A stretch of 64,000 nt of DNA, from positions 186,001-250,000 of the forward strand of contig JAFMIR010000001.1 in assembly GCA_017853885.1 (NCBI GenBank), read 5' to 3'. A model generated the notes under the pieces. The model had not been told where the DNA came from and searched no databases. It saw only the letters and a program-made list of their open reading frames with translations. Shown here one piece after another: positions 1 to 64,000 of the stretch; positions within the stretch are counted from its first letter, which is position 1; each line of letters starts with the position of its first letter. Made by a program: the position numbers and the translations under genes. This DNA comes from Prosthecobacter sp. (GTDB lineage: Bacteria > Verrucomicrobiota > Verrucomicrobiia > Verrucomicrobiales > Verrucomicrobiaceae).

Positions 1-1
1 G

Positions 2-505
2 CTGACTGAGCTGAAAAAACGCCAAGTGCCTGAGGACAAAAAAGTGCCTCCGGTCATCGTGCAGCCGTCCGGCAGCGGCATGGCGGAGGATACGAAGGTT
101 TTCTTTGTCGAAGCAGCCGGCGGTGCTCTCAAGATACTCGGCGCTTGGGGCACGGAGGACTACCGCCTGCCTGCCAATGCAGAGACAATCATCGGTGATG
201 TGACTTATAACCACTTCCTCACCGAAGTGGCCAAGCTTCCAAAGGCACTCGTGCTCTTCCTCGTTCGCGATGACGGCCAAGGAGCTTTCAACAATGGCGC
301 CGGCCGTGCGGACAACGATTACAAGGTGCGCATTGGCAAGCTGCCAATCCCTGGACGCGGCACGCTCGACCTGAAAACCTTCGACAAATACCGGGGGAAG
401 ATCACTCCACCGCAAGCCGAAGCTCTGAAGGCCACTCCAATCCCTGCCCCACCACCAAAAGCTGACACCAAGCAGAAGGCAGAAACACCCCAAAAAGCCC
501 GTTAG
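2..505 (+). CDS. Hypothetical protein, 5'-truncated by window edge; probably belongs with the downstream ExbD/MotB-like gene
   Basis: Frame is open from base 2 (LTELKKRQVPEDKK...) before the GTG at 26; ends 2 nt before the next start at 508; Pro/Lys-rich C-terminus. Confidence 0.6.
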   Translation: MTELKKRQVPEDKKVPPVIVQPSGSGMAEDTKVFFVEAAGGALKILGAWGTEDYRLPANAETIIGDVTYNHFLTEVAKLPKALVLFLVRDDGQGAFNNGAGRADNDYKVRIGKLPIPGRGTLDLKTFDKYRGKITPPQAEALKATPIPAPPPKADTKQKAETPQKAR

Positions 506-507
506 CC

Positions 508-2061
508 ATGTCAAAACGCAAACACGAGGAACACGAATTGCCATTCGTCGCCCTGATGGACACGATGACGAATGTCGTCGGCGTTCTCATCATCGTGCTC
601 GTCATGGTTGGACTCAGCGTAGCAAACGTCGTCAAGACTGTCCTGTCTGATTTACCGCCTGTCACACCCGAAGAACTCGATAAAATTCGCGAGCAGTCGA
701 AACTCCTCCCGAAGCTCAAAACGCCCGAGCAACTCGAAGAGGAGAAAAAGAAGGCCGAGACGGATTTGAAGAAAATCATCGAGGAGCTCAAGACGGTCGA
801 TGTCTCCGACTTCGAAGCCAAAATGAAGGCTATGGACCTCGACGTATATAAAAAACAGCTCGAGGCTCGTAAGAAGGAGCGTCTAGAACAAAAGGCCGCC
901 TCAGAAAAACTTCTGACCGAGGTCGAGCGACTGAAAGCACTGCTTGATCAAACACCTGTCTATCAACCACCGCCCTCGAAATACGTCCGCCTGCCGAATC
1001 CACGCCCATATCCTGAGAAGCCAAATGAAACCCGCGTGCTTGTGGCGAAGCAAGGAGTGCTCACCTTCAACCAGCCAAAGTTTGTACAGCCCATTCTCGA
1101 CGGCATTGAGAAGGTCAAATCACAACTCGAATACCAGCGTGTCGAATATACGCCGTTTGCAAAGCTGATGGAAAAAATCCTCGGCCCCGCCGCCACCAAA
1201 GCTTGGCCGGAAATCGCGCCGCTCGTGAACCGCATGCAGATCGAAAACGTGGCAGAGGCTTACAAGGCACTCGCCGCAGCGGGCATCACGCCCACCAAGC
1301 CAATCCTCGAAGCCATAGCCGACATCTCGATGAAAACGAAAGGCGGCAGCAGCGGGACGAACCTAGTCGTCACCACCGATGCCATCATCAGCGCCACCAA
1401 GGGCAGCCTAGCTGAATGGAAAGCCCTCGATCCCTCACGTGATCCCGCCACCCCCATCATCAAGGCCACCGCCTCCGGCGGAAAGGTTACCTTTGGGTGG
1501 GGAGCCAAAACGAGCGAGGTGAAAGCAAACCCCAAGGAAGTTCTGGACTACTTCGTCAAGGACCTCGCCAAAGTGAAAGGCATCGAGGATTCGAGCAAGG
1601 CACGAACGGTCTATGACGGCTCACGCATGGCGGTGCTGCTCCAGCGTGCGGCCACGAATCCGCTGCTCACCGGTTCCTACACCTTCGAGGTCGATCCGCA
1701 GCCCACGCTGTCGTACATCCGCCTCGCTTTGAAACCCAAAAGCGGTGGCGGCGAAACTGTCGAAGCTCTTAAGCAGCCCAACTCCGCCTACATCCGGCTG
1801 CTGCGGGATGTGAAGCAGGATCCAAATGGTGTCGTGGTCTTCCAAGTCATGCCAGATGCTTTTGACGCTTATCTTGAAGCCCGCCAAGTAGGGGATGAAG
1901 TGGGAGTCGCCGCCACTTGGGACTTCCTCACCAAGCTCGACATCACGGTAAACCTTACCGCTTATGAGATTCAGCGTCTCGCGCCTGCAGGCACAGCGCG
2001 TCCACGCCCCGCCGGTTCAGCACCTCTTGGCATCGCTCCACCAAAGAAGACGCTCGATTGA
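508..2061 (+). CDS. Hypothetical membrane protein with N-terminal ExbD/MotB-like TM segment and coiled coil
   Basis: 517 aa; LPFVALMDTMTNVVGVLIIVLVMVGLSVANVV resembles the TM helix of biopolymer-transport proteins, followed by a Lys/Glu-rich coiled coil. Confidence 0.65.
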   Translation: MSKRKHEEHELPFVALMDTMTNVVGVLIIVLVMVGLSVANVVKTVLSDLPPVTPEELDKIREQSKLLPKLKTPEQLEEEKKKAETDLKKIIEELKTVDVSDFEAKMKAMDLDVYKKQLEARKKERLEQKAASEKLLTEVERLKALLDQTPVYQPPPSKYVRLPNPRPYPEKPNETRVLVAKQGVLTFNQPKFVQPILDGIEKVKSQLEYQRVEYTPFAKLMEKILGPAATKAWPEIAPLVNRMQIENVAEAYKALAAAGITPTKPILEAIADISMKTKGGSSGTNLVVTTDAIISATKGSLAEWKALDPSRDPATPIIKATASGGKVTFGWGAKTSEVKANPKEVLDYFVKDLAKVKGIEDSSKARTVYDGSRMAVLLQRAATNPLLTGSYTFEVDPQPTLSYIRLALKPKSGGGETVEALKQPNSAYIRLLRDVKQDPNGVVVFQVMPDAFDAYLEARQVGDEVGVAATWDFLTKLDITVNLTAYEIQRLAPAGTARPRPAGSAPLGIAPPKKTLD

Positions 2062-2070
2062 TGCCACGAT

Positions 2071-2895
2071 ATGCGCGCCACGCTCGCCCTCATCCTTTTG
2101 GCATCTGCTCTGGCCCATGCAGACACACAGATGGACATCGAGTATGCCCGGGTGAATGACCATGCCTTGCTACTCGACCTTCACAGGCCCTCTAACGTGA
2201 GAAATCCACCGCTGATTGTCTATGTGCACGGCGGCGCGTGGCGTGCAGGATCGAAGAGTGATGTGCCCATCGCCGGACTGCTTGATCATGGCTTTGCCAT
2301 CGCCAGCGTGGACTACCGGCTCTCGACGCAGGCACGTTTTCCGGCGCAGATTCACGACATCAAGGCCGCGATTCGCTTCCTACGCGCCAAAGCAGCCGCG
2401 TTAGGCATCAACACCGATAAGACCGCCATCATGGGTTCCTCCGCAGGCGGACACCTTGCCGCCCTAGTCGGTGTCACAAATGGTCACCGCGAACTCGAGG
2501 GCGCTGTGGGTGATCACCTCGATCAAAGCAGTGCCGTCAGCGCCATCGTGAGCTTTTACGGAGCCTCGAACCTCCTGTCGATCCTCGGTCAGAGCACGGA
2601 ATTCGGCCTCACGGTGCGACTTCCGGCCCTGAAGCTCCTACTGGGTGATCTGCCAGAGAAAGTTCCTGCCCTCAGCAAGCTCGCCAGTCCTGTCACCCAC
2701 CTCGACAAAGAGGATCCGCCGCTGCTGCTCCTGCATGGCGATGCTGATCCGCAGATGCCGCCTGCACAGTCGGCGGAGTTCGCGAAGGCCTATCTGGGCA
2801 AAGTTCGCTTGATCACGCTTCCGGGCTCGAAGCACGGCGGCGATGAGTTTTACGACGTGGAGCACCTGCGGATCGTCGCGGACTTTTTGCGCTGA
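2071..2895 (+). CDS. Alpha/beta hydrolase (HSL-type esterase/lipase), secreted
   Basis: 274 aa; signal peptide, oxyanion HGGAW, nucleophile GSSAGG, C-terminal HGDADPQMP and SKHGG. Confidence 0.85.
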   Translation: MRATLALILLASALAHADTQMDIEYARVNDHALLLDLHRPSNVRNPPLIVYVHGGAWRAGSKSDVPIAGLLDHGFAIASVDYRLSTQARFPAQIHDIKAAIRFLRAKAAALGINTDKTAIMGSSAGGHLAALVGVTNGHRELEGAVGDHLDQSSAVSAIVSFYGASNLLSILGQSTEFGLTVRLPALKLLLGDLPEKVPALSKLASPVTHLDKEDPPLLLLHGDADPQMPPAQSAEFAKAYLGKVRLITLPGSKHGGDEFYDVEHLRIVADFLR

Positions 2896-2921
2896 AGGAC
2901 ACTTCGTGGCATTCGTGAGCC

Positions 2922-3866
2922 ATGACCGCTCTTCTTCTCGATCCGATCTACCAGCAGCACGACACCGGCCCCGGCCATCCGGAGAGCATCCAGCGTCATG
3001 TGGCCGTCATGAAGGCTCTCAACGATTCCGGCCATGTCGAAAAAGCCCTTCGAGTGGCTCCGCGTGCAGCCAGCCTCGATGAGCTCGCGCTTTGCCACAC
3101 TCGCAAATACATCGAGACTGCGAAGGATGATGTCGAATCCGGCCTCGATGACCTCAGCACAGGTGATACCTCCATCTGCGCGAGGTCTTACGAGGTGGCC
3201 GTGCAGGCTGTGGGCGGCGTGTTGAATGCCGTCGATGCCGTTTTCACAGGCAAGGCCTCAAACGCCTTCTGCGCCGTGCGGCCTCCCGGACATCATGCGC
3301 GGCCTGCGCAGGGCATGGGCTTCTGTTTGTTCAACAACATCGCCATTGCCGCACGCCATGCGCAGAAGGTCCACGGCGCTCAAAAAGCCGCGATCATCGA
3401 CTGGGACGTGCATCATGGGAACGGCACGCAGGACATCTTTTATGAGGATGGCAGCGTGCTCTTCGTCAGCACACACCAAAGCCCGCTGTATCCTTTCACC
3501 GGTCACGCGGAGGAGACCGGCTCAGGCAAGGGTAAAGGCAGCACGCTGAATTTCCCCTTCCCTGCCCGCACCGGCATGAGCAGGATCGGATCGGCTTTCA
3601 CAGACCACATTCTTCCCGCTCTCGACCGCTTCAAACCGGATGTCATCTTCATCTCCGCCGGCTTTGACTCACGCATCGACGACCCGCTCGGTCAGTTTCG
3701 TCTCACCGATGAAGACTTCGTCATGCTCACAAGATATCTTATCGAAGCTGCAAAGGCGCATTGTGATGGCCGTCTAATCTCCGTCCTCGAAGGCGGCTAC
3801 AACCTCCACGGCCTTGCCAGTGCCGTCACGGCCCATGTCGGAGCTCTGATCTCATCGAAATCATAG
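2922..3866 (+). CDS. Histone deacetylase family / AcuC-like deacetylase
   Basis: 314 aa; RPPGHHA, DWDVHHGNGTQDIFY, SAGFDSRIDDPLG, LEGGYN. Confidence 0.93.
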   Translation: MTALLLDPIYQQHDTGPGHPESIQRHVAVMKALNDSGHVEKALRVAPRAASLDELALCHTRKYIETAKDDVESGLDDLSTGDTSICARSYEVAVQAVGGVLNAVDAVFTGKASNAFCAVRPPGHHARPAQGMGFCLFNNIAIAARHAQKVHGAQKAAIIDWDVHHGNGTQDIFYEDGSVLFVSTHQSPLYPFTGHAEETGSGKGKGSTLNFPFPARTGMSRIGSAFTDHILPALDRFKPDVIFISAGFDSRIDDPLGQFRLTDEDFVMLTRYLIEAAKAHCDGRLISVLEGGYNLHGLASAVTAHVGALISSKS

Positions 3867-3906
3867 GGGCGCGAATCAAATCCCGATCTTCTTGCCTGAT
3901 CCGACA

Positions 3907-5691
3907 TCAGAATCGGCCGACAAGCAGCTCGCGTTGATAGTAAAGCTCTTTGGGCATATCGTCGTAGAGGTCAAGATAGAGCTCTTCGGTGGACATGATC
4001 TCCTGGCGAAACTCACGGGGGTCAACATGCATGAGCTCGTTCCATTGCTCGCGTGTGAATTCGAGACCGTTCCAATTGATCTCCGAATAGCGTGGCATCC
4101 AGCCGAGCTCAGTCTCGTGACCGCGACCTTCACCTCTGCAGCGTTTTACGATCCATTCGAGTACGCGCATGTTTTCACCAAAACCGGGCCAGAGAAACTT
4201 TCCCTCAGGACTCTTGCGGAACCAGTTCACATGGAACACGCGAGGCACCTCTTTGAGGAACCGTCGCATGCGCAGCCAATGAGCAAAGTAGTGACCCATG
4301 TTATAGCCGCAAAAGGGTAGCATGGCCATCGGATCGCGCCGCACTTTACCGATGGCTCCAGCAGCGGCGGCGGTGGTCTCACTGCCCATGTTGGCCCCGA
4401 GGAAGACACCGTGCGTCCAGTTGAAGGCTTGGAAGACCAGCGGGAAGGTGGTGGCACGCCGCCCACCGAAGATCAGTGCATCAATCGGCACACCTTCCGG
4501 CCTTTCCCAATCGGCATCAATCGTGGGAGTCTGCCGGGCGGGCACCGTAAAGCGGGAGTTGGGATGCGAGCTGGGGCGTCCGCAGTCTGGCGTCCAGTCC
4601 TGACCTCGCCAGTCGGTGAGATGCGCGGGCGGTTGCTGGGTCATGCCTTCCCACCACACATCGCCGTCATCGGTGAGTGCCACATTCGTGAAGATGGTAT
4701 TCGACTGGATGGTTTCCATCGCGTTTGGATTCGATTCATACGACGTGCCTGGGGCTACACCGAAATAGCCCGCCTCAGGATTCGTGGCCCAGAGCTTGCC
4801 ATCCTTGCCAGGACGCAGCCACGCGATGTCATCGCCGACGATGCTCACCTTCCATCCCTGCTCAGTATAGGACTTCGGCGGAACCAACATGGCAAAGTTC
4901 GTCTTGCCACAAGCGCTCGGAAAGGCGGCAGCGACGTAGTTCTTGCGTCCATCGGGTGATTGCACACCGCAGATGAGCATGTGCTCGGCCATCCAGCCTT
5001 CATCGCGGCCAATGACACTGGCAATACGCAGCGCGAGACATTTCTTTCCCAGCAACGCATTGCCGCCGTAGCCGCTACCATAGCTCCAGATGCTGCGCTC
5101 CTCAGGGAAATGCACGATGTACTTCGTGCTGCTGCAAGGCCACGTCACATCAGCCTCGCCAGGGGCGAGCGGTTTGCCCACGGAATGCACGCAGGGCACG
5201 AACTCACCGCCCTCGCCGAGCTGCTCGAGCACGGCCTTGCCCATGCGCGTCATGATCCGCATGCTGACCACCACGTAGGGCGAGTCGGTGATCTCGATGC
5301 CGACCACGGAAAACGGCGAGCCAAGCGGACCCATGCAAAAAGGCACCACATACATCACACGGCCTTTCATACAGCCAGCGAAGAGAGCTTGGAGCGTGGT
5401 TTTCATCTCACGCGGGTCCATCCAGTTGTTTGTGGTGCCAGCATCGTCCTTGCGTCGGCTGCAAATGAAGGTGCGGTCCTCCACCCTAGCCACGTCGTTC
5501 GGATCGGACCAAGCGAGGTAACTGTTTGGACGTTTGTCCGGGTTCAGGCGGCAAAACGTGCCTTTCTGCACTAACAATTCGCACAGTTCATCGTATTCAC
5601 CTTGGGAGCCATCGCACATGCGAACGGAATTAGGTTGGCAAAGATCTCGGATTTTTTCGATCCATGCGAGAAGGGTGTCGTGTCGGGTCAT
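3907..5691 (-). CDS. pckG: Phosphoenolpyruvate carboxykinase (GTP)
   Basis: 594 aa; [14 protein letters not shown]-loop, [37 protein letters not shown]. Confidence 0.96.
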
Positions 5692-6095
5692 GAAATGGAT
5701 TGGTAGGATCTAGCTTATGCAAGAATCGTGCCGTTCACCGAGCGGGTAAACAAACAAGCCAAGCCTATGCTTGGGAAATAGGAGCTGAAAATGCGACACG
5801 CATTTCGATGGCCTGCACAATCGCCTTATACGCGTCTTTGCCAGCAGCTCGGCGCCTCGTTCCTGTGGAAGCCAATGGTGTCACGATGCCTCAACAAGAA
5901 GTTCACAGCCATCATGATGATAAGATGGGTCAGAAGCCTGCCCAATTCGCATATCCCATTCAAGGATGAGCACTCGTACCATGCGAATTCTCTTCTGTGA
6001 AATGAAAGGTTACACCAGCAGTTCGTAGGGTTGACCGAAATCAAGAGCGAAGCTCAGGATTAGCACTGTAACAATTTTACCATTATCCAAAAGGC

Positions 6096-8951
6096 TCACG
6101 GGTCCAATGAACTATGCTTCTTATCAGGAATCCATTTTTCAAGAGGCACAGTAACCGTTGGCATGGACTTGGGTGATTTCTCAAGTTGGGGATAAAAGGC
6201 TACTGTCACAGTAGTTTTGCCTTTCATGGCCGGCATGCGGATCTGCAAAGTTCGGTATCCCATCAAGGATAAAGGAGGATTTTGGACGGGGGCCTCCTCA
6301 ACAGTGAATCTCGCTTCCTTTGGCGAAAGAATAACGGCCATCATGATTTGGTTTTCTTGTTCGAGTATAGCCTCACCTGCGCGAATGCGAACATTTGCAC
6401 GCGTATTCATCTGCCAGACCCAGTCGACCTCATCCCGGGTGTTGACTTCGTCTTGAACAAGAAAAAAACCTTTATGATCTTTCCCATTGCTCACAGGCTC
6501 TATGAAGAAACCACGTTTCCAACTACGCAGGTTGGAATTCGCGCACCGATGCTCAAGAATCGCCATGGAGTTGGTATCTGTGAACCGGGAATGAGTGAAA
6601 TGTGCCTTGTCTTCCGGCTTAAACGGCACGCCTAGATCCATTCCGTTGTAAGCACTTCTCCGCGACGTGTAGCCGCTTTTTAAAAGATCCACGCCAGCCT
6701 GTCTGGGCAAATCGCGCAAATTGAGCCCCCAGTCGACCCCGTTGGCGAAGAGGGAGAAGGTGCCCATGTCCTCAAGAAAGGGATTGGGGATGGCATCCAT
6801 GGCCTTGACGTCAACAACCAGAGCATCAGGATTCCAACCGGTCCGCATGACCAGAGAAGAAGATTGATCCCAGTAAGAACACAACTCGGAAGGTAAAATG
6901 CCATCAGCAGCAGCCCATGGGTTAAAGTGAAGAAGATGTCCCGCCGTTCCAAGATGGGCGGTAGAATAAGATGTTTTGGCTTCGGCGACCAATCCCGGAT
7001 AACCGGGATTTCCGTATCGGCCAGACAGCCAAGTTGAGACCGGTCCAAGCAGCATTTTTTGAGAAAGCAGGCCAAATCCACTTCCGCCGACGTTGCTAAA
7101 GGCACCCATCTTCATGATTCGAGCGCGGTTGGCTTGTGCAAAGCCCTCGAAAAGATCAAAATTACAAGGCAGCTTGTTGGAGGCAAAAGTCTCCAGAATG
7201 GGAGCAGAAGAGAAGAGAATCTCCTCGCCATCCATCATGCCCTCCGGCCAAATCCCATCAGGTGAAAACCTAGACAATCCCGTCACCCATTTCTTCAGCA
7301 GTAAGGAAAAATTTTCGTGTGCCACGTCGTGCATTTCGCCATGAAAAGTCATGCAAAAGATCAAAACCGCCGCCATGGCATTGAGGCCGTCACGGCCCAT
7401 TTCTTGATCTCGATTCATTTGTTTGATCTCCAATAGAAGAGGCTGCAGACCTTTCTGAAGAAGATTTTTTTGAATGCCTGATAGCGATTGTGGATCCATC
7501 GAACTGGCAAACCAATCATAGGCTAAACAGCTTGCCACGAGCATTCGAGACAAGTCACTTCCTTTCCCCCAGTCAGGGAAATGTTGGGGATCACACAAGG
7601 AAAGCAATTCAGCCTTGGCCCGATTGGACCAATCGGGTGTGCTTTGTCCAAGGTGATGAAGGCATCCTAATGTCGTGATGCGCCCCAGTGTCTCTGATCC
7701 CATAGAACCCCCATGCGAGGCACCAAAAATTCTTTTGAGAACAGGTTCCTTCAAGAGGTTTCTTCCAGCTTCCTCTAGGCTCGACAAGAGAGATTTGCCA
7801 ACTGCATCACTCCTCACCATGGATTGAAGCTTGGCCCACGACTCGGCATTGTGAACCAATCTGGGACGACGGTTGCCCAAAGCTTGGAGGAAAAGATCGG
7901 GACTGGCAAACTTCACTTCTTTCAACTTAATCGGCGACAAAAGCGCTGGCATTGGCAACTGGGCCGGCGCTACTCGGCCTGTCAATGTCTTGGTAGCAGC
8001 TGGGGCAAGATTCACCGGACTCGGTTGAGGATTCACCGGGCTCGGTTGAGGCTGTTTTGAGATTCCCGCCATCGTATTGAGCACCTGAACCCTGCCATCG
8101 GGGAAGCGCACCTCCAAGTTGCCGTTCTGAGGATTCAACACAATTTCTGCTTTGATAGGCTGACTCTTATCTATGGAAGATTTTGCCACTGGCGGCTCGG
8201 GAGGCCCCATGAAATCCGGGGAGGGAGTAGGAGTTGAAGCGGTCTTGGCTGGAAGGCTTTTGTCTTGAACAGATGGAGGAACTGTCGTCGCTGTTTTGGT
8301 CTCGGTAGATTGACTCGGTAGAATCTTTGGCTGAAGCAAGTTGCCTGCAGGCCCGGCCAGCCGGTCTTTGTCAGTTTTCTCAATCGTTTTTGCATCATTC
8401 CCCGCCCCTGAGTCAGCCATTCTTGGTATCGTGCTTGCAGGCAAGGTCGCAGTCGGCCCATTTTGAATAACTGGGGCAATAGGCTGAGGCGGTAAAGGCA
8501 GGGGCGTCGAAGCCAACGGAGGCGAAGCGATATCGGGTGCTGCTGTTTTGTAGGCATCCGCGACTTGAATTCGGCGCTGCTCAAAAAACCGCATGAGGCC
8601 GGGATACATCGAGTCTGCGAACCAGACTATCAACGCAAGAACGCCGAAGGCTACAACCTGAACACAAATTGATGCTAGGAACTGCCTAAATCGTGAGTGC
8701 GAGTGACTCTTTTCGGCATCAACGCCACGCGTTGATGGATGCGTTCCATGCGTTCTCTTATGATGCGTATAGGACGAACTACGGATGACGGTGCGACGTC
8801 TTGGCTTTTGAACGCTTTTCGTCCACACAAGCCGAACGGAACTGCTCCCATTCGAGTTTGACACCTCATTAGGGACCACTTCATCGGCCTGTGGGGCACG
8901 CTGAGGTTGGGAACCCATTTCTTGATTTGGTGGCAAATCTTCATTTTTCAC
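6096..8951 (-). CDS. Large membrane-anchored protein with C-terminal heparinase II/III-like or alginate-lyase-like region
   Basis: 951 aa; TM segment near residue 95 (FLASICVQVVAFGVLALIVWFA), long Pro/Ser/Thr linker, C-terminal region reminiscent of polysaccharide lyases. Confidence 0.55.
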   Translation of the reverse strand: MKNEDLPPNQEMGSQPQRAPQADEVVPNEVSNSNGSSSVRLVWTKSVQKPRRRTVIRSSSYTHHKRTHGTHPSTRGVDAEKSHSHSRFRQFLASICVQVVAFGVLALIVWFADSMYPGLMRFFEQRRIQVADAYKTAAPDIASPPLASTPLPLPPQPIAPVIQNGPTATLPASTIPRMADSGAGNDAKTIEKTDKDRLAGPAGNLLQPKILPSQSTETKTATTVPPSVQDKSLPAKTASTPTPSPDFMGPPEPPVAKSSIDKSQPIKAEIVLNPQNGNLEVRFPDGRVQVLNTMAGISKQPQPSPVNPQPSPVNLAPAATKTLTGRVAPAQLPMPALLSPIKLKEVKFASPDLFLQALGNRRPRLVHNAESWAKLQSMVRSDAVGKSLLSSLEEAGRNLLKEPVLKRIFGASHGGSMGSETLGRITTLGCLHHLGQSTPDWSNRAKAELLSLCDPQHFPDWGKGSDLSRMLVASCLAYDWFASSMDPQSLSGIQKNLLQKGLQPLLLEIKQMNRDQEMGRDGLNAMAAVLIFCMTFHGEMHDVAHENFSLLLKKWVTGLSRFSPDGIWPEGMMDGEEILFSSAPILETFASNKLPCNFDLFEGFAQANRARIMKMGAFSNVGGSGFGLLSQKMLLGPVSTWLSGRYGNPGYPGLVAEAKTSYSTAHLGTAGHLLHFNPWAAADGILPSELCSYWDQSSSLVMRTGWNPDALVVDVKAMDAIPNPFLEDMGTFSLFANGVDWGLNLRDLPRQAGVDLLKSGYTSRRSAYNGMDLGVPFKPEDKAHFTHSRFTDTNSMAILEHRCANSNLRSWKRGFFIEPVSNGKDHKGFFLVQDEVNTRDEVDWVWQMNTRANVRIRAGEAILEQENQIMMAVILSPKEARFTVEEAPVQNPPLSLMGYRTLQIRMPAMKGKTTVTVAFYPQLEKSPKSMPTVTVPLEKWIPDKKHSSLDP
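8009..8050. repeat. Two-copy 21-bp tandem repeat inside the 951-aa CDS
   Basis: gattcaccggactcggttgag / gattcaccgggctcggttgag; one mismatch; encodes PQPSPVN twice. Confidence 0.9.
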
Positions 8952-9055
8952 TAGTCAAACTTCATGCTAAATTACCCATGTCTATATTTTTATTGAAAAT
9001 AAAGGTTCTTTGTAGATAATTGGCTTGAATCATGCGCTCGCGGGTTAACTAGAAT

Positions 9056-9352
9056 ATGGTTTTTATGCATCAACTTCAATTCCATCTTCATGACGGCTCT
9101 TCGTTAGTTCACTCACTGGAGGAGGGCATCACAACCCTTGGACGCCATCCGGACAGCATCGTCGTCTTGGATTTTCCTTCGGTTTCACGCTATCACGCCA
9201 TTCTAGAACTAGGCCCAAAAGGTTGCATATTGGTTGACAAGAGATCGCGCAATGGCACTCGCGTCAACGGAGCAAAAATCCATAAAACAAGCCTTAAAAA
9301 TGGTGATAGTGTGACTTTTGGGCACGTGCAAGCAACCTACACCGATAGCTGA
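9056..9352 (+). CDS. Stand-alone FHA domain protein
   Basis: 98 aa; TTLGRHPDSIVVLDFPSVSRYHAILEL...DKRSRNGTRVNGAKI...LKNGDSVTFG. Confidence 0.9.
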   Translation: MVFMHQLQFHLHDGSSLVHSLEEGITTLGRHPDSIVVLDFPSVSRYHAILELGPKGCILVDKRSRNGTRVNGAKIHKTSLKNGDSVTFGHVQATYTDS

Positions 9353-9747
9353 CGAGACTATTGCGGGACTAGTTTCCACGAAAACTGGGGCGTTGCACAC
9401 ACCAGAATGAATTCCAAAGACAAAAGAAAATCAGCATCGGCGGCCTCGGCCTTGTTGGAGCCTATATGTCACCCTCAGCATCCTTGGTTTTAAACTTAAG
9501 CAGATGGACCGCTTCAAATCGTTCGCACTCACAAAGTCTTCTTAGGTGACGTTTAATCCAGCTACTTCTTAAAAGGGTATCGCTTGGTTTTCGATTATGA
9601 CGAGACTAGACGTGAGAGTTTTTTGACCGACTTGCTCAATTAACCTCAAGTCGTTTTCATCGCAGGGACTCTTGGATTTGTTGGCGTCATGGCGAATCAT
9701 AATCATGCCTTGATCCACCACCACGGCACGCCATCATACGATTGCGC

Positions 9748-10281
9748 ATGAATTCTCAAACGCTCGATCATCTCCGCGCCACGATACGTGATGTGCCTAA
9801 CTTCCCGAAACCGGGGATTCTCTTCAAGGACATCACACCGGTACTTGGGGATCATGCACTGCTATCGCGTGCCATCGACGGAATGATCGATGCCACTGGC
9901 GTACTGAAGGTGGACAAAGTGGTTGGCATCGACGCTCGAGGCTTCATTTTCGGCTCACTGATCGCTTCCCGCCTAGGGGCAGGTTTTGTGCCTATCCGCA
10001 AAAAAGGCAAACTACCTTGGAAAACACGCGGTGTGGATTACTCCCTCGAATACGGCAGCAGTTCCGTTGAAATGCACCAAGATGCCATCGCTCCTGGTGA
10101 AACCGTGCTTCTTGCGGATGATTTGCTTGCTACCGGCGGCACGGCTGCGGCGGCGCTGCATCTCATCGCTCAGTCTGGAGGCAAGCTGGTGGGAAGCACT
10201 TTTTTCATTGAGCTCTCCTTCCTGAATGGTCGCGAAAAACTGCGCGGACATGGCCCTGTCCACGCCCTCATCAGCTACTGA
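9748..10281 (+). CDS. apt: Adenine phosphoribosyltransferase
   Basis: IRDVPNFPKPGILFKDITPVL, GIDARGFIFG, VLLADDLLATGGTA; ATG at 9748 preferred over 9742. Confidence 0.95.
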   Translation: MNSQTLDHLRATIRDVPNFPKPGILFKDITPVLGDHALLSRAIDGMIDATGVLKVDKVVGIDARGFIFGSLIASRLGAGFVPIRKKGKLPWKTRGVDYSLEYGSSSVEMHQDAIAPGETVLLADDLLATGGTAAAALHLIAQSGGKLVGSTFFIELSFLNGREKLRGHGPVHALISY

Positions 10282-10301
10282 AACATGCGACTACCCACGG
10301 C

Positions 10302-13088
10302 ATGACGGAACGTGATTATCTGCGGCATCTCCAACGCATCGGCGAAAAGTTTTTTCCAGACGGCGAGAAGCGCCCCCATTCACGCAGCGAAACGCTGCGA
10401 CGAGCGAAGCGCTTCCTCAAACTCAAGGAGCAGCGGATCAAGCAGCGCCACCGCTCTGGTTTTGGCGGCGCGGAGATCTGTCGCATGCGCAGCGATGTGA
10501 TCGACTATCTGATCCGAGAGCTTTGGGCCGAGACTGTTGCCTCGCTGGACACCAAGATGCGCCAGGGCCTGAATGTGAGCGTGGTAGCCCATGGGGGTTA
10601 CGGACGGCGAGTCATGTCGCCAGGCAGCGATGTGGACCTCACCTTCATGTTTCCTGGAAACAATGGCCAAGTGTCAAAGGAGTTGGCGAAGCTCATTGGC
10701 GACTTTCTTCTGTTTTTTTACGACCTTGGCTTCAAAGTAGGCCATGGAGCCCGCTGCGTTGGCGAGTGCCTGAACCTCGCCAACGAAAATATGGAGACCA
10801 AGACGGCCCTCATGGAGGCCCGTTTCCTCACCGGACAGGACGAGGCCTTCAAGGAGTTTCGAAAGCGTTTTGACAAGGAATGCATGAAGGGCCGTGAGGC
10901 CGAGTTCCTGCGCCTACGGCAGGATGATCTATCGAAGCGGCATGCGAAGTTTGAAAACACACCCTTCGTTCAAGAGCCCCAAGTGAAAAATGGCTGCGGT
11001 GGTCTGCGCGATTATCAGAATCTCATTTGGATGACTTATGCGAAACTCGGCACGCTGAACCCGAAAGACCTTGTTGCTGGCGGTTCCATCTCGAAGAGTG
11101 GCTGGCAGGAGATCGAGCGGGCCTATGCTTTCATCCTCCGCGTGCGCAATGAGATGCACTACACCGAGCGCCGCGCTCAGGACCAGCTCACGCTTCGCCT
11201 GCAGGGCCAGGTGGCTACTCATCTTGGCTACCGTCACAAGCGCATCCTACGCCGCATTGAGGCGCTAATGCACGACTACTACAACGCAACACGGGACATC
11301 CTGCAGCGCAGCAGCGAGATCATGGATCGCTTCCACCTGCAGCAGCTCGAGACCGCCGAGCAGCGCCGTGGCTTGCGCGGCTTTCTCGCTAGAAACAAAT
11401 CGAAGAAACAAACTGAGAAATTCGACGGCTTCATCCGCAAACACGAGCGCATTTATGCGGATGACAAGAACGTCTTCAAAGAAGACCCGGAGCGCCTCAT
11501 GCGGCTCTTTTTGCACACACAGCAGCGTCACCTGCGCCTCAGCCCAGATCTCTTTCAGCTTGTGCAGGACAACTTCCGCCTCGTGGATCAATCCTTCCGC
11601 TACGCGAAGGTAAACCGCGAGACCTTCGAGGCCATCCTATCGCAAAAGGGGGATGTGGCCCGGGTTCTCCGCCAAATGCACCGCGTCGGTTTCCTCGGCA
11701 AATGGATGCCGGAGTTCGGTGCATTGACCAACCTTGTGCAGCACGAATTTTTCCATCTGTACACCGCCGATGAGCACACCCTGCGCACCATCGACAAGCT
11801 GGACGAGCTCAGCGATCCCGCTTTGCCGGGCGTGAAGCTCTACCAGCAGCTTTTCCACGACCTACAGCAGCCTGTCATCCTCTATCTTGCGCTGCTGCTG
11901 CATGACGCAGGCCGTGCTGCAAACAAGAAACCGCATAGCGACGAGAGCACAACGCTCGCCGCGGCCGTATGCCGTCGCCTCCAGATCAAAGGCGAGCGAC
12001 GCCGTCTGCTGCTGTTCCTTGTGGACAACCACCTGCTCATGTACCGAACTGCCACACAGAAAAGCCTAGAGGACCCCGCGGTTATCGAGGAGTTCGCCGG
12101 CATCGTGCGCACGAAGGAGAATCTCGATACGCTCCTCGTGATGACCTACGCCGACTCGAAGGGCACGAGTGACAAATCATGGACCGGCTACAAGGAGACC
12201 GCCATCCGCCAGCTTTACCACAACACGCTGCGCTTCATGAATGCACCAGCCGATTTTATGCGCAGCCTGCACGCGCCATTGAACGAGCTGCGCATCACCG
12301 TGCTGAGAAAACTCGGCATCGGCTTCGAGGCAGAAGTCGATGCGCACTTTCAGCACATGCCCGCCTCTTACTTCAACTTCCGAGAAGCCGAGAGCGTCAT
12401 CGAGCATGTACTTCAGTTTCGCGAGTTCTTCACGAAGCTTGTCTCTGAGGAAAAAGCGGAGGCCGGCCTGCTACCCGTCATGCATTGGGTGGATCATCCC
12501 GAACAGGGCTACAGTGATCTCACCGTCGTCTGTTGGGACCGCCACCTGCTACTAGCCCGTGTCGCCGGAGCCCTTGCCGCGCAGAGCATCAACATTCTCA
12601 GTGCCGACTTCTTCCGCCGGGCTGACCATCTTGTGCTCGATATCTTCCGCGTCTGCACCACGAACTTCACTGCAGTGAGCGCCAAGGCCTCGCGTCAACG
12701 TGTCGAAGCCGCTGTGAAAGCGGCGTTCCTCGATCCCGAATTCAATTTCAGCAAGGAGATCGCAGAGAAGCGCTCCGCCGCCTCGCCGCTCGATGCCATT
12801 AGCGCCGAGCTACCGCAGCGGGTGCATCTCAACAACCATCTCTCGCCCGATGAGAACGTGCTCGAGCTCCAGGTGCTCGACCGCCTCGGCCTGCTCTATG
12901 ATGTCTTCATGGCCGTCGGCCGCCTCGGCTTGAACGTCACTCACGCCCGCATCAACACCGAAAAAGGTGCCGCGATCGACACCATTTATGTTCAAGACGG
13001 GCAAGGTTGCAAAATCACCAACAAAGAGAAGCTCGACGAACTAGCGAACGCCGTGAACGCTGCCGCATTATCTGACACCTCCGACTAG
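10302..13088 (+). CDS. glnD: [Protein-PII] uridylyltransferase / bifunctional GlnD
   Basis: 928 aa; nucleotidyltransferase GGYGRRVMSPGSDVDL, HD domain LLLHDAGRA, C-terminal ACT-like region (HLLLARVAGALAAQSINI, DRLGLLYDVF). Confidence 0.94.
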   Translation: MTERDYLRHLQRIGEKFFPDGEKRPHSRSETLRRAKRFLKLKEQRIKQRHRSGFGGAEICRMRSDVIDYLIRELWAETVASLDTKMRQGLNVSVVAHGGYGRRVMSPGSDVDLTFMFPGNNGQVSKELAKLIGDFLLFFYDLGFKVGHGARCVGECLNLANENMETKTALMEARFLTGQDEAFKEFRKRFDKECMKGREAEFLRLRQDDLSKRHAKFENTPFVQEPQVKNGCGGLRDYQNLIWMTYAKLGTLNPKDLVAGGSISKSGWQEIERAYAFILRVRNEMHYTERRAQDQLTLRLQGQVATHLGYRHKRILRRIEALMHDYYNATRDILQRSSEIMDRFHLQQLETAEQRRGLRGFLARNKSKKQTEKFDGFIRKHERIYADDKNVFKEDPERLMRLFLHTQQRHLRLSPDLFQLVQDNFRLVDQSFRYAKVNRETFEAILSQKGDVARVLRQMHRVGFLGKWMPEFGALTNLVQHEFFHLYTADEHTLRTIDKLDELSDPALPGVKLYQQLFHDLQQPVILYLALLLHDAGRAANKKPHSDESTTLAAAVCRRLQIKGERRRLLLFLVDNHLLMYRTATQKSLEDPAVIEEFAGIVRTKENLDTLLVMTYADSKGTSDKSWTGYKETAIRQLYHNTLRFMNAPADFMRSLHAPLNELRITVLRKLGIGFEAEVDAHFQHMPASYFNFREAESVIEHVLQFREFFTKLVSEEKAEAGLLPVMHWVDHPEQGYSDLTVVCWDRHLLLARVAGALAAQSINILSADFFRRADHLVLDIFRVCTTNFTAVSAKASRQRVEAAVKAAFLDPEFNFSKEIAEKRSAASPLDAISAELPQRVHLNNHLSPDENVLELQVLDRLGLLYDVFMAVGRLGLNVTHARINTEKGAAIDTIYVQDGQGCKITNKEKLDELANAVNAAALSDTSD

Positions 13089-13103
13089 GACGATGGCTTC
13101 AGT

Positions 13104-14051
13104 CTACACTCCGATCCACTTCACCGCCCAAGCGATGACAAATGGCGTCGTCACACAGCTAACGACCGTTGTGGCGAGTACGCACTGCACCGCCGTGGCG
13201 GGATGACCGCCATACATGCGGGCAATCACGATGTTAAACACGGCGGAAGGCATCGCCGCCTGCACAATGAGGATACGTTTGAGCTCGTTCGTGAGCGGCA
13301 AAAAGACCGCGGCGGCCAAAAAAGCCAGCGGGATGATACCAAGACGCAAAACTGGGCTCAGCACGGCAATTTTCCAATTCATCCGCTCCTGACCCCAGAT
13401 ATCCGCGATGGAGGCACCAATCAGCAAAACGGCCAGCGGCACCGCACAGCCACCGAGCATGCCCAGCATGTTGTGCACCACCTGCGGAATGAAACCATAC
13501 AGCCCGGTGAAGTTTAGCAACAGCGAGAAAAGGATGGTGATCACCGGCGGGTTCAGCACGAGCTTGAGCGGCGCCTTGTTGAAGCCTGTTAGCAAGCCTA
13601 CACACGTCGTCCAACAGGCTAGTTCGATGCCTAGCATGAAAGTGAAGAGCACACCGAGCGTGCCTTGATCCGGAAAAAGGGCTGTCACGATGGGGATGGC
13701 CACAAAGCCATAGTTTTGCAGTCCACAGGACACACCAAAGGTCCGTCGTCCTTCATGCACGCGCAGACCGATCCAAGGCGCGGCGGCATACGAAATGGAA
13801 ATTCCCAGCACCACGAGCACGAAACCGAGTCCTGCTGCCATCAGCACAGACAAAGGCTGCATCAGCGCGGTATTGCCTGCCACACGCTCGATGATTAGTG
13901 CCGGGGTCAATACGGCCACACTGAGCTTCATGAGGCCTTCATCCGATTCCATGGGCAGCACACCCGTTTTGCGCAACAGCGCCCCCGCGCCCATCATGAG
14001 GTAGACAGGCAACGTGACTGCAAGGATGCCGGCGTAGTCGAGCATGATCAA
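13104..14051 (-). CDS. AEC family (auxin efflux carrier-like) transporter
   Basis: 315 aa, multiple TM segments; CGLQNYGFVAIPIV and C-terminal MPSAVFNIVIARMYGG. Confidence 0.85.
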   Translation of the reverse strand: MIMLDYAGILAVTLPVYLMMGAGALLRKTGVLPMESDEGLMKLSVAVLTPALIIERVAGNTALMQPLSVLMAAGLGFVLVVLGISISYAAAPWIGLRVHEGRRTFGVSCGLQNYGFVAIPIVTALFPDQGTLGVLFTFMLGIELACWTTCVGLLTGFNKAPLKLVLNPPVITILFSLLLNFTGLYGFIPQVVHNMLGMLGGCAVPLAVLLIGASIADIWGQERMNWKIAVLSPVLRLGIIPLAFLAAAVFLPLTNELKRILIVQAAMPSAVFNIVIARMYGGHPATAVQCVLATTVVSCVTTPFVIAWAVKWIGV

Positions 14052-14992
14052 AGCATGGCGGCGAGGTCGGCGGCAAGTTGCCGCGCCTCATGAACAGGAC
14101 GGTCAGCCTCGCATTCCAACGGCGGTGCCGAGAGATTGGCTTCGTTGAACACGCGCACGCTCATGTGCAGACGGCCGTCCTTTACCCATGAGTGTGCTCC
14201 TACCGGCGTCTGGCAGCCAGCGCCGAGAATTTTCAAGAACTCACGCTCCGCCGTGACTCGTGCTTCGGTTTCGGCATGGTTTAATGCATGCACCGCCGCG
14301 ATCACGGCCTGATCGCCACTGCGGCATTCGATGGCAATGGCTCCCTGCCCTGCTGCGGGCAGAAACTTCACTGGGTCGAGCACCAGCGCACACAGCGTCT
14401 GATCTTCAATGTGGATGCGGGCGAGGTTCGCATGCAGGAGCCCCAGCCTCAAAAGACCCGCCGCAGCCAGGAGCACGGCATCGAGGGCGTTTTCGCCAAG
14501 CACTTTTTTCACACGAGTGGGCACATTGCCACGGATCTCGACAATCTCGAGGTCGGGGCGGAGAAACTTGAGTTGCGCCGCGCGACGCACACTGCTCGTG
14601 CCCACGCGAGCCCCTTTTGGCAACGAATCGAGCGTGTGCGGGACTTGGGTGATCAGCACGTCCTCGATGGCCGCGCGGGGCAAAACCGCTCCGATGATGA
14701 ACCCCTCTGCTAAGTCGCTCGGCACGTCTTTGAGGCTGTGAACGGCTGCGTCGATCTGGCGGCATTCAAGTGCGATTTCGAGTTCCTTGATGAAAATACC
14801 CTTATCCACCTGCGCCACATCGCTGAACTCCGAAAAGCGAAGGTCCTGCCTCTTATCGCCACTCGTCTGGATGATCTGACGCTCGATTTTGAGATGCGGA
14901 TGCGCTGTTTGCAACGCCTGGTTGACCATGGTGGTCTGCGTCAGGGCCAGTTCGCTGCCACGCGTTCCGAGAATGAGTTGGGGAAGAGACAT
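14048..14992 (-). CDS. hemC: Hydroxymethylbilane synthase (porphobilinogen deaminase)
   Basis: LILGTRGSELALTQT, HSLKDVPSDL, GTSSVRRAAQL, AAGQGAIAIE, GAGCQTPVGA; start refined to MSLPQ at 14992 because the ORF-track extension to 15121 lacks family similarity. Confidence 0.95.
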   Translation of the reverse strand: MSLPQLILGTRGSELALTQTTMVNQALQTAHPHLKIERQIIQTSGDKRQDLRFSEFSDVAQVDKGIFIKELEIALECRQIDAAVHSLKDVPSDLAEGFIIGAVLPRAAIEDVLITQVPHTLDSLPKGARVGTSSVRRAAQLKFLRPDLEIVEIRGNVPTRVKKVLGENALDAVLLAAAGLLRLGLLHANLARIHIEDQTLCALVLDPVKFLPAAGQGAIAIECRSGDQAVIAAVHALNHAETEARVTAEREFLKILGAGCQTPVGAHSWVKDGRLHMSVRVFNEANLSAPPLECEADRPVHEARQLAADLAAML

Positions 14993-15119
14993 GAATGAAA
15001 GGCTTTCACGCAGAGAGGGCGGATGGTCAAGGCTGCGCCTGCTACCTCTGAATTCGGATCTGTCGCTTCTAACGTGCCTCATGCTGAAAGCCCCCCGCTC
15101 TGCTCGGCGTAGGCGCTTC

Positions 15120-16517
15120 ATGCTCCGAATCCTGTCTATTCTACTCGCTGCCTCGTTGCTCCAAGCCGCCGATCCCGTTTCGCTTTTTATCGAAGGCTAC
15201 GCCGGGCAACGCAGCGTGACGCAGGGGGATGAGATCCCAATCCATGTCAGCACCACGGCATCGAAGTTTGAGATCGAGGTCGCGCGACTCGGACCGCAGC
15301 GCGAAGTGAAGTGGAAAAAGAGTGATGTGCCAGGTGCGGTGCATCCAGTGCCGGAGGATGCCAGCGCAAATGGCTGTCGTTGGCCGGAGAGCGTGCGTGT
15401 GCCCATTGGCACGGATTGGAAGAGCGGCTACTACGAGGTCGTGTTTCGTGCCGCGGATGCCGGTGGAAAGTGGACGCATCGCGGCGCACGCACCGCCAGC
15501 AGTAGCGCGTGGTTTATTGTTCGTCAGGCGAAGCCCGGTAGCACCTCGAAGATTCTTTTGCAGCTCTGCTCAAACACCTACAACGCCTACAACAACTGGG
15601 GCGGCTTCTCCGTGTATGCCTACAACAGCCTCTCGAAGAACCAGGGCAGCCGCGTGAGCTTTGAGCGGCCCGGCCCGTCGCAATTCACACGCTGGGAATT
15701 GCCATTCGTCGTATGGGCGGAACAAAACGGCTACACGCTCGAATTCGCCGCCAATGATGACCTGGAATTTCGTCCCGAGTTGCTCGCCAGCTACAAGCTT
15801 GTCCTGAGCGTTGGCCACGATGAGTATTGGAGCACCCCGATGCGCGACAACTTGGAAGCTTGGATCGCCAAAGGAGGCAACGTAGCCTTCTTCAGCGGCA
15901 ACACCTGCTGCTGGCAGGTGCGCAGCGAGGCGGAAGGCCGCGCCTTCACCTGCTTCAAGCAGAACTACCACCTCGATCCCGTCTTCCAGACGCGAAAATT
16001 TGAAACACTAAGCACCGCATGGAGCCATCATCTGCTCCAGAGGCCGGAAAACCAGCTCACCGGCGTTGGCTTCCTCTGGGGCGGCTACAGGCGCAGCCAC
16101 GGCCAGTTCATGGATGACGAAGCCAGCTACATCGTGCATCGCCCGGACCACTGGATCTACGAAGGCACTGGCTTGAAACGTGGTGACCGCTTTGGCGGCA
16201 AGGACACTATTGTCGGCTACGAGTGCGATGGCTGCGAGCTCGAGTGGCGCGGCGATCTGCCCTTCGCCACTCACAAGGACGGCACGCCCAAGACCTTCGA
16301 AGTCCTCGGCACCTGCCCCGTACGCTGGCACCCCGACGACGTCGAGTGGTATGAGAAATGGGAGATCGGCCGCACCGGAGCCGCCTGCCTCGGCCTCTAC
16401 ACCAACGGCGGCACCGTCTTCACCGCCGCCACCACCGATTGGTCGCATGGATTGCAGGGGAACGACGCGCATGTCGTACGCATCACGAAGAATGTGCTGG
16501 AGAGACTGGGGAAGTAA
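15120..16517 (+). CDS. N,N-dimethylformamidase large-subunit C-terminal-like secreted protein
   Basis: 466-codon ORF; signal peptide MLRILSILLAASLLQA; YNAYNNWGGFSVYAYNS, VLSVGHDEYWSTPMRDNLE, GGNVAFFSGNTCCWQVR. Confidence 0.75.
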   Translation: MLRILSILLAASLLQAADPVSLFIEGYAGQRSVTQGDEIPIHVSTTASKFEIEVARLGPQREVKWKKSDVPGAVHPVPEDASANGCRWPESVRVPIGTDWKSGYYEVVFRAADAGGKWTHRGARTASSSAWFIVRQAKPGSTSKILLQLCSNTYNAYNNWGGFSVYAYNSLSKNQGSRVSFERPGPSQFTRWELPFVVWAEQNGYTLEFAANDDLEFRPELLASYKLVLSVGHDEYWSTPMRDNLEAWIAKGGNVAFFSGNTCCWQVRSEAEGRAFTCFKQNYHLDPVFQTRKFETLSTAWSHHLLQRPENQLTGVGFLWGGYRRSHGQFMDDEASYIVHRPDHWIYEGTGLKRGDRFGGKDTIVGYECDGCELEWRGDLPFATHKDGTPKTFEVLGTCPVRWHPDDVEWYEKWEIGRTGAACLGLYTNGGTVFTAATTDWSHGLQGNDAHVVRITKNVLERLGK

Positions 16518-16658
16518 CTTTTCACATGCGCATCATCTGAATACCAAGCTACGGTGCTGTAGATGAACGACAGCAGATTAGCGAAGGTTGTTGGTAGCAG
16601 CTCCAACTTCCTGCAAACCTCTTGAGAAAAGGGTATTTCCAGCTCCAATCCAAACGAA

Positions 16659-17063
16659 ATGAAGCTTCAATCCAATCTTCCGCGCCAAAGCCCCTGGATC
16701 TTTGCCGCGCCTTTCATGAACGCGATCATCCTGCTGCTGATCTGCTTTCTCTTCAGCAGCGGCTTCGTGGCAAAGTCAGGCATTCATATTGATTCACCGG
16801 AGTCCACCTCCAGGCTAACTGGGTTTGACCGAGCACACGTGATCACCATTCCATCTGGCTCAGCCGCGACGATCTACTTTGACGGACAACCTGTAACACG
16901 CGAAGGCCTCGCAGACTTGCTCAAGCAGTGCCGTGATGGTGAGCGACGCGCCATCATTTACCACGACCGCATGGCTCCTGGTGGCAGGCTTGTGGAAGTG
17001 ACCCAGCTCGCCCACCAAAACGGTTACGCTGTGGCACTTGCCACGGTTTCGCCGCAGCAATGA
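16659..17063 (+). CDS. ExbD/TolR-like biopolymer transporter
   Basis: 134 aa; single N-terminal TM and ExbD-like periplasmic domain (FDGQPVTREGLADLLKQ...LVEVTQLAHQNGY). Confidence 0.8.
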   Translation: MKLQSNLPRQSPWIFAAPFMNAIILLLICFLFSSGFVAKSGIHIDSPESTSRLTGFDRAHVITIPSGSAATIYFDGQPVTREGLADLLKQCRDGERRAIIYHDRMAPGGRLVEVTQLAHQNGYAVALATVSPQQ

Positions 17064-17078
17064 ACCACGCGTTGACTC

Positions 17079-17786
17079 ATGCTATCCTTTGCTTGGAAAA
17101 TCCGTGAGCGCCCCACATGGCATGTCATCTGGCTCACGCTGTTGTTGGGAGTCTTCATGGGCCTGTTCTTCGTAGTCTTCCGCATCACCTATCCAGTGGT
17201 GAAACAGGCAGACGCAGTGCCTCAACACGTCCTTGTGCTTGATCCTGCGGACCCGGCGTCTCTCGCCATCATCCACCGGGCGCAAGACCGCAGTTTTGGC
17301 CTCGTCCCAGCTGAGCCTTCTGACGCGGCGCAGATGGTACCATTGCCCACTTTCACTCCCATTTATGCCGGAGCGGAGCTGAATTTGCTGCCGATGATGA
17401 CTGCGCCAGAAACCCCGCAGCAACCTCATTTCTTTTCAGCCTCAACAACTGTGCTACCTAAGGTGCCTCCACGTGTTCCCCAGCTGCCGAAGCAGGTTCC
17501 GCAGGCTGTGTTGAAGGCGGTGCTGCCCACCGAGCTCGTTCATCGAGCGAGCCATCATTTGGAAATCCAAGATGTGCCTATCACCGACATTGAAAACGCC
17601 CATTTTCGTATCGCGATCAATGCCTTCGGTCAGGTGACTCAGGCACTTCCGCTGTTCACACCCACGGAACCGGAAGTGATGGACCGACTGCGTAAAGCCA
17701 TCCTTGGCTTGCGATTCAAAGCAGATGCCAAAACGCCCGTGCAGTGGTCCACGCTCACTTTTGAGTGGACTAAGGCAGTCCGCTAG
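17079..17786 (+). CDS. Hypothetical TonB-like periplasmic energy transducer
   Basis: 235 aa; N-terminal TM, Pro-rich middle, compact C-terminal domain, directly after the ExbD-like gene. Confidence 0.5.
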   Translation: MLSFAWKIRERPTWHVIWLTLLLGVFMGLFFVVFRITYPVVKQADAVPQHVLVLDPADPASLAIIHRAQDRSFGLVPAEPSDAAQMVPLPTFTPIYAGAELNLLPMMTAPETPQQPHFFSASTTVLPKVPPRVPQLPKQVPQAVLKAVLPTELVHRASHHLEIQDVPITDIENAHFRIAINAFGQVTQALPLFTPTEPEVMDRLRKAILGLRFKADAKTPVQWSTLTFEWTKAVR

Positions 17787-17894
17787 TGGTCACCCCATAT
17801 TGAAATCCCTAGGGCACAGAGACGTCAAAAGCTCTGGGGCTTTCGATCCAAGCAACCACATTGGCTCGGATGGCTGCGAATGCTTCTTGGTCTC

Positions 17895-18623
17895 TCAAGC
17901 CTTCAAACTGCGAGTGCGCGCTTTGGGAGCCGCGATGGACGGCGAGGATTCGAGAGCGGCTTGGTGGAATTCGACGATGTTTGAGGCGGAACGGCTATCT
18001 TCAATGAGGTTAACGATCTCGATGCCAGCACGCTCCAGATCATGCATCAGCGAACGAGCCCGGGCGCTGAGGAAGGCATATCCAAGCCAAGCAGGGATGG
18101 CCACGACGAGGCCCAGAGCGGCAGTGATCAGGCTTTGATACACACCATGAGCCACATCGGCCGGAGTGATGAGACCGTTCGAGCCAGAAAGACGGGTAAA
18201 ACTGTCAAGGAGACCGATCAAGGTGCCGAGCAGACCAATGAGGGGGCCGATGTGCGCGAGAGCGTTCAGCAAACCCAGAAATCTCTCAAGGCGCGGAACT
18301 TCGAGCTGTCCAGCCTCCTGAACGATTACCTTTAACTGCTCCCGAGGCACATGGTGACGCAGCAAAGCCGAATGAATGACTCGGCCAGCAGGCACCCGCG
18401 TGGCGACACATTCCTGAAGGGCTTCAGCAAAGTTTCGACGGCTGATGAGGGTGGCGAGCCCGGCCAGGAACTCGCCCACATTCATGCTGGCACGGTGAAA
18501 GTAGGCCAGACGCTCCAGAAAAATCGCTCCTGAGACACAAAGGCAACCAAGCAGCAACCACACCAGCGGACCGCCTTTGGAGACAAGCTCCAAAGGACCT
18601 GCGGCGCTGGTGAGATCAATCAT
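17895..18623 (-). CDS. MotA/TolQ/ExbB proton channel family protein
   Basis: 242 aa; GPLVWLLLGCLCVSGAIFLERL, LNALAHIGPLIGLLGTLIGLLDSF, GVYQSLITAALGLVVAIPAWLGY. Confidence 0.92.
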   Translation of the reverse strand: MIDLTSAAGPLELVSKGGPLVWLLLGCLCVSGAIFLERLAYFHRASMNVGEFLAGLATLISRRNFAEALQECVATRVPAGRVIHSALLRHHVPREQLKVIVQEAGQLEVPRLERFLGLLNALAHIGPLIGLLGTLIGLLDSFTRLSGSNGLITPADVAHGVYQSLITAALGLVVAIPAWLGYAFLSARARSLMHDLERAGIEIVNLIEDSRSASNIVEFHQAALESSPSIAAPKARTRSLKA

Positions 18624-19058
18624 GAGGGTAATCTAGGAACTTGCTAAGCAATTTTTAGGCCGTGAGGGAGGCATTGTAAATCTGGGATCACATTGAGGCA
18701 GAAATGACGACCCAATGAGCATGGCAGAGAGGGCCCTTTTTTGCCTCAAAGGCATACTGGCATACATGCCAAATAACTGACGCTAAGGGATAAATTCATG
18801 TGGAACAACGCACTTATTCAATCTGATTATTTCGAATAAGTTAAATACTTGTAAGGCCAAACACAATCTTTTTTCAGTCACTTTGGATTTTTATGCCCCA
18901 CCAAGACCGCACCACGCTTACGCATGAACCTATGCTCTTTTAGCGTGGCTACACAGCCCTCTTTCCTCAGCGCATCACATCTGCTTCTGGAAAACGTTTC
19001 CCTCGCAGGATTTCCCTTGCCAAACCAGACTTTGCCCCGAATATCCGCGCCCGCAAAA

Positions 19059-19133
19059 GACCCCTTCGTCTAGCGGTTAGGACACATCCCTTTCACGGAT
19101 GCGACACGGGTTCGATTCCCGTAGGGGTCGCCA
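19059..19133 (+). tRNA. tRNA-Glu (anticodon TTC)
   Basis: Acceptor GACCCCT/AGGGGTC, anticodon loop ctTTCac closed by CATCC/GGATG, T-arm ggTTCGATTcc, encoded CCA. Confidence 0.96.
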
Positions 19134-19190
19134 CTTTCTGAAGAGAGTTTGGTGAGTCAGCGACACTGCGAGGCAGACCGATCCAGTTTT

Positions 19191-20576
19191 TCATTCGGTT
19201 TTCTTTTTCTTCTTCGCTGTGCCTTTGTCGCGATCGGTGCCACCGCTGGGACTGAGGCGCTTCCACCAATCCGGACCTTCAACATCCACCATGGCGTTGT
19301 GGGCAATCAGCCGAGTTTTCATCTCCTGAAAAAGCTGAGGTTCCTTATCCTTGAGGTTCGTGATTTCTTTCGCGTCATCTTTGAGGTTGTAGAACTCGAA
19401 ATTGGTCAAGTCGGCATTGGCGAGGATCTTCCAATCGTCCACCCGCATGGCAATTTTGGCATTCGGAGCCATATGCAAACGCCAGAAAAGTGGTTGCGGA
19501 CGTTTAAGCTTCTCGACGCTTCCATCAAAGACGCCCATGGCGTTCACGCCGTCGAGCGTGCGGTCTTTGGGAGCCTCGACACCAGCGATGCCGAGCATGG
19601 TGGGAAACACATCGCTGCCAATAACTGGCACATCACTCGTGGTTCCAGGCTGTATCTTACCTGGCCAGCGGACGAGGCCTGGCACCCGAATGCCGCCCTC
19701 GTGCAGATCGCGTTTACGTCCGCGAAGACCGCCACTGGAACCACGACCAGGAGATTTGATGCCATCACCTTCAGGGCCGTTGTCGGAGGTAAAGAAAACG
19801 AATGTGTTGTTAGCCAGTTTTTGCTCGTCGAGGGCATTCATCAGCATGCCAAAAGCGTGGTCCATCTGCGAGACGTTTGCATGATGTTCCTGCTGAACCT
19901 CGTCGTTGAGTTTCGGGTAGAGCGCTTTGAACTTCGGATCGGACTTGATGGGGTAATGCGGCTCATGTGTCCACACGGCGAGGAAAAAGGGCTTTGAATC
20001 ATCACGCTTCTTGAGCCAAGTGATCGCTTCCTTGACCACGAGCGGTGCAGAGTAGCCCTGCAACGGGCCAACTGGCTGGCCGTTGCGGACAAAGTTGTCA
20101 GGATGCTCGTGCGTCGGGGCAGCGTTGTTCTGGGTGGCCATCCACCAGTCATAGCCGTGATCGCCCGGCTGAGGCTGTGCGGGATTGTTGAAAAGGCCGT
20201 TGAGATGCCACTTACCACTGTGACAGGTGGTGTATCCCGCTTTTTTGAGCAACGAGGGGAGCGTCACCTCACTCCTGCGCAGATGAACCTCTGAACCCTC
20301 GGCGATCCAAGTGAAAACGCCGTTTCGGTGCGGTGTGCGACCAGTGAGGAGGGCCGAGCGTGATGGGCTGCACACCGCGCTGGCTGAATAGCACTGGGTA
20401 AGCCTCATCCCTTGTTTTGCGAAGGCATCAAGGTTGGGCGATTGAATTATCGGATGCCCAAAACAGCTCAAGTCGCCATATCCAAGATCATCCGCAAGAA
20501 AGAGAACCAAGTTCGTTGGGTTCGAAAAAGCTGATGTTACAACGACCAAGGATAAGACGAGGGCAAGAACGCGCAT
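19191..20576 (-). CDS. Sulfatase (arylsulfatase family)
   Basis: LVLFLADDLGYGDLSCFG, sulfatase signature CSPSRSALLTGR, signal peptide MRVLALVLSLVVVTSA; start refined to 20576. Confidence 0.95.
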   Translation of the reverse strand: MRVLALVLSLVVVTSAFSNPTNLVLFLADDLGYGDLSCFGHPIIQSPNLDAFAKQGMRLTQCYSASAVCSPSRSALLTGRTPHRNGVFTWIAEGSEVHLRRSEVTLPSLLKKAGYTTCHSGKWHLNGLFNNPAQPQPGDHGYDWWMATQNNAAPTHEHPDNFVRNGQPVGPLQGYSAPLVVKEAITWLKKRDDSKPFFLAVWTHEPHYPIKSDPKFKALYPKLNDEVQQEHHANVSQMDHAFGMLMNALDEQKLANNTFVFFTSDNGPEGDGIKSPGRGSSGGLRGRKRDLHEGGIRVPGLVRWPGKIQPGTTSDVPVIGSDVFPTMLGIAGVEAPKDRTLDGVNAMGVFDGSVEKLKRPQPLFWRLHMAPNAKIAMRVDDWKILANADLTNFEFYNLKDDAKEITNLKDKEPQLFQEMKTRLIAHNAMVDVEGPDWWKRLSPSGGTDRDKGTAKKKKKTE

Positions 20577-20681
20577 GGCAGAGTCTTCAACGTCGAGCGG
20601 AAGCAAGAAAATTACGTCTTTCCGACATTCCGGGCACAATTTGCGCTTCTCCCGTCCGTTTGAAGACGTATCTTTTTGATC

Positions 20682-21785
20682 ATGAAATTTTTTACACTGC
20701 TTCTGGCCAGCCTCTTGTTTTTCATCACTGCCCTGAATGCCCAGCAGCGGGTGGATGAGCGAGAGCTACATGCTTGGGCGGATCGCGGAGATGCCGATGC
20801 GCAGTTCGAGCTCGGCGTGCGCCAGATCACCGGTGAGGGCATGCAGAAAAACCCGAAGATTGGCGCTGCTTGGATCGAAAAGGCAGCCAAGCAAAAACAT
20901 CGCCAAGCCATGCACGTCATGGGAACGCTTTATCAAGATGGCCTCGGTGTGAAGAAAGATCTCGCCAAGGCACACGAGTGGTATGAAAAGGGTGCGACAG
21001 TGGGTTTTGCCGTATCGCAACACGCCCTCGGCGTTCTTTACGAGGAAGGCGAAGGCGTCACCAAGGATCCAGCGAAGGCGGCCGAGTGGTTCAAGAAGGC
21101 CGCAGAACAGGGGCATGCCCAATCCCAGACCGCCTACGCCTCCAAACTCGAAACCGGCGGCGGTGTTCCAAAAAGCACCGCAAAAGCTGCCTTATGGTAT
21201 CTCAAGGCCGCTCAGCAGGGTTACATCCTCGCCATGAGCCGGATCGCGAACCTTTACTACACGGGGCAAGGCGTCCCGGTTGATTTCCGCCGCGCGAAGG
21301 CTTGGTATGAGCGCGCCGCCACCTCCGAGGACCCTTGGGCTTCAAACAACCTCGCTTGGTTTCTCGCCACCTGCCCGGACGAGAGCCAGCACAATGGCGA
21401 GATGGCCGTGCAGCTCGCACGCCGTGCCTTGAAACTTGTCACCGAGATTGCTCAGGAAGAAGAACAACCCTACGAGATGATCGATACCATGGCTGCCGCT
21501 CTGGCCCGCAACGGCGAATACAAAGAGGCTGAGCTATGGCAGAAACGCTCCATCGCGCTGTTGGCCGAGGACAAGGACGTCACCGTCGAAGACCGCAAAA
21601 AGCTCCAAACTGAGTTCAACACCCGTTTGAAGCTCTACCAGAAGCAGACGCCTTTCGCCGAACCCGGGGCCGAGGGTGAGTCAGGCAGCGAACCTCTTCC
21701 ACAGGACACTATTCTCCAAGAACAGGGCATACCAGAAACCCCGAAAAAAGCCCCAAAGAAGCCGAACCGCGGCACGGTCGTTTGA
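20682..21785 (+). CDS. Sel1-like repeat (TPR-like) secreted protein
   Basis: Repeated AxxxGxxYxxGxGVxKDxxKAxxWxxKAA units; signal peptide; start refined to ATG 20682. Confidence 0.92.
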   Translation: MKFFTLLLASLLFFITALNAQQRVDERELHAWADRGDADAQFELGVRQITGEGMQKNPKIGAAWIEKAAKQKHRQAMHVMGTLYQDGLGVKKDLAKAHEWYEKGATVGFAVSQHALGVLYEEGEGVTKDPAKAAEWFKKAAEQGHAQSQTAYASKLETGGGVPKSTAKAALWYLKAAQQGYILAMSRIANLYYTGQGVPVDFRRAKAWYERAATSEDPWASNNLAWFLATCPDESQHNGEMAVQLARRALKLVTEIAQEEEQPYEMIDTMAAALARNGEYKEAELWQKRSIALLAEDKDVTVEDRKKLQTEFNTRLKLYQKQTPFAEPGAEGESGSEPLPQDTILQEQGIPETPKKAPKKPNRGTVV

Positions 21786-21824
21786 TCGAGATAGAAATCT
21801 AGGATGTCAAACAGCCCAGAAAAA

Positions 21825-21859
21825 CGCAATTCTGACCACGCTCACTGCTCAGAATTGCG
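21825..21859 (-). terminator. Terminator-like perfect hairpin, U-tract only on the minus strand
   Basis: CGCAATTCTGA - 13 nt - TCAGAATTGCG, 11-bp perfect arms; minus-strand read is followed by TTTTT. Confidence 0.5.
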
Positions 21860-21984
21860 CTTGCAGCGCGTTTCTTGTTCCGATCTTGTCATCCCTTTTT
21901 CCGATCTTGCTAAAAACCCCACCGAGCACAGAAAACTGAATACTGCATACACTCTCTGCCCTTCGCCCTCTGCTCCACGCGCCC

Positions 21985-23757
21985 ATGTCCAACCTCACTG
22001 TCCGAGCCGCCAGCCTTCCACCTCCGATCCCCGGTCTCAACCGTGCTCTCCGGAAGCCCAAAAAAAACATCCCGCAGACCAAAATCGAACGGGATCATAT
22101 CCTCGCCACAGTTCGCGAGTATGCGCAGCAGACCGGCCTCGTGCCGCCCATACCGCTGGAAGAACTCAGCCAGCACACGGACAAACTGATCGCCATCCAT
22201 GGATTTGACACTCTTTACCGTGACTACATTGGCGTGCTCATGGCGAACGAAAGCTGGCGGGAACACCTCGCGACCGTGCCCTTCGAAAAACGCCTGTTGC
22301 TGATGCCGAAGTGCCTTCGTGTCGAGAGCAAGTGCCCCGCACCCTTTGATGAATTCGGCCTTCTGTGTAAGCAGTGCGGCCTTTGCAGCATCCAAGACTT
22401 TCAAAATGAGGCTGAAAAACTCGGTTACGCCGTCCTAGTTGCCGAAGGCAGTGCTATTGTGATGTCGCTCATCCAAACGGGCAAGATCGAGGCCATCGTC
22501 GGCATCTCCTGCCTCCCTGTCTTGGAAAGAACCTTCCCCTACGTTGAAGCTGCCGCCATCCCCGCCGTTGCCGTGCCGTTGCTGCAGGACGACTGCATCG
22601 ACACCGTTGTCGATATTGACTGGGTATGGGACTACATTCACCTCACCAGCGAGGATAAAACACGCCGCCTGAACCTCAATGAACTACACGACGAGGTGAA
22701 GACTTGGTTCACCCGCGAGTCGCTTGATGCCCTCATGGGCCCACCACGCGGACACACCGAGGAAATCTCACGCGAGTGGCTCGCCCGTGCCGGCAAGCGA
22801 TGGCGTCCATTTTTGACCGTCGCCGCTTATCAGGCCCTCCGCGATGACCCTGAGGCGCCAATCAGCGATTCCATTAAACGCGCCGCCATCTCCGTCGAAA
22901 TCTTCCACAAGGCCTCGCTCGTGCATGACGACATCGAGGACGGCGACGCCGAACGCTACGGCGAAACCACGCTGCACACCGAACATGGTATCCCAGTTGC
23001 CCTAAACATCGGTGACCTACTCATCGGAGAAGGCTACCGCCTGCTCGCTGATGGCGACCTACCTGCGCACCTCCGGACTGCGGCGCTGCAAGTCGCTGCT
23101 GAAGGCCAGCGTGAGCTCTGCATCGGCCAAGGTGCTGAATTACTCTGGACGCGGCATCCCGTGGCCCTCAGCAGCCAACAGGTGCTTGAAATCTTTCGTA
23201 GCAAGACCGCGCCTGCATTTGAAGTCGCTTTGAAAGTCGGTGCCGCGCTCGCAGGTCGCCTCGATGAATGCGCTGATGTGCTTCACACCTATAGCGAAAA
23301 CCTCGGCATCGCCTACCAGATCCGCGATGACATTGACGACCTCGGAGAGGACAGTGCCGCCGCCAATGAATGGAGCATGCGCCCAAGCATCATCCTCTCG
23401 CTCCTGCGCGAGAAAGGCAAAGGCAGCGCCAAGGACACCATGGAGGCCCTTTGGAACGGCCAGCCATGCGAAAAGCCCACCAATGCCCTCATCCGCGACT
23501 GGGCGCACGAAAGCGGTGCTTATGAAAAAGCCACCACACTTCTCGAAGGTTACAAGGAGGCCGCCATCCGCAGTTTACAGGAAGTCGAAATCCCAAATCT
23601 GAAGGGTCTGCTGCGTCGTGTAATCGGCAAAATTTTCAATGAACTCGAAATCAAGGGCTGGTGCCGCGAATTCGAGCAAAAGAACCTCAACCCCGAGCTC
23701 CGCGCCGAGGCCGCCAAAGCCGCTGAGCACCTGGTCCCGCAGCCGCAGAAAACGTAA
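21985..23757 (+). CDS. Fusion of DUF116-like cysteine-rich domain and polyprenyl synthetase
   Basis: 590 aa; N-term LLLMPKCLRVESKCPAP...LCKQCGLCSI; C-term FHKASLVHDDIEDGDAERYGETTLH and YQIRDDIDDLGED (two DDxxD motifs). Confidence 0.85.
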   Translation: MSNLTVRAASLPPPIPGLNRALRKPKKNIPQTKIERDHILATVREYAQQTGLVPPIPLEELSQHTDKLIAIHGFDTLYRDYIGVLMANESWREHLATVPFEKRLLLMPKCLRVESKCPAPFDEFGLLCKQCGLCSIQDFQNEAEKLGYAVLVAEGSAIVMSLIQTGKIEAIVGISCLPVLERTFPYVEAAAIPAVAVPLLQDDCIDTVVDIDWVWDYIHLTSEDKTRRLNLNELHDEVKTWFTRESLDALMGPPRGHTEEISREWLARAGKRWRPFLTVAAYQALRDDPEAPISDSIKRAAISVEIFHKASLVHDDIEDGDAERYGETTLHTEHGIPVALNIGDLLIGEGYRLLADGDLPAHLRTAALQVAAEGQRELCIGQGAELLWTRHPVALSSQQVLEIFRSKTAPAFEVALKVGAALAGRLDECADVLHTYSENLGIAYQIRDDIDDLGEDSAAANEWSMRPSIILSLLREKGKGSAKDTMEALWNGQPCEKPTNALIRDWAHESGAYEKATTLLEGYKEAAIRSLQEVEIPNLKGLLRRVIGKIFNELEIKGWCREFEQKNLNPELRAEAAKAAEHLVPQPQKT

Positions 23758-23817
23758 TCCTAGGCGCAGCAAGGAAGAAGCCAGCCAAAACAGCACGATC
23801 AGCACCGTACATGCGGT

Positions 23818-26800
23818 GTGTACATCCACACCCACAGCCTCGTCTTTGCTGCACTCGCCTCATCCGCGCTGGCTGTTGACTATGCGAAAGACATCAAGCC
23901 GCTGCTCAAGGAGCGCTGCTACGCCTGTCATGGTGCCTTGAAGCAAAAAGGGGGCCTGCGGCTCGACACCGTCGCGCTGTTAAAAACCGGTGGAGACAAC
24001 GGTGACGCCACCAAGCATCTGCTCGACCGCCTGACCACCGTCGACAAGACCGACCGCATGCCACCCGAAGGCGAGGGTGCGATGTTAAATGCCGAGCAAG
24101 TTGCCAAGGTGCGCGAATGGATCGCCGCTGGGGCACTAGGCATCACTGATGAAAAACCCGAGGCTGATCCGCGTGCACACTGGGCCTACCAAGTACCTAA
24201 AAACTCCCGCCAGAGCATTGACGCCATGCACGCCGCACACCTCGCCGCGAAGCAGCTCAAGCCCCAGCCTTCAGCGGCACACGATGTGTGGCTGCGCCGG
24301 GTTTCTTTTGATCTGACGGGGCTGCCACCAACACAAGTTTTGGGCCTGTCGGATGCCCAACTCATCGACCGCCTGCTCGCCTCGCCACAGTTCGGCGAGC
24401 GCTGGGCACGGCACTTCATGGACATTTGGCGTTACTGCGACTGGTATGGACTCGGCACGCAGCTCCGTCATTCCCAAAAACACATCTGGCACTGGCGTGA
24501 CTGGATCATCGAAAGCCTCAACGCGGACAAAGGTTATGACCGCATGATCATCGAACAGCTCGCCGCCGACGAGCTCGCACCGGAGGATCGCTCCACGCTG
24601 CGTGCCACCGGCTTCCTCGCCCGCAGCTACTACCTTTTCAACCGTACCACCTGGCTCGATGAGACGCTTGAGCATAGTTCCCGCGCTTTCCTCGGCCTTA
24701 CCATGCAATGCGTGAAATGCCACGATCATAAGTACGATCCCATCGACCAAGCGGACTACTACCGCCTTCGCGCCGTCTTTGAGCCAGTGCATGTGCGGCT
24801 CGACCCACTGCCTGGCGTCATCGACTTCGAAAAGAACGGCCTACCACGTGCCTTCGACCTTCATCTGGATCGCCCCACCTTTCGCCACATTCGCGGCGAT
24901 GAAAAAAACGAAGACAAGTCCAAACCGATGATGCCAAACATCCCCAGTGTGCTCGAGTTTGCTTCTTTCACTCCCAAAAACATCACGCTACCGAAAACCA
25001 TCTCACAGCCCTTTTTGCAGCCTTTTGTGCTCAAAGACCATCTCGCCTCCGCCGAGGCGGAAATAGCGGCCTTGGAAAAACAACGGCCTATCAAGCCAAT
25101 AGCCTCTGCAACTAGCACAAAGCCACAAACCCTCCTCCGCGAGGATTTCGCTAAGCCTCGTCCCGCAGCATGGAAAGCTGACTCTGGCACCTGGAAGCAC
25201 GAGAACGGTTCGCTCCGCCAAACTCAGATCGGTGCGCAACGCCGACTCATGCAACTCAGCACTCGTCCACCGGCGGATTTTGATGCAAAAGTCAGTTTCA
25301 CCATCCGTGGCGGTGAAAAATGGAAGTCTGTCGGCCTCGTCTTCGACCTCGCGGAGCACAGGGATGTGCTCGTTTATCTGAGCGCTGTGCAAGGCGGCTC
25401 AAAAGTGCAAATCGCTCTTGGTGAAAACGGCAAGGCCAGCTACCCCGCTGGAGCTAGCCACGCAATGGCGGTGAAGGAAAATGAACGTCATATGCTCCAG
25501 GTGCGTGCTTGCGGCACGCTGATCCATGTGAGCGTTGATGGAAAACAGGCCATCACTTACACGCTCACGAAACCACGAATGCCCGGTGCCATCGCACTCG
25601 CCGCTTTCGATGCCGACGTTGAGTTTCATTCCTTCGAGCTCGCCACGCTACCTGCCGATGCCGTGCTCGCTTCGTCAAATATGCAGGTCATCGAGAAACA
25701 GCTCAGCGCCGCGAAGTTGAAGCCCGCCATGCTTCGCGCCTCCTTCGCCGCCGAAAGCAAAAAAGGCGACAAGGCCCTCGCGAAGGCCGCCGCACTCGCC
25801 GAAGCCCAATTCAAGCTCGCCAAAGCCGAGGCTGACCTCGCCGAGCTCAATCCCACGGCCGATGCAAAGAAGCACAAGGCCGCACAAGACACCGTTGCCG
25901 CCGCGCAAAAGAAACTTAGGGAACCTGGCGAGAGCTACACACCGCTACTAGCTTCGCTCAAAGCCCAGGAGGGCCCGGATGATCCCAACAACGCCATGGT
26001 GCAGACTTATCCTGCCAGCAGCACTGGCCGTCGGCTTGCTTTTGCGCAATGGATCGCTGACCAGCGGAACCCGCTCACTGCCCGTGTGCTCGTCAATCAA
26101 GTGTGGATGCGTCTAACCGGCTCCAGCTTCGTGCCGGATGTGAGCGATTTCGGACTACGCGCCCCCGCTCCCACACAGCAGGACATGCTCGACACTCTCG
26201 CCACCGGCTTCATGGAGAATGCATGGAGCCTGAAATGGCTCATCAAGCAAATTGTCCTCAGCGATCTCTACCGCCGCAGCTCAAGCACTGCCGGTGCCGA
26301 CGCACGCACGCTCGCCGCTGATCCAGACAACGCCCTGCTGTGGCGCATGAATCCACGCCGGCTCGAGTCCCAATCGGTGCGTGATGCCCTTCTCGCCATC
26401 AGTGGCAAGCTGGATCTGAGCCTCGGTGGCCCCAGTCTCGATCCCGACAAGGCCGGGAACACGCCGCGACGCAGTCTCTATTTCATCCAGACACCGGACG
26501 TGGAGCACCGTTTCCTCGGAGCCTTTGACAACTCGAATGTTCTCGAATGCTACCGACGCAATGAAAGCGTCGTTCCGCAACAGGCCCTCGCTCTCACGAA
26601 CAGCCAGCTCAGCCGCTCAACCGCTGATGCCCTCACCGAAAAACTCCGCGCCACAGCGCCAGCTGACTTCATCCGCCGCGCGTTCCAAGCCATCCTAAAC
26701 CGCTCTCCGAACGACAAAGAACACCAAGTCAGCCTTGAAGCCCTTGCCGCGATGAAGAACAACCATGCGCTCTTTTTGCAGGCCCTCCTGAATCACAACG

Positions 26801-26820
26801 ACTTTATCACCCTCCGGTGA
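23818..26820 (+). CDS. PSD1/DUF1549/DUF1553 protein with N-terminal cytochrome c-like domain (paralog 1)
   Basis: 1000 aa; signal peptide; ERCYACHG; LRRVSFDLTGLPPT; MQCVKCHDHKYDPI; DQRNPLTARVLVNQVWMRLTG. Confidence 0.93.
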   Translation: MYIHTHSLVFAALASSALAVDYAKDIKPLLKERCYACHGALKQKGGLRLDTVALLKTGGDNGDATKHLLDRLTTVDKTDRMPPEGEGAMLNAEQVAKVREWIAAGALGITDEKPEADPRAHWAYQVPKNSRQSIDAMHAAHLAAKQLKPQPSAAHDVWLRRVSFDLTGLPPTQVLGLSDAQLIDRLLASPQFGERWARHFMDIWRYCDWYGLGTQLRHSQKHIWHWRDWIIESLNADKGYDRMIIEQLAADELAPEDRSTLRATGFLARSYYLFNRTTWLDETLEHSSRAFLGLTMQCVKCHDHKYDPIDQADYYRLRAVFEPVHVRLDPLPGVIDFEKNGLPRAFDLHLDRPTFRHIRGDEKNEDKSKPMMPNIPSVLEFASFTPKNITLPKTISQPFLQPFVLKDHLASAEAEIAALEKQRPIKPIASATSTKPQTLLREDFAKPRPAAWKADSGTWKHENGSLRQTQIGAQRRLMQLSTRPPADFDAKVSFTIRGGEKWKSVGLVFDLAEHRDVLVYLSAVQGGSKVQIALGENGKASYPAGASHAMAVKENERHMLQVRACGTLIHVSVDGKQAITYTLTKPRMPGAIALAAFDADVEFHSFELATLPADAVLASSNMQVIEKQLSAAKLKPAMLRASFAAESKKGDKALAKAAALAEAQFKLAKAEADLAELNPTADAKKHKAAQDTVAAAQKKLREPGESYTPLLASLKAQEGPDDPNNAMVQTYPASSTGRRLAFAQWIADQRNPLTARVLVNQVWMRLTGSSFVPDVSDFGLRAPAPTQQDMLDTLATGFMENAWSLKWLIKQIVLSDLYRRSSSTAGADARTLAADPDNALLWRMNPRRLESQSVRDALLAISGKLDLSLGGPSLDPDKAGNTPRRSLYFIQTPDVEHRFLGAFDNSNVLECYRRNESVVPQQALALTNSQLSRSTADALTEKLRATAPADFIRRAFQAILNRSPNDKEHQVSLEALAAMKNNHALFLQALLNHNDFITLR

Positions 26821-27109
26821 GTGGGCAATTCAAGGAATCTCGCTCACCTGCACTTGCATGCGCCCCAGCGAGACGTAACACGCGATGCAATCCTGTCGCA
26901 GACTTTTGCACTGGAATCGGGGTAATGGACTTCGATACGCTTGACTGCATCCGCTGCACCATGTCAATCGCCTCATCCCAATGCTCGGTTTGCTGAAGAT
27001 GGCTAGCCGTTAGCATTTTTCGTTCTTCGGCTTTCATACGGTGCTTGTTCATCATACTGGCACATGAGGGGATCGCGATAATCGGGAGAAGAATAGCAAG
27101 GCGCTTCAT
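26807..27109 (-). CDS. Small putative lipoprotein
   Basis: MKRLAILLPIIAIPSCASMM lipobox-like signal; start refined from the 110-aa ORF; overlaps paralog 1 tail to tail by 14 nt. Confidence 0.45.
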   Translation of the reverse strand: MKRLAILLPIIAIPSCASMMNKHRMKAEERKMLTASHLQQTEHWDEAIDMVQRMQSSVSKSITPIPVQKSATGLHRVLRLAGAHASAGERDSLNCPLTGG

Positions 27110-27207
27110 GCGCTCAGATTGAACCGTGCTGGCATTCACTCGTCATCAGCGGATTTTCCATGTGGTTCGGTTGGGAATGGGGAGAGGGAAGCCGTATTGG
27201 CTGAGCT

Positions 27208-30102
27208 ATGCGATACAGCCTGCTTTTACTCTCCACCACGCTAACAGCGGCCCCGGTGGATTTTGTGCGTGATGTGCAGCCTCTTCTTCAGGAACACTGC
27301 CATTCCTGCCACGGCCCAAGCAAGCAGGAGGCAGCCTTCCGCCTCGACCACAAGCCTAGCGCCATGAAAGGCGGGGACTTTGGCTCAGCTATCCTACCGG
27401 GAAAAAGCGCAGACTCCCTGCTGGTGCATGCCATCGAAGGCAGGAATCCCAAGATGCGGATGCCGCGCAAAGGTGATCCGCTATCCGCGGAACAGATCGC
27501 ACTCATACGCCGCTGGATCGACGAAGGTGCTGTCTGGCCGGACAGCGCCAGCGTGAAGCTGGAGCAGAAAACCGATCACTGGGCCTTTAAACGACCAGTG
27601 AAGGTCAAACCACCTTCGGCTGGAAATCCCATCGATGCGTTCATTAGGGCTCGTTTGAAAAAAGAAGGCTTGAAGCTGTCTCCGAAGGCTCCACCGGAGG
27701 TTTTACGGCGGAGAATGCATCTCGATCTCGTAGGGCTTCCACCGGCCCCATCCGACAAGTCAGACATCTCAGACCTGTTAGAGAATCTTCTCAAATCTCC
27801 CCATTTCGGAGAACGCTGGGGGCGTCACTGGTTGGATGCAGCACATTATGCAGACTCGAACGGCTATGAGAAGGACCCGATGCGCTTCATCTGGTTCTAC
27901 CGGGACTGGGTGATTCATGCCTTCAACAACGACATGCCTTACAACCAGTTCATTATCGAGCAGATCGCAGGGGACCTGCTTCCGAATGCCACGCAGGATC
28001 AAATCGTAGCCACCGGCTTCCTACGAAACTCGATGATCAATGAAGAAGGTGGTGTTGATCCTGAGCAATTCCGCATGGAGGCCATGTTCGACCGCATGGA
28101 CACCATCGGGAAGAGCATCCTCGGCCTCACTATCGGCTGCACACAATGCCACAACCACAAATACGACCCCATTTCGCAGGAAGAGTACTACCGAATGTTT
28201 GCCTATCTGAACAACGACAACGAGCCTTGGCGCGTGGTTTACACACCATCTGAGCAGATGACACGCTCCAAGGTGCTGCAACGCGTGGCGGAATGGGAAA
28301 ACCAACTCCAGCATGAGCACGCCGACTGGCCGCAACGGCTCGAAGCTTGGAAAAAGTCTATCAAGCACCCAAACTGGACAACACTGAAATTTGAGGATGA
28401 CCCCAGCGGCGGCGAAAAAGCCCTGCGCCAGCCTGACGGCAGCGTTTTGGCACAAGGTTACGCACCGACGAAGAGCGAAGTAAGGTTCAATGTGGTGCTC
28501 GATAAGCCGATGAGAATCAGCGCCTTTCGTCTAGAGCTCATGAATGACCCCAACCTACCCGCGTATGGTCCCGGGCGTTCGCAAAAGGGCACAGCGGCGC
28601 TGACGGAGTTCAGCGTGACGATGAAAATGGATGGCAAGGATACCAAGCTGAAGTTTGTCAAAGCCACCGCTGACTTCGGCGAACCAGAAAACACACCGCT
28701 GGTTGGTTTTGCCCGAGATCAGGACACCGCGAAGGACAAACGCGTCACCGGGCCCATCACCTATGCAATCGATGGCGATGACAAAACTGCGTGGGGCATC
28801 GACGCCGGCCCCGGCAGGCGCAATGTGCCTCGCAATGCTGTTTTTGTGCTGGAGGCGCCTATCGAGGTAAAACCTAACTCAGGCCTCATGGTCGGCCTGA
28901 GCATGAAACACGGCGGCTGGAACAGCGACGACCTCCAAACCATGAACCTTGGCCGTTACCGCATCAGCGCCACCGATGCCACGCAAGCCGAGGCGGATCC
29001 TCTTTATGGCAAGAAGGCCGACTTTGCCGTCTTCCGCACCACGGTTCCGGAATGGAAGAGCATCAACGACGAGATCGAAGTTGAATGGCAGAAGCATCCT
29101 GAGGGTGCGACCACGCTCGTGCTCGACGCACGAGAACAACCGCGCATGACAGCTTTGCTCAAGCGCGGCGATTTTACCAAGCCAGGCGATCGCATGAGTC
29201 CCGGCGTGCCTGCCGTGCTGAACCCACTGCCAAAAAATGCGGACAGTTCACGACTCACCTTCGCAAGGTGGCTCACCAGCAATGAATCACCCACCACAGC
29301 ACGAGCTTTTGTGAATCGGGTGTGGCAGTCCGTCTTTGGAACCGGCCTCGTGGACACACCGGAAGATTTTGGCAGACAGGGCAGTAAACCCACGCATCCC
29401 GAACTGCTCGACTGGCTCGCCGCTGACTTTATGGAGAACGGGTGGAGCCTCAAAAAGCTTCTGCGCCTCATCATTTCCAGCGAGACCTACCAGCAAAGCA
29501 GCCATGCGCCCCCCGAATCTCTCGATCGTGATCCCTACAACCGTTTGCTGGGTCGCGGACCTCGTTTTCGTGTGGAAGGTGAAGTCGTGCGTGACATCCA
29601 GCTTGCCGTCAGCGGCCTTCTGAATCCGGCTGTCGGCGGCCGCGGCGTGATGCCGCCTGCCCCAGCACATCTCTTCGAGAAGCCAGCCAGCTACGCCCCC
29701 TTTCCTTGGCATGTGGAGAAGGATGCGCAGAAGTATCGCCGCGCCATTTATGTCTTCCGCCGCCGCAGCACACCCTATCCTTTCCTCAGCACCTTTGATG
29801 TGCCGAATGGAGAAAGCTCCTGCATCCGCCGCTCCCGCAGCAACACACCGATGCAGGCCCTCATGACGTTGAATGAAACGATGAGCATGGAAGCTGCGAA
29901 AGCTCTCGCCTGCCGCATGGAAAAGGAGGGTGGCATCTCGCAAGGCTTCCGCCTTTGCACGAACCGCGAACCAACCAAGAAAGAGCTGCAAGCCCTCCAA
30001 GACCTCGCGAAACGCCAAAGCTCACGCAAGGATGCCATACCGCCCATGGTGGCCGTCGCGCGGGTGCTATTGAATCTTGACGAGACAATCACGAAGGAAT
30101 GA
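27208..30102 (+). CDS. PSD1/DUF1549/DUF1553 protein with N-terminal cytochrome c-like domain (paralog 2)
   Basis: 964 aa; [68 protein letters not shown]. Confidence 0.94.
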   Translation: MRYSLLLLSTTLTAAPVDFVRDVQPLLQEHCHSCHGPSKQEAAFRLDHKPSAMKGGDFGSAILPGKSADSLLVHAIEGRNPKMRMPRKGDPLSAEQIALIRRWIDEGAVWPDSASVKLEQKTDHWAFKRPVKVKPPSAGNPIDAFIRARLKKEGLKLSPKAPPEVLRRRMHLDLVGLPPAPSDKSDISDLLENLLKSPHFGERWGRHWLDAAHYADSNGYEKDPMRFIWFYRDWVIHAFNNDMPYNQFIIEQIAGDLLPNATQDQIVATGFLRNSMINEEGGVDPEQFRMEAMFDRMDTIGKSILGLTIGCTQCHNHKYDPISQEEYYRMFAYLNNDNEPWRVVYTPSEQMTRSKVLQRVAEWENQLQHEHADWPQRLEAWKKSIKHPNWTTLKFEDDPSGGEKALRQPDGSVLAQGYAPTKSEVRFNVVLDKPMRISAFRLELMNDPNLPAYGPGRSQKGTAALTEFSVTMKMDGKDTKLKFVKATADFGEPENTPLVGFARDQDTAKDKRVTGPITYAIDGDDKTAWGIDAGPGRRNVPRNAVFVLEAPIEVKPNSGLMVGLSMKHGGWNSDDLQTMNLGRYRISATDATQAEADPLYGKKADFAVFRTTVPEWKSINDEIEVEWQKHPEGATTLVLDAREQPRMTALLKRGDFTKPGDRMSPGVPAVLNPLPKNADSSRLTFARWLTSNESPTTARAFVNRVWQSVFGTGLVDTPEDFGRQGSKPTHPELLDWLAADFMENGWSLKKLLRLIISSETYQQSSHAPPESLDRDPYNRLLGRGPRFRVEGEVVRDIQLAVSGLLNPAVGGRGVMPPAPAHLFEKPASYAPFPWHVEKDAQKYRRAIYVFRRRSTPYPFLSTFDVPNGESSCIRRSRSNTPMQALMTLNETMSMEAAKALACRMEKEGGISQGFRLCTNREPTKKELQALQDLAKRQSSRKDAIPPMVAVARVLLNLDETITKE

Positions 30103-30105
30103 TCA

Positions 30106-32064
30106 TCACGTCTGCTCCACACGGAAGACGTGCATCGACACGCCGTCAGGTTTCAGTTCGACGTAATTGTGAGCTCCATTCCACTCATAAGTGCCCCCGT
30201 GCAGCAAATCGATCACCCTAAAGGGTTTTGAAGCATCGAGCCCCAGCGCCGTGAGGTCCAGATGCACCATGCTCGCAGCAGTTTGCTTTGGATCAAGATT
30301 GATGCAGCAAAGAATGCGGTTGCCATGATCCGGCGTGGCTTTGCTGTAGCTGATGATCTGGCGATGGTCAGCAGCATGGAAGCGCAGATTATCATAGAGA
30401 TGCAGCGCAGCGTTGTCGCGACGGATGAGATTCAGCTTGCGGATGAAACCGCTGATGTTTCCGGACTTGTTGTAGTCACGCTGCACGAGTTGATACTTCT
30501 CGCTGTGGTTGTATTCCTCCTTGCCTGGATAGGGCTCGTTTTCACACAACTCGTATCCGGTGTAGATGCCCCAAATGCTCGACATGGTGGCGGCGAGGGC
30601 GGCGCGGATTCGAAACATCTGCGGGCCGGCATTTTGCAGGTGCCAAGGCAGGATGTCGGGCGTATTAGGCCAGAAATTGGCACGATAATACCAGCGCATG
30701 TCGCCATGGAAAAGCTCGCGGGCATACTCTTCAAGCTCGGCTCGACTCTCACGCCAAGTGAAGTAAGTATAACTTTGCGTGAAGCCAATTTTGCCAAGCG
30801 CCTGCATCATCTTCGGCTTCGTGAAGGCCTCAGCGAGGAAGATCACGTCAGGGTCCTTGCGCTGAATGGTGCCGATGAGCTCTTCCCAGAAGGCCACGGG
30901 CTTTGTATGCGGATTGTCCACGCGGAATATCTTCACACCGCAATCGACCCAGAACTCGACAACACCGATTAGTTCCTTCCACAGCGCCTTCCAGTCGTCA
31001 CAGTGGAAATTGATCGGGTAAATGTCCTGATACTTCTTCGGAGGATTCTCGGCGTAGCGGATGCTTCCATCTGGACGCTGATAAAACCACTTGGGATGTT
31101 CTTTAACATAAGGATGATCGGGAGAGCAGTTGATGGCAAAGTCGAGTGCGATTTCTAGGCCCCGTTTGTTGGCCTCCCCAACAAGCCATTGGAAATCTTC
31201 GAGAGTGCCCAGTGCTGGCTCAATAGCCCGATGACCACCTGCGGGGCCGCCGATGGCCCACGGGCTGCCCACATCACCCTCAATCGCGGTGAGTGTGTTG
31301 TTTTTGCCTTTGCGGGCGGTGATACCAATCGGATGGATCGGCGGAAAATAGATCACATCAAAGCCTAGTTGTGCCGCGTGGTCGAGGCGGCCGAGACAGT
31401 CGCGGAAGGCACTGTGTTTGTTGGCGAGACCTTCTGCGCCACGAGGGAAAAATTCATACCAGGCCGAGAACCTTGCCCGATCCCGCTCAACGATGACCTG
31501 CATTGTGGCAGAAAGGGTGGAAAGGCTGCGATCCGGGAAGCGATCCATCAGCGCCTGCATTTCATCAGAATGGATCACGTCGAGGATCTCTTGTGCGGGC
31601 ACTTGGTTCAGCAGGCCAGCCCATTCCTGCATCTTGGAGGCCGCTGCCCTGATGCCTGCTTTCTTGGCGCGTGCCGCAGCTTCTTTGAGCAGGCGAGCCC
31701 CCTCGCGCGCTTCGATGGGCACATCGGGGTCTTCGGCCGCCACACGCACGGCGAAAGTCTTCTTCCACGAGCGAAAAGCATCACCCCACACCTCCACGAG
31801 GTATTCCCAGCGTCCTGCTTTCTCAAACGCACAGCTCCCATGCCAGCGGTCGTTCTGATCAAGTGTCATCGGAGCCTCGCACCAGCGTTTCGAGCCCACC
31901 AAGCGCCAGCGCAGCACTGCGGTCATCACGTCATGGCCGTCTTTGAAAATATCACACCAAACATCGAGAGGTTCGCGCATCACGCGTTTCACCGGGTGTC
32001 GGCCCCCCTCGATGCAGGGGTAGAAGTTTTCGATGACAACTGTAGGAGCGTGTTTGGCGGACAT
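30106..32064 (-). CDS. glgE: Alpha-1,4-glucan:maltose-1-phosphate maltosyltransferase
   Basis: VVIENFYPCIEGGRHPVKRVMREPLDVWCDIFKDGHDV, DVIYFPPIHPIGITARKGKNN, GVKIFRVDNPHTKP; start refined to MSAKHAP at 32064. Confidence 0.9.
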   Translation of the reverse strand: MSAKHAPTVVIENFYPCIEGGRHPVKRVMREPLDVWCDIFKDGHDVMTAVLRWRLVGSKRWCEAPMTLDQNDRWHGSCAFEKAGRWEYLVEVWGDAFRSWKKTFAVRVAAEDPDVPIEAREGARLLKEAAARAKKAGIRAAASKMQEWAGLLNQVPAQEILDVIHSDEMQALMDRFPDRSLSTLSATMQVIVERDRARFSAWYEFFPRGAEGLANKHSAFRDCLGRLDHAAQLGFDVIYFPPIHPIGITARKGKNNTLTAIEGDVGSPWAIGGPAGGHRAIEPALGTLEDFQWLVGEANKRGLEIALDFAINCSPDHPYVKEHPKWFYQRPDGSIRYAENPPKKYQDIYPINFHCDDWKALWKELIGVVEFWVDCGVKIFRVDNPHTKPVAFWEELIGTIQRKDPDVIFLAEAFTKPKMMQALGKIGFTQSYTYFTWRESRAELEEYARELFHGDMRWYYRANFWPNTPDILPWHLQNAGPQMFRIRAALAATMSSIWGIYTGYELCENEPYPGKEEYNHSEKYQLVQRDYNKSGNISGFIRKLNLIRRDNAALHLYDNLRFHAADHRQIISYSKATPDHGNRILCCINLDPKQTAASMVHLDLTALGLDASKPFRVIDLLHGGTYEWNGAHNYVELKPDGVSMHVFRVEQT

Positions 32065-32148
32065 GGAAAGGCATGGATAGCCGTGAATCGGATTTTGGAA
32101 GAGAAAAATCCCTTTGGAGCTTCGCTGCTTTTGCGCCATGCATCACAA

Positions 32149-33483
32149 ATGCCCAACCCTGCTTCCAGGAAAAAAATCCTGCTCGCCGAAGACGTGCGTG
32201 CGATTGCCTTGCAGCTATCGCATGCCTTGGAAAAGGCGGGATACGAAGTTGATGTGGCTCGTGACGGGGAGGAGTGCCTCGATAAGATAGCATCTTTTCA
32301 GCCAGACCTGCTCGTGCTGGACTTGATCATGCCGAAGACTACCGGTCTGGAGGTGCTCCGAACCCTGCGTGCTGGCGCAGCCACGGAAAACTTGGCCGTA
32401 ATCATCACCACAGCCAAAGATTATTCCACAGAGCTGAAGCACATACGCCAGAGCAGTCCGCTGGATGTGCTGATTAAGCCCTTCGCACCCCAAGTGTTGA
32501 TCTCGAAGCTCGAAGGCTTCTTCAATTCTGCCGCCAGTTGTTCCCTTGAGGCCAGTCGGCCTGTCCGCGATACTCCATCAGAGGTCTATTCGCCTGCCTT
32601 GGATCCAAAAAGACCTCACGTAAGGTTTTGGGGCACACGCGGCTCGATTCCGGTCTCAGGCGGCCGGTATGCACAGCACGGCGGAAACACGACCTGCTTC
32701 GAGTTTTGCACAGGCCAAGACCGCATCCTCTTTGATGCTGGCTCTGGCCTGCGTGAAGCTGCTCTCTCCATGCTGAAAGAAGGGCCGCGGCACATCCATC
32801 TCTTCATCACTCACACGCATTGGGACCACATCCAGGGTTTCCCCTTCTTTACACCCATTTACGTGCCCGGCTTTGAGATCACCGTTTACGGCGAGCGTGG
32901 CTTTGGAAAAAACATTGAATCGCTTCTGGTTGGCCAACTCGATCGCGACTACTTCCCCGTGCAACGCGAAGACCTGGCCGCAAAGATCAACTTCGTCTTT
33001 CTAGAGGATCGGCCTGTAGAAATAAGTGGCGCCAAAATTTCCCGTGAGTATGTCCATCACCCTGGAGCGACTGTTGGTTTCAAGATTGAGCACGACGATT
33101 GGAAAGTCGCCTTCATTCCGGACAATGAGTTCCTCCAAGGCTACACCGGCAGCCCGGTGGGTCTCACTCGGGACAACGATATCGTAGTGCCTCATGAACC
33201 AGTGATTCAATTTGTCGAAGGAGTCGATCTGCTCGTTCATGAAGCCCAGTATCTTCCAAACGAGTACGCCAAAAAAATTGGTTGGGGACATTCCAACCTT
33301 ACCAGTGCGTGTGCCCTTGCCAAATTGGCTGGTGTGAAGAAGTGGATTGCCGTACACCATGATCCAGATCACGACGACATCGCTCTACACGCAAAACATG
33401 GTCTCACCCGGCAGATCCTTGCCGACCTTAATTACCGCATCCCCTTCGTCCACGGCTACGATGGCCTCGTGGAGTATCGATAA
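32149..33483 (+). CDS. Response-regulator receiver domain fused to MBL-fold metallo-hydrolase
   Basis: KILLAEDVRAIALQLSHALEKAGYEV...LLVLDLIMPKTTGLEVL...VLIKPF then VRFWGTRGSIPVSG...LFITHTHWDHIQGFPFF; start refined because the 31369 extension runs antisense through glgE. Confidence 0.9.
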   Translation: MPNPASRKKILLAEDVRAIALQLSHALEKAGYEVDVARDGEECLDKIASFQPDLLVLDLIMPKTTGLEVLRTLRAGAATENLAVIITTAKDYSTELKHIRQSSPLDVLIKPFAPQVLISKLEGFFNSAASCSLEASRPVRDTPSEVYSPALDPKRPHVRFWGTRGSIPVSGGRYAQHGGNTTCFEFCTGQDRILFDAGSGLREAALSMLKEGPRHIHLFITHTHWDHIQGFPFFTPIYVPGFEITVYGERGFGKNIESLLVGQLDRDYFPVQREDLAAKINFVFLEDRPVEISGAKISREYVHHPGATVGFKIEHDDWKVAFIPDNEFLQGYTGSPVGLTRDNDIVVPHEPVIQFVEGVDLLVHEAQYLPNEYAKKIGWGHSNLTSACALAKLAGVKKWIAVHHDPDHDDIALHAKHGLTRQILADLNYRIPFVHGYDGLVEYR

Positions 33484-33566
33484 AAAAGGCAGGTGTTGAG
33501 TCGGTGCCTAGTGCTCCGACAGCAACATTCTTGATGCATTCTGGGCTAGAAGCATTTTTCTATGTA

Positions 33567-34460
33567 TCAGGGAAACGCCTTTTCGAGCATCTCGACATTC
33601 GCCTTCATCACGCTTAAGAAATCACCACCATCCGGCACGTTGCCACAAGGATCGAAGACAAGGCTCTTCACGCCGATGGCCTCAAGTTTTGCAACGCTTT
33701 CCTTCTCTGGCTCTCCTTCCCAAATCATCCACTTAGCCGGGTGTTTCAAGCGAAGAACTCTGATCTCTTCCATGGCTTTCTCATCGGGCACAACGTCAGG
33801 CTCCCAGAGCACCGACTGAAGGTTCAGCGTATAACGACGCGCGAAATAGTGGTAAACCGGATGCGAGGCTAGCAGAGGTGTGTTCGCCATGCGTTTACCG
33901 ACAGCGATCAACCGCGCATCGAGGGTTTGCAGATCACTTTTTAGTGCCACGAAGTTCTTCTCTGTATCCGACGAATAATTTGCTAGTGATGCTTTCACGG
34001 CTTCGGCCTGCTGAATGGCTTGAACGAGATCAATCCAAGTCGTGAAAGCAATGCCGCTGTGACTGTGCTCGCCACCTGGGCCATGGCTGTGCGTAGAGTC
34101 CGCTTTGATTTCGATATACTGTGCCTTGAATGCTGCTGAAGTGTCCACCATCTTGGATTGCGGCAGCGTGACCTTCTCAGCCCATTTGGAATAAGTGGCG
34201 CCATTCATGAGAATCACATCGGCATTCTGAAACTGCGTGATGGCCACGTCATTGGGCTGCCAAAAGGCCGGATCTTCATCCGGAGGCGCGGGAAAGACGA
34301 CATCGACCGCACCACCACCTATCCGTTGCGCAAAATACTTCAGCGGGTAGTTGGCAACGAGCACCTGTGGCTTACCCCTTGGATTAGAAGCGACACCTGA
34401 ATCGGCTTCGCGACCGCAGGCAGCCAAGAGAAGAAGGGATAAAATGAAGAGTTTTTTCAT
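33567..34460 (-). CDS. ZnuA-like metal ABC transporter substrate-binding lipoprotein
   Basis: Lipobox LLLLAACG; VLVANYPLKYFAQRIGG; His-rich STHSHGPGGEHSHSG; LLASHPVYHYFARRY; start refined to 34460. Confidence 0.9.
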   Translation of the reverse strand: MKKLFILSLLLLAACGREADSGVASNPRGKPQVLVANYPLKYFAQRIGGGAVDVVFPAPPDEDPAFWQPNDVAITQFQNADVILMNGATYSKWAEKVTLPQSKMVDTSAAFKAQYIEIKADSTHSHGPGGEHSHSGIAFTTWIDLVQAIQQAEAVKASLANYSSDTEKNFVALKSDLQTLDARLIAVGKRMANTPLLASHPVYHYFARRYTLNLQSVLWEPDVVPDEKAMEEIRVLRLKHPAKWMIWEGEPEKESVAKLEAIGVKSLVFDPCGNVPDGGDFLSVMKANVEMLEKAFP

Positions 34461-34577
34461 AAGACTGATACATGCCAACATGCTGCAAAACTTGATGTTG
34501 CCAAGTGTCACGCTGCCTTGCCAACTCGTCGATTGGCTCATTCCATTTCGGCCTCGGCAGCGGCTTGGTTTCTATAC

Positions 34578-35110
34578 ATGGCTTTCAGACTCGACCAAGC
34601 GATTGTCAAAGGTGAGATCGTCAATACGGAGCGCGGACGCGTGCGCGACTTGATCTGGCTTTGTGGGCTAGCAATGCTGCATAGAGGAGGATGCAGCATT
34701 TGAAAGTGAGCTCATCCCTCTCTTGAGCTCGCTCACACGAGTTGGCATTCAGGCTCCTCAGCAATCTGCGCGATGACGATCAGAACGAGGCATCTGATGA
34801 GGATGCGATGGACGAGTCATCGCTAGAACCATGTATGAGAAATGCGCTGAGCATCGGCGAAAAACTCGCTATTGCCCTCAGATCCCGCCCATTTTCGCAG
34901 CGCGCACAGACCGGCTACACGCTCGCCATCTCGAAGCGTTGACTGAACTGGTGCAATCAAGCTCTCGCCGGACTCAATGCTCTCCTGATGGACGGCCGAT
35001 CGCGGGACAGCCGGGCGCTTTTGAGCGATTTCAAACATGACCTGCATGGCATTAAGGACAGAATCACAGATTTGAGACAGGAAATCCGGCAGCCAGAACC
35101 CGACATCTGA
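34578..35110 (+). pseudogene. Probable remnant of a hypothetical protein gene split across frames
   Basis: MAFRLDQAIVKGEIVNTERGRV (34578 frame), then IEEDAAFESELIPLLSSLTRVGIQAPQQSAR in the +1 frame, then DDQNEASDEDAMDESSL... in a third frame, TGA at 34940, and a charged tail in the same frame to TGA 35108-35110. Confidence 0.45.
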
Positions 35111-35178
35111 ATACGAAAGAATGGTAAAGAGCCCCATCACACTGCTTGACCCGGATGGAGTGATGTGGAGGATGCTGA

Positions 35179-35883
35179 GTGCTTATGAAAAAGATTCCGC
35201 TTCTGTACCTTTTGTCTCTCTGGGGCGCTTTGATGTCATTCTCGGCCGAACCATCGAAACCCGAAACCGGCAAGCCAGTTGAAAGGTCGACTGAATCTGC
35301 AAAGGAAATTGTTCTTTTTGATGGCAAGTCACTCGACGATTGGGAGTCGGTTGACATTGGCGCCAGTGGCACCGTGGAACTGGAGGGTGGACTGATGGTC
35401 ATCAACGCGGGCGATAGTGTGAGCGGTGCGGTTTATAAAAAGGCCGCGTCGCTACCGATGACAAACTATGAAATCTCACTTGAAGCCAAACGACTTGAAG
35501 GTGTGGATTTCTTTTGTGGGCTCACATTCCCTGTGGGCGGACCCAAGACCTGTGCCACGCTCGTCTGTGGCGGCTGGGGCGGTGCGGTGACGGGCATCTC
35601 CAACATCGACGGCCTCGATGCCAGCGAAAACAGCACGTCCAACTTTGTCCGTTATGAAGACAACAAGTGGTACCCTGTCAGGGTGCGTGTCACGCCATCA
35701 AACCTCAGCGTGTGGATTGATGGAAAGCATCTCATCGACCAAGATATCGAAGGTAAAAAAATCGGTGTAAGGCCCGGGCCGATCGAGAGCTATCTGCCGC
35801 TGTCCTTTACCACCTACGCCACGACAGCCGCTTTAAGGAATGTGACGCTCAAGAAACTGGAAGAGCTCAAGCAGAAGCCATGA
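35179..35883 (+). CDS. DUF1080 (3-keto-disaccharide hydrolase-like) family protein
   Basis: FDGKSLDDWESVD...YEISLEAKRLEGVDFF...WYPVRVRVTPSNLSVWIDGKHLIDQD. Confidence 0.8.
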   Translation: MLMKKIPLLYLLSLWGALMSFSAEPSKPETGKPVERSTESAKEIVLFDGKSLDDWESVDIGASGTVELEGGLMVINAGDSVSGAVYKKAASLPMTNYEISLEAKRLEGVDFFCGLTFPVGGPKTCATLVCGGWGGAVTGISNIDGLDASENSTSNFVRYEDNKWYPVRVRVTPSNLSVWIDGKHLIDQDIEGKKIGVRPGPIESYLPLSFTTYATTAALRNVTLKKLEELKQKP

Positions 35884-37508
35884 AGCGGCAGCTGCGTGCT
35901 GGTCTCTTCATTTGTCTATGCATTGTCTCCTGCGAAAACTGGAGAGATAACCGCATTCCCAAAGCTGCCGAGTTATCGAGCAGCACCCGCCGTGCGCTTT
36001 CAGCCGATCTTGAGGCCATGGCAAACCACTGGGACGATATGGCAAGTGGCCGGGGAAGTAGCCGCCAAAAGGCTGAAAACAAATACGAGGACGCCCTCTC
36101 AGCTTTTTTGACAAAATGGAAGCGTGAACAATCACCGCGTGAATGGCGACATGGCCAAGCTTTTGATCGGCATGGGCAGAATGGCCGCTTCATCGTCGAA
36201 TTCGAGACTGTTTCAGCAAGCAAATCACCACAGGCTTACGATGATTTTGTCATACCCGAACGAGCCGCTTGGAGTCCCAAACCGGAAAAGACTCACCGAC
36301 TAGGTCTGGGGGTGCCTGTGGTAGGTTGCGTCAAACACAAGGAGGCTCTGCGTGAGGAAACGCTCTTCCTGCCACCTCAAGGAGGCCATTTTACCCTGAC
36401 GGCTTGCATGAGTATTCAGCCGCAGGATGAGAGCGGCACGCGACGCTGCCGTCTACTTTTGCTCAATTCCCTCGATGCCGACACTGTCGAATCACCCGAT
36501 GGCGATAGACAGCTCGCCGCCGACTTCACCTCGGCAAAGCATCTCGCACTGTCCCGAAAAGCCTTTGGAGGCATCTCGATCCAAGGTTTGCTCTATCCAG
36601 AAAAAGCCATGGGTGACTGCCAGCTCTACCGCATGGACGAGTATGACCCACAACGCATTCCCGTCGTTTTTGTTCACGGCCTCATGAGTGATCCGCACAT
36701 CTGGCTGAATATGGTCAGCACCCTATGTGCCGATCCCGTGCTGCGAAAACGATACCAGCCGTGGTATTTTCTGTATCCCACTGCGATGGGTGTGCCACAG
36801 GCCGCCGCCATGCTGCGCAAATCACTCGAGACCGCGCGTGCCCACTTCGACCCAGATCACAATGATCCCGGCATGCACCGCATGGTGCTAGTGGGCCATA
36901 GCATGGGCGGCCTGCTTAGCCGCATGCAGGTCACAGACAGCGGCAGCAAGCTCTGGGATGGCATTTTCAGCAGGCCACCGCACGAGATCAATGTCAGCGA
37001 AAACGTCCGCGCCAGCATGACAGAGGCTCTTTTCGTCAAACCTCTTCCCTACGTGGAGCGGGTCATCTTCATCGCCACACCGCATCGTGGCAGCAGAATT
37101 GCCAGCCTGAACATCGTCCGTCGTCTTACATCCCTCATCCGCATCCCGCTCGACTCGCTCATGATGGTCAATGAGATCCTGTATGGAAACATGGATGCCC
37201 TCTCACCGCAGATCACGAAGTGGGGCGTCTTCTCTTTCATTAGTATCGGCATGCTTTCGGAGAAACATCCGCTGCTGAAAGGTCTCAACGAGACCACGCC
37301 CGCCGTTGATCACCACTCCATCATCGGTGATCGTGGCCGACGCGTCCCGCGTGAGGATTCGAGCGATGGCGTGGTGCCTTACTGGAGCTCCCATCTCAGC
37401 ACGGCGGAGAGCGAGACAATGGTGCCGCATGGCCATGGATGCGTCGAGGAGGCCGATGTCGTACACGAGGTTCTCCAACTGCTTCACGAGCACTTGGAAG
37501 CCCGCTGA
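35880..37508 (+). CDS. Alpha/beta hydrolase (PGAP1-like/lipase)
   Basis: 542 aa; PVVFVHGLMSDPHIW, LVGHSMGGLLSRM, FIATPHRGS; ATGA overlap with the upstream gene. Confidence 0.85.
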   Translation: MKRQLRAGLFICLCIVSCENWRDNRIPKAAELSSSTRRALSADLEAMANHWDDMASGRGSSRQKAENKYEDALSAFLTKWKREQSPREWRHGQAFDRHGQNGRFIVEFETVSASKSPQAYDDFVIPERAAWSPKPEKTHRLGLGVPVVGCVKHKEALREETLFLPPQGGHFTLTACMSIQPQDESGTRRCRLLLLNSLDADTVESPDGDRQLAADFTSAKHLALSRKAFGGISIQGLLYPEKAMGDCQLYRMDEYDPQRIPVVFVHGLMSDPHIWLNMVSTLCADPVLRKRYQPWYFLYPTAMGVPQAAAMLRKSLETARAHFDPDHNDPGMHRMVLVGHSMGGLLSRMQVTDSGSKLWDGIFSRPPHEINVSENVRASMTEALFVKPLPYVERVIFIATPHRGSRIASLNIVRRLTSLIRIPLDSLMMVNEILYGNMDALSPQITKWGVFSFISIGMLSEKHPLLKGLNETTPAVDHHSIIGDRGRRVPREDSSDGVVPYWSSHLSTAESETMVPHGHGCVEEADVVHEVLQLLHEHLEAR

Positions 37509-37540
37509 AACTTTGAGGCTTTTAAGAGCGACTTGAAGCT

Positions 37541-38614
37541 ATGAAACCTCTCGCTGCTCTTTTTACCCTCATTTCGATTGCTTTCGCCGAGGGTCCATAT
37601 GCCGTTATGCCGACCGAGTTTGCTGCGCAAAGCGCCGTGGGAGCCTCTCCACTCTTATTTCGTGACGGAACGAGTGTCAAAACAACCGAAGACTGGCAAA
37701 GAAGGCGTCAGGAGATCCTCAAGGAGTGGCATGCCATCATGGGCGAGTGGCCGCCAATTATCGAGAAACCGAAGATCGAGGTGCTGGAGACCATCACACG
37801 CGGAAACGGCATCACACAACGCAAGATTCGTGTCGAGATCGCGCCGGGACAGTCAGGCGAAGGCTACTTGCTGTTTCCCAAAGTTGCGGGAAAGCGCCCA
37901 GCAGTCTTTGTTCCTTTTTACGAGCCCGAGACGAGCACAGGTCAGGGTGGCAAGCCGATGCGTGACTTTGCTTGGCAGCTCACCCAGCGTGGTTTTGTCA
38001 CGCTTTCCATCGGCTCGCCCGGCGGTGATGCACGCAAGCCGGTCCTCAGCGCCGGGGCTCAGTGCCAGCCTCTTTCTTATCTCGGTTATATCTGCGCTAA
38101 TATGTGGCATGCGCTCGCCTCGCTGCCGGAGGTCGACGCGACGCGCATCGGGATCACCGGGCATTCGTATGGTGGGAAATGGTCGCTTTTCGGCTCCTGT
38201 TTGTGGGAAAAGTATGCCTGTGCCGTCTGGAGTGATCCGGGCATTGTCTTTGATGAGGCACGGCATAGCATCAACTATCAGGAACCGTGGTATCTAGGCC
38301 TCGATCCGAAACTGACACGCAAGCCCGGTCTCGTGCGTGAGGACAGCCCACGCACCGGCGCCTACAAGGTGCTCATCGAAAAAGGACACGATCTGCAGGA
38401 ACTGCACGCGCTGATGGCTCCGAGGCCCTTCCTCGTATCAGGTGGAGCCGAGGATCCACCCAAGCGTTGGCTCTCGCTAAAACATGCCATCGCTGTGAAC
38501 CGGATTCTCGGTCACACCGATCGTGTGGCAATGACCAATCGTGAGCTCCACGACCCGAATGAACTATCCAATGAAGCCATCTGCCGCTTCTTCGAGTATT
38601 GGTTGAAGCCGTGA
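37541..38614 (+). CDS. Secreted alpha/beta hydrolase (dienelactone hydrolase/acetyl-esterase-like)
   Basis: 357 aa; signal peptide; GITGHSYGGKWSLF; MAPRPFLVSGG. Confidence 0.8.
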   Translation: MKPLAALFTLISIAFAEGPYAVMPTEFAAQSAVGASPLLFRDGTSVKTTEDWQRRRQEILKEWHAIMGEWPPIIEKPKIEVLETITRGNGITQRKIRVEIAPGQSGEGYLLFPKVAGKRPAVFVPFYEPETSTGQGGKPMRDFAWQLTQRGFVTLSIGSPGGDARKPVLSAGAQCQPLSYLGYICANMWHALASLPEVDATRIGITGHSYGGKWSLFGSCLWEKYACAVWSDPGIVFDEARHSINYQEPWYLGLDPKLTRKPGLVREDSPRTGAYKVLIEKGHDLQELHALMAPRPFLVSGGAEDPPKRWLSLKHAIAVNRILGHTDRVAMTNRELHDPNELSNEAICRFFEYWLKP

Positions 38615-40258
38615 TCAAAAATCGATCACAGGGGCTTCATGTTCGCGATTGCTTTGGAAGGTTCGCAAGACCAGATCTGGCTTTGGAAGCTCCTCATTCC
38701 CCACATGGCTCCAATTCAGACCAGGGCAAAAACGCGATTTCCAAGCTCCGCGATGCAGCAGCGTATCTGCGGCCCCATGACGTAGCCAAGGGAAGATCTT
38801 CTTGTGGCTCAAAGCGAGCCTCAAAGCATTGAGATCCCCCGCCACACTCAGAATGTGCATCGGCCGGATCGCATGCTTTTGCGCGAGGGCTTCATAGACC
38901 AAAATAGCCGATATGGCTGCCGCGCCGCTTCCAAGACCTTCATCCAAGACAATGACCGGCGTCTCATCTTTGGCCTTCAAGAGCTTCACCAGATCCGGAA
39001 GCTCCTCTCGGAGCTCGGTAGGCACCACAGTGCCGGTTTCAAGATGACGGATGGATGAACCGTGAAGCTCAAACTGGCCCATTTCGCTCACCATGGAGCT
39101 TTGACCGCGTTTTGGCGGTTTCACCGGATGATCGAGATCCTCCTCGGCGAGGATGGCTCGCTTCTCATGGTAGAGCAGCAAGAAGCGATCTTCGAGAATG
39201 CTCGTGCGGATCTCGCGCATGAGCTGGTGGTAAAAGTGGATGTTGTGCTGGCCGATGAGCGTCCAGCCGAGCGCTTCTTGTGTCTTCGTGAGATGATGCA
39301 AATACGCCCGCGAGTGCGTGGCGCAAACTGGGCATGTGCAGGCAATATCCAGCGGCGCATCAGCGAATTTATACACGCTGCGCCGCAACTCAACGATGCC
39401 CCGCGAGGTGAAGGCGGTGCCGCGTTTCGCCACCTGCGTGGGAATGATGCAGTCAAACATATCCATCCCGCGATGCACGGCTTCCAACAAGTCGATCGGC
39501 ATGCCCACGCCCATCAAGTAACGCGGCCGATCCTCCGGCAGTAGCGCGGCGGTGAGCTCGCACACATCCTCGCGTTGATGTTTTTCTTCACCCACGGCCA
39601 ATCCACCAATGGCGAAGCCATCAAAAGGCATCGTCACCAGCCCAGCGGCGCTTTCTTTCCTCAAATGTGGATATAACGCACCTTGTACGATGGCGAAAAG
39701 TGATTGTGGCGAATCCTCGCGAGCCGCGAGGCTGCGGGCCGCCCAGCGTTGTGTGACCTGCAAGGCCTTCCGAGCCGTTTTTTCATCCGCCGTGCTCGCG
39801 ATGCACTGGTCGAGCACCATCATAATGTCACTACCGATGCTGCGTTGGGTCTGGATGCTTAGTTCCGGGCTTAGCAGGAAGCGGCGGTTATCGACATAGC
39901 TTTGAAACACCGCGCCTTTCTCCGTGATCAATCGCGAATGAGGCAGCGAGAAGATTTGATATCCCCCTGAGTCGGTGAGCACCGAGCCGGGCCATTTCAT
40001 GAAGCGATGAATGCCTCCCATCTTCTCAAACACCTCTGGCCCCGGCCGCAGTAGCAAATGGTAGGTGTTTGCGAGCAAAATCTGCGATCCCGAGGCCGCC
40101 AGCGACTGCGGCGTCTGCGCCTTTACTGTCGCCTGCGTGCCGACTGGCATGAACAACGGCGTCTGGATCAACCCATGCAACGTGCGAAAAGTCGCTGCAC
40201 GCGCCCGCGAACCTGTGGCGCGTGCTTGCAGTTGAAAATCAAGACGATAGAGGGGCAT
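38615..40258 (-). CDS. tgt: tRNA-guanine transglycosylase with about 170-aa C-terminal extension (possible MnmC-like methyltransferase, truncated)
   Basis: 547 aa; TPLFMPVGTQATVKA, VLTDSGGYQIFSL, GGLAVGEEK, CTCPVCATHSRAYLHHL; extension contains VIVLDEGLGSGAAAISAILVYEAL. Confidence 0.9.
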   Translation of the reverse strand: MPLYRLDFQLQARATGSRARAATFRTLHGLIQTPLFMPVGTQATVKAQTPQSLAASGSQILLANTYHLLLRPGPEVFEKMGGIHRFMKWPGSVLTDSGGYQIFSLPHSRLITEKGAVFQSYVDNRRFLLSPELSIQTQRSIGSDIMMVLDQCIASTADEKTARKALQVTQRWAARSLAAREDSPQSLFAIVQGALYPHLRKESAAGLVTMPFDGFAIGGLAVGEEKHQREDVCELTAALLPEDRPRYLMGVGMPIDLLEAVHRGMDMFDCIIPTQVAKRGTAFTSRGIVELRRSVYKFADAPLDIACTCPVCATHSRAYLHHLTKTQEALGWTLIGQHNIHFYHQLMREIRTSILEDRFLLLYHEKRAILAEEDLDHPVKPPKRGQSSMVSEMGQFELHGSSIRHLETGTVVPTELREELPDLVKLLKAKDETPVIVLDEGLGSGAAAISAILVYEALAQKHAIRPMHILSVAGDLNALRLALSHKKIFPWLRHGAADTLLHRGAWKSRFCPGLNWSHVGNEELPKPDLVLRTFQSNREHEAPVIDF

Positions 40259-40264
40259 GACGAA

Positions 40265-41473
40265 TCAGCCGCGACGAATCTCCGAGCCCTTAAACTGCAC
40301 CGCGATACGGAAGACTTTTTTCTTCCGGCATTCGATCTTACCAGTCTGAAGATCAAATCGGTCGGGAATCTCGATAACGTGAACATCGGTCTTCGCGTGG
40401 AAGCCACGTTCGGAAAAGATGTCGATGAGAATGACCAAGGCCTCGGGATCGTGGAAGAGCTTGTCCTCGGTGTTGATGTCGGCACGACCGGAGATGGCAT
40501 GGCGAACAATGATGGGCATCATCTTGGTCTCGATGAAGGTGACGACAGCCTGCATAAGCTCGGGCTTTTCGACCTTATAGGCATCAAGCCGACGGACGAG
40601 ATCTTGGCGGGCATGACGGATGATTTCACTGGCGAGCGGCAGCTTACGTAAGAGGTCGAAGGTGCGCGGATCAAGCTCTAGTGAGCTTTGGTATTCGAGC
40701 TCTTTGATGATGTTTTCCTGCACCACCCCCAATGGCACCTGCGCATTGATGAAGTGGTAGTGGAAGATCTCCTTTAGCGAAACGAGCGCGTCGTAGGTCT
40801 TCTCTTTGAAAACCTTGTAGCGATTCCGTGCCAATTCGGGATCAAAGTCGGTGGCGCGTTCTTCCCAGAGCTCACCAAGGCCGGATTTACGCACCTCAGC
40901 ATTGTGGACCAAGACTTCTTGGCCGCGCTTGAGCTGTCGAGCGATGCTTTCGGCCTCATCGACAAAGAGCACCATGATGTGGAAAATGGGCTGTTTGAAG
41001 TGCGCGGCATCCAGTGTGTCGAGAAAATCACGGCGCAGGCGCACCATCTTGTCGAACAGCATTTTGAGGCACTCGACCTGGACTTTCGTGCGCGGAAAGC
41101 CGTCTAAGATGGCGCCATTTTGCTGTTCGGGCTCCAGCAGCTTGCGCATGAGGATGCCAACGACCTCGCGATCCCCCACCATGCCTCCGCGTGCTTTGAT
41201 CTCACGAGCCTCCGGAGTGTCGAGCAAGGCGCTGACGACGATGGGCTGCGCATCAATACCACGCACCTGCCGTATGAAATCTGTGTTGGTGCCTTTGCCT
41301 GCACCTGGTGCACCCCCGAGTAGGATCAATTCCTTCGGGAAGCGCAAGTTTTCGCGGCCATAGTCGGCTTCAAGCTGCTTCCAGACATGGTTGAAGATGA
41401 GTTGGGCGTCTTTGATCTCTAAATCAGCCGGAACAACGGGTTTGGCGGCGGTTTCAGGGGCGGTTGATGGCAT
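40265..41473 (-). CDS. Adenylate kinase-like nucleoside monophosphate kinase with long C-terminal extension
   Basis: 402 aa; LILLGGAPGAGKGTNTDFI Walker A, GAILDGFPRTKVQ; about 200 further residues not part of canonical Adk. Confidence 0.8.
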   Translation of the reverse strand: MPSTAPETAAKPVVPADLEIKDAQLIFNHVWKQLEADYGRENLRFPKELILLGGAPGAGKGTNTDFIRQVRGIDAQPIVVSALLDTPEAREIKARGGMVGDREVVGILMRKLLEPEQQNGAILDGFPRTKVQVECLKMLFDKMVRLRRDFLDTLDAAHFKQPIFHIMVLFVDEAESIARQLKRGQEVLVHNAEVRKSGLGELWEERATDFDPELARNRYKVFKEKTYDALVSLKEIFHYHFINAQVPLGVVQENIIKELEYQSSLELDPRTFDLLRKLPLASEIIRHARQDLVRRLDAYKVEKPELMQAVVTFIETKMMPIIVRHAISGRADINTEDKLFHDPEALVILIDIFSERGFHAKTDVHVIEIPDRFDLQTGKIECRKKKVFRIAVQFKGSEIRRG

Positions 41474-41503
41474 GGGTGGGCTTATCGCAGGGAGCGATAA
41501 GGA

Positions 41504-44500
41504 TCAACCCTTCAACGTCATCAGATAGGCGAGCAGGTCGCCCACTTGCTTGTCCTGGAGAGCATCGAGCAGGCCTTCGGGCATGAGAGATCGGCGAATG
41601 AACTTGGTGCTGCGGACGTCGGCTTTGGGGACGCGGCGGTCGGGGAGGCCGGCCTGGCGGATGACGACGGCGTCTTTGTCTTCGCTAACGAAGAAGGCGT
41701 CGATGAGGTCGCCGTTCTTCATTTCGACGCGGTAGATGCGGTAGCCGGGCTCCATGGCGGCGTTTGGCGTGAGGATGTTGCGCAAGACGGCCTCCAGGCC
41801 CATCGCGCCCGCGCCGGAGAGGTTCGGGCCGATTTGACCGCCGGCGCTGCCGATTTGATGGCAGGCCATGCAGAGGGCGCTGAGGGCTTTTCCGGCCTGC
41901 GGATCGCCTTTCGGGGCCAAGGCGGTGAATTTGGCAAATTTGGCGTCGAGGGCCTTCGCGGCTTCTTCGGTGAGCAGCGGCGGAGCGTCGATGGTTTTGG
42001 CGATTCGGGCACCTTTGCCGAAGTTTTTGAATTCGGTCTGATTGGACGGATCGGACCGATCAAAGCCTGCACGCACTTCAGCGGCCGTTTTGGCGCGTTT
42101 GAGCACGCGGAACTCGGTGATGACGCCTTGCGTGCCTTTACTGGGCCCACTCCAGCCGATCTGGCAGTTTTTCCATGTGGTGGGGGCAGGTTGGGTGCCT
42201 TCGGCGTCGAGTTCGCCGTTTTGGTAGATGCGAATATGGCCTTTGTCGTCGCGAGTGACGGCGAGGTGGGTCCAAAGATCAGGCGTCATGGGTTTGTTGG
42301 CCACGCAGACATCGCGCAACTCGGGGCCGGCATAGACGCGGAATTTGCCGGCGAAGAAATTCATGTCCACGCCGCCCTTCACACCGAGGAGGCTGTCTTC
42401 ATTGCCAATGCCAGGCGCGAGCCGCACCCAGGCCTCGACGGTGAAGGGCCCGTCCAGCGTGATCTTCGAATCGACCCACGCGGTGTCCTGGCCATCAAGC
42501 AGCAAGACTTCGCGGAAGATACCGCCGAGCTGCTGCTGGAGCTTTTCGAGCGCGGGATCGTCGCCGAGCACGGTAGCGAGGCGTTCGACGGTGGGGCCGT
42601 CGAGGTCGGTCTGCGGGAGTTTCTTGTCGAGCAAGGCGGTGACGATGATCTTCGCGCCGGCTTTGCTGCTGGAGAGGGCATTGAGAGCGCTGCGACGCTG
42701 GTTTGGGGTTAAGTCAGCGTAGAGACTCACAATGGCTTTAGGAGCCTCTGCACTTCGTGATTTCGCCAAAGCCGTGACGGCTGCATCTCTGACAGCAGGA
42801 GAGTTCGCATCTCGGAAGAGCATGAAGAAGTGAGCCGACTCTTTCGATCCTATTTCACTGAGTGCATTCAACGCTAAAACAGCGTCTTGCGGCCTTGTGT
42901 TGGCTGCTCTTGTGACAAGCACAAGGTCTTCGTCGAGTTCCTGAAGCAGGAAGCCGCTTGCGATCTCAAAGGCTAACTTACGAACGTGGGCGTCCGCACT
43001 CCTGAGCATGGTGCGTGCGGTTTCCACCAGCAGCGGCGCGATCTGCTTCGCATCGAGCTTCGTGCGTTGAGCGACGAGCTTTTCGGCGACGGCGGCGCGG
43101 GATTTTTCGTTTGTCAGGAGCGCTTGGAGGGCTTCGCCGACGCCGAGCTCGGCGGGGAACTGGGCGAGGCGGAGGAGTTCTTCGTCATTCGGAGCGCGGT
43201 CGAGCTGCGGGAGCAGTTTGGCGACACGGGAGGCGCTGGCCTTCGGCTCCAACGCGAGCGAAGCGAGCACGCGGGCCTCGACGGGCAGTTTCGCGGCGGC
43301 TTCGGAGTCGAGGAACTTCGCGACGAGCTCCGGATGACACTCCAGGAACATGCGGACGAGGAAGCGCTCGAACTCGCGGTCGTAGGCCTCGCGCACAGGG
43401 ATCTGTTTTGTGCCGCGGGAGGATTGGATGGTGGGGCCCGGGAGGCTGGGTTTAGCAAAGGCGAGGAGCCCAGCGATGTTTTGATCGGACAGATTTCGAC
43501 CGATCTGAGTGATCTGACCGAACTGACTGCTAGCGAGATACTCTTGAGCAGCAAAATGCGATGCAGGGAGCTGTTTGCGGTCGAGAAGCTCTTGCCAGGC
43601 AAGGTGAACTTGACCGACAGGCTCTTTGCCCAGCGATGCGACAAGCTCCTCGGTGCTCAGCTTCGTGAAATCAGCGACTTCGGTCTTCGCGGCTTTCGTT
43701 TTGACCCGCCAGATGCGTCCGCGTGTCTTGTCACGATCTGGATGCGCACGTGGCACCTCGTTGTGGGAGATGATCTTGTTGTACCAATCGACGATGTAGA
43801 TGCAGCTGTCGGGGCCGTTGGTGAGGGCGACGGGGCGGAAGAAGGGATCGTCGCAAGTAATGAGGTCGGGGAGCTGGGCGAGCTTCCAATACGCGCCGTC
43901 GCGATGCATGGCGAGGGTTTGGATCTTGGAGATGATGGGATTGGCGACGGCCATGCTGTGCGCGGCGTCTTTGTCCTTCAGCGATCCACTTTCGATGAGC
44001 GCGAGGCCGCTCAAACCGGTGCCACCCATGCGCACCTCGGTCTGCGGCGGAAAATCGGGCTGGTAGCTCTTCTTTAAGGCCTCCATGCCGCCGGGGTAGT
44101 AGGCGTATTCGTGGAAAGGCATGACGGGGTAGCCGTAGTCGTTCGCTTCCTGAATGAAGGTCTCGCCTTCGCCGGTGATGACGAGGCCCCAGATGTTGTT
44201 CGGGCCGGTGCTGATGACTTCAAACTCACTGCCATCGGGTCGCATGCGAGCCATGCTGCACTTCGGCCAATCGACGACTTTGTCGCTGCCGGGTTTGCGG
44301 ACTTGGCTGTTGTTGAAAAGGCCCTGCGCCATCCAGATCCAGCCGCCGGGGGCCCGCGTAAATTGATGCGGAAACAAATGCGAGTCCTGCACGCCGAAGC
44401 CGGTGAGCACGACGTCGAAGGTATCCGCCTTACCGTCGCCATTCGTGTCTTTGTAGAGCTTCAAATCGTGGCCGTGCTGGACGTAGCAGGTATCGCCCGC

Positions 44501-45595
44501 GCCCCAAGGCAGGATGCCGAGCGGAATGGCGAGGCCGTCGGCGAAGACGGTCGGATTCGTGAGTCCATCCGCGGGAATCTTCGCATTCAAAGACTCCCGC
44601 GGATAGACGAGCACTTTATCTTTGCCCTTGCCCGCATACACCGCCTCGGCGGCGGCGGGGTTTTCATTCGCATCGACGGGATACTCGAGCGCGGTCTGCG
44701 TCCACATCCGGCCGCGTTGGTCGAAATAGACGCTGACGAATTTGCCGAGGCCTTCGCTTTCCTGCACGACGAGCTCGATTTCGTAGCCTTCGGGCAGTTT
44801 GAACTTCTTGAGCTGCTCCTGCGCGGACAAAGCGGTGCCTTGAACGTTGTTGTAGCTAATGTCGCGCTTCGGTCCGGCGGCATTGGCCTGCTGTTTAGGC
44901 AGCGGAGCGACTTTTTGGCGGGCTTCTTCGACACCGCCGAGCGATTCCCACGTCGGTGCATTCGGCGTGGGGGCGAGTTCTTCAATCGTCACATCCTTTA
45001 CCTGCACGAGGCAAATACCGCCGCTGTGCACCTGCGGGCCTATGAGTCCATCGAGCGCGACGTTGGGGTCAGCTTCGGTGTAGTCCATGCAGTGGACACC
45101 ATTGATCCACGTTTGGATGCGTGTGCCTTCGGCGCGGATGCGGTATTCATTCCAGCCGAAGACATCGACCACCTTGTCGAGCGCGGCCTGCTGCTCCGGC
45201 GTGGGGGCCCAGATGACCCTGTTGCGACGGAACTCATCATAGATCTTCCCGAACCATCCCGCCCCGCAATCGACCTGGTAACCGCTCATGTGCGCACCGC
45301 CCGGCACGCGCACACTACGAATCTGGATGCCGCTGTTGAGCAGACCGGTCTTGGGATCGCCGCTGACCTTGATCTTGAGCTTCAACTCAAAGTTCTGGTA
45401 GCTCTTCTTCGTGCAGATGAAGTGGTTCTCTTTGATCTTCTCCGTCGTGGAGCCGCCCGTGATTATGCCATCCTCCACACGCCAGATTTTGGGGTCAAAG
45501 TCCCAGCCGTCGAGGGTTTTGCCGTCGAATAGGCTCGTGGGCTCGGCGTGAAGGAGGAGGGGGATCAAAAAGACAGAAAGGAAGGCGAGGCGCAT
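41504..45595 (-). CDS. Giant multidomain protein: DUF1080 + PVC membrane-bound dehydrogenase/heme-binding domain + HEAT-like repeats + LamG-like + C-terminal cytochrome c
   Basis: 1363 aa; SLFDGKTLDGWDF..., IELVVQESEGLGKFVSVYFDQRGRMWTQTALEYP, Ala/Leu-rich helical repeats, GPFTVEAWVRLAPG, ALCMACHQIG. Confidence 0.9.
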   Translation of the reverse strand: MRLAFLSVFLIPLLLHAEPTSLFDGKTLDGWDFDPKIWRVEDGIITGGSTTEKIKENHFICTKKSYQNFELKLKIKVSGDPKTGLLNSGIQIRSVRVPGGAHMSGYQVDCGAGWFGKIYDEFRRNRVIWAPTPEQQAALDKVVDVFGWNEYRIRAEGTRIQTWINGVHCMDYTEADPNVALDGLIGPQVHSGGICLVQVKDVTIEELAPTPNAPTWESLGGVEEARQKVAPLPKQQANAAGPKRDISYNNVQGTALSAQEQLKKFKLPEGYEIELVVQESEGLGKFVSVYFDQRGRMWTQTALEYPVDANENPAAAEAVYAGKGKDKVLVYPRESLNAKIPADGLTNPTVFADGLAIPLGILPWGAGDTCYVQHGHDLKLYKDTNGDGKADTFDVVLTGFGVQDSHLFPHQFTRAPGGWIWMAQGLFNNSQVRKPGSDKVVDWPKCSMARMRPDGSEFEVISTGPNNIWGLVITGEGETFIQEANDYGYPVMPFHEYAYYPGGMEALKKSYQPDFPPQTEVRMGGTGLSGLALIESGSLKDKDAAHSMAVANPIISKIQTLAMHRDGAYWKLAQLPDLITCDDPFFRPVALTNGPDSCIYIVDWYNKIISHNEVPRAHPDRDKTRGRIWRVKTKAAKTEVADFTKLSTEELVASLGKEPVGQVHLAWQELLDRKQLPASHFAAQEYLASSQFGQITQIGRNLSDQNIAGLLAFAKPSLPGPTIQSSRGTKQIPVREAYDREFERFLVRMFLECHPELVAKFLDSEAAAKLPVEARVLASLALEPKASASRVAKLLPQLDRAPNDEELLRLAQFPAELGVGEALQALLTNEKSRAAVAEKLVAQRTKLDAKQIAPLLVETARTMLRSADAHVRKLAFEIASGFLLQELDEDLVLVTRAANTRPQDAVLALNALSEIGSKESAHFFMLFRDANSPAVRDAAVTALAKSRSAEAPKAIVSLYADLTPNQRRSALNALSSSKAGAKIIVTALLDKKLPQTDLDGPTVERLATVLGDDPALEKLQQQLGGIFREVLLLDGQDTAWVDSKITLDGPFTVEAWVRLAPGIGNEDSLLGVKGGVDMNFFAGKFRVYAGPELRDVCVANKPMTPDLWTHLAVTRDDKGHIRIYQNGELDAEGTQPAPTTWKNCQIGWSGPSKGTQGVITEFRVLKRAKTAAEVRAGFDRSDPSNQTEFKNFGKGARIAKTIDAPPLLTEEAAKALDAKFAKFTALAPKGDPQAGKALSALCMACHQIGSAGGQIGPNLSGAGAMGLEAVLRNILTPNAAMEPGYRIYRVEMKNGDLIDAFFVSEDKDAVVIRQAGLPDRRVPKADVRSTKFIRRSLMPEGLLDALQDKQVGDLLAYLMTLKG

Positions 45596-45755
45596 GGTGG
45601 GAATACGGAATGAAGCTCTTAGGCTAGCAGGAGCGCATGCACGGTGTCATGCCTGAAATGCACCTCAGTGGGGCTGCACGGACTTTTGCCTGATTTGGTA
45701 GCGATTGCTGCGCAGGATACGCAAGATGCCCAACGGGGCTGCTGTTCCGTCGGTC

Positions 45756-47951
45756 ATGCGTTCCATCCTTCCCATCATCTCGTGCCTTCTGCTCCTATCC
45801 TCCGTCGCCCTCGCGGTGGATTTTGAGGCGGCGCTGGGTCTGGCCAAACACACGGAGAACAAGGTCTTTCGCGATCGTGTGCAGGCCAACTGGCTGCCAG
45901 ATGGCAAAACGTTCTGGTATCGCGTGCAAACGGCAGCGGGGAAGTCCGAGTTCGTGCTAATCGACGCCACGAGCGGTCGCCGCCAAACGGCAACAACGCT
46001 CCAGGAGCTCGGCTTGCCGGAAAAAGAGGCTGCGAAGACCTCAACGATGAAAATCGATCTGCGAAGCACACGACGCACTGGCGAGTCATCAGGCATCAAA
46101 TTCATCAACACACTCGCCGAAGACGTGGAGCTCTACTGGATCAATCAAGAGGGCGGGCATGTGCGCTATGGTGGTGTGCGGGCGGGCACGGAACGGGAGC
46201 AGCATACCTTTGACGGTCATGTGTGGCTGATCACTAGCCGCACGGGCGAGCATCTCGCCGTCGTCGAGGGCGCGGCGCAAGAGCAGACCTTCATCATCGA
46301 TGGCAAAGGCATCTCGAAGGCACAGCCCGAGAAACCGAAGAAGCCCGAGCGAGGCTCCCGCTCGCCCGACGGCTCATGCTTGGTCTTCACCGAGGCGGAG
46401 AAGATCGAACACCGGAAGGTGACGATCGTCGAATCAACACCCGATGCCGGTGTGCAGCCAAGGCTGAAGGTCATCGACTACATCAAGCCCGGCGATCCGC
46501 TGCCAAAGCCGCAATGGGTGATCGAGAAGAAGGACGGCAGCAGGCTCTGTGTGCCGCGTGATCTTTACGAGAATCCCTTCACCGAGAGCGGCGTGCTCGA
46601 CGCGGTGTGGTCGCCGGACAGCAGCGAGTTCTATTTCAATTACAACCAACGTGGCCACCAGCTCTACCGCGTGCTCGCCGCGAATGCGCAGACCGGCGCG
46701 GTCCGCGTGGTGGTCGAAGAAACCTCGAAGACCTTCATCGACTACACGAAGAAGACCTGGCGGCACTGGCTGTATGCCAGCGGCGAGCTCCTCTGGATGA
46801 GTGAGCGCGATGGCTGGTGCCACCTCTACCTTTACGATGTCAAAAAGGGCACGATGAAGCACCAGATCACGAAGGGTGCGTGGCCCGTGCGCGAGGTCTT
46901 GCATGTGGATGAGGCCAAGAAACAGATCTGGTTCCTGGCCAGCGGTTTGCGTGAGAAGGAAGACCCGTATCACACGCATCTCTGCCGCGTGCATTTCGAT
47001 GGCACAGGCTTCCAACAGCTCACCGAGGGCGATGGCACCCATCAAGTCGAGTTCTCACCCGATCGCGCTTTCTTGATCGACACTTGGTCGCGGGCTGATC
47101 TGCCATCGGTGATCGAACTGCGCCGCAGCCATGATGGAAGTCTCGTGTGTATTTTGGAAAAAGCGCAGATCTCTGCTCTGCTTACCTCAGGCTGGACGAT
47201 GCCGGAGCGCTTCGTGGCAAAGGGTCGCGATGGCAAAACCAACATCCACGGTGTGATCATCAAGCCATCGCACTTTGACCCGGCGAAGCGTTATCCCGTC
47301 GTGGAGCACATCTATGCGGGCCCGCACTCTGCCTTTGCGCCGAAGGAGTTCAGCCGGTTGATGGGTCATCACACCATCGCCGAGCTGGGCTTCATCGTGG
47401 TGCAAATGGATGGCATGGGCACTAACCATCGCGGCAAGGCTTTTCACGACGTGTGCTGGAAGAACATCCAAGATGCTGGCTTTCCCGACCGGAAGCTGTG
47501 GATCAAAGAAGCCGCGAAAACACGCCCGTGGATGGATTTGAGCCGAGTGGGCATCTACGGCGGCAGCGCGGGAGGCCAGAACGCGATGCGTGCCCTGCTC
47601 GATCATCATGACTTTTATCAGGTGGCCGTGGCGGACTGCGGATGTCATGACAATCGCATGGACAAGATCTGGTGGAATGAGCAGTGGATGGGCTGGCCGG
47701 TGGATGAATCGTATGTGAAAAGCTCGAACAAAGAGGACGCTCACAAGCTGAAAGGCCACCTGCTGCTCATCGTCGGCGAGTTGGACGCCAACGTCGATCC
47801 CGCGAGCACCACACAAGTCGTCGCCGCGTTGCAGAAGGCCGGCAAAAGCTTCGACTTCATGCCCATTGCCAGCACGGGCCACGGCGCGGCCGAAACGCCG
47901 TATGGCTCCCGCCTTCGCATGGAGTTCCTCGTGCGGCATTTGAGGCCTTAA
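45756..47951 (+). CDS. S9 family peptidase (dipeptidyl-peptidase IV-like)
   Basis: WSPDSSEFYFNYNQRG, GIYGGSAGGQNAMRALL, C-terminal STGHGA; start refined to 45756 (MRSILPIISCLLLLSSVALA). Confidence 0.9.
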   Translation: MRSILPIISCLLLLSSVALAVDFEAALGLAKHTENKVFRDRVQANWLPDGKTFWYRVQTAAGKSEFVLIDATSGRRQTATTLQELGLPEKEAAKTSTMKIDLRSTRRTGESSGIKFINTLAEDVELYWINQEGGHVRYGGVRAGTEREQHTFDGHVWLITSRTGEHLAVVEGAAQEQTFIIDGKGISKAQPEKPKKPERGSRSPDGSCLVFTEAEKIEHRKVTIVESTPDAGVQPRLKVIDYIKPGDPLPKPQWVIEKKDGSRLCVPRDLYENPFTESGVLDAVWSPDSSEFYFNYNQRGHQLYRVLAANAQTGAVRVVVEETSKTFIDYTKKTWRHWLYASGELLWMSERDGWCHLYLYDVKKGTMKHQITKGAWPVREVLHVDEAKKQIWFLASGLREKEDPYHTHLCRVHFDGTGFQQLTEGDGTHQVEFSPDRAFLIDTWSRADLPSVIELRRSHDGSLVCILEKAQISALLTSGWTMPERFVAKGRDGKTNIHGVIIKPSHFDPAKRYPVVEHIYAGPHSAFAPKEFSRLMGHHTIAELGFIVVQMDGMGTNHRGKAFHDVCWKNIQDAGFPDRKLWIKEAAKTRPWMDLSRVGIYGGSAGGQNAMRALLDHHDFYQVAVADCGCHDNRMDKIWWNEQWMGWPVDESYVKSSNKEDAHKLKGHLLLIVGELDANVDPASTTQVVAALQKAGKSFDFMPIASTGHGAAETPYGSRLRMEFLVRHLRP

Positions 47952-47957
47952 GATAAC

Positions 47958-48713
47958 TCACAGCCCCGTCGGATGATCCACGAACTGCCAAGGCAGGCCG
48001 AACTTCGTCTCCAGATGCGCGGCAAGAGCCTTCACGCCGAAGGTCTCGGTGGCGTAGTGGCCGCCATAGAGGAGGTTGATGCCGAGTTCCTCGGCGAGCG
48101 TGTAGCTCCAGTGCGGGCCTTCGCCGGTGATGAAGGTGTCGATGCCGTTCTTGGCCACCGTGGCCACCTCGCTGCCAGCACCGCCGGTCATGATGCCGAT
48201 CTTCCGGCACACGGAGGGGCCCGCAGCACACACATGCACGCGGGAACCGGTCGCAGCTTCGAGACGTTTGACGAGCTCATCGCGGCTGATCTCCGTCTCG
48301 ATCTTCGCGCCATTGTCAGTGCCCTTGGTCTTCATGAACGTGCCGCAAGGCTCAAAACCAAGCGCACGGGCCACGCCGGCGTCGTTGCCGAGCACGGGAT
48401 GAAAATCGAGTGGCAGGTGGCAGCTGTACACGGCGAGGCCTGCGTCGATGGCGAGCTTCATCTTTTGAAACACGGGCCCTGTCCACGGCTGTGCGGTATT
48501 CCAAAACATGCCGTGATGCACGATGAGCATATCCGCGCCGAGAGCCACCGCCTTGCCGATGACCGGCAGCGTGGCATCCACAGCCACGACGACCTTACTG
48601 ACCTTCCCCGAGGCGTTTTCGAGCTGGAGGCCGTTGTAGGCGTTCGGGTAATCCGGGATCTCCGCGAGGCGCAGTTCGGTGTCGAGGTAGGTGACGAGTT
48701 CAGCGAGGTTCAT
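47958..48713 (-). CDS. Nif3-like dinuclear metal center hexameric protein
   Basis: 251 aa; YNGLQLEN, DMLIVHHGMFW, YSCHLPLDFHPVLGNDAGVARALG, TGEGPHW. Confidence 0.94.
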   Translation of the reverse strand: MNLAELVTYLDTELRLAEIPDYPNAYNGLQLENASGKVSKVVVAVDATLPVIGKAVALGADMLIVHHGMFWNTAQPWTGPVFQKMKLAIDAGLAVYSCHLPLDFHPVLGNDAGVARALGFEPCGTFMKTKGTDNGAKIETEISRDELVKRLEAATGSRVHVCAAGPSVCRKIGIMTGGAGSEVATVAKNGIDTFITGEGPHWSYTLAEELGINLLYGGHYATETFGVKALAAHLETKFGLPWQFVDHPTGL

Positions 48714-48746
48714 GAGGGCGCAGCATGCGAGCAGTTGCGCACGAAT

Positions 48747-48992
48747 TCAACCCGGACGGGCAAGCCGGATGGCTCCGCGGGTTGTCAGCGGATGCGCTGG
48801 CTCGCCGCGTTGCGTGCAGACAAGCTTTCCATCGTGCACGAGACCCGCCGCCACCTCACGCACGCTGGGCATGAGGGGCCGCCAGTCCTTGCTGAGGCTT
48901 CTCGCGGCCTCCGAAGGGCAAAACGTCGCACCTTCACTGCGCCGGGCGGCGAGATCGAGTAGCTTCGCACGGATGGCGGCGGCGGTGATCAT
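48747..48992 (-). CDS. DUF3253-like small protein
   Basis: 81 aa from [33 protein letters not shown]...[29 protein letters not shown]; start refined to the ATG overlapping the DUF2256 stop. Confidence 0.85.
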
Positions 48993-49132
48993 CGCGTTTT
49001 GCGTCGGCGGCAGGCATCGCTGCAAAACTTCACGTTCTCCCAATCACGCTCCCACTTCTTCCGCCAGGCGAACGGTCGCCCGCAAGCTAGACAGATCTTC
49101 TCCGGCAGATGCTCTTTGCGGACGCCGCGCAT
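48989..49132 (-). CDS. DUF2256-like 47-aa cysteine-rich (zinc-ribbon-like) protein, missing from the supplied ORF track
   Basis: Hand translation of minus strand: [47 protein letters not shown]; two CxxC-type pairs. Confidence 0.88.
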
Positions 49133-49135
49133 GCC

Positions 49136-49720
49136 TCACGTGTCTTTGTCGATGCGGATCATGACCTCGTTGCGTCGCAACGGGATCGGCGTCCACGGCG
49201 GGTCGTAGTAGGCAAACAGCGGCTCACCCTTCGCGACGAGCTTTTGCGCCGTCATCCAGGTGCAGAGAGCCGCGATGGCGTTCTTTTCATTCTCCGCATT
49301 CCGACCTCCAGGGAAGCGTAAAACGGCAAATCGCGTCTCGGGCAGGTTCGTGAGAGAAACAGCATCACCCGCCGGTTTCGGCACGCCTTTACTCACGGTG
49401 GCCTGCGGCATGATGAAGCTCATCGTCTTCTTCTCCGTGGTATTCGAAATGAGCACTGGGGAGGTCATTTCGATCTTTTCCTTGGTCTCGTTCGTGCCGG
49501 TGATGAAGCGGAACAGGTTTCCAAAGCCGCCATTCATGCCGTCCGCGGCCATTGGCGAGGTGGCGAGCGACAGCGCGGGGTAGTCGCGGATCTCGAATTT
49601 CTCGTCGCTGCGGATCACCTTGTATTCCGGTGTCTCCGTAGCGGCGCGTGAGTTCGATGCGAACCAGAAAACCACCAGCAGCACGGGAGCGAGCAGGAGT
49701 AGTGTCATCTTCTTTTTCAT
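49136..49720 (-). CDS. SOUL heme-binding family protein
   Basis: 194 aa; PEYKVIRSDEKFEIRDYPALSLA, GGFGNLFRFITGTNETKEKIEMTSPV, VAVLRFPGG-like region. Confidence 0.93.
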   Translation of the reverse strand: MKKKMTLLLLAPVLLVVFWFASNSRAATETPEYKVIRSDEKFEIRDYPALSLATSPMAADGMNGGFGNLFRFITGTNETKEKIEMTSPVLISNTTEKKTMSFIMPQATVSKGVPKPAGDAVSLTNLPETRFAVLRFPGGRNAENEKNAIAALCTWMTAQKLVAKGEPLFAYYDPPWTPIPLRRNEVMIRIDKDT

Positions 49721-50238
49721 AAGGTGGTGCGTTGGGGGACTTTGGCGAGCTTGGCGGTGTCGTAGCCCTGCTGCTGCATGCGTTGCAGGATGCCTTGGTA
49801 GGTTTTATCATCGAGCGATGTCTTGCGGCTCAGCACCCACGCGAGCTTGCGCGAGGGATAACCGATCACCGCCCACTGATACGCGTCATCGAGATCAATG
49901 ACGAGAAAGGGTACGCGGAAGGGCCACACAAATTGCACACGCCACTCGGCATTCGATTGCTTGTCATGCACCCAAGCGACGCCCTTCCATTCCTCCAGCG
50001 GCGCGTCGAGCGAGCCGCGACGAAAGAGATACGAGTTCTGAATGCGCCCATCCGGACGCAGCGCATAGCGGTCGAGCGTGCCCACCTTGCCCTTCTCAAG
50101 CGAGTAAGGAATGTGCGCGAAGACATACCAGTCCCCCATGAAGCGCGGCAGATCGAGCTTCGGCACCGTCTTCAGCGGCGGACGGGCACAGGAGGCGAGA
50201 ATGGAGAACATGAGGGCGAGGAGGAGACGTGTTTTCAT
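49717..50238 (-). CDS. blc: Blc-like lipocalin, lipoprotein
   Basis: 173 aa; lipobox ILASCARPP; LDLPRFMGDWYVFAHIPY; YQWAVIGYPSRKLAWVLSR. Confidence 0.9.
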   Translation of the reverse strand: MKTRLLLALMFSILASCARPPLKTVPKLDLPRFMGDWYVFAHIPYSLEKGKVGTLDRYALRPDGRIQNSYLFRRGSLDAPLEEWKGVAWVHDKQSNAEWRVQFVWPFRVPFLVIDLDDAYQWAVIGYPSRKLAWVLSRKTSLDDKTYQGILQRMQQQGYDTAKLAKVPQRTTL

Positions 50239-51041
50239 GAAAATTCAGTGGGCATCCCGATGGCTTCCCAAGCGCTGCGTTCCTTTTCGAGCCCCTCGGC
50301 ACGACGGCGGGCTTTGTCGTTCGCATACTTGCCGAGCACGAGCCTCAGCGGCGGTGATTCGGCGTCCGCGATGGCGAGGATGGCCTTCGCGGCTTTCGCC
50401 GGATCACCGGGTTGCTTGCCGTTCATCGAAGCGATGAGGCGGCCAAACTTGCCCGAGGTTGTCTCGTAGTCAGCGAGAGGCTGTGAGGCCTTCTCCAGAC
50501 TTCGCGTGACGAAGTCCGTGCGGAACGGCCCGGGCTCCACCAAGGTTACACGAATGCCCAGCGGAGCCAGTTCGAGCCGCAAACTCTCGCTCAGGTACTC
50601 CAGTGCGGCCTTCGCTCCTCCGTAAACGCCGAAGCCGGGATAGTTCGAGATCGCCGCCGCGGCGCTGATATTGATGAGGTGACCGCTTTTCTGCCCGCGC
50701 AGCATCGGCAAGGCCGCGCGGATGACATTCATCGGCCCGAAGAAGTTCGTTTCCACATTCCGGCGAATTTGATCGTCATCGCACTCCTCCACCGCGCCGA
50801 TGAGGCCGTAGCCGGCGTTGTTCACCAGCACGTCAAAGCTTCCCGCCTCGGCGATGGTCTCGCGAATGTTCGCTGCGTCCGTCACATCGAGCGTCAGCAC
50901 GCGGCAAGCTTCGCTTTCGAGATCGGCGATGCTGCGCACGTCACGCGTCGTGGCAATGACACGATGTCCGGCGGCCAGCGCCGCCTCCGCGATGGCACGG
51001 CCAAAGCCTGATGAGCAGCCGGTGATGAACCATGTTTTCAT
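50235..51041 (-). CDS. Short-chain dehydrogenase/reductase
   Basis: 268 aa; TGCSSGFGRAIAEAAL, NNAGYGLIGA, YGGAKAALEYLSESL; start refined to ATG 51041, dropping a spurious N-terminal extension. Confidence 0.93.
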   Translation of the reverse strand: MKTWFITGCSSGFGRAIAEAALAAGHRVIATTRDVRSIADLESEACRVLTLDVTDAANIRETIAEAGSFDVLVNNAGYGLIGAVEECDDDQIRRNVETNFFGPMNVIRAALPMLRGQKSGHLINISAAAAISNYPGFGVYGGAKAALEYLSESLRLELAPLGIRVTLVEPGPFRTDFVTRSLEKASQPLADYETTSGKFGRLIASMNGKQPGDPAKAAKAILAIADAESPPLRLVLGKYANDKARRRAEGLEKERSAWEAIGMPTEFS

Positions 51042-51508
51042 GAATTGAGCCTCCAAAGAGTAAAATTGAGCACCGAAGCAAAACTGACCCACGCGAGGTA
51101 AGGCACGAACAAAAGCCCCGCCGGCCGCGAAACAGCCCAAAACGCCCGCAGCGTGAGAAAAATGGCGATCCACATGGAAACGATCACGAGGAAGGCCGCG
51201 CCCATTTCGTGCGCCCCGAAGAACACCGGCGTCCACGCTGCATTGAGTGCCAGTTGAACGATGTAAAGCCTCAGCGCATGCCCTTGCCCTGCCCGATTCC
51301 AGACCAACCATGCAGCCACGGCCATGCCGAGATACAAAAGCGTCCACACCGGGCCAAAGATCCACGGTGGCGGATTCCACGAAGGCTTGTTCAGCGTCTG
51401 ATACCACTCGCCGGGCGGTGTGAAGGCACCCGCAGCCGGAGCAAGGAAGGTCAGCAGGATGAAGCCGAGCAGCGCAAGAGCTTGTTGGAAGGTGGAGCGA
51501 ATTTTCAT
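51038..51508 (-). CDS. tspO: TspO/MBR family membrane protein
   Basis: 156 aa; WYQTLNKPSWNPPPWIFGPVWTLLYLGMAVAAWLVW, LNAAWTPVFFGAHEMG. Confidence 0.95.
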   Translation of the reverse strand: MKIRSTFQQALALLGFILLTFLAPAAGAFTPPGEWYQTLNKPSWNPPPWIFGPVWTLLYLGMAVAAWLVWNRAGQGHALRLYIVQLALNAAWTPVFFGAHEMGAAFLVIVSMWIAIFLTLRAFWAVSRPAGLLFVPYLAWVSFASVLNFTLWRLNS

Positions 51509-53049
51509 GACTTCTTGCCGCAGGTGGCGCGGACGATCTTCGCCTGCTTTTGAATCTTCTCGCGATCTGGCGTGCTAAGGCGGGACAGATTTTTCAACTG
51601 CATGCTCATGCGCTGGTTCTGTTTCAGAACGGGCTCGTGTTGCAGCAAATAGTCCCAGTACAGCGTGGTGAACGGGCAAGCCTCCGGGCCGGTGCTTTGC
51701 GCCGGATCGTAGCGGCAACCGGCGCAGTAGTTACTCATTCTCTGGATGTATTTGCCGCTGGCCACATACGGCTTGCTGGCCATCACGCCACCATCTCCAT
51801 ACTGCGACATGCCGAGCGTGTTCGGCAACTCCACCCACTCGACCGCATCGACATAGACGGCGAGATACCACTCATGAACGCGACGCGGATGCACGCCGTA
51901 GAGCAGCGCAAATAGACCTGTGACCATGAGCCTCTGAATGTGATGCGCATAGCCGAAGCGCAAAGTCTGTCCAATGGCATCGCGCAGGCACTGCATGTCC
52001 GTTTCGCCAGTCCAGTAAAAATCCGGCAACTCGTGCTCCGCCTGCATCGCATTTCGCTCAATGTAATCCGGCATGAAATGCCAGTAAATACCGCGCACAT
52101 ACTCCCGCCAACCAAGGATCTGCCGGATGAAACCTTCCACCGCAGAAAGCGGTGCCCTCCCGTCGTGATAAGCTTTTTCTGCGGCGGCGATCACCACGCG
52201 CGGATTGAGCAGTTTCAAGTTCATCGCCACGCTGAGCCGCGAATGATACAGCCACGGCTCGTTTGTCCACATCGCATCTTGATAACGGCCAAACTCCGCT
52301 AGGCGGTGTTCGATGAAATCATCTAGGGCCTCGCGTGCCTGCTCCGCAGACACTGGCCAGTCAAATTCCGCCAGCTCTCCCGGATGCTTCATGAAGTGTT
52401 TCTCCACATCCGCGATCACGCCCTTCGTGATCTTATCCGGCACAAAGCGACGCGGATTCAGGCGCAAACCCGGACCTGCTTTGCCAAACGATTCGCGATT
52501 GTCGTGGTCGAAGTTCCACTGGCCACCTATCGGCTTGCCCTTATCCATCAACACACTCGTGTGCTGCCGCATCTCACGGTAAAAAAACTCCATGCGGAGC
52601 TGTTTGCGACCTTCCGTGTGCTTTTGAAACATCTCTCGCGTGCACAGAAAATGCCGGTCCGGCCTCACTTCCAGATCCACTCCCGTTTCGCTTGCAACCG
52701 ATTCGATCTCGCGTGCCACGCTCCATTCGCCTGCCTCCACCGTAACGAGCTTCTGCGGCTTCAGACGCTGGATCACCTCGCGAAGCTGCTCCGCGAAGGT
52801 CTCGCCCCCTGCCCCGCCGAGCTGACGATAGTCCACCCGCCAGCCACGCGTCTTCAGCGCCTCGCGAAAATGCCGCATTGCCGCGAGGAAAACCGCAATG
52901 CGGGCCTTTGTGCTCCACACCTTCGCCGATTCGTGCTTCACCTCCGCCATCCAGATCACATCCTTCTTCGCGTCGAAGCCATCGAATGCCGCCGACTCAG
53001 CATCGAGCTGATCACCGAGGACGAGAATGAGACGTGAGGCATTAGGCAC
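51505..53049 (-). CDS. Cryptochrome/photolyase-related protein of the iron-sulfur (FeS-BCP/PhrB) type
   Basis: 514 aa; LILVLGDQL, GWREYVRGIYW, RMSNYCAGCRYDPAQSTGPEACPFTTLYWDYL cysteine cluster. Confidence 0.95.
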   Translation of the reverse strand: MPNASRLILVLGDQLDAESAAFDGFDAKKDVIWMAEVKHESAKVWSTKARIAVFLAAMRHFREALKTRGWRVDYRQLGGAGGETFAEQLREVIQRLKPQKLVTVEAGEWSVAREIESVASETGVDLEVRPDRHFLCTREMFQKHTEGRKQLRMEFFYREMRQHTSVLMDKGKPIGGQWNFDHDNRESFGKAGPGLRLNPRRFVPDKITKGVIADVEKHFMKHPGELAEFDWPVSAEQAREALDDFIEHRLAEFGRYQDAMWTNEPWLYHSRLSVAMNLKLLNPRVVIAAAEKAYHDGRAPLSAVEGFIRQILGWREYVRGIYWHFMPDYIERNAMQAEHELPDFYWTGETDMQCLRDAIGQTLRFGYAHHIQRLMVTGLFALLYGVHPRRVHEWYLAVYVDAVEWVELPNTLGMSQYGDGGVMASKPYVASGKYIQRMSNYCAGCRYDPAQSTGPEACPFTTLYWDYLLQHEPVLKQNQRMSMQLKNLSRLSTPDREKIQKQAKIVRATCGKKS

Positions 53050-53085
53050 GATGGCGTTACGCCCCGCCGTGCTCTCTGGATGGGC

Positions 53086-53115
53086 AAAAAAGGCCCGGCA
53101 TGCTCGGCCGGGCCT
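53086..53115 (-). terminator. Intrinsic terminator downstream of the DUF1080 gene
   Basis: Minus-strand stem AGGCCCGGC.../GCCGGGCCT followed by TTTTTT. Confidence 0.8.
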
Positions 53116-53122
53116 ATAGTTC

Positions 53123-54271
53123 TTACTTTTTCTTTTCCCACTCGTGGATCTTCACGATGCCCTCGAGCTCTTTTTTTGCTGCAATGTCTTCCGGTAGGAT
53201 TTTGAACTTCGTGAGGTAGCGCAATGCCTTGGTGACATTGAGGATCTCACCTTTTTTTGATTCGATCTTCGCGTCCGGCGTGCCTTTCGCGTCGCTGACA
53301 AAAGCCTCCAGAAGGCTCAAGCTGCTGGTGCGTGCCGCTTCATCGTCCGCATAAGCTAGCGACTCAAGCAGCCGCAGCATCTTCGCCTGACCCTCGAGCT
53401 TCGCCGCATCCTCGCGGATGCCTTTGGCTATCTCTGCCCGCTTCTTCGTCGTAGCTTCCTCGCTCATGCGGCTGTATTCGCCGCCCTCGACGAAGCGCTT
53501 CGGCAACGGTCGATACCAGATGTTGCGGAAGCGCACCGGATTGCCGTGATCTTGAATCTTGAGCGGACCTTTCTCCGGGAAGGGCTTCGGCGAGGAACGC
53601 TTCATATGGCCGCCACCGCCTTCCAGTGGCGTGTGGTCCTGAGTGAGCACGCCGTTGACAAAGACCGTGATGTAGCCGGGATCGATTTCTTTTCCGTCTT
53701 TAAAAACCGGGCGACGAAAGACGATGTCGTAGCTCTGCCACTCGCCCGGAGCACGCAGCGGGTTCGCAGCAGGCGGATTGATGCCGTAAATCGATGAGGC
53801 AAAGCCATCTGGGTAAGTGGGATTGTTATAATTGTCGAGCACCTGCACCTCCACTGCACCCATCAGAAAGATGCCACTATTCCCGCGACCTTGGCTATCA
53901 CCTTCAACCTTCGAAGGTGCAGCCCACTCAATGTGGAGTTGGCAATCGGCGAATTCCTCCTTCGTGCGGATATAGCCGCTGCCGGGCACGCATTGCAGCA
54001 CCCCCTCTTTAACCTCCCACTTCGTCGGCTCACCGTTTTTATCAGAAACCCACTTTGTGATCTCCTCCGGTTTGCCGCTAAAAAGCACGATCGCGTCGGA
54101 CGGCGCAGAGCCATTTGCACCAGGCTCCACACGCGGTGGCTGCGGGCGATTCATGTCGTGGATGGCCCAAGGATGCGTGGCATCCGGAGGATCGCCGTAG
54201 AAGGCGCCCGCGCCCGACAAGGTGGAGCAGAGAAGAACCGAGAAGAAACCAAGAAGGAGGTGGGTGTTCAT
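53123..54271 (-). CDS. DUF1080 (3-keto-disaccharide hydrolase-like) secreted protein
   Basis: MNTHLLLGFFSVLLCSTLSGA signal; IVLFSGKPEEITKWVSDKNGEPTKWEVKEGVLQC; RGNSGIFLMGAVEVQVLDNYNN; start refined to 54271. Confidence 0.9.
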   Translation of the reverse strand: MNTHLLLGFFSVLLCSTLSGAGAFYGDPPDATHPWAIHDMNRPQPPRVEPGANGSAPSDAIVLFSGKPEEITKWVSDKNGEPTKWEVKEGVLQCVPGSGYIRTKEEFADCQLHIEWAAPSKVEGDSQGRGNSGIFLMGAVEVQVLDNYNNPTYPDGFASSIYGINPPAANPLRAPGEWQSYDIVFRRPVFKDGKEIDPGYITVFVNGVLTQDHTPLEGGGGHMKRSSPKPFPEKGPLKIQDHGNPVRFRNIWYRPLPKRFVEGGEYSRMSEEATTKKRAEIAKGIREDAAKLEGQAKMLRLLESLAYADDEAARTSSLSLLEAFVSDAKGTPDAKIESKKGEILNVTKALRYLTKFKILPEDIAAKKELEGIVKIHEWEKKK

Positions 54272-54320
54272 AGCAAGCGACGCAATAGCGGGCTCTGGAA
54301 GCAGGAAAAGCCCGGAAATC

Positions 54321-54350
54321 AAAAAACCCGCCGTCACGATGACGGCGGGT
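54321..54350 (-). terminator. Intrinsic terminator for the tRNA-fMet transcript
   Basis: Perfect 11-bp stem ACCCGCCGTCA / TGACGGCGGGT with 3-nt loop; minus-strand read followed by TTTTTT. Confidence 0.9.
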
Positions 54351-54359
54351 TATTGAAAT

Positions 54360-54436
<77 letters not shown>

Positions 54437-54579
54437 ATCTGGGATGAAATCACTGCCACATGCCCTTGTGATAGCAACCCGTTTTTTCAATCAAACACCT
54501 CCAAACCGTTTGATTCTATGGCCACCAAAGACCTTCCAAAAGGTTTCGACGAAAAAAACACCTCGAATTCCGTATTGAT

Positions 54580-54596
54580 AATTGGTCTGACCAATT
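54580..54596. promoter_or_regulatory. Palindromic operator candidate of PdhR/FadR type
   Basis: AATTGGTC-T-GACCAATT, perfect 8-bp arms, at the start of a FadR-family gene. Confidence 0.65.
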
Positions 54597-54598
54597 TC

Positions 54599-55255
54599 AT
54601 GTCTCTTTCTCTCGTTGAAACTGTTTCCCGCCGAATCATCGGCCTCGCTCGATCCAATGGCTCAAGCGGCCGTTTGCCGACCGAGCGTGATATGTCGGCA
54701 AAATTTGGCGTGAGTCGCAGTGTGATCCGCGAGGCAGCAAAACGTCTGGAGCTGCAGGGCCTGCTGGAGATCCGCCAAGGAAGCGGCATGACGATCGTCG
54801 ACAAGCTCCACAAGCCGCTCAACGGAGCGCTTAGTCTCCTCGTGCCTAACGAGTTTCAGCGGCTGAGACAGCTCACCGAGGTGCGTCTCGCCATCGAACC
54901 GGAAAACGCAAGGCTCGCCGCCGAACGCGCAACGGCAGCAGATTGTGAAGCGCTCTCAGCCTGCCACGATCGATTCGAAGCTGCATCAGGCTTTGAAGAG
55001 CAGGTCAATGCCGACATGACCTTCCACTGCCTGATTGCCGAAGCTTCTGGCAACAAGATCGCCGCACTGCTTATCCAAAGCCTCTCTGAGCTGCTGCAAA
55101 CCAGCCTCAATCATGGATACAGCCGCGTCACGAAAGACCTAGCTGTCGCCGACCACGCCCAAGTCCTCCGCGCCATCCTCGGCCGTCGACCTGCCGCCGC
55201 CGCGAAAGCCATGAGAACCCACCTCAAACACGCCCGCACAGACCTTGGCCTATGA
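54599..55255 (+). CDS. FadR/FCD-type GntR-family transcriptional regulator
   Basis: LPTERDMSAKFGVSRSVIREAAKRLELQGLLEIRQGSGMTI wHTH and FCD-like C-terminal domain; start either 54518 or, as preferred here, 54599. Confidence 0.88.
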   Translation: MSLSLVETVSRRIIGLARSNGSSGRLPTERDMSAKFGVSRSVIREAAKRLELQGLLEIRQGSGMTIVDKLHKPLNGALSLLVPNEFQRLRQLTEVRLAIEPENARLAAERATAADCEALSACHDRFEAASGFEEQVNADMTFHCLIAEASGNKIAALLIQSLSELLQTSLNHGYSRVTKDLAVADHAQVLRAILGRRPAAAAKAMRTHLKHARTDLGL

Positions 55256-57807
55256 AATCATTGATCCTATCCGTGCTGTTTGTCCCATCTGCCCTGTTAT
55301 CCCAGGACTTTGAGAAACATATTCGCCCGCTGCTGCAGGAGCACTGCATCAAGTGCCACGGCGAAAAAAAGAGTAAGGCGGACCTCCGCCTCGATGCGAA
55401 GCCTCACGCTTTCAAAGGCGGCGAAAGCGGTCCAGCAATCCTTGCGGGCAACTCGGCCTCTTCACCACTCTACCAGCGCATTATCAGCAGCAACGAGGAC
55501 GAGCGCATGCCACCGGATGAGAGGCTGCCTGCAGAAATGCAGGCGAAAATCAAAGCCTGGATCGATGCAGGAGCCAACTGGCCTGAAACAGCCTACGACA
55601 AAGCCGCCGCCACAGACAAACGTCTTCAACACTGGGCTTGGCAGCCGCTGGCGAAGCACGACTTGAGGGCGAGTATCGATTCTTTCCTCGACGCAAAGCT
55701 GCGTGAAAACCAGCTGACGTTTTCGCCCATCGCTGAGCCGCGCACACTCATTCGCCGTGCCTATTTCGACATCATCGGCCTCCCGCCGTCACCTGAGGAC
55801 ATGGAGCAGCATCTCGCACGCTGGTCGGTTGCGTCTTACGAAGCGATGGTCGATGCATTGCTCGCATCGCAACGCTTTGGTGAAAAATGGGCGCGCCACT
55901 GGCTGGATGTGGTGCGCTTTGCCGAATCGGATGGTTTTGAAATGAACCGCGCGCGCACCAACGCCTGGCCATATCGTGATTACGTCATCGAAGCTTTCAA
56001 TCGCGATAAGCCGTACGACCAATTCATCCGCGAACAACTCGCAGGCGATGCGTTGAACATTGATGCAGCCACGGGGTTCCTGGTGGGAGGAGGAAAGGAC
56101 CGTGTTGGCTCAAAAGATCCCGTCCTTACTGCGAATCAACGTGCGGATGAGCTCCACGACATGGTCAGCACCACTGCGGCCACTTTTCTCGGCCTCACGC
56201 TGAACTGCGCACGTTGCCACGATCACAAATTCGATCCCATCCCGACCAAGGACTACTACGGCTTCATCGCGATGCTGCAGGGCGTTCAGCATGGCGAGCG
56301 GCTATGGCGGGAACGATCCGAAGCGCCAGCTAAGGTCGAAGAACACGACGCGCGTCCGCCGGTTGTCGCCGGGCTGAATGAAGACCGATTCACTCCCACA
56401 GCTGCACGCTTTATCCGCTTTAGCATCACCGCGTGCAGCACGGGCGAGCCCTGCATCGATGAGCTCGAGGTGTTCAATACCAACGGCGAAAACCTCGCCC
56501 GCGCCGCCAAGGTCACAGTGTCAGGCACCTTTGCGAACGGCACGAACCCCAAGCACAAGATTGAATTCCTCAACGATGGCCGTTATGGCAATGACCGGAG
56601 TTGGATCAGCGAAAAAAGAAACGGCGGATGGGCACAGCTCGAATTCGCCAACACCGAGCAAATCGATCACGTCATCTGGAGCCGGGATCGCTGCGGCAGT
56701 TGCAATCAGCGATTCTCCGATCGGCTTGCAATAGGATATCACATCGATGTGTCTAACGATGGCAAAAAGTGGCGCACCGTCTCCTCCGACAGAGGCCGTG
56801 CAAAGTCGGCACCGAAAGGCCCGCAGGTCTACGCTGGCAATTTCCAGACACCCGGTCCGACACGCCGCAATCATCGCGGTGATCCGATGCAGCCACGCGA
56901 GGAGGTCGCACCTGCGGTTCTCAGCATGATTGGCAAACCTATGACGTTGCCCGTCAACGAACCCGAGCAGAAACGCCGTCTCACGCTCGCAAACTGGATC
57001 GCGAGTCCCGATAATCCGCTCACTGCGCGCGTGATCGTGAACCGACTGTGGCACTATCACTTCGGCACTGGGCTAGTGGATACTCCGAGCGACCTAGGCC
57101 TCAACGGCAGTCGGCCCACGCATCCCGAGCTTCTCGACTTCCTCGCCAGCGAGCTCGTATCGCACGGCTGGAGCTTGAAACATATTCACAGACTCATTTT
57201 GAAATCGAAGGCATATCAGCAAAGCAGTGTCTTCAACGAATCTGCCGCGAGGGTAGACTCGAACGCACGTCTGCTCTGGCGTTTCCCCCCGCGCCGCCTC
57301 GAAGCAGAAGCCGTTCGTGACGCGATGCTCGCCATCAGCGACAAGCTCGATCTCACGATGGGAGGCCCGGGATTCGATCTCTTCGAGCCTAATGAGAACT
57401 ACGTGAAAGTGTATGTCACGAAAGCTGAGTATGGCCCAGCCGAATTCCGCCGCATGGTTTATCAAAGCAAGCCGCGCACAATGCTGGACGACTTCTTCGG
57501 CGCTTTTGATTGTCCAGATGCTGGCCAGCCGCAGCCGAAACGCACGAGTTCCACTACGCCGCTACAAGCACTGAATCTTCTCAATAGTCATTTTGCGCTG
57601 CAGCAGTCTGCGTTCCTAGCCGAGCGCTTGAAGAAGGAGGCTGGCGATGATACGCCCAAGCAAATCCAACGCGTTTTTACGCTGATGTTTCAACGCGAAG
57701 CCACGGCCGATGAAGCGGCCGCATCGCTCGCGCTTGTGAAACAGCACGGCCTGCCAGCTCTGTGCCGCGCGCTCTACAATTCGAATGAGTTTATCCGCCT
57801 GAATTAA
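55252..57807 (+). CDS. PSD1/DUF1549/DUF1553 protein with N-terminal cytochrome c-like domain (paralog 3)
   Basis: 851 aa; [81 protein letters not shown]. Confidence 0.95.
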
Positions 57808-57811
57808 TGTC

Positions 57812-59263
57812 ATGAATCACCTCCTTCATCGTCGACACTTCCTCGGCCGCAGCGTCTCGGGCCTCAGCAGCATCGCACTCACATCCTTGCTCAAAAGCGA
57901 CGGTTTGCTCGCGAATGAATCTCCGGTCCGACCCGCGATTGATCCCGCACATCCCTACGCACCACGTGCGCCACACTTTGAGCCGAAGGCGAAGCAGGTG
58001 CTCATGATCTTCTGCTCTGGTGCACAAAGCCATGTGGACATGTGGGACTACAAACCGGAACTCTTCAAACGCCATGATAAGCCGATGCCCGGCGCGGGTG
58101 GGCTTGTCACCTTTCAAGGGGAGCAGGGCAATCTCATCAAGCCGATCCGCGACTTCAAACCGCGCGGTCAGTCTGGCAAGATGCTCTCCGATCTGCTGCC
58201 CAACCTTGCCGAGCTTGCCGACGACATGTGCTTCATCCATTCCATGACCGCGAAGTCGAACACGCACGGACCCGCCGAGAATCAAATGGGCACAGGCTAC
58301 ACACTCGACGGCTTCCCAAGCTGCGGCGCTTGGGTGACGTATGCGCTTGGCAGCGAGAACCAGAATCTGCCGGCTTTTGTCGCCATTCCCGATCCACGAG
58401 GCGTGCCGCAGATCGGTCCACGACACTGGAGTAGCGCTTTTTTGCCCGCAGCTTTTCAAGGCACGGCCTTTAACGCGCAAAAACCCATCCCAAACCTCGC
58501 TCGGCCAACTTCCATCAGTGAATCGAACGATAGCGCCACACGTGACTTTCTGCGCCGTCTTAACGACCACCATCTCGCGCAAAATCCCGGTGACAGCGAC
58601 CTTTCCGCGCGCATTTCCGCTTATGAACTCGCCGCTCGAATGCAGCTCGCCGCACCGGAGATCAGCGATCTTAAAGGAGAATCACCAACCACACTCGAAC
58701 TCTACGGCGTCAACGACAGCAATGCGCACAAGGCTGGTTTCGCCAAGAACTGCCTCATGGCCCGCCGCCTGATTGAAAAAGGCGTGCGTTTTGTGCAGCT
58801 ATTCAACGGCTCTTACGCTATGGGCGAGGGCGTCGGTAATTGGGATGGCCACAAGAAGATCCATGATCAATATGCCGTCCATGCGCCCATCCTCGACCAG
58901 CCATGCGCGGCCTTGCTGAAGGATATGAAGGCGCGCGGCTTGCTTCGCGACACACTCGTCGCCTACGTCACTGAATTCGGTCGTATGCCCACCTTCCAAA
59001 AAGGCGCGAATGGTCGCGATCACAATCCAAAAGGCTTCACAGTCTGGCTCATGGGCGCAGGCGTGAAGCGCGCTTACAGCCACGGCTCTACGGATGAATT
59101 TGGTTATCAAGCCGTTGCTGATGTGACCACGATTTACGATTTGCACGCTACGATGCTGCATCTGCTCGGCCTCAATCACGAGCGGCTAAGCTTTTATAAC
59201 AACGGCATTGAGCGGCGCCTCACTGACGTACACGGCCAAGTCATCAAGAAAATCCTCGTATGA
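57812..59263 (+). CDS. DUF1501 family protein
   Basis: 483 aa; [17 protein letters not shown] Tat-like start; [55 protein letters not shown]. Confidence 0.95.
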
Positions 59264-62112
59264 AGCATGCACTGCTCGTTCTAGCGCTGCCCACCACACT
59301 CTTTGCCGTCGATTTTGACCGCGAAATCCGCCCGCTGCTCCAGGAGCACTGCATCGAGTGCCATGGCGAAAAGAAACAAAAAGGCGAGCTCCGTCTCGAT
59401 GCCAAAGTCCACGCCTTCAAAGGTGGTCATAATGGCCCCACAATCCTCGCCGGCAAATCAGACGCCTCCCCACTCTTCCAGCGCATTACCAGCACTGACG
59501 AAGATGAAAAAATGCCACCCAAAGGCAATTCGCTAACAGCTTCGCAAATTTCCCTCATCCGCGAATGGATCAACTCCGGTGCCACGTGGCCCGAAAACGC
59601 TACCGACAAAGCCGCGCTCACCGACAAACGCCTCCAGCACTGGTCCCTGCAGCCCATTCGAAGAGACTTTCCCACCAACGCGACCATCGACAGCTTCATC
59701 GAAGCCAAACTCCGCGAGAACAATCTCAAGATGTCTCCTGAGGCGGATGCTCGCACACTCTTACGCCGTCTCCACTTCGACCTTCTTGGCCTTCCCCCAT
59801 CAAGTGTGTCAGGCACGTCTGACCTCTCCGATCTTACCTACGAAGCACTCGTCGATTCCCTCCTCGCCTCACCGCACTTCGGCGAACGTCAGGCCCGCCA
59901 CTGGCTCGACATCGTCCACTACGCCGACACCCACGGCTTCGAACGAGACCAGCTCCGCCCGAACGCATGGCGTTACCGTGACTACGTTATCGACTCCTTC
60001 AACGCTGACAAACGCTACGACCTGTTCATCCAAGAACAAATCGCCGGAGACGCCCTTGCTGCAAATTCACGCAAAACGAATCAAGCCTCGCTCGGCTTCC
60101 TCGCGGCAGGTCCCTTTGACTTCGTCGGCCAAGTGGAAACCAAATCACCCATGCTCAATCGGGCCGCACGAGCCCTCGATCTCGACGACATGGTCACCCA
60201 AACGCTCACAGCGACGATGGGCATCACCATCAACTGCGCCCGCTGTCACGATCACAAGCTCGATCCCATCACGCAGGAGGAGTATTACCAACTGTGGGCC
60301 GTTTTTGCCGGCGCAAAGCGTGGCGATCGCGAACTCGATCCGGCCGAATCGAAACGACTCGCCAGTGAAAAATCCCGTTTAAACAAAGAAATCGCTCAAA
60401 CACGCGCCCAGATCGCCAAACTGGCCGGTGAAGGCTTCGAACTCGCGCAAATTATCCCCGAAGTCTCAGGCATCGACGTGCGCAACGGCTCCATCACGAA
60501 AGACAAGCTCGGTTACCATCGCGACATCCAGACAAACCGCCTTCAGAAAGTCCCTTCCATCCCTTCGGTCCTTGGGGTCTTTGTGCCGAGCGGCCCGAAA
60601 CTACCCCTCGCATTCAAACAAGAAGTCACCGGCATCCCAGTGACCAGCGGCCATTTTTGGGACACCATCGCGAATCATCCCATCAACGCCCAGCGCAGCA
60701 CCAAGCTAGTAGACACCGACTTCACCAAGAACGGCCACAGTATGCTCGCCATGCATGCGAACAGCGGTATCACCTTCGACCTCGCCAAACTGCGCAAGCA
60801 AAGTGGCCTCAAAGCCATGCGCCTCACCGGCCTCGTCGGATTTGGTGCAGACAAAGCCGCTGCTGCCTCGAAAGCCGACTTCACCGTCTTCATCGATGCC
60901 GAGCTGAAGTTCCAAAAACTCAAACTCCGCAAAGACGAGACTGCCGCGCTCGACATCGAAGTGCCCGCAAAAGCCAAAACACTCACATTGATCGCCACCG
61001 ATGGCGGCGATGGCATCGGCAGCGATCTGCTTTTCATCGGCGATCCCAAACTCGTGCCCGAAATCGCCGAAACTCGCCTCACCGTTGCCGATACGGCTCA
61101 ATTGAAGCAACTCCGCGCTGAAGCCCAAAAGCTCGAAAAAGCTCTCCAGGCCATTCCTGAGCCCGAAAAGGTCTATGCCATCCTTTCCGACCCCAAACCG
61201 CCCATCATTAAAGTGCAACGCCGCGGTAATCCCGAAGATGAAGCCCAAGTAGTCGCTCCCGGAGCCTTCTCATGGGCCAAACACGCCTCTGCCGCCTTCG
61301 GCGATCAAAATACGCCCGAAGCGCAGCGCCGACTCGCTCTCGCCAACTGGATCACCCATCCCGACAACCCGCTCACAGCTCGTGTAATCGTCAATCGCCT
61401 CTGGCATCATCATTTCGGCCAAGGCTTGGTGAACACCCCGAGCGACTTTGGCCTTGGCGGAACTCCACCGAGCCATCCGGAGCTGCTCGACTTTCTCGCG
61501 AAAGAACTCATCACGCACGACTGGAGATTGAAGCACGTTCACAAGCTCATCGTCATGTCGAAGGCGTATCGACAGAGATCGGTCGGATCAGTCCCATCGG
61601 ACGGATCAAATCGGCTGGTCTGGCGCCAAAACCCGCGCCGCCTTGATGCAGAAACGCTGCGCGATACAGTCCTCGCCGTCTCAGGCAAACTCAACCTCGC
61701 CCGCGGTGGCCCCGGATACCGTGATTTCAACTACACTGAGGCCTATGCACCGATTTATCAATACATCACACCCGACAAACCCGAGCTGTTGCGTCGGAGC
61801 ATCTACCGCTTCGTGGTTCGCACCACGCCGCATCAGTTCATGACCACGCTCGATTGCCCAGATCCCGCGAACTTCACGCCTGCCCGTGCACAAACGACGA
61901 CGGCGCTGCAGGCACTCACGCTTTCAAACAACGAGTTCATGCTACAACAAGCACGTCACCTTGCAGAGCGCGCCAAAACCCCCGAACGTGTGTTCCAGCT
62001 CTGCTTCCAACGCAATCCAACGCCCGATGAGCTCAGCGCGGCGAAGACACTTGATCTCTTCTCGCTGTGCCGCATGCTTTTGAATACGAACGAGTTCGTT
62101 TATGTGGATTGA
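59260..62112 (+). CDS. PSD1/DUF1549/DUF1553 protein with N-terminal cytochrome c-like domain (paralog 4)
   Basis: 950 aa; [81 protein letters not shown]. Confidence 0.95.
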
Positions 62113-62127
62113 GCTATCATTTCCTGC

Positions 62128-62817
62128 ATGAGCTCAAAGACTGTCGTGATCACCGGCTGCACGCGAGGCCTTGGACAGGCCATGATTCCTTTGTTTGTCA
62201 AAGCCGGCTGGAAGGTGGCTGGATGTGCTAGGGATGCGCAGCGTCTCACAGACATGAGCAAGTTGCATCCAGCGCCGCACTGGTTCACGCGTTGTAATGT
62301 GGCAATCGAAGAGGAGGTGGCGGCTTTTTGCGCCGGTGTTTTGGAGCGATTTGGGACCCCAGACCTCGTCTTGAACAATGCGGCAATCATCCATCCGAAT
62401 GCACCGCTATGGGAAACGAGCGCAGCTGACTTTGGTCGCATCATCGACATCAACATCAAGGGACCTGCGGCCATGATGCGACACCTGCTGCCAGCGATGC
62501 TGAAGCGTGGCGAAGGCGTAATCGTGAACTTTTCGTCGGGCTGGGGGCGCTGCACGGCCGCAGAGGTGGCTCCTTACTGCGCGACGAAGTATGCCATCGA
62601 GGGTCTGAGCATGGCGACGGCACAAGACACAGGCGGCAAAGTGGCTGTGATCCCGGTGAATCCGGGCATCATCGACACGGACATGCTGCGCAGCACATTC
62701 GGCGATAACGCGGGTGATTTTCCGGATGCGAAAACGTGGGCGAAAAAGGCGGTGCCCTTCTTCATGAAGCTGGGACCGAAGGACAACGGCAGGCCGCTGA
62801 CCGTACCTGGGGGCTGA
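62128..62817 (+). CDS. Short-chain dehydrogenase/reductase
   Basis: 229 aa; VITGCTRGLGQAM, LNNAAIIH, VNFSSGWGRCTAAEVAPYCATKYAIEGLS. Confidence 0.92.
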   Translation: MSSKTVVITGCTRGLGQAMIPLFVKAGWKVAGCARDAQRLTDMSKLHPAPHWFTRCNVAIEEEVAAFCAGVLERFGTPDLVLNNAAIIHPNAPLWETSAADFGRIIDINIKGPAAMMRHLLPAMLKRGEGVIVNFSSGWGRCTAAEVAPYCATKYAIEGLSMATAQDTGGKVAVIPVNPGIIDTDMLRSTFGDNAGDFPDAKTWAKKAVPFFMKLGPKDNGRPLTVPGG

Positions 62818-62853
62818 AAAAAGGGCGGGAATGTCATCCCACCTTAAGCAGAG

Positions 62854-64000
62854 TTATTTGAGGGTTTGAAGCCACGCAACGAGATCGGCAAGGCCTTGCG
62901 GGCCGATGGCGCCAGCGAGTCCCGGCGGCATCAGTGAGTCCTTTAGCTCCTCCTTCTTGACGATACTGACCTTTTTGACGGTGGTGGAAGCCCCACCAGC
63001 CATGCGCAGCGTCAATTCGGCATCCGTTTCACTCACGACATAGCCCATGACGGCTTGACCTTCCTTCGTCGTCACGTTTTGGCCGACGAAGCTGTGCTCG
63101 ATGGCGGCGCTGGGGTAGAGGATGGCGGTGAAGAGGCCGTCCTGACTGAGTTTCGCGCCGATTTGCGTGAGATCGGGGCCGAAGTCGATGAACTGGCCTT
63201 TGACGCGGTGGCAGGCTACGCAACCGGCCTGCATGAACATGGCCTGACCTTTGACTGCATCGCCCTTCAGCTTCATGAGTTCGGGCAGTTTGGGGAAATT
63301 GGCCAGACCTTGCGCCGCGGGCAGCGGCAGCTCGCGGGAGGCTTGATCGCGCAGACCGGCATCGGTGCTGCGACTGAGCGCGAGGGCGGCCTGATCTTTG
63401 AATGGGGGCGGCAATTTGCCTTCCGACTGCCATTTCAGGATGGCGCGACCGCCTTCGCCGCTGAGCGCGAGGGCGTCGATGAGCACGCGGCGCACGTCCT
63501 CGCGCTTCTCCGGCCAGAAATGCTGGTTCATGACAGCCACCGCCGCGCGATCACTCACCCGACCGAGCGCCGCGATGAGCGCCTTGGCCGATTTGGCGTC
63601 CGCATCCTTCAAAAAGCGCAACGCGCCATCCCGGTTCGCCGCGATGAGCCGCGCCGCGTTCACCGACTCCGGAGCGTTCGGGTTCGCGCTGATGAAATCG
63701 AGCAGTTCCTTCTCAAAGCCCGTCAGGTTCAGCTTTTCGACCAGCGCCACAAACTCCGGTTTGCCCACCACTGGCTTCAAAAGCGAGTCGAGGCGCGCTT
63801 TGGCCTCGGGATTCGAGGTGATGGCATTGCGGTCGAGCAACGCGGTGGCTGCGAGGGCCGTTTCGGCATCGGCTTTGAGGAAGATGGTCAAAGCGGCGGC
63901 GGAGACTTCGGCGGGGTGTTTGTAGGAGAGGAGTTGGAGGGCACGAAGGAGACCAAGAGGTTTGGATTTAGCGATCCTAGCCGATTGTTTGTTTCCTACA
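62854..64000 (-). CDS. C-terminal part of a PVC-type heme-binding protein with HEAT-like repeats and cytochrome c domain (truncated by window edge)
   Basis: AGCVACHRVKGQFIDFGPDLTQIG; the frame stays open past 63891 to the window end, so the true start lies outside. Confidence 0.9.
   Translation of the reverse strand, partial: VGNKQSARIAKSKPLGLLRALQLLSYKHPAEVSAAALTIFLKADAETALAATALLDRNAITSNPEAKARLDSLLKPVVGKPEFVALVEKLNLTGFEKELLDFISANPNAPESVNAARLIAANRDGALRFLKDADAKSAKALIAALGRVSDRAAVAVMNQHFWPEKREDVRRVLIDALALSGEGGRAILKWQSEGKLPPPFKDQAALALSRSTDAGLRDQASRELPLPAAQGLANFPKLPELMKLKGDAVKGQAMFMQAGCVACHRVKGQFIDFGPDLTQIGAKLSQDGLFTAILYPSAAIEHSFVGQNVTTKEGQAVMGYVVSETDAELTLRMAGGASTTVKKVSIVKKEELKDSLMPPGLAGAIGPQGLADLVAWLQTLK

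Follow-up and report, generated by a model that had tools for sequence, protein, structure and literature searches.

A DUF116–polyprenyl synthetase fusion of Verrucomicrobiota is co-inherited with a class II cyclase, a ferredoxin, and a radical SAM protein, and may serve a terpenoid-lipid pathway

The 64,000-nucleotide stretch of a Prosthecobacter sp. genome analyzed here (the window) encodes a protein in which a cysteine-rich DUF116 domain precedes a trans-isoprenyl (polyprenyl) diphosphate synthase, and across Verrucomicrobiota this fusion is inherited together with a squalene-hopene-cyclase-like protein, a ferredoxin, and a radical SAM protein. We judge it somewhat probable that the fusion catalyzes the first step of an undescribed terpenoid-lipid pathway of this phylum, with DUF116 as a putative redox domain of the Fe–S type; that the fusion belongs to the co-inherited module is far better supported than what DUF116 does there. 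The fusion itself is not a discovery, because Makarova et al. noted it in 2015 in Pirellula staleyi (Psta_0175) and proposed a function in electron transfer (PMC5898192); the novelty implied in the preliminary description of this gene was therefore not borne out. What appears to be undescribed so far is the operon and co-inheritance context of the fusion. Our literature search on DUF116 found that one paper as the sole treatment of the domain, and a search on the operon found nothing; papers dealing with terpenes and radical SAM enzymes, such as PMC12654047, are unrelated to the fusion operon.

The fusion gene (plus strand) is a single uninterrupted frame of 590 codons with an ATG start, and its features are listed in Table 1. 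In Pfam profile searches, the protein matched DUF116 (PF01976) at 116.9 bits, against a cut-off of 25 (E = 7.5e-34), and polyprenyl_synt (PF00348) at 132.9 bits, against a cut-off of 27 (E = 1.5e-38). The preliminary description, made from the sequence without database searches, had recognized both families, and all the cysteine and prenyltransferase motifs that it quoted, including both Asp-rich motifs, are present. It had also named a missing DUF116 hit, or a frameshift or assembly error joining two genes, as findings that would speak against it. Both Pfam scores greatly exceed their cut-offs, and the probability of such an artefact is negligible: the frame is intact, the full-length fusion recurs in many independent assemblies at 32–98% identity (the loci at 97–98% belong to Verrucomicrobiaceae), and 42 of 42 diverse full-length members matched both PF01976 and PF00348. 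The fusion is confirmed as a genuine gene architecture.

A survey across Verrucomicrobiota, as the preliminary description had proposed, found matches to both halves in about 64 of the 388 sampled genomes, with 80% identity within the same genus and 32–45% in very distant families. A scan of named contigs yielded 80 loci, nearly all aligned over almost the whole protein, which span Verrucomicrobiaceae, other Verrucomicrobiales, and Chthoniobacteraceae and include the cultured Brevifollis gellanilyticus (L033). For its occurrence outside Verrucomicrobiota, our basis is the published Pirellula protein (PMC5898192). In a quick tree, the fused prenyltransferases grouped together (SH-aLRT 96), and unfused sisters sharing the FHKASL...RYG signature fell outside this group, a topology that fits a single fusion event. 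Meanwhile, one unfused pair (L175/L176) nests inside the fused group and looks like a case of DUF116 domain loss.

Table 1. Coordinates of the fusion gene and its features in the window
Feature	Position	Strand	Evidence
Fusion gene, 590 aa: DUF116 + trans-isoprenyl (polyprenyl) diphosphate synthase	21985..23757	+	Pfam; 42/42 diverse relatives alike
N-terminal three-helix segment, residues 33-96, preceding the DUF116 alpha/beta core; N88 and W91 conserved	22081..22272	+	AlphaFold2 model, alignment
DUF116 domain, residues 71-217; probably a redox domain that binds an Fe-S cluster or another metal	22195..22635	+	PF01976; model pLDDT 89
Cysteine cluster C110-x6-C117-x10-C128-x2-C131-x2-C134	22312..22386	+	Invariant in alignments
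C176 and C204, which follow beta strands of the core (GISC; DDC-x2-T)	22510..22596	+	Invariant; strand ends from model
Polyprenyl synthetase core, Pfam match at residues 259-459; helices of the fold extend to ~550	22759..23361	+	PF00348; Foldseek
GKRWRP substrate-binding motif, residues 270-275; G270, R274, and P275 invariant, K271 nearly so	22792..22809	+	Alignment
First Asp-rich motif region FHKASLVHDDIEDGDAERYG, residues 307-326, RYG replacing RRG; D315, D316, D319, D321, and R324 invariant, Y325 nearly so	22903..22962	+	Alignment
Second Asp-rich motif DDIDD, residues 448-452; D449 invariant, D448 and D452 nearly so	23326..23340	+	Alignment

The C-terminal half has the hallmarks of a prenyl synthase. 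Its Asp-rich motifs read D315-D316-x-x-D319 and D448-D449-x-x-D452, and DDIED, R324, H331, K407-T408, and Q445 are also kept in the fusion alignment. The usual triplet after the first Asp-rich motif of prenyl synthases is RRG; here it is R324-Y325-G326, and the Tyr at the second Arg position is kept in nearly the whole fusion family. The AlphaFold2 model of the full-length fusion is confident (mean pLDDT 86, pTM 0.83), and Foldseek matched the prenyltransferase half to solved GGPP/polyprenyl synthases at a TM of about 0.8. Compared with PF00348 synthases such as the GGPP synthase of Pyrococcus horikoshii (1wy0), the fusion shares the fold, the Asp-rich motifs, GKxxRP, KT, and Q, but differs in having DUF116, RYG rather than RRG, NCBIfam scores below the cut-offs, and a clade of its own. 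The NCBIfam prenyl-synthase models matched weakly, far under every chain-length equivalog cut-off, so that no chain length can be assigned from them. Speculatively, Ala at position -5, Ser at -4, and Phe at -8 relative to the first Asp-rich motif would point to a medium chain, in the range C20 to C30. As its catalytic residues do not set it apart from the general family, the protein might be an ordinary housekeeping synthase of the quinone or undecaprenyl type, with the fusion and the neighboring genes being incidental; however, two further prenyl synthases are encoded in the genome and group apart from the fusion clade, and the patchy presence of the fusion tracks that of the cyclase, ferredoxin, and radical SAM genes, and we consider this explanation very improbable.

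In the DUF116 half, seven cysteines (C110, C117, C128, C131, C134, C176, and C204) were invariant in 113 aligned fusions, and the same seven were invariant across 46 DUF116 domains, including unfused ones at 17–23% identity. For the family (arCOG02078/COG1852/PF01976), at least six conserved cysteines are described, CxxCxxC among them, and a flavodoxin-like fold was proposed using HHpred (PMC5898192); the fusion has seven. In our model, a helical segment is followed by a four-stranded alpha/beta core, and C110, C176, and C204 come shortly after core strands, where a cofactor site would usually be located. The domain may hold a metal or Fe–S cluster. A search of the PDB with the DUF116 sequence found no related entry, and a fold search found nothing significant, the weak matches being Rossmann-like B12-binding and receiver domains (best E of 0.04). 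This is in keeping with the fold of the flavodoxin type that Makarova et al. put forward (PMC5898192).

Psta_0175 and the fusion in the window have the same pair of domains, and what is proposed for DUF116, an alpha/beta core of the flavodoxin-like type and a function in redox chemistry, is also the same for both. In the published account, however, Psta_0175 is treated in one sentence, with no operon, cyclase, radical SAM protein, co-occurrence, or residue survey of the fusion (PMC5898192). Archaeal DUF116 proteins, such as MMP0162, likewise share the Pfam family and the cysteine-rich core with CxxCxxC; the family was also present in Methanocaldococcus jannaschii and Methanosarcina acetivorans, which were in our control set. 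The archaeal proteins are described as having two membrane helices at the N-terminus, with no mention of a prenyltransferase (PMC5898192); in the AlphaFold2 model of the fusion, the N-terminal segment consists of polar helices and appears soluble. The published context of archaeal DUF116 genes likewise indicates a redox function (PMC5898192).

Among 195 genomes, full-length matches to the fusion occurred in 31, a homolog of the ferredoxin occurred in exactly those 31, and the cyclase occurred in the 31, with a fragment of it in one further genome. For the radical SAM protein, 29 of the 31 carriers and no other genome of the 195 had a homolog; the remaining two (G114 and G124) gave no hit at E ≤ 1e-40. 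The chance of 31 of 31 being shared is about 1e-36 (hypergeometric), a figure that assumes independent genomes, which these are not fully, but presence varies within a dozen families. When the sample was 388 genomes, the fusion was present in 64, the cyclase in 63, and both in 61 (Fisher, 7e-65); in the genomes outside the first sample, by an approximate split, the corresponding numbers were 33, 31, and 30. No cyclase was detected in three fusion genomes (G214, G294, and G342) and no fusion in two cyclase genomes (G139, which has a 175-aa fragment, and G248), and some of these exception genomes are incomplete.

In many lineages, the partner genes lie on one strand in the order Cys protein/ferredoxin, radical SAM protein, fusion, 300-aa toroid protein, and 600-aa cyclase (35–75% identity), and the small Cys protein and the two-cluster ferredoxin often form one ORF. 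The radical SAM protein bears further C-terminal cysteines, and the partner of about 300 aa is an alpha/alpha-toroid protein of the Prenyltrans type. The partner of about 600 aa contains the N and C domains of squalene-hopene cyclases (SQHop_cyclase) and an invariant VPDADDT, which includes DXDD, the motif of class II (proton-initiated) cyclases. For the small Cys protein, a by-eye suggestion that it is HdrA-like was unsupported by Pfam, NCBIfam, and PDB searches. One complete one-strand operon (L177:5667-13819, G065:C81) contains genes for the radical SAM protein, a GcvH-like protein, a CobW-like GTPase, the Cys-protein/ferredoxin, the fusion, the 300-aa toroid protein, and the 600-aa DXDD cyclase. 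The GcvH-like and CobW-like genes there lie between the radical SAM and ferredoxin genes, and on inspection the GcvH-like protein keeps a Lys at the putative lipoyl position. A cysteine desulfurase gene adjoins the cluster in a few loci. Furthermore, PQQ-like beta-propeller (BamB-type) proteins recur next to the operon in several distant lineages (L136; L137:2912-4222 and 10919-12115; L138; L143:4025-5293).

In Verrucomicrobiaceae, the family of the window, the pathway genes are unclustered. The genome of the window has all the partners, scattered on separate contigs: the radical SAM gene on C103, the Cys protein and ferredoxin genes together on C77, the 600-aa cyclase gene on C93, and the gene for the 300-aa protein on C102. 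Since all are present though dispersed over contigs, we regard them as one dispersed pathway. The cyclase context had escaped the preliminary description because in this genome those genes lie elsewhere. By eye, the cyclase gene of this genome is located just upstream of sufC-like and sufD-like genes on the same strand (L173:3368-9364, G000:C93).

Around the fusion gene in the window, nothing is widely conserved. The Sel1-repeat protein gene upstream and the PSCyt cytochrome gene downstream are unsupported as functional partners, since most relatives do not have them next to the fusion gene. The window also includes four large planctomycete-type cytochrome ORFs (23818-26820, 27208-30102, 55252-57807, and 59260-62112), the first assigned as PSCyt1/PSCyt2/PSD1 by Pfam and the others by resemblance. 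Elsewhere in the window, a tRNA-guanine transglycosylase (38615-40258, minus strand; TGT domain at residues 18-365) has a C-terminal extension of about 180 aa with no Pfam match, and its gene adjoins that of a 402-aa adenylate-kinase-like protein (40265-41473, minus strand), of which Pfam matched only residues 54-145, leaving a long unexplained C-terminal part. A receiver domain of the response-regulator type and a metallo-beta-lactamase-fold domain share one ORF (31369-33483, plus strand), the listed start of which is probably too early, and a 951-aa protein (6096-8951, minus strand) had no Pfam match at E 0.001.

The distribution of squalene/phytoene synthase bears on the substrate of the cyclase. 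This family (SQS_PSY, PF00494) was absent from 24 of the 31 fusion carriers and present in seven, one of which is the genome of the window. The cyclase of the 24 carriers therefore cannot depend on squalene from that family, and squalene was rejected as the general substrate for most carriers. For the same reason, the cyclase most likely acts on the polyprenyl diphosphate made by the co-inherited fusion. Hopanoid and sesquarterpene pathways also pair a prenyl synthase with a class II cyclase that bears DXDD and belongs to the squalene-hopene cyclase family. Unlike those pathways, however, the gene set described here comes in most carriers without a squalene/phytoene synthase and adds a ferredoxin, a radical SAM protein, and DUF116, and its cyclase scores far under the hopene and oxidosqualene cyclase cut-offs (97.5 bits vs. 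431.1 for the hopene-cyclase equivalog).

In the pathway that we propose, the C-terminal half of the fusion would elongate an allylic diphosphate with IPP, and the chain would then pass to the class II (DXDD) cyclase, which, with help from the second toroid protein, would convert it into a cyclic polyprenoid. DUF116, as a redox domain that carries an Fe–S cluster (or a similar metal) on an alpha/beta core of the flavodoxin-like type, would take electrons from the ferredoxin/Cys protein and either use or relay them at the prenyl chain or pass them to the partner radical SAM enzyme, and the fusion would hold this redox step where the chain is made. The suggestion in the preliminary description that isoprenoid chain synthesis is tied to a metal or redox cofactor fits the invariant cysteines, the ferredoxin and radical SAM partners, and the genes beside unfused DUF116. 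One unfused DUF116 gene is divergent to ispH (LytB) (L126:7143-8593) and others adjoin CrtN/CrtI-like FAD desaturase genes (L127:4552-10314, L130:6762-8833, and L131:4035-9564), which suggests from a few cases that DUF116 has a wider role in isoprenoid metabolism.

Several points count against this account, including the unclustered genes of Verrucomicrobiaceae and the exception genomes noted above. The seven cysteines could coordinate Zn or have a structural role; no electrons are consumed in making a prenyl diphosphate, and the fusion of a redox domain to such a redox-neutral step lacks an explanation; and the unfused prenyltransferases of the same clade (L175/L176) indicate that the domain can be lost. 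DUF116 might instead be a structural or regulatory module, binding Zn or an Fe–S cluster, that docks partners or sets the chain length without carrying electrons and leaves the prenyltransferase as the sole catalytic half. The redox neutrality of elongation and the unfused clade members agree with such a module, as does the full-length pTM, which would suggest a fixed packing of the two halves. However, the seven cysteines are invariant even in unfused DUF116 proteins with other neighbors, which goes beyond the needs of docking, and the nature of its partners, ferredoxin and radical SAM protein, also speaks against it. We consider a purely structural or regulatory function unlikely, though deserving of serious weight.

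It is less probable still that DUF116 itself reduces the isoprenoid with electrons from the ferredoxin, by saturating a double bond or by an IspH-like step, to give a partly reduced prenyl diphosphate. Seven cysteines would permit a four-Cys cluster together with an open-site three-Cys cluster as in IspH, the operon includes a ferredoxin, and unfused DUF116 genes adjoin ispH and desaturase-like genes. In contrast, the PDB fold search gave no match to a known reductase, no substrate residues were identified, and the cyclase requires at least an intact terminal double bond.

DUF116 has been a domain of previously unknown function with no solved structure, and co-inheritance now links one of its branches to a particular proposed terpenoid pathway with named partners, which could be identified even in this genome, where their scatter hides them from a neighborhood view. 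Verrucomicrobiota, and perhaps Planctomycetes, may make a hitherto unknown cyclic polyprenoid lipid or lipid-borne redox cofactor by a co-inherited pathway in which the fusion would feed a class II cyclase directly, without squalene, and an Fe–S chain of DUF116, ferredoxin, and radical SAM protein would modify the isoprenoid by redox or radical chemistry; we put this forward tentatively, as a slightly doubtful proposition. If it is true, many Verrucomicrobiota have an isoprenoid lipid route not described before, in which a DXDD cyclase is joined by radical SAM and Fe–S chemistry, and this may bear on how bacterial lipid biomarkers are read.
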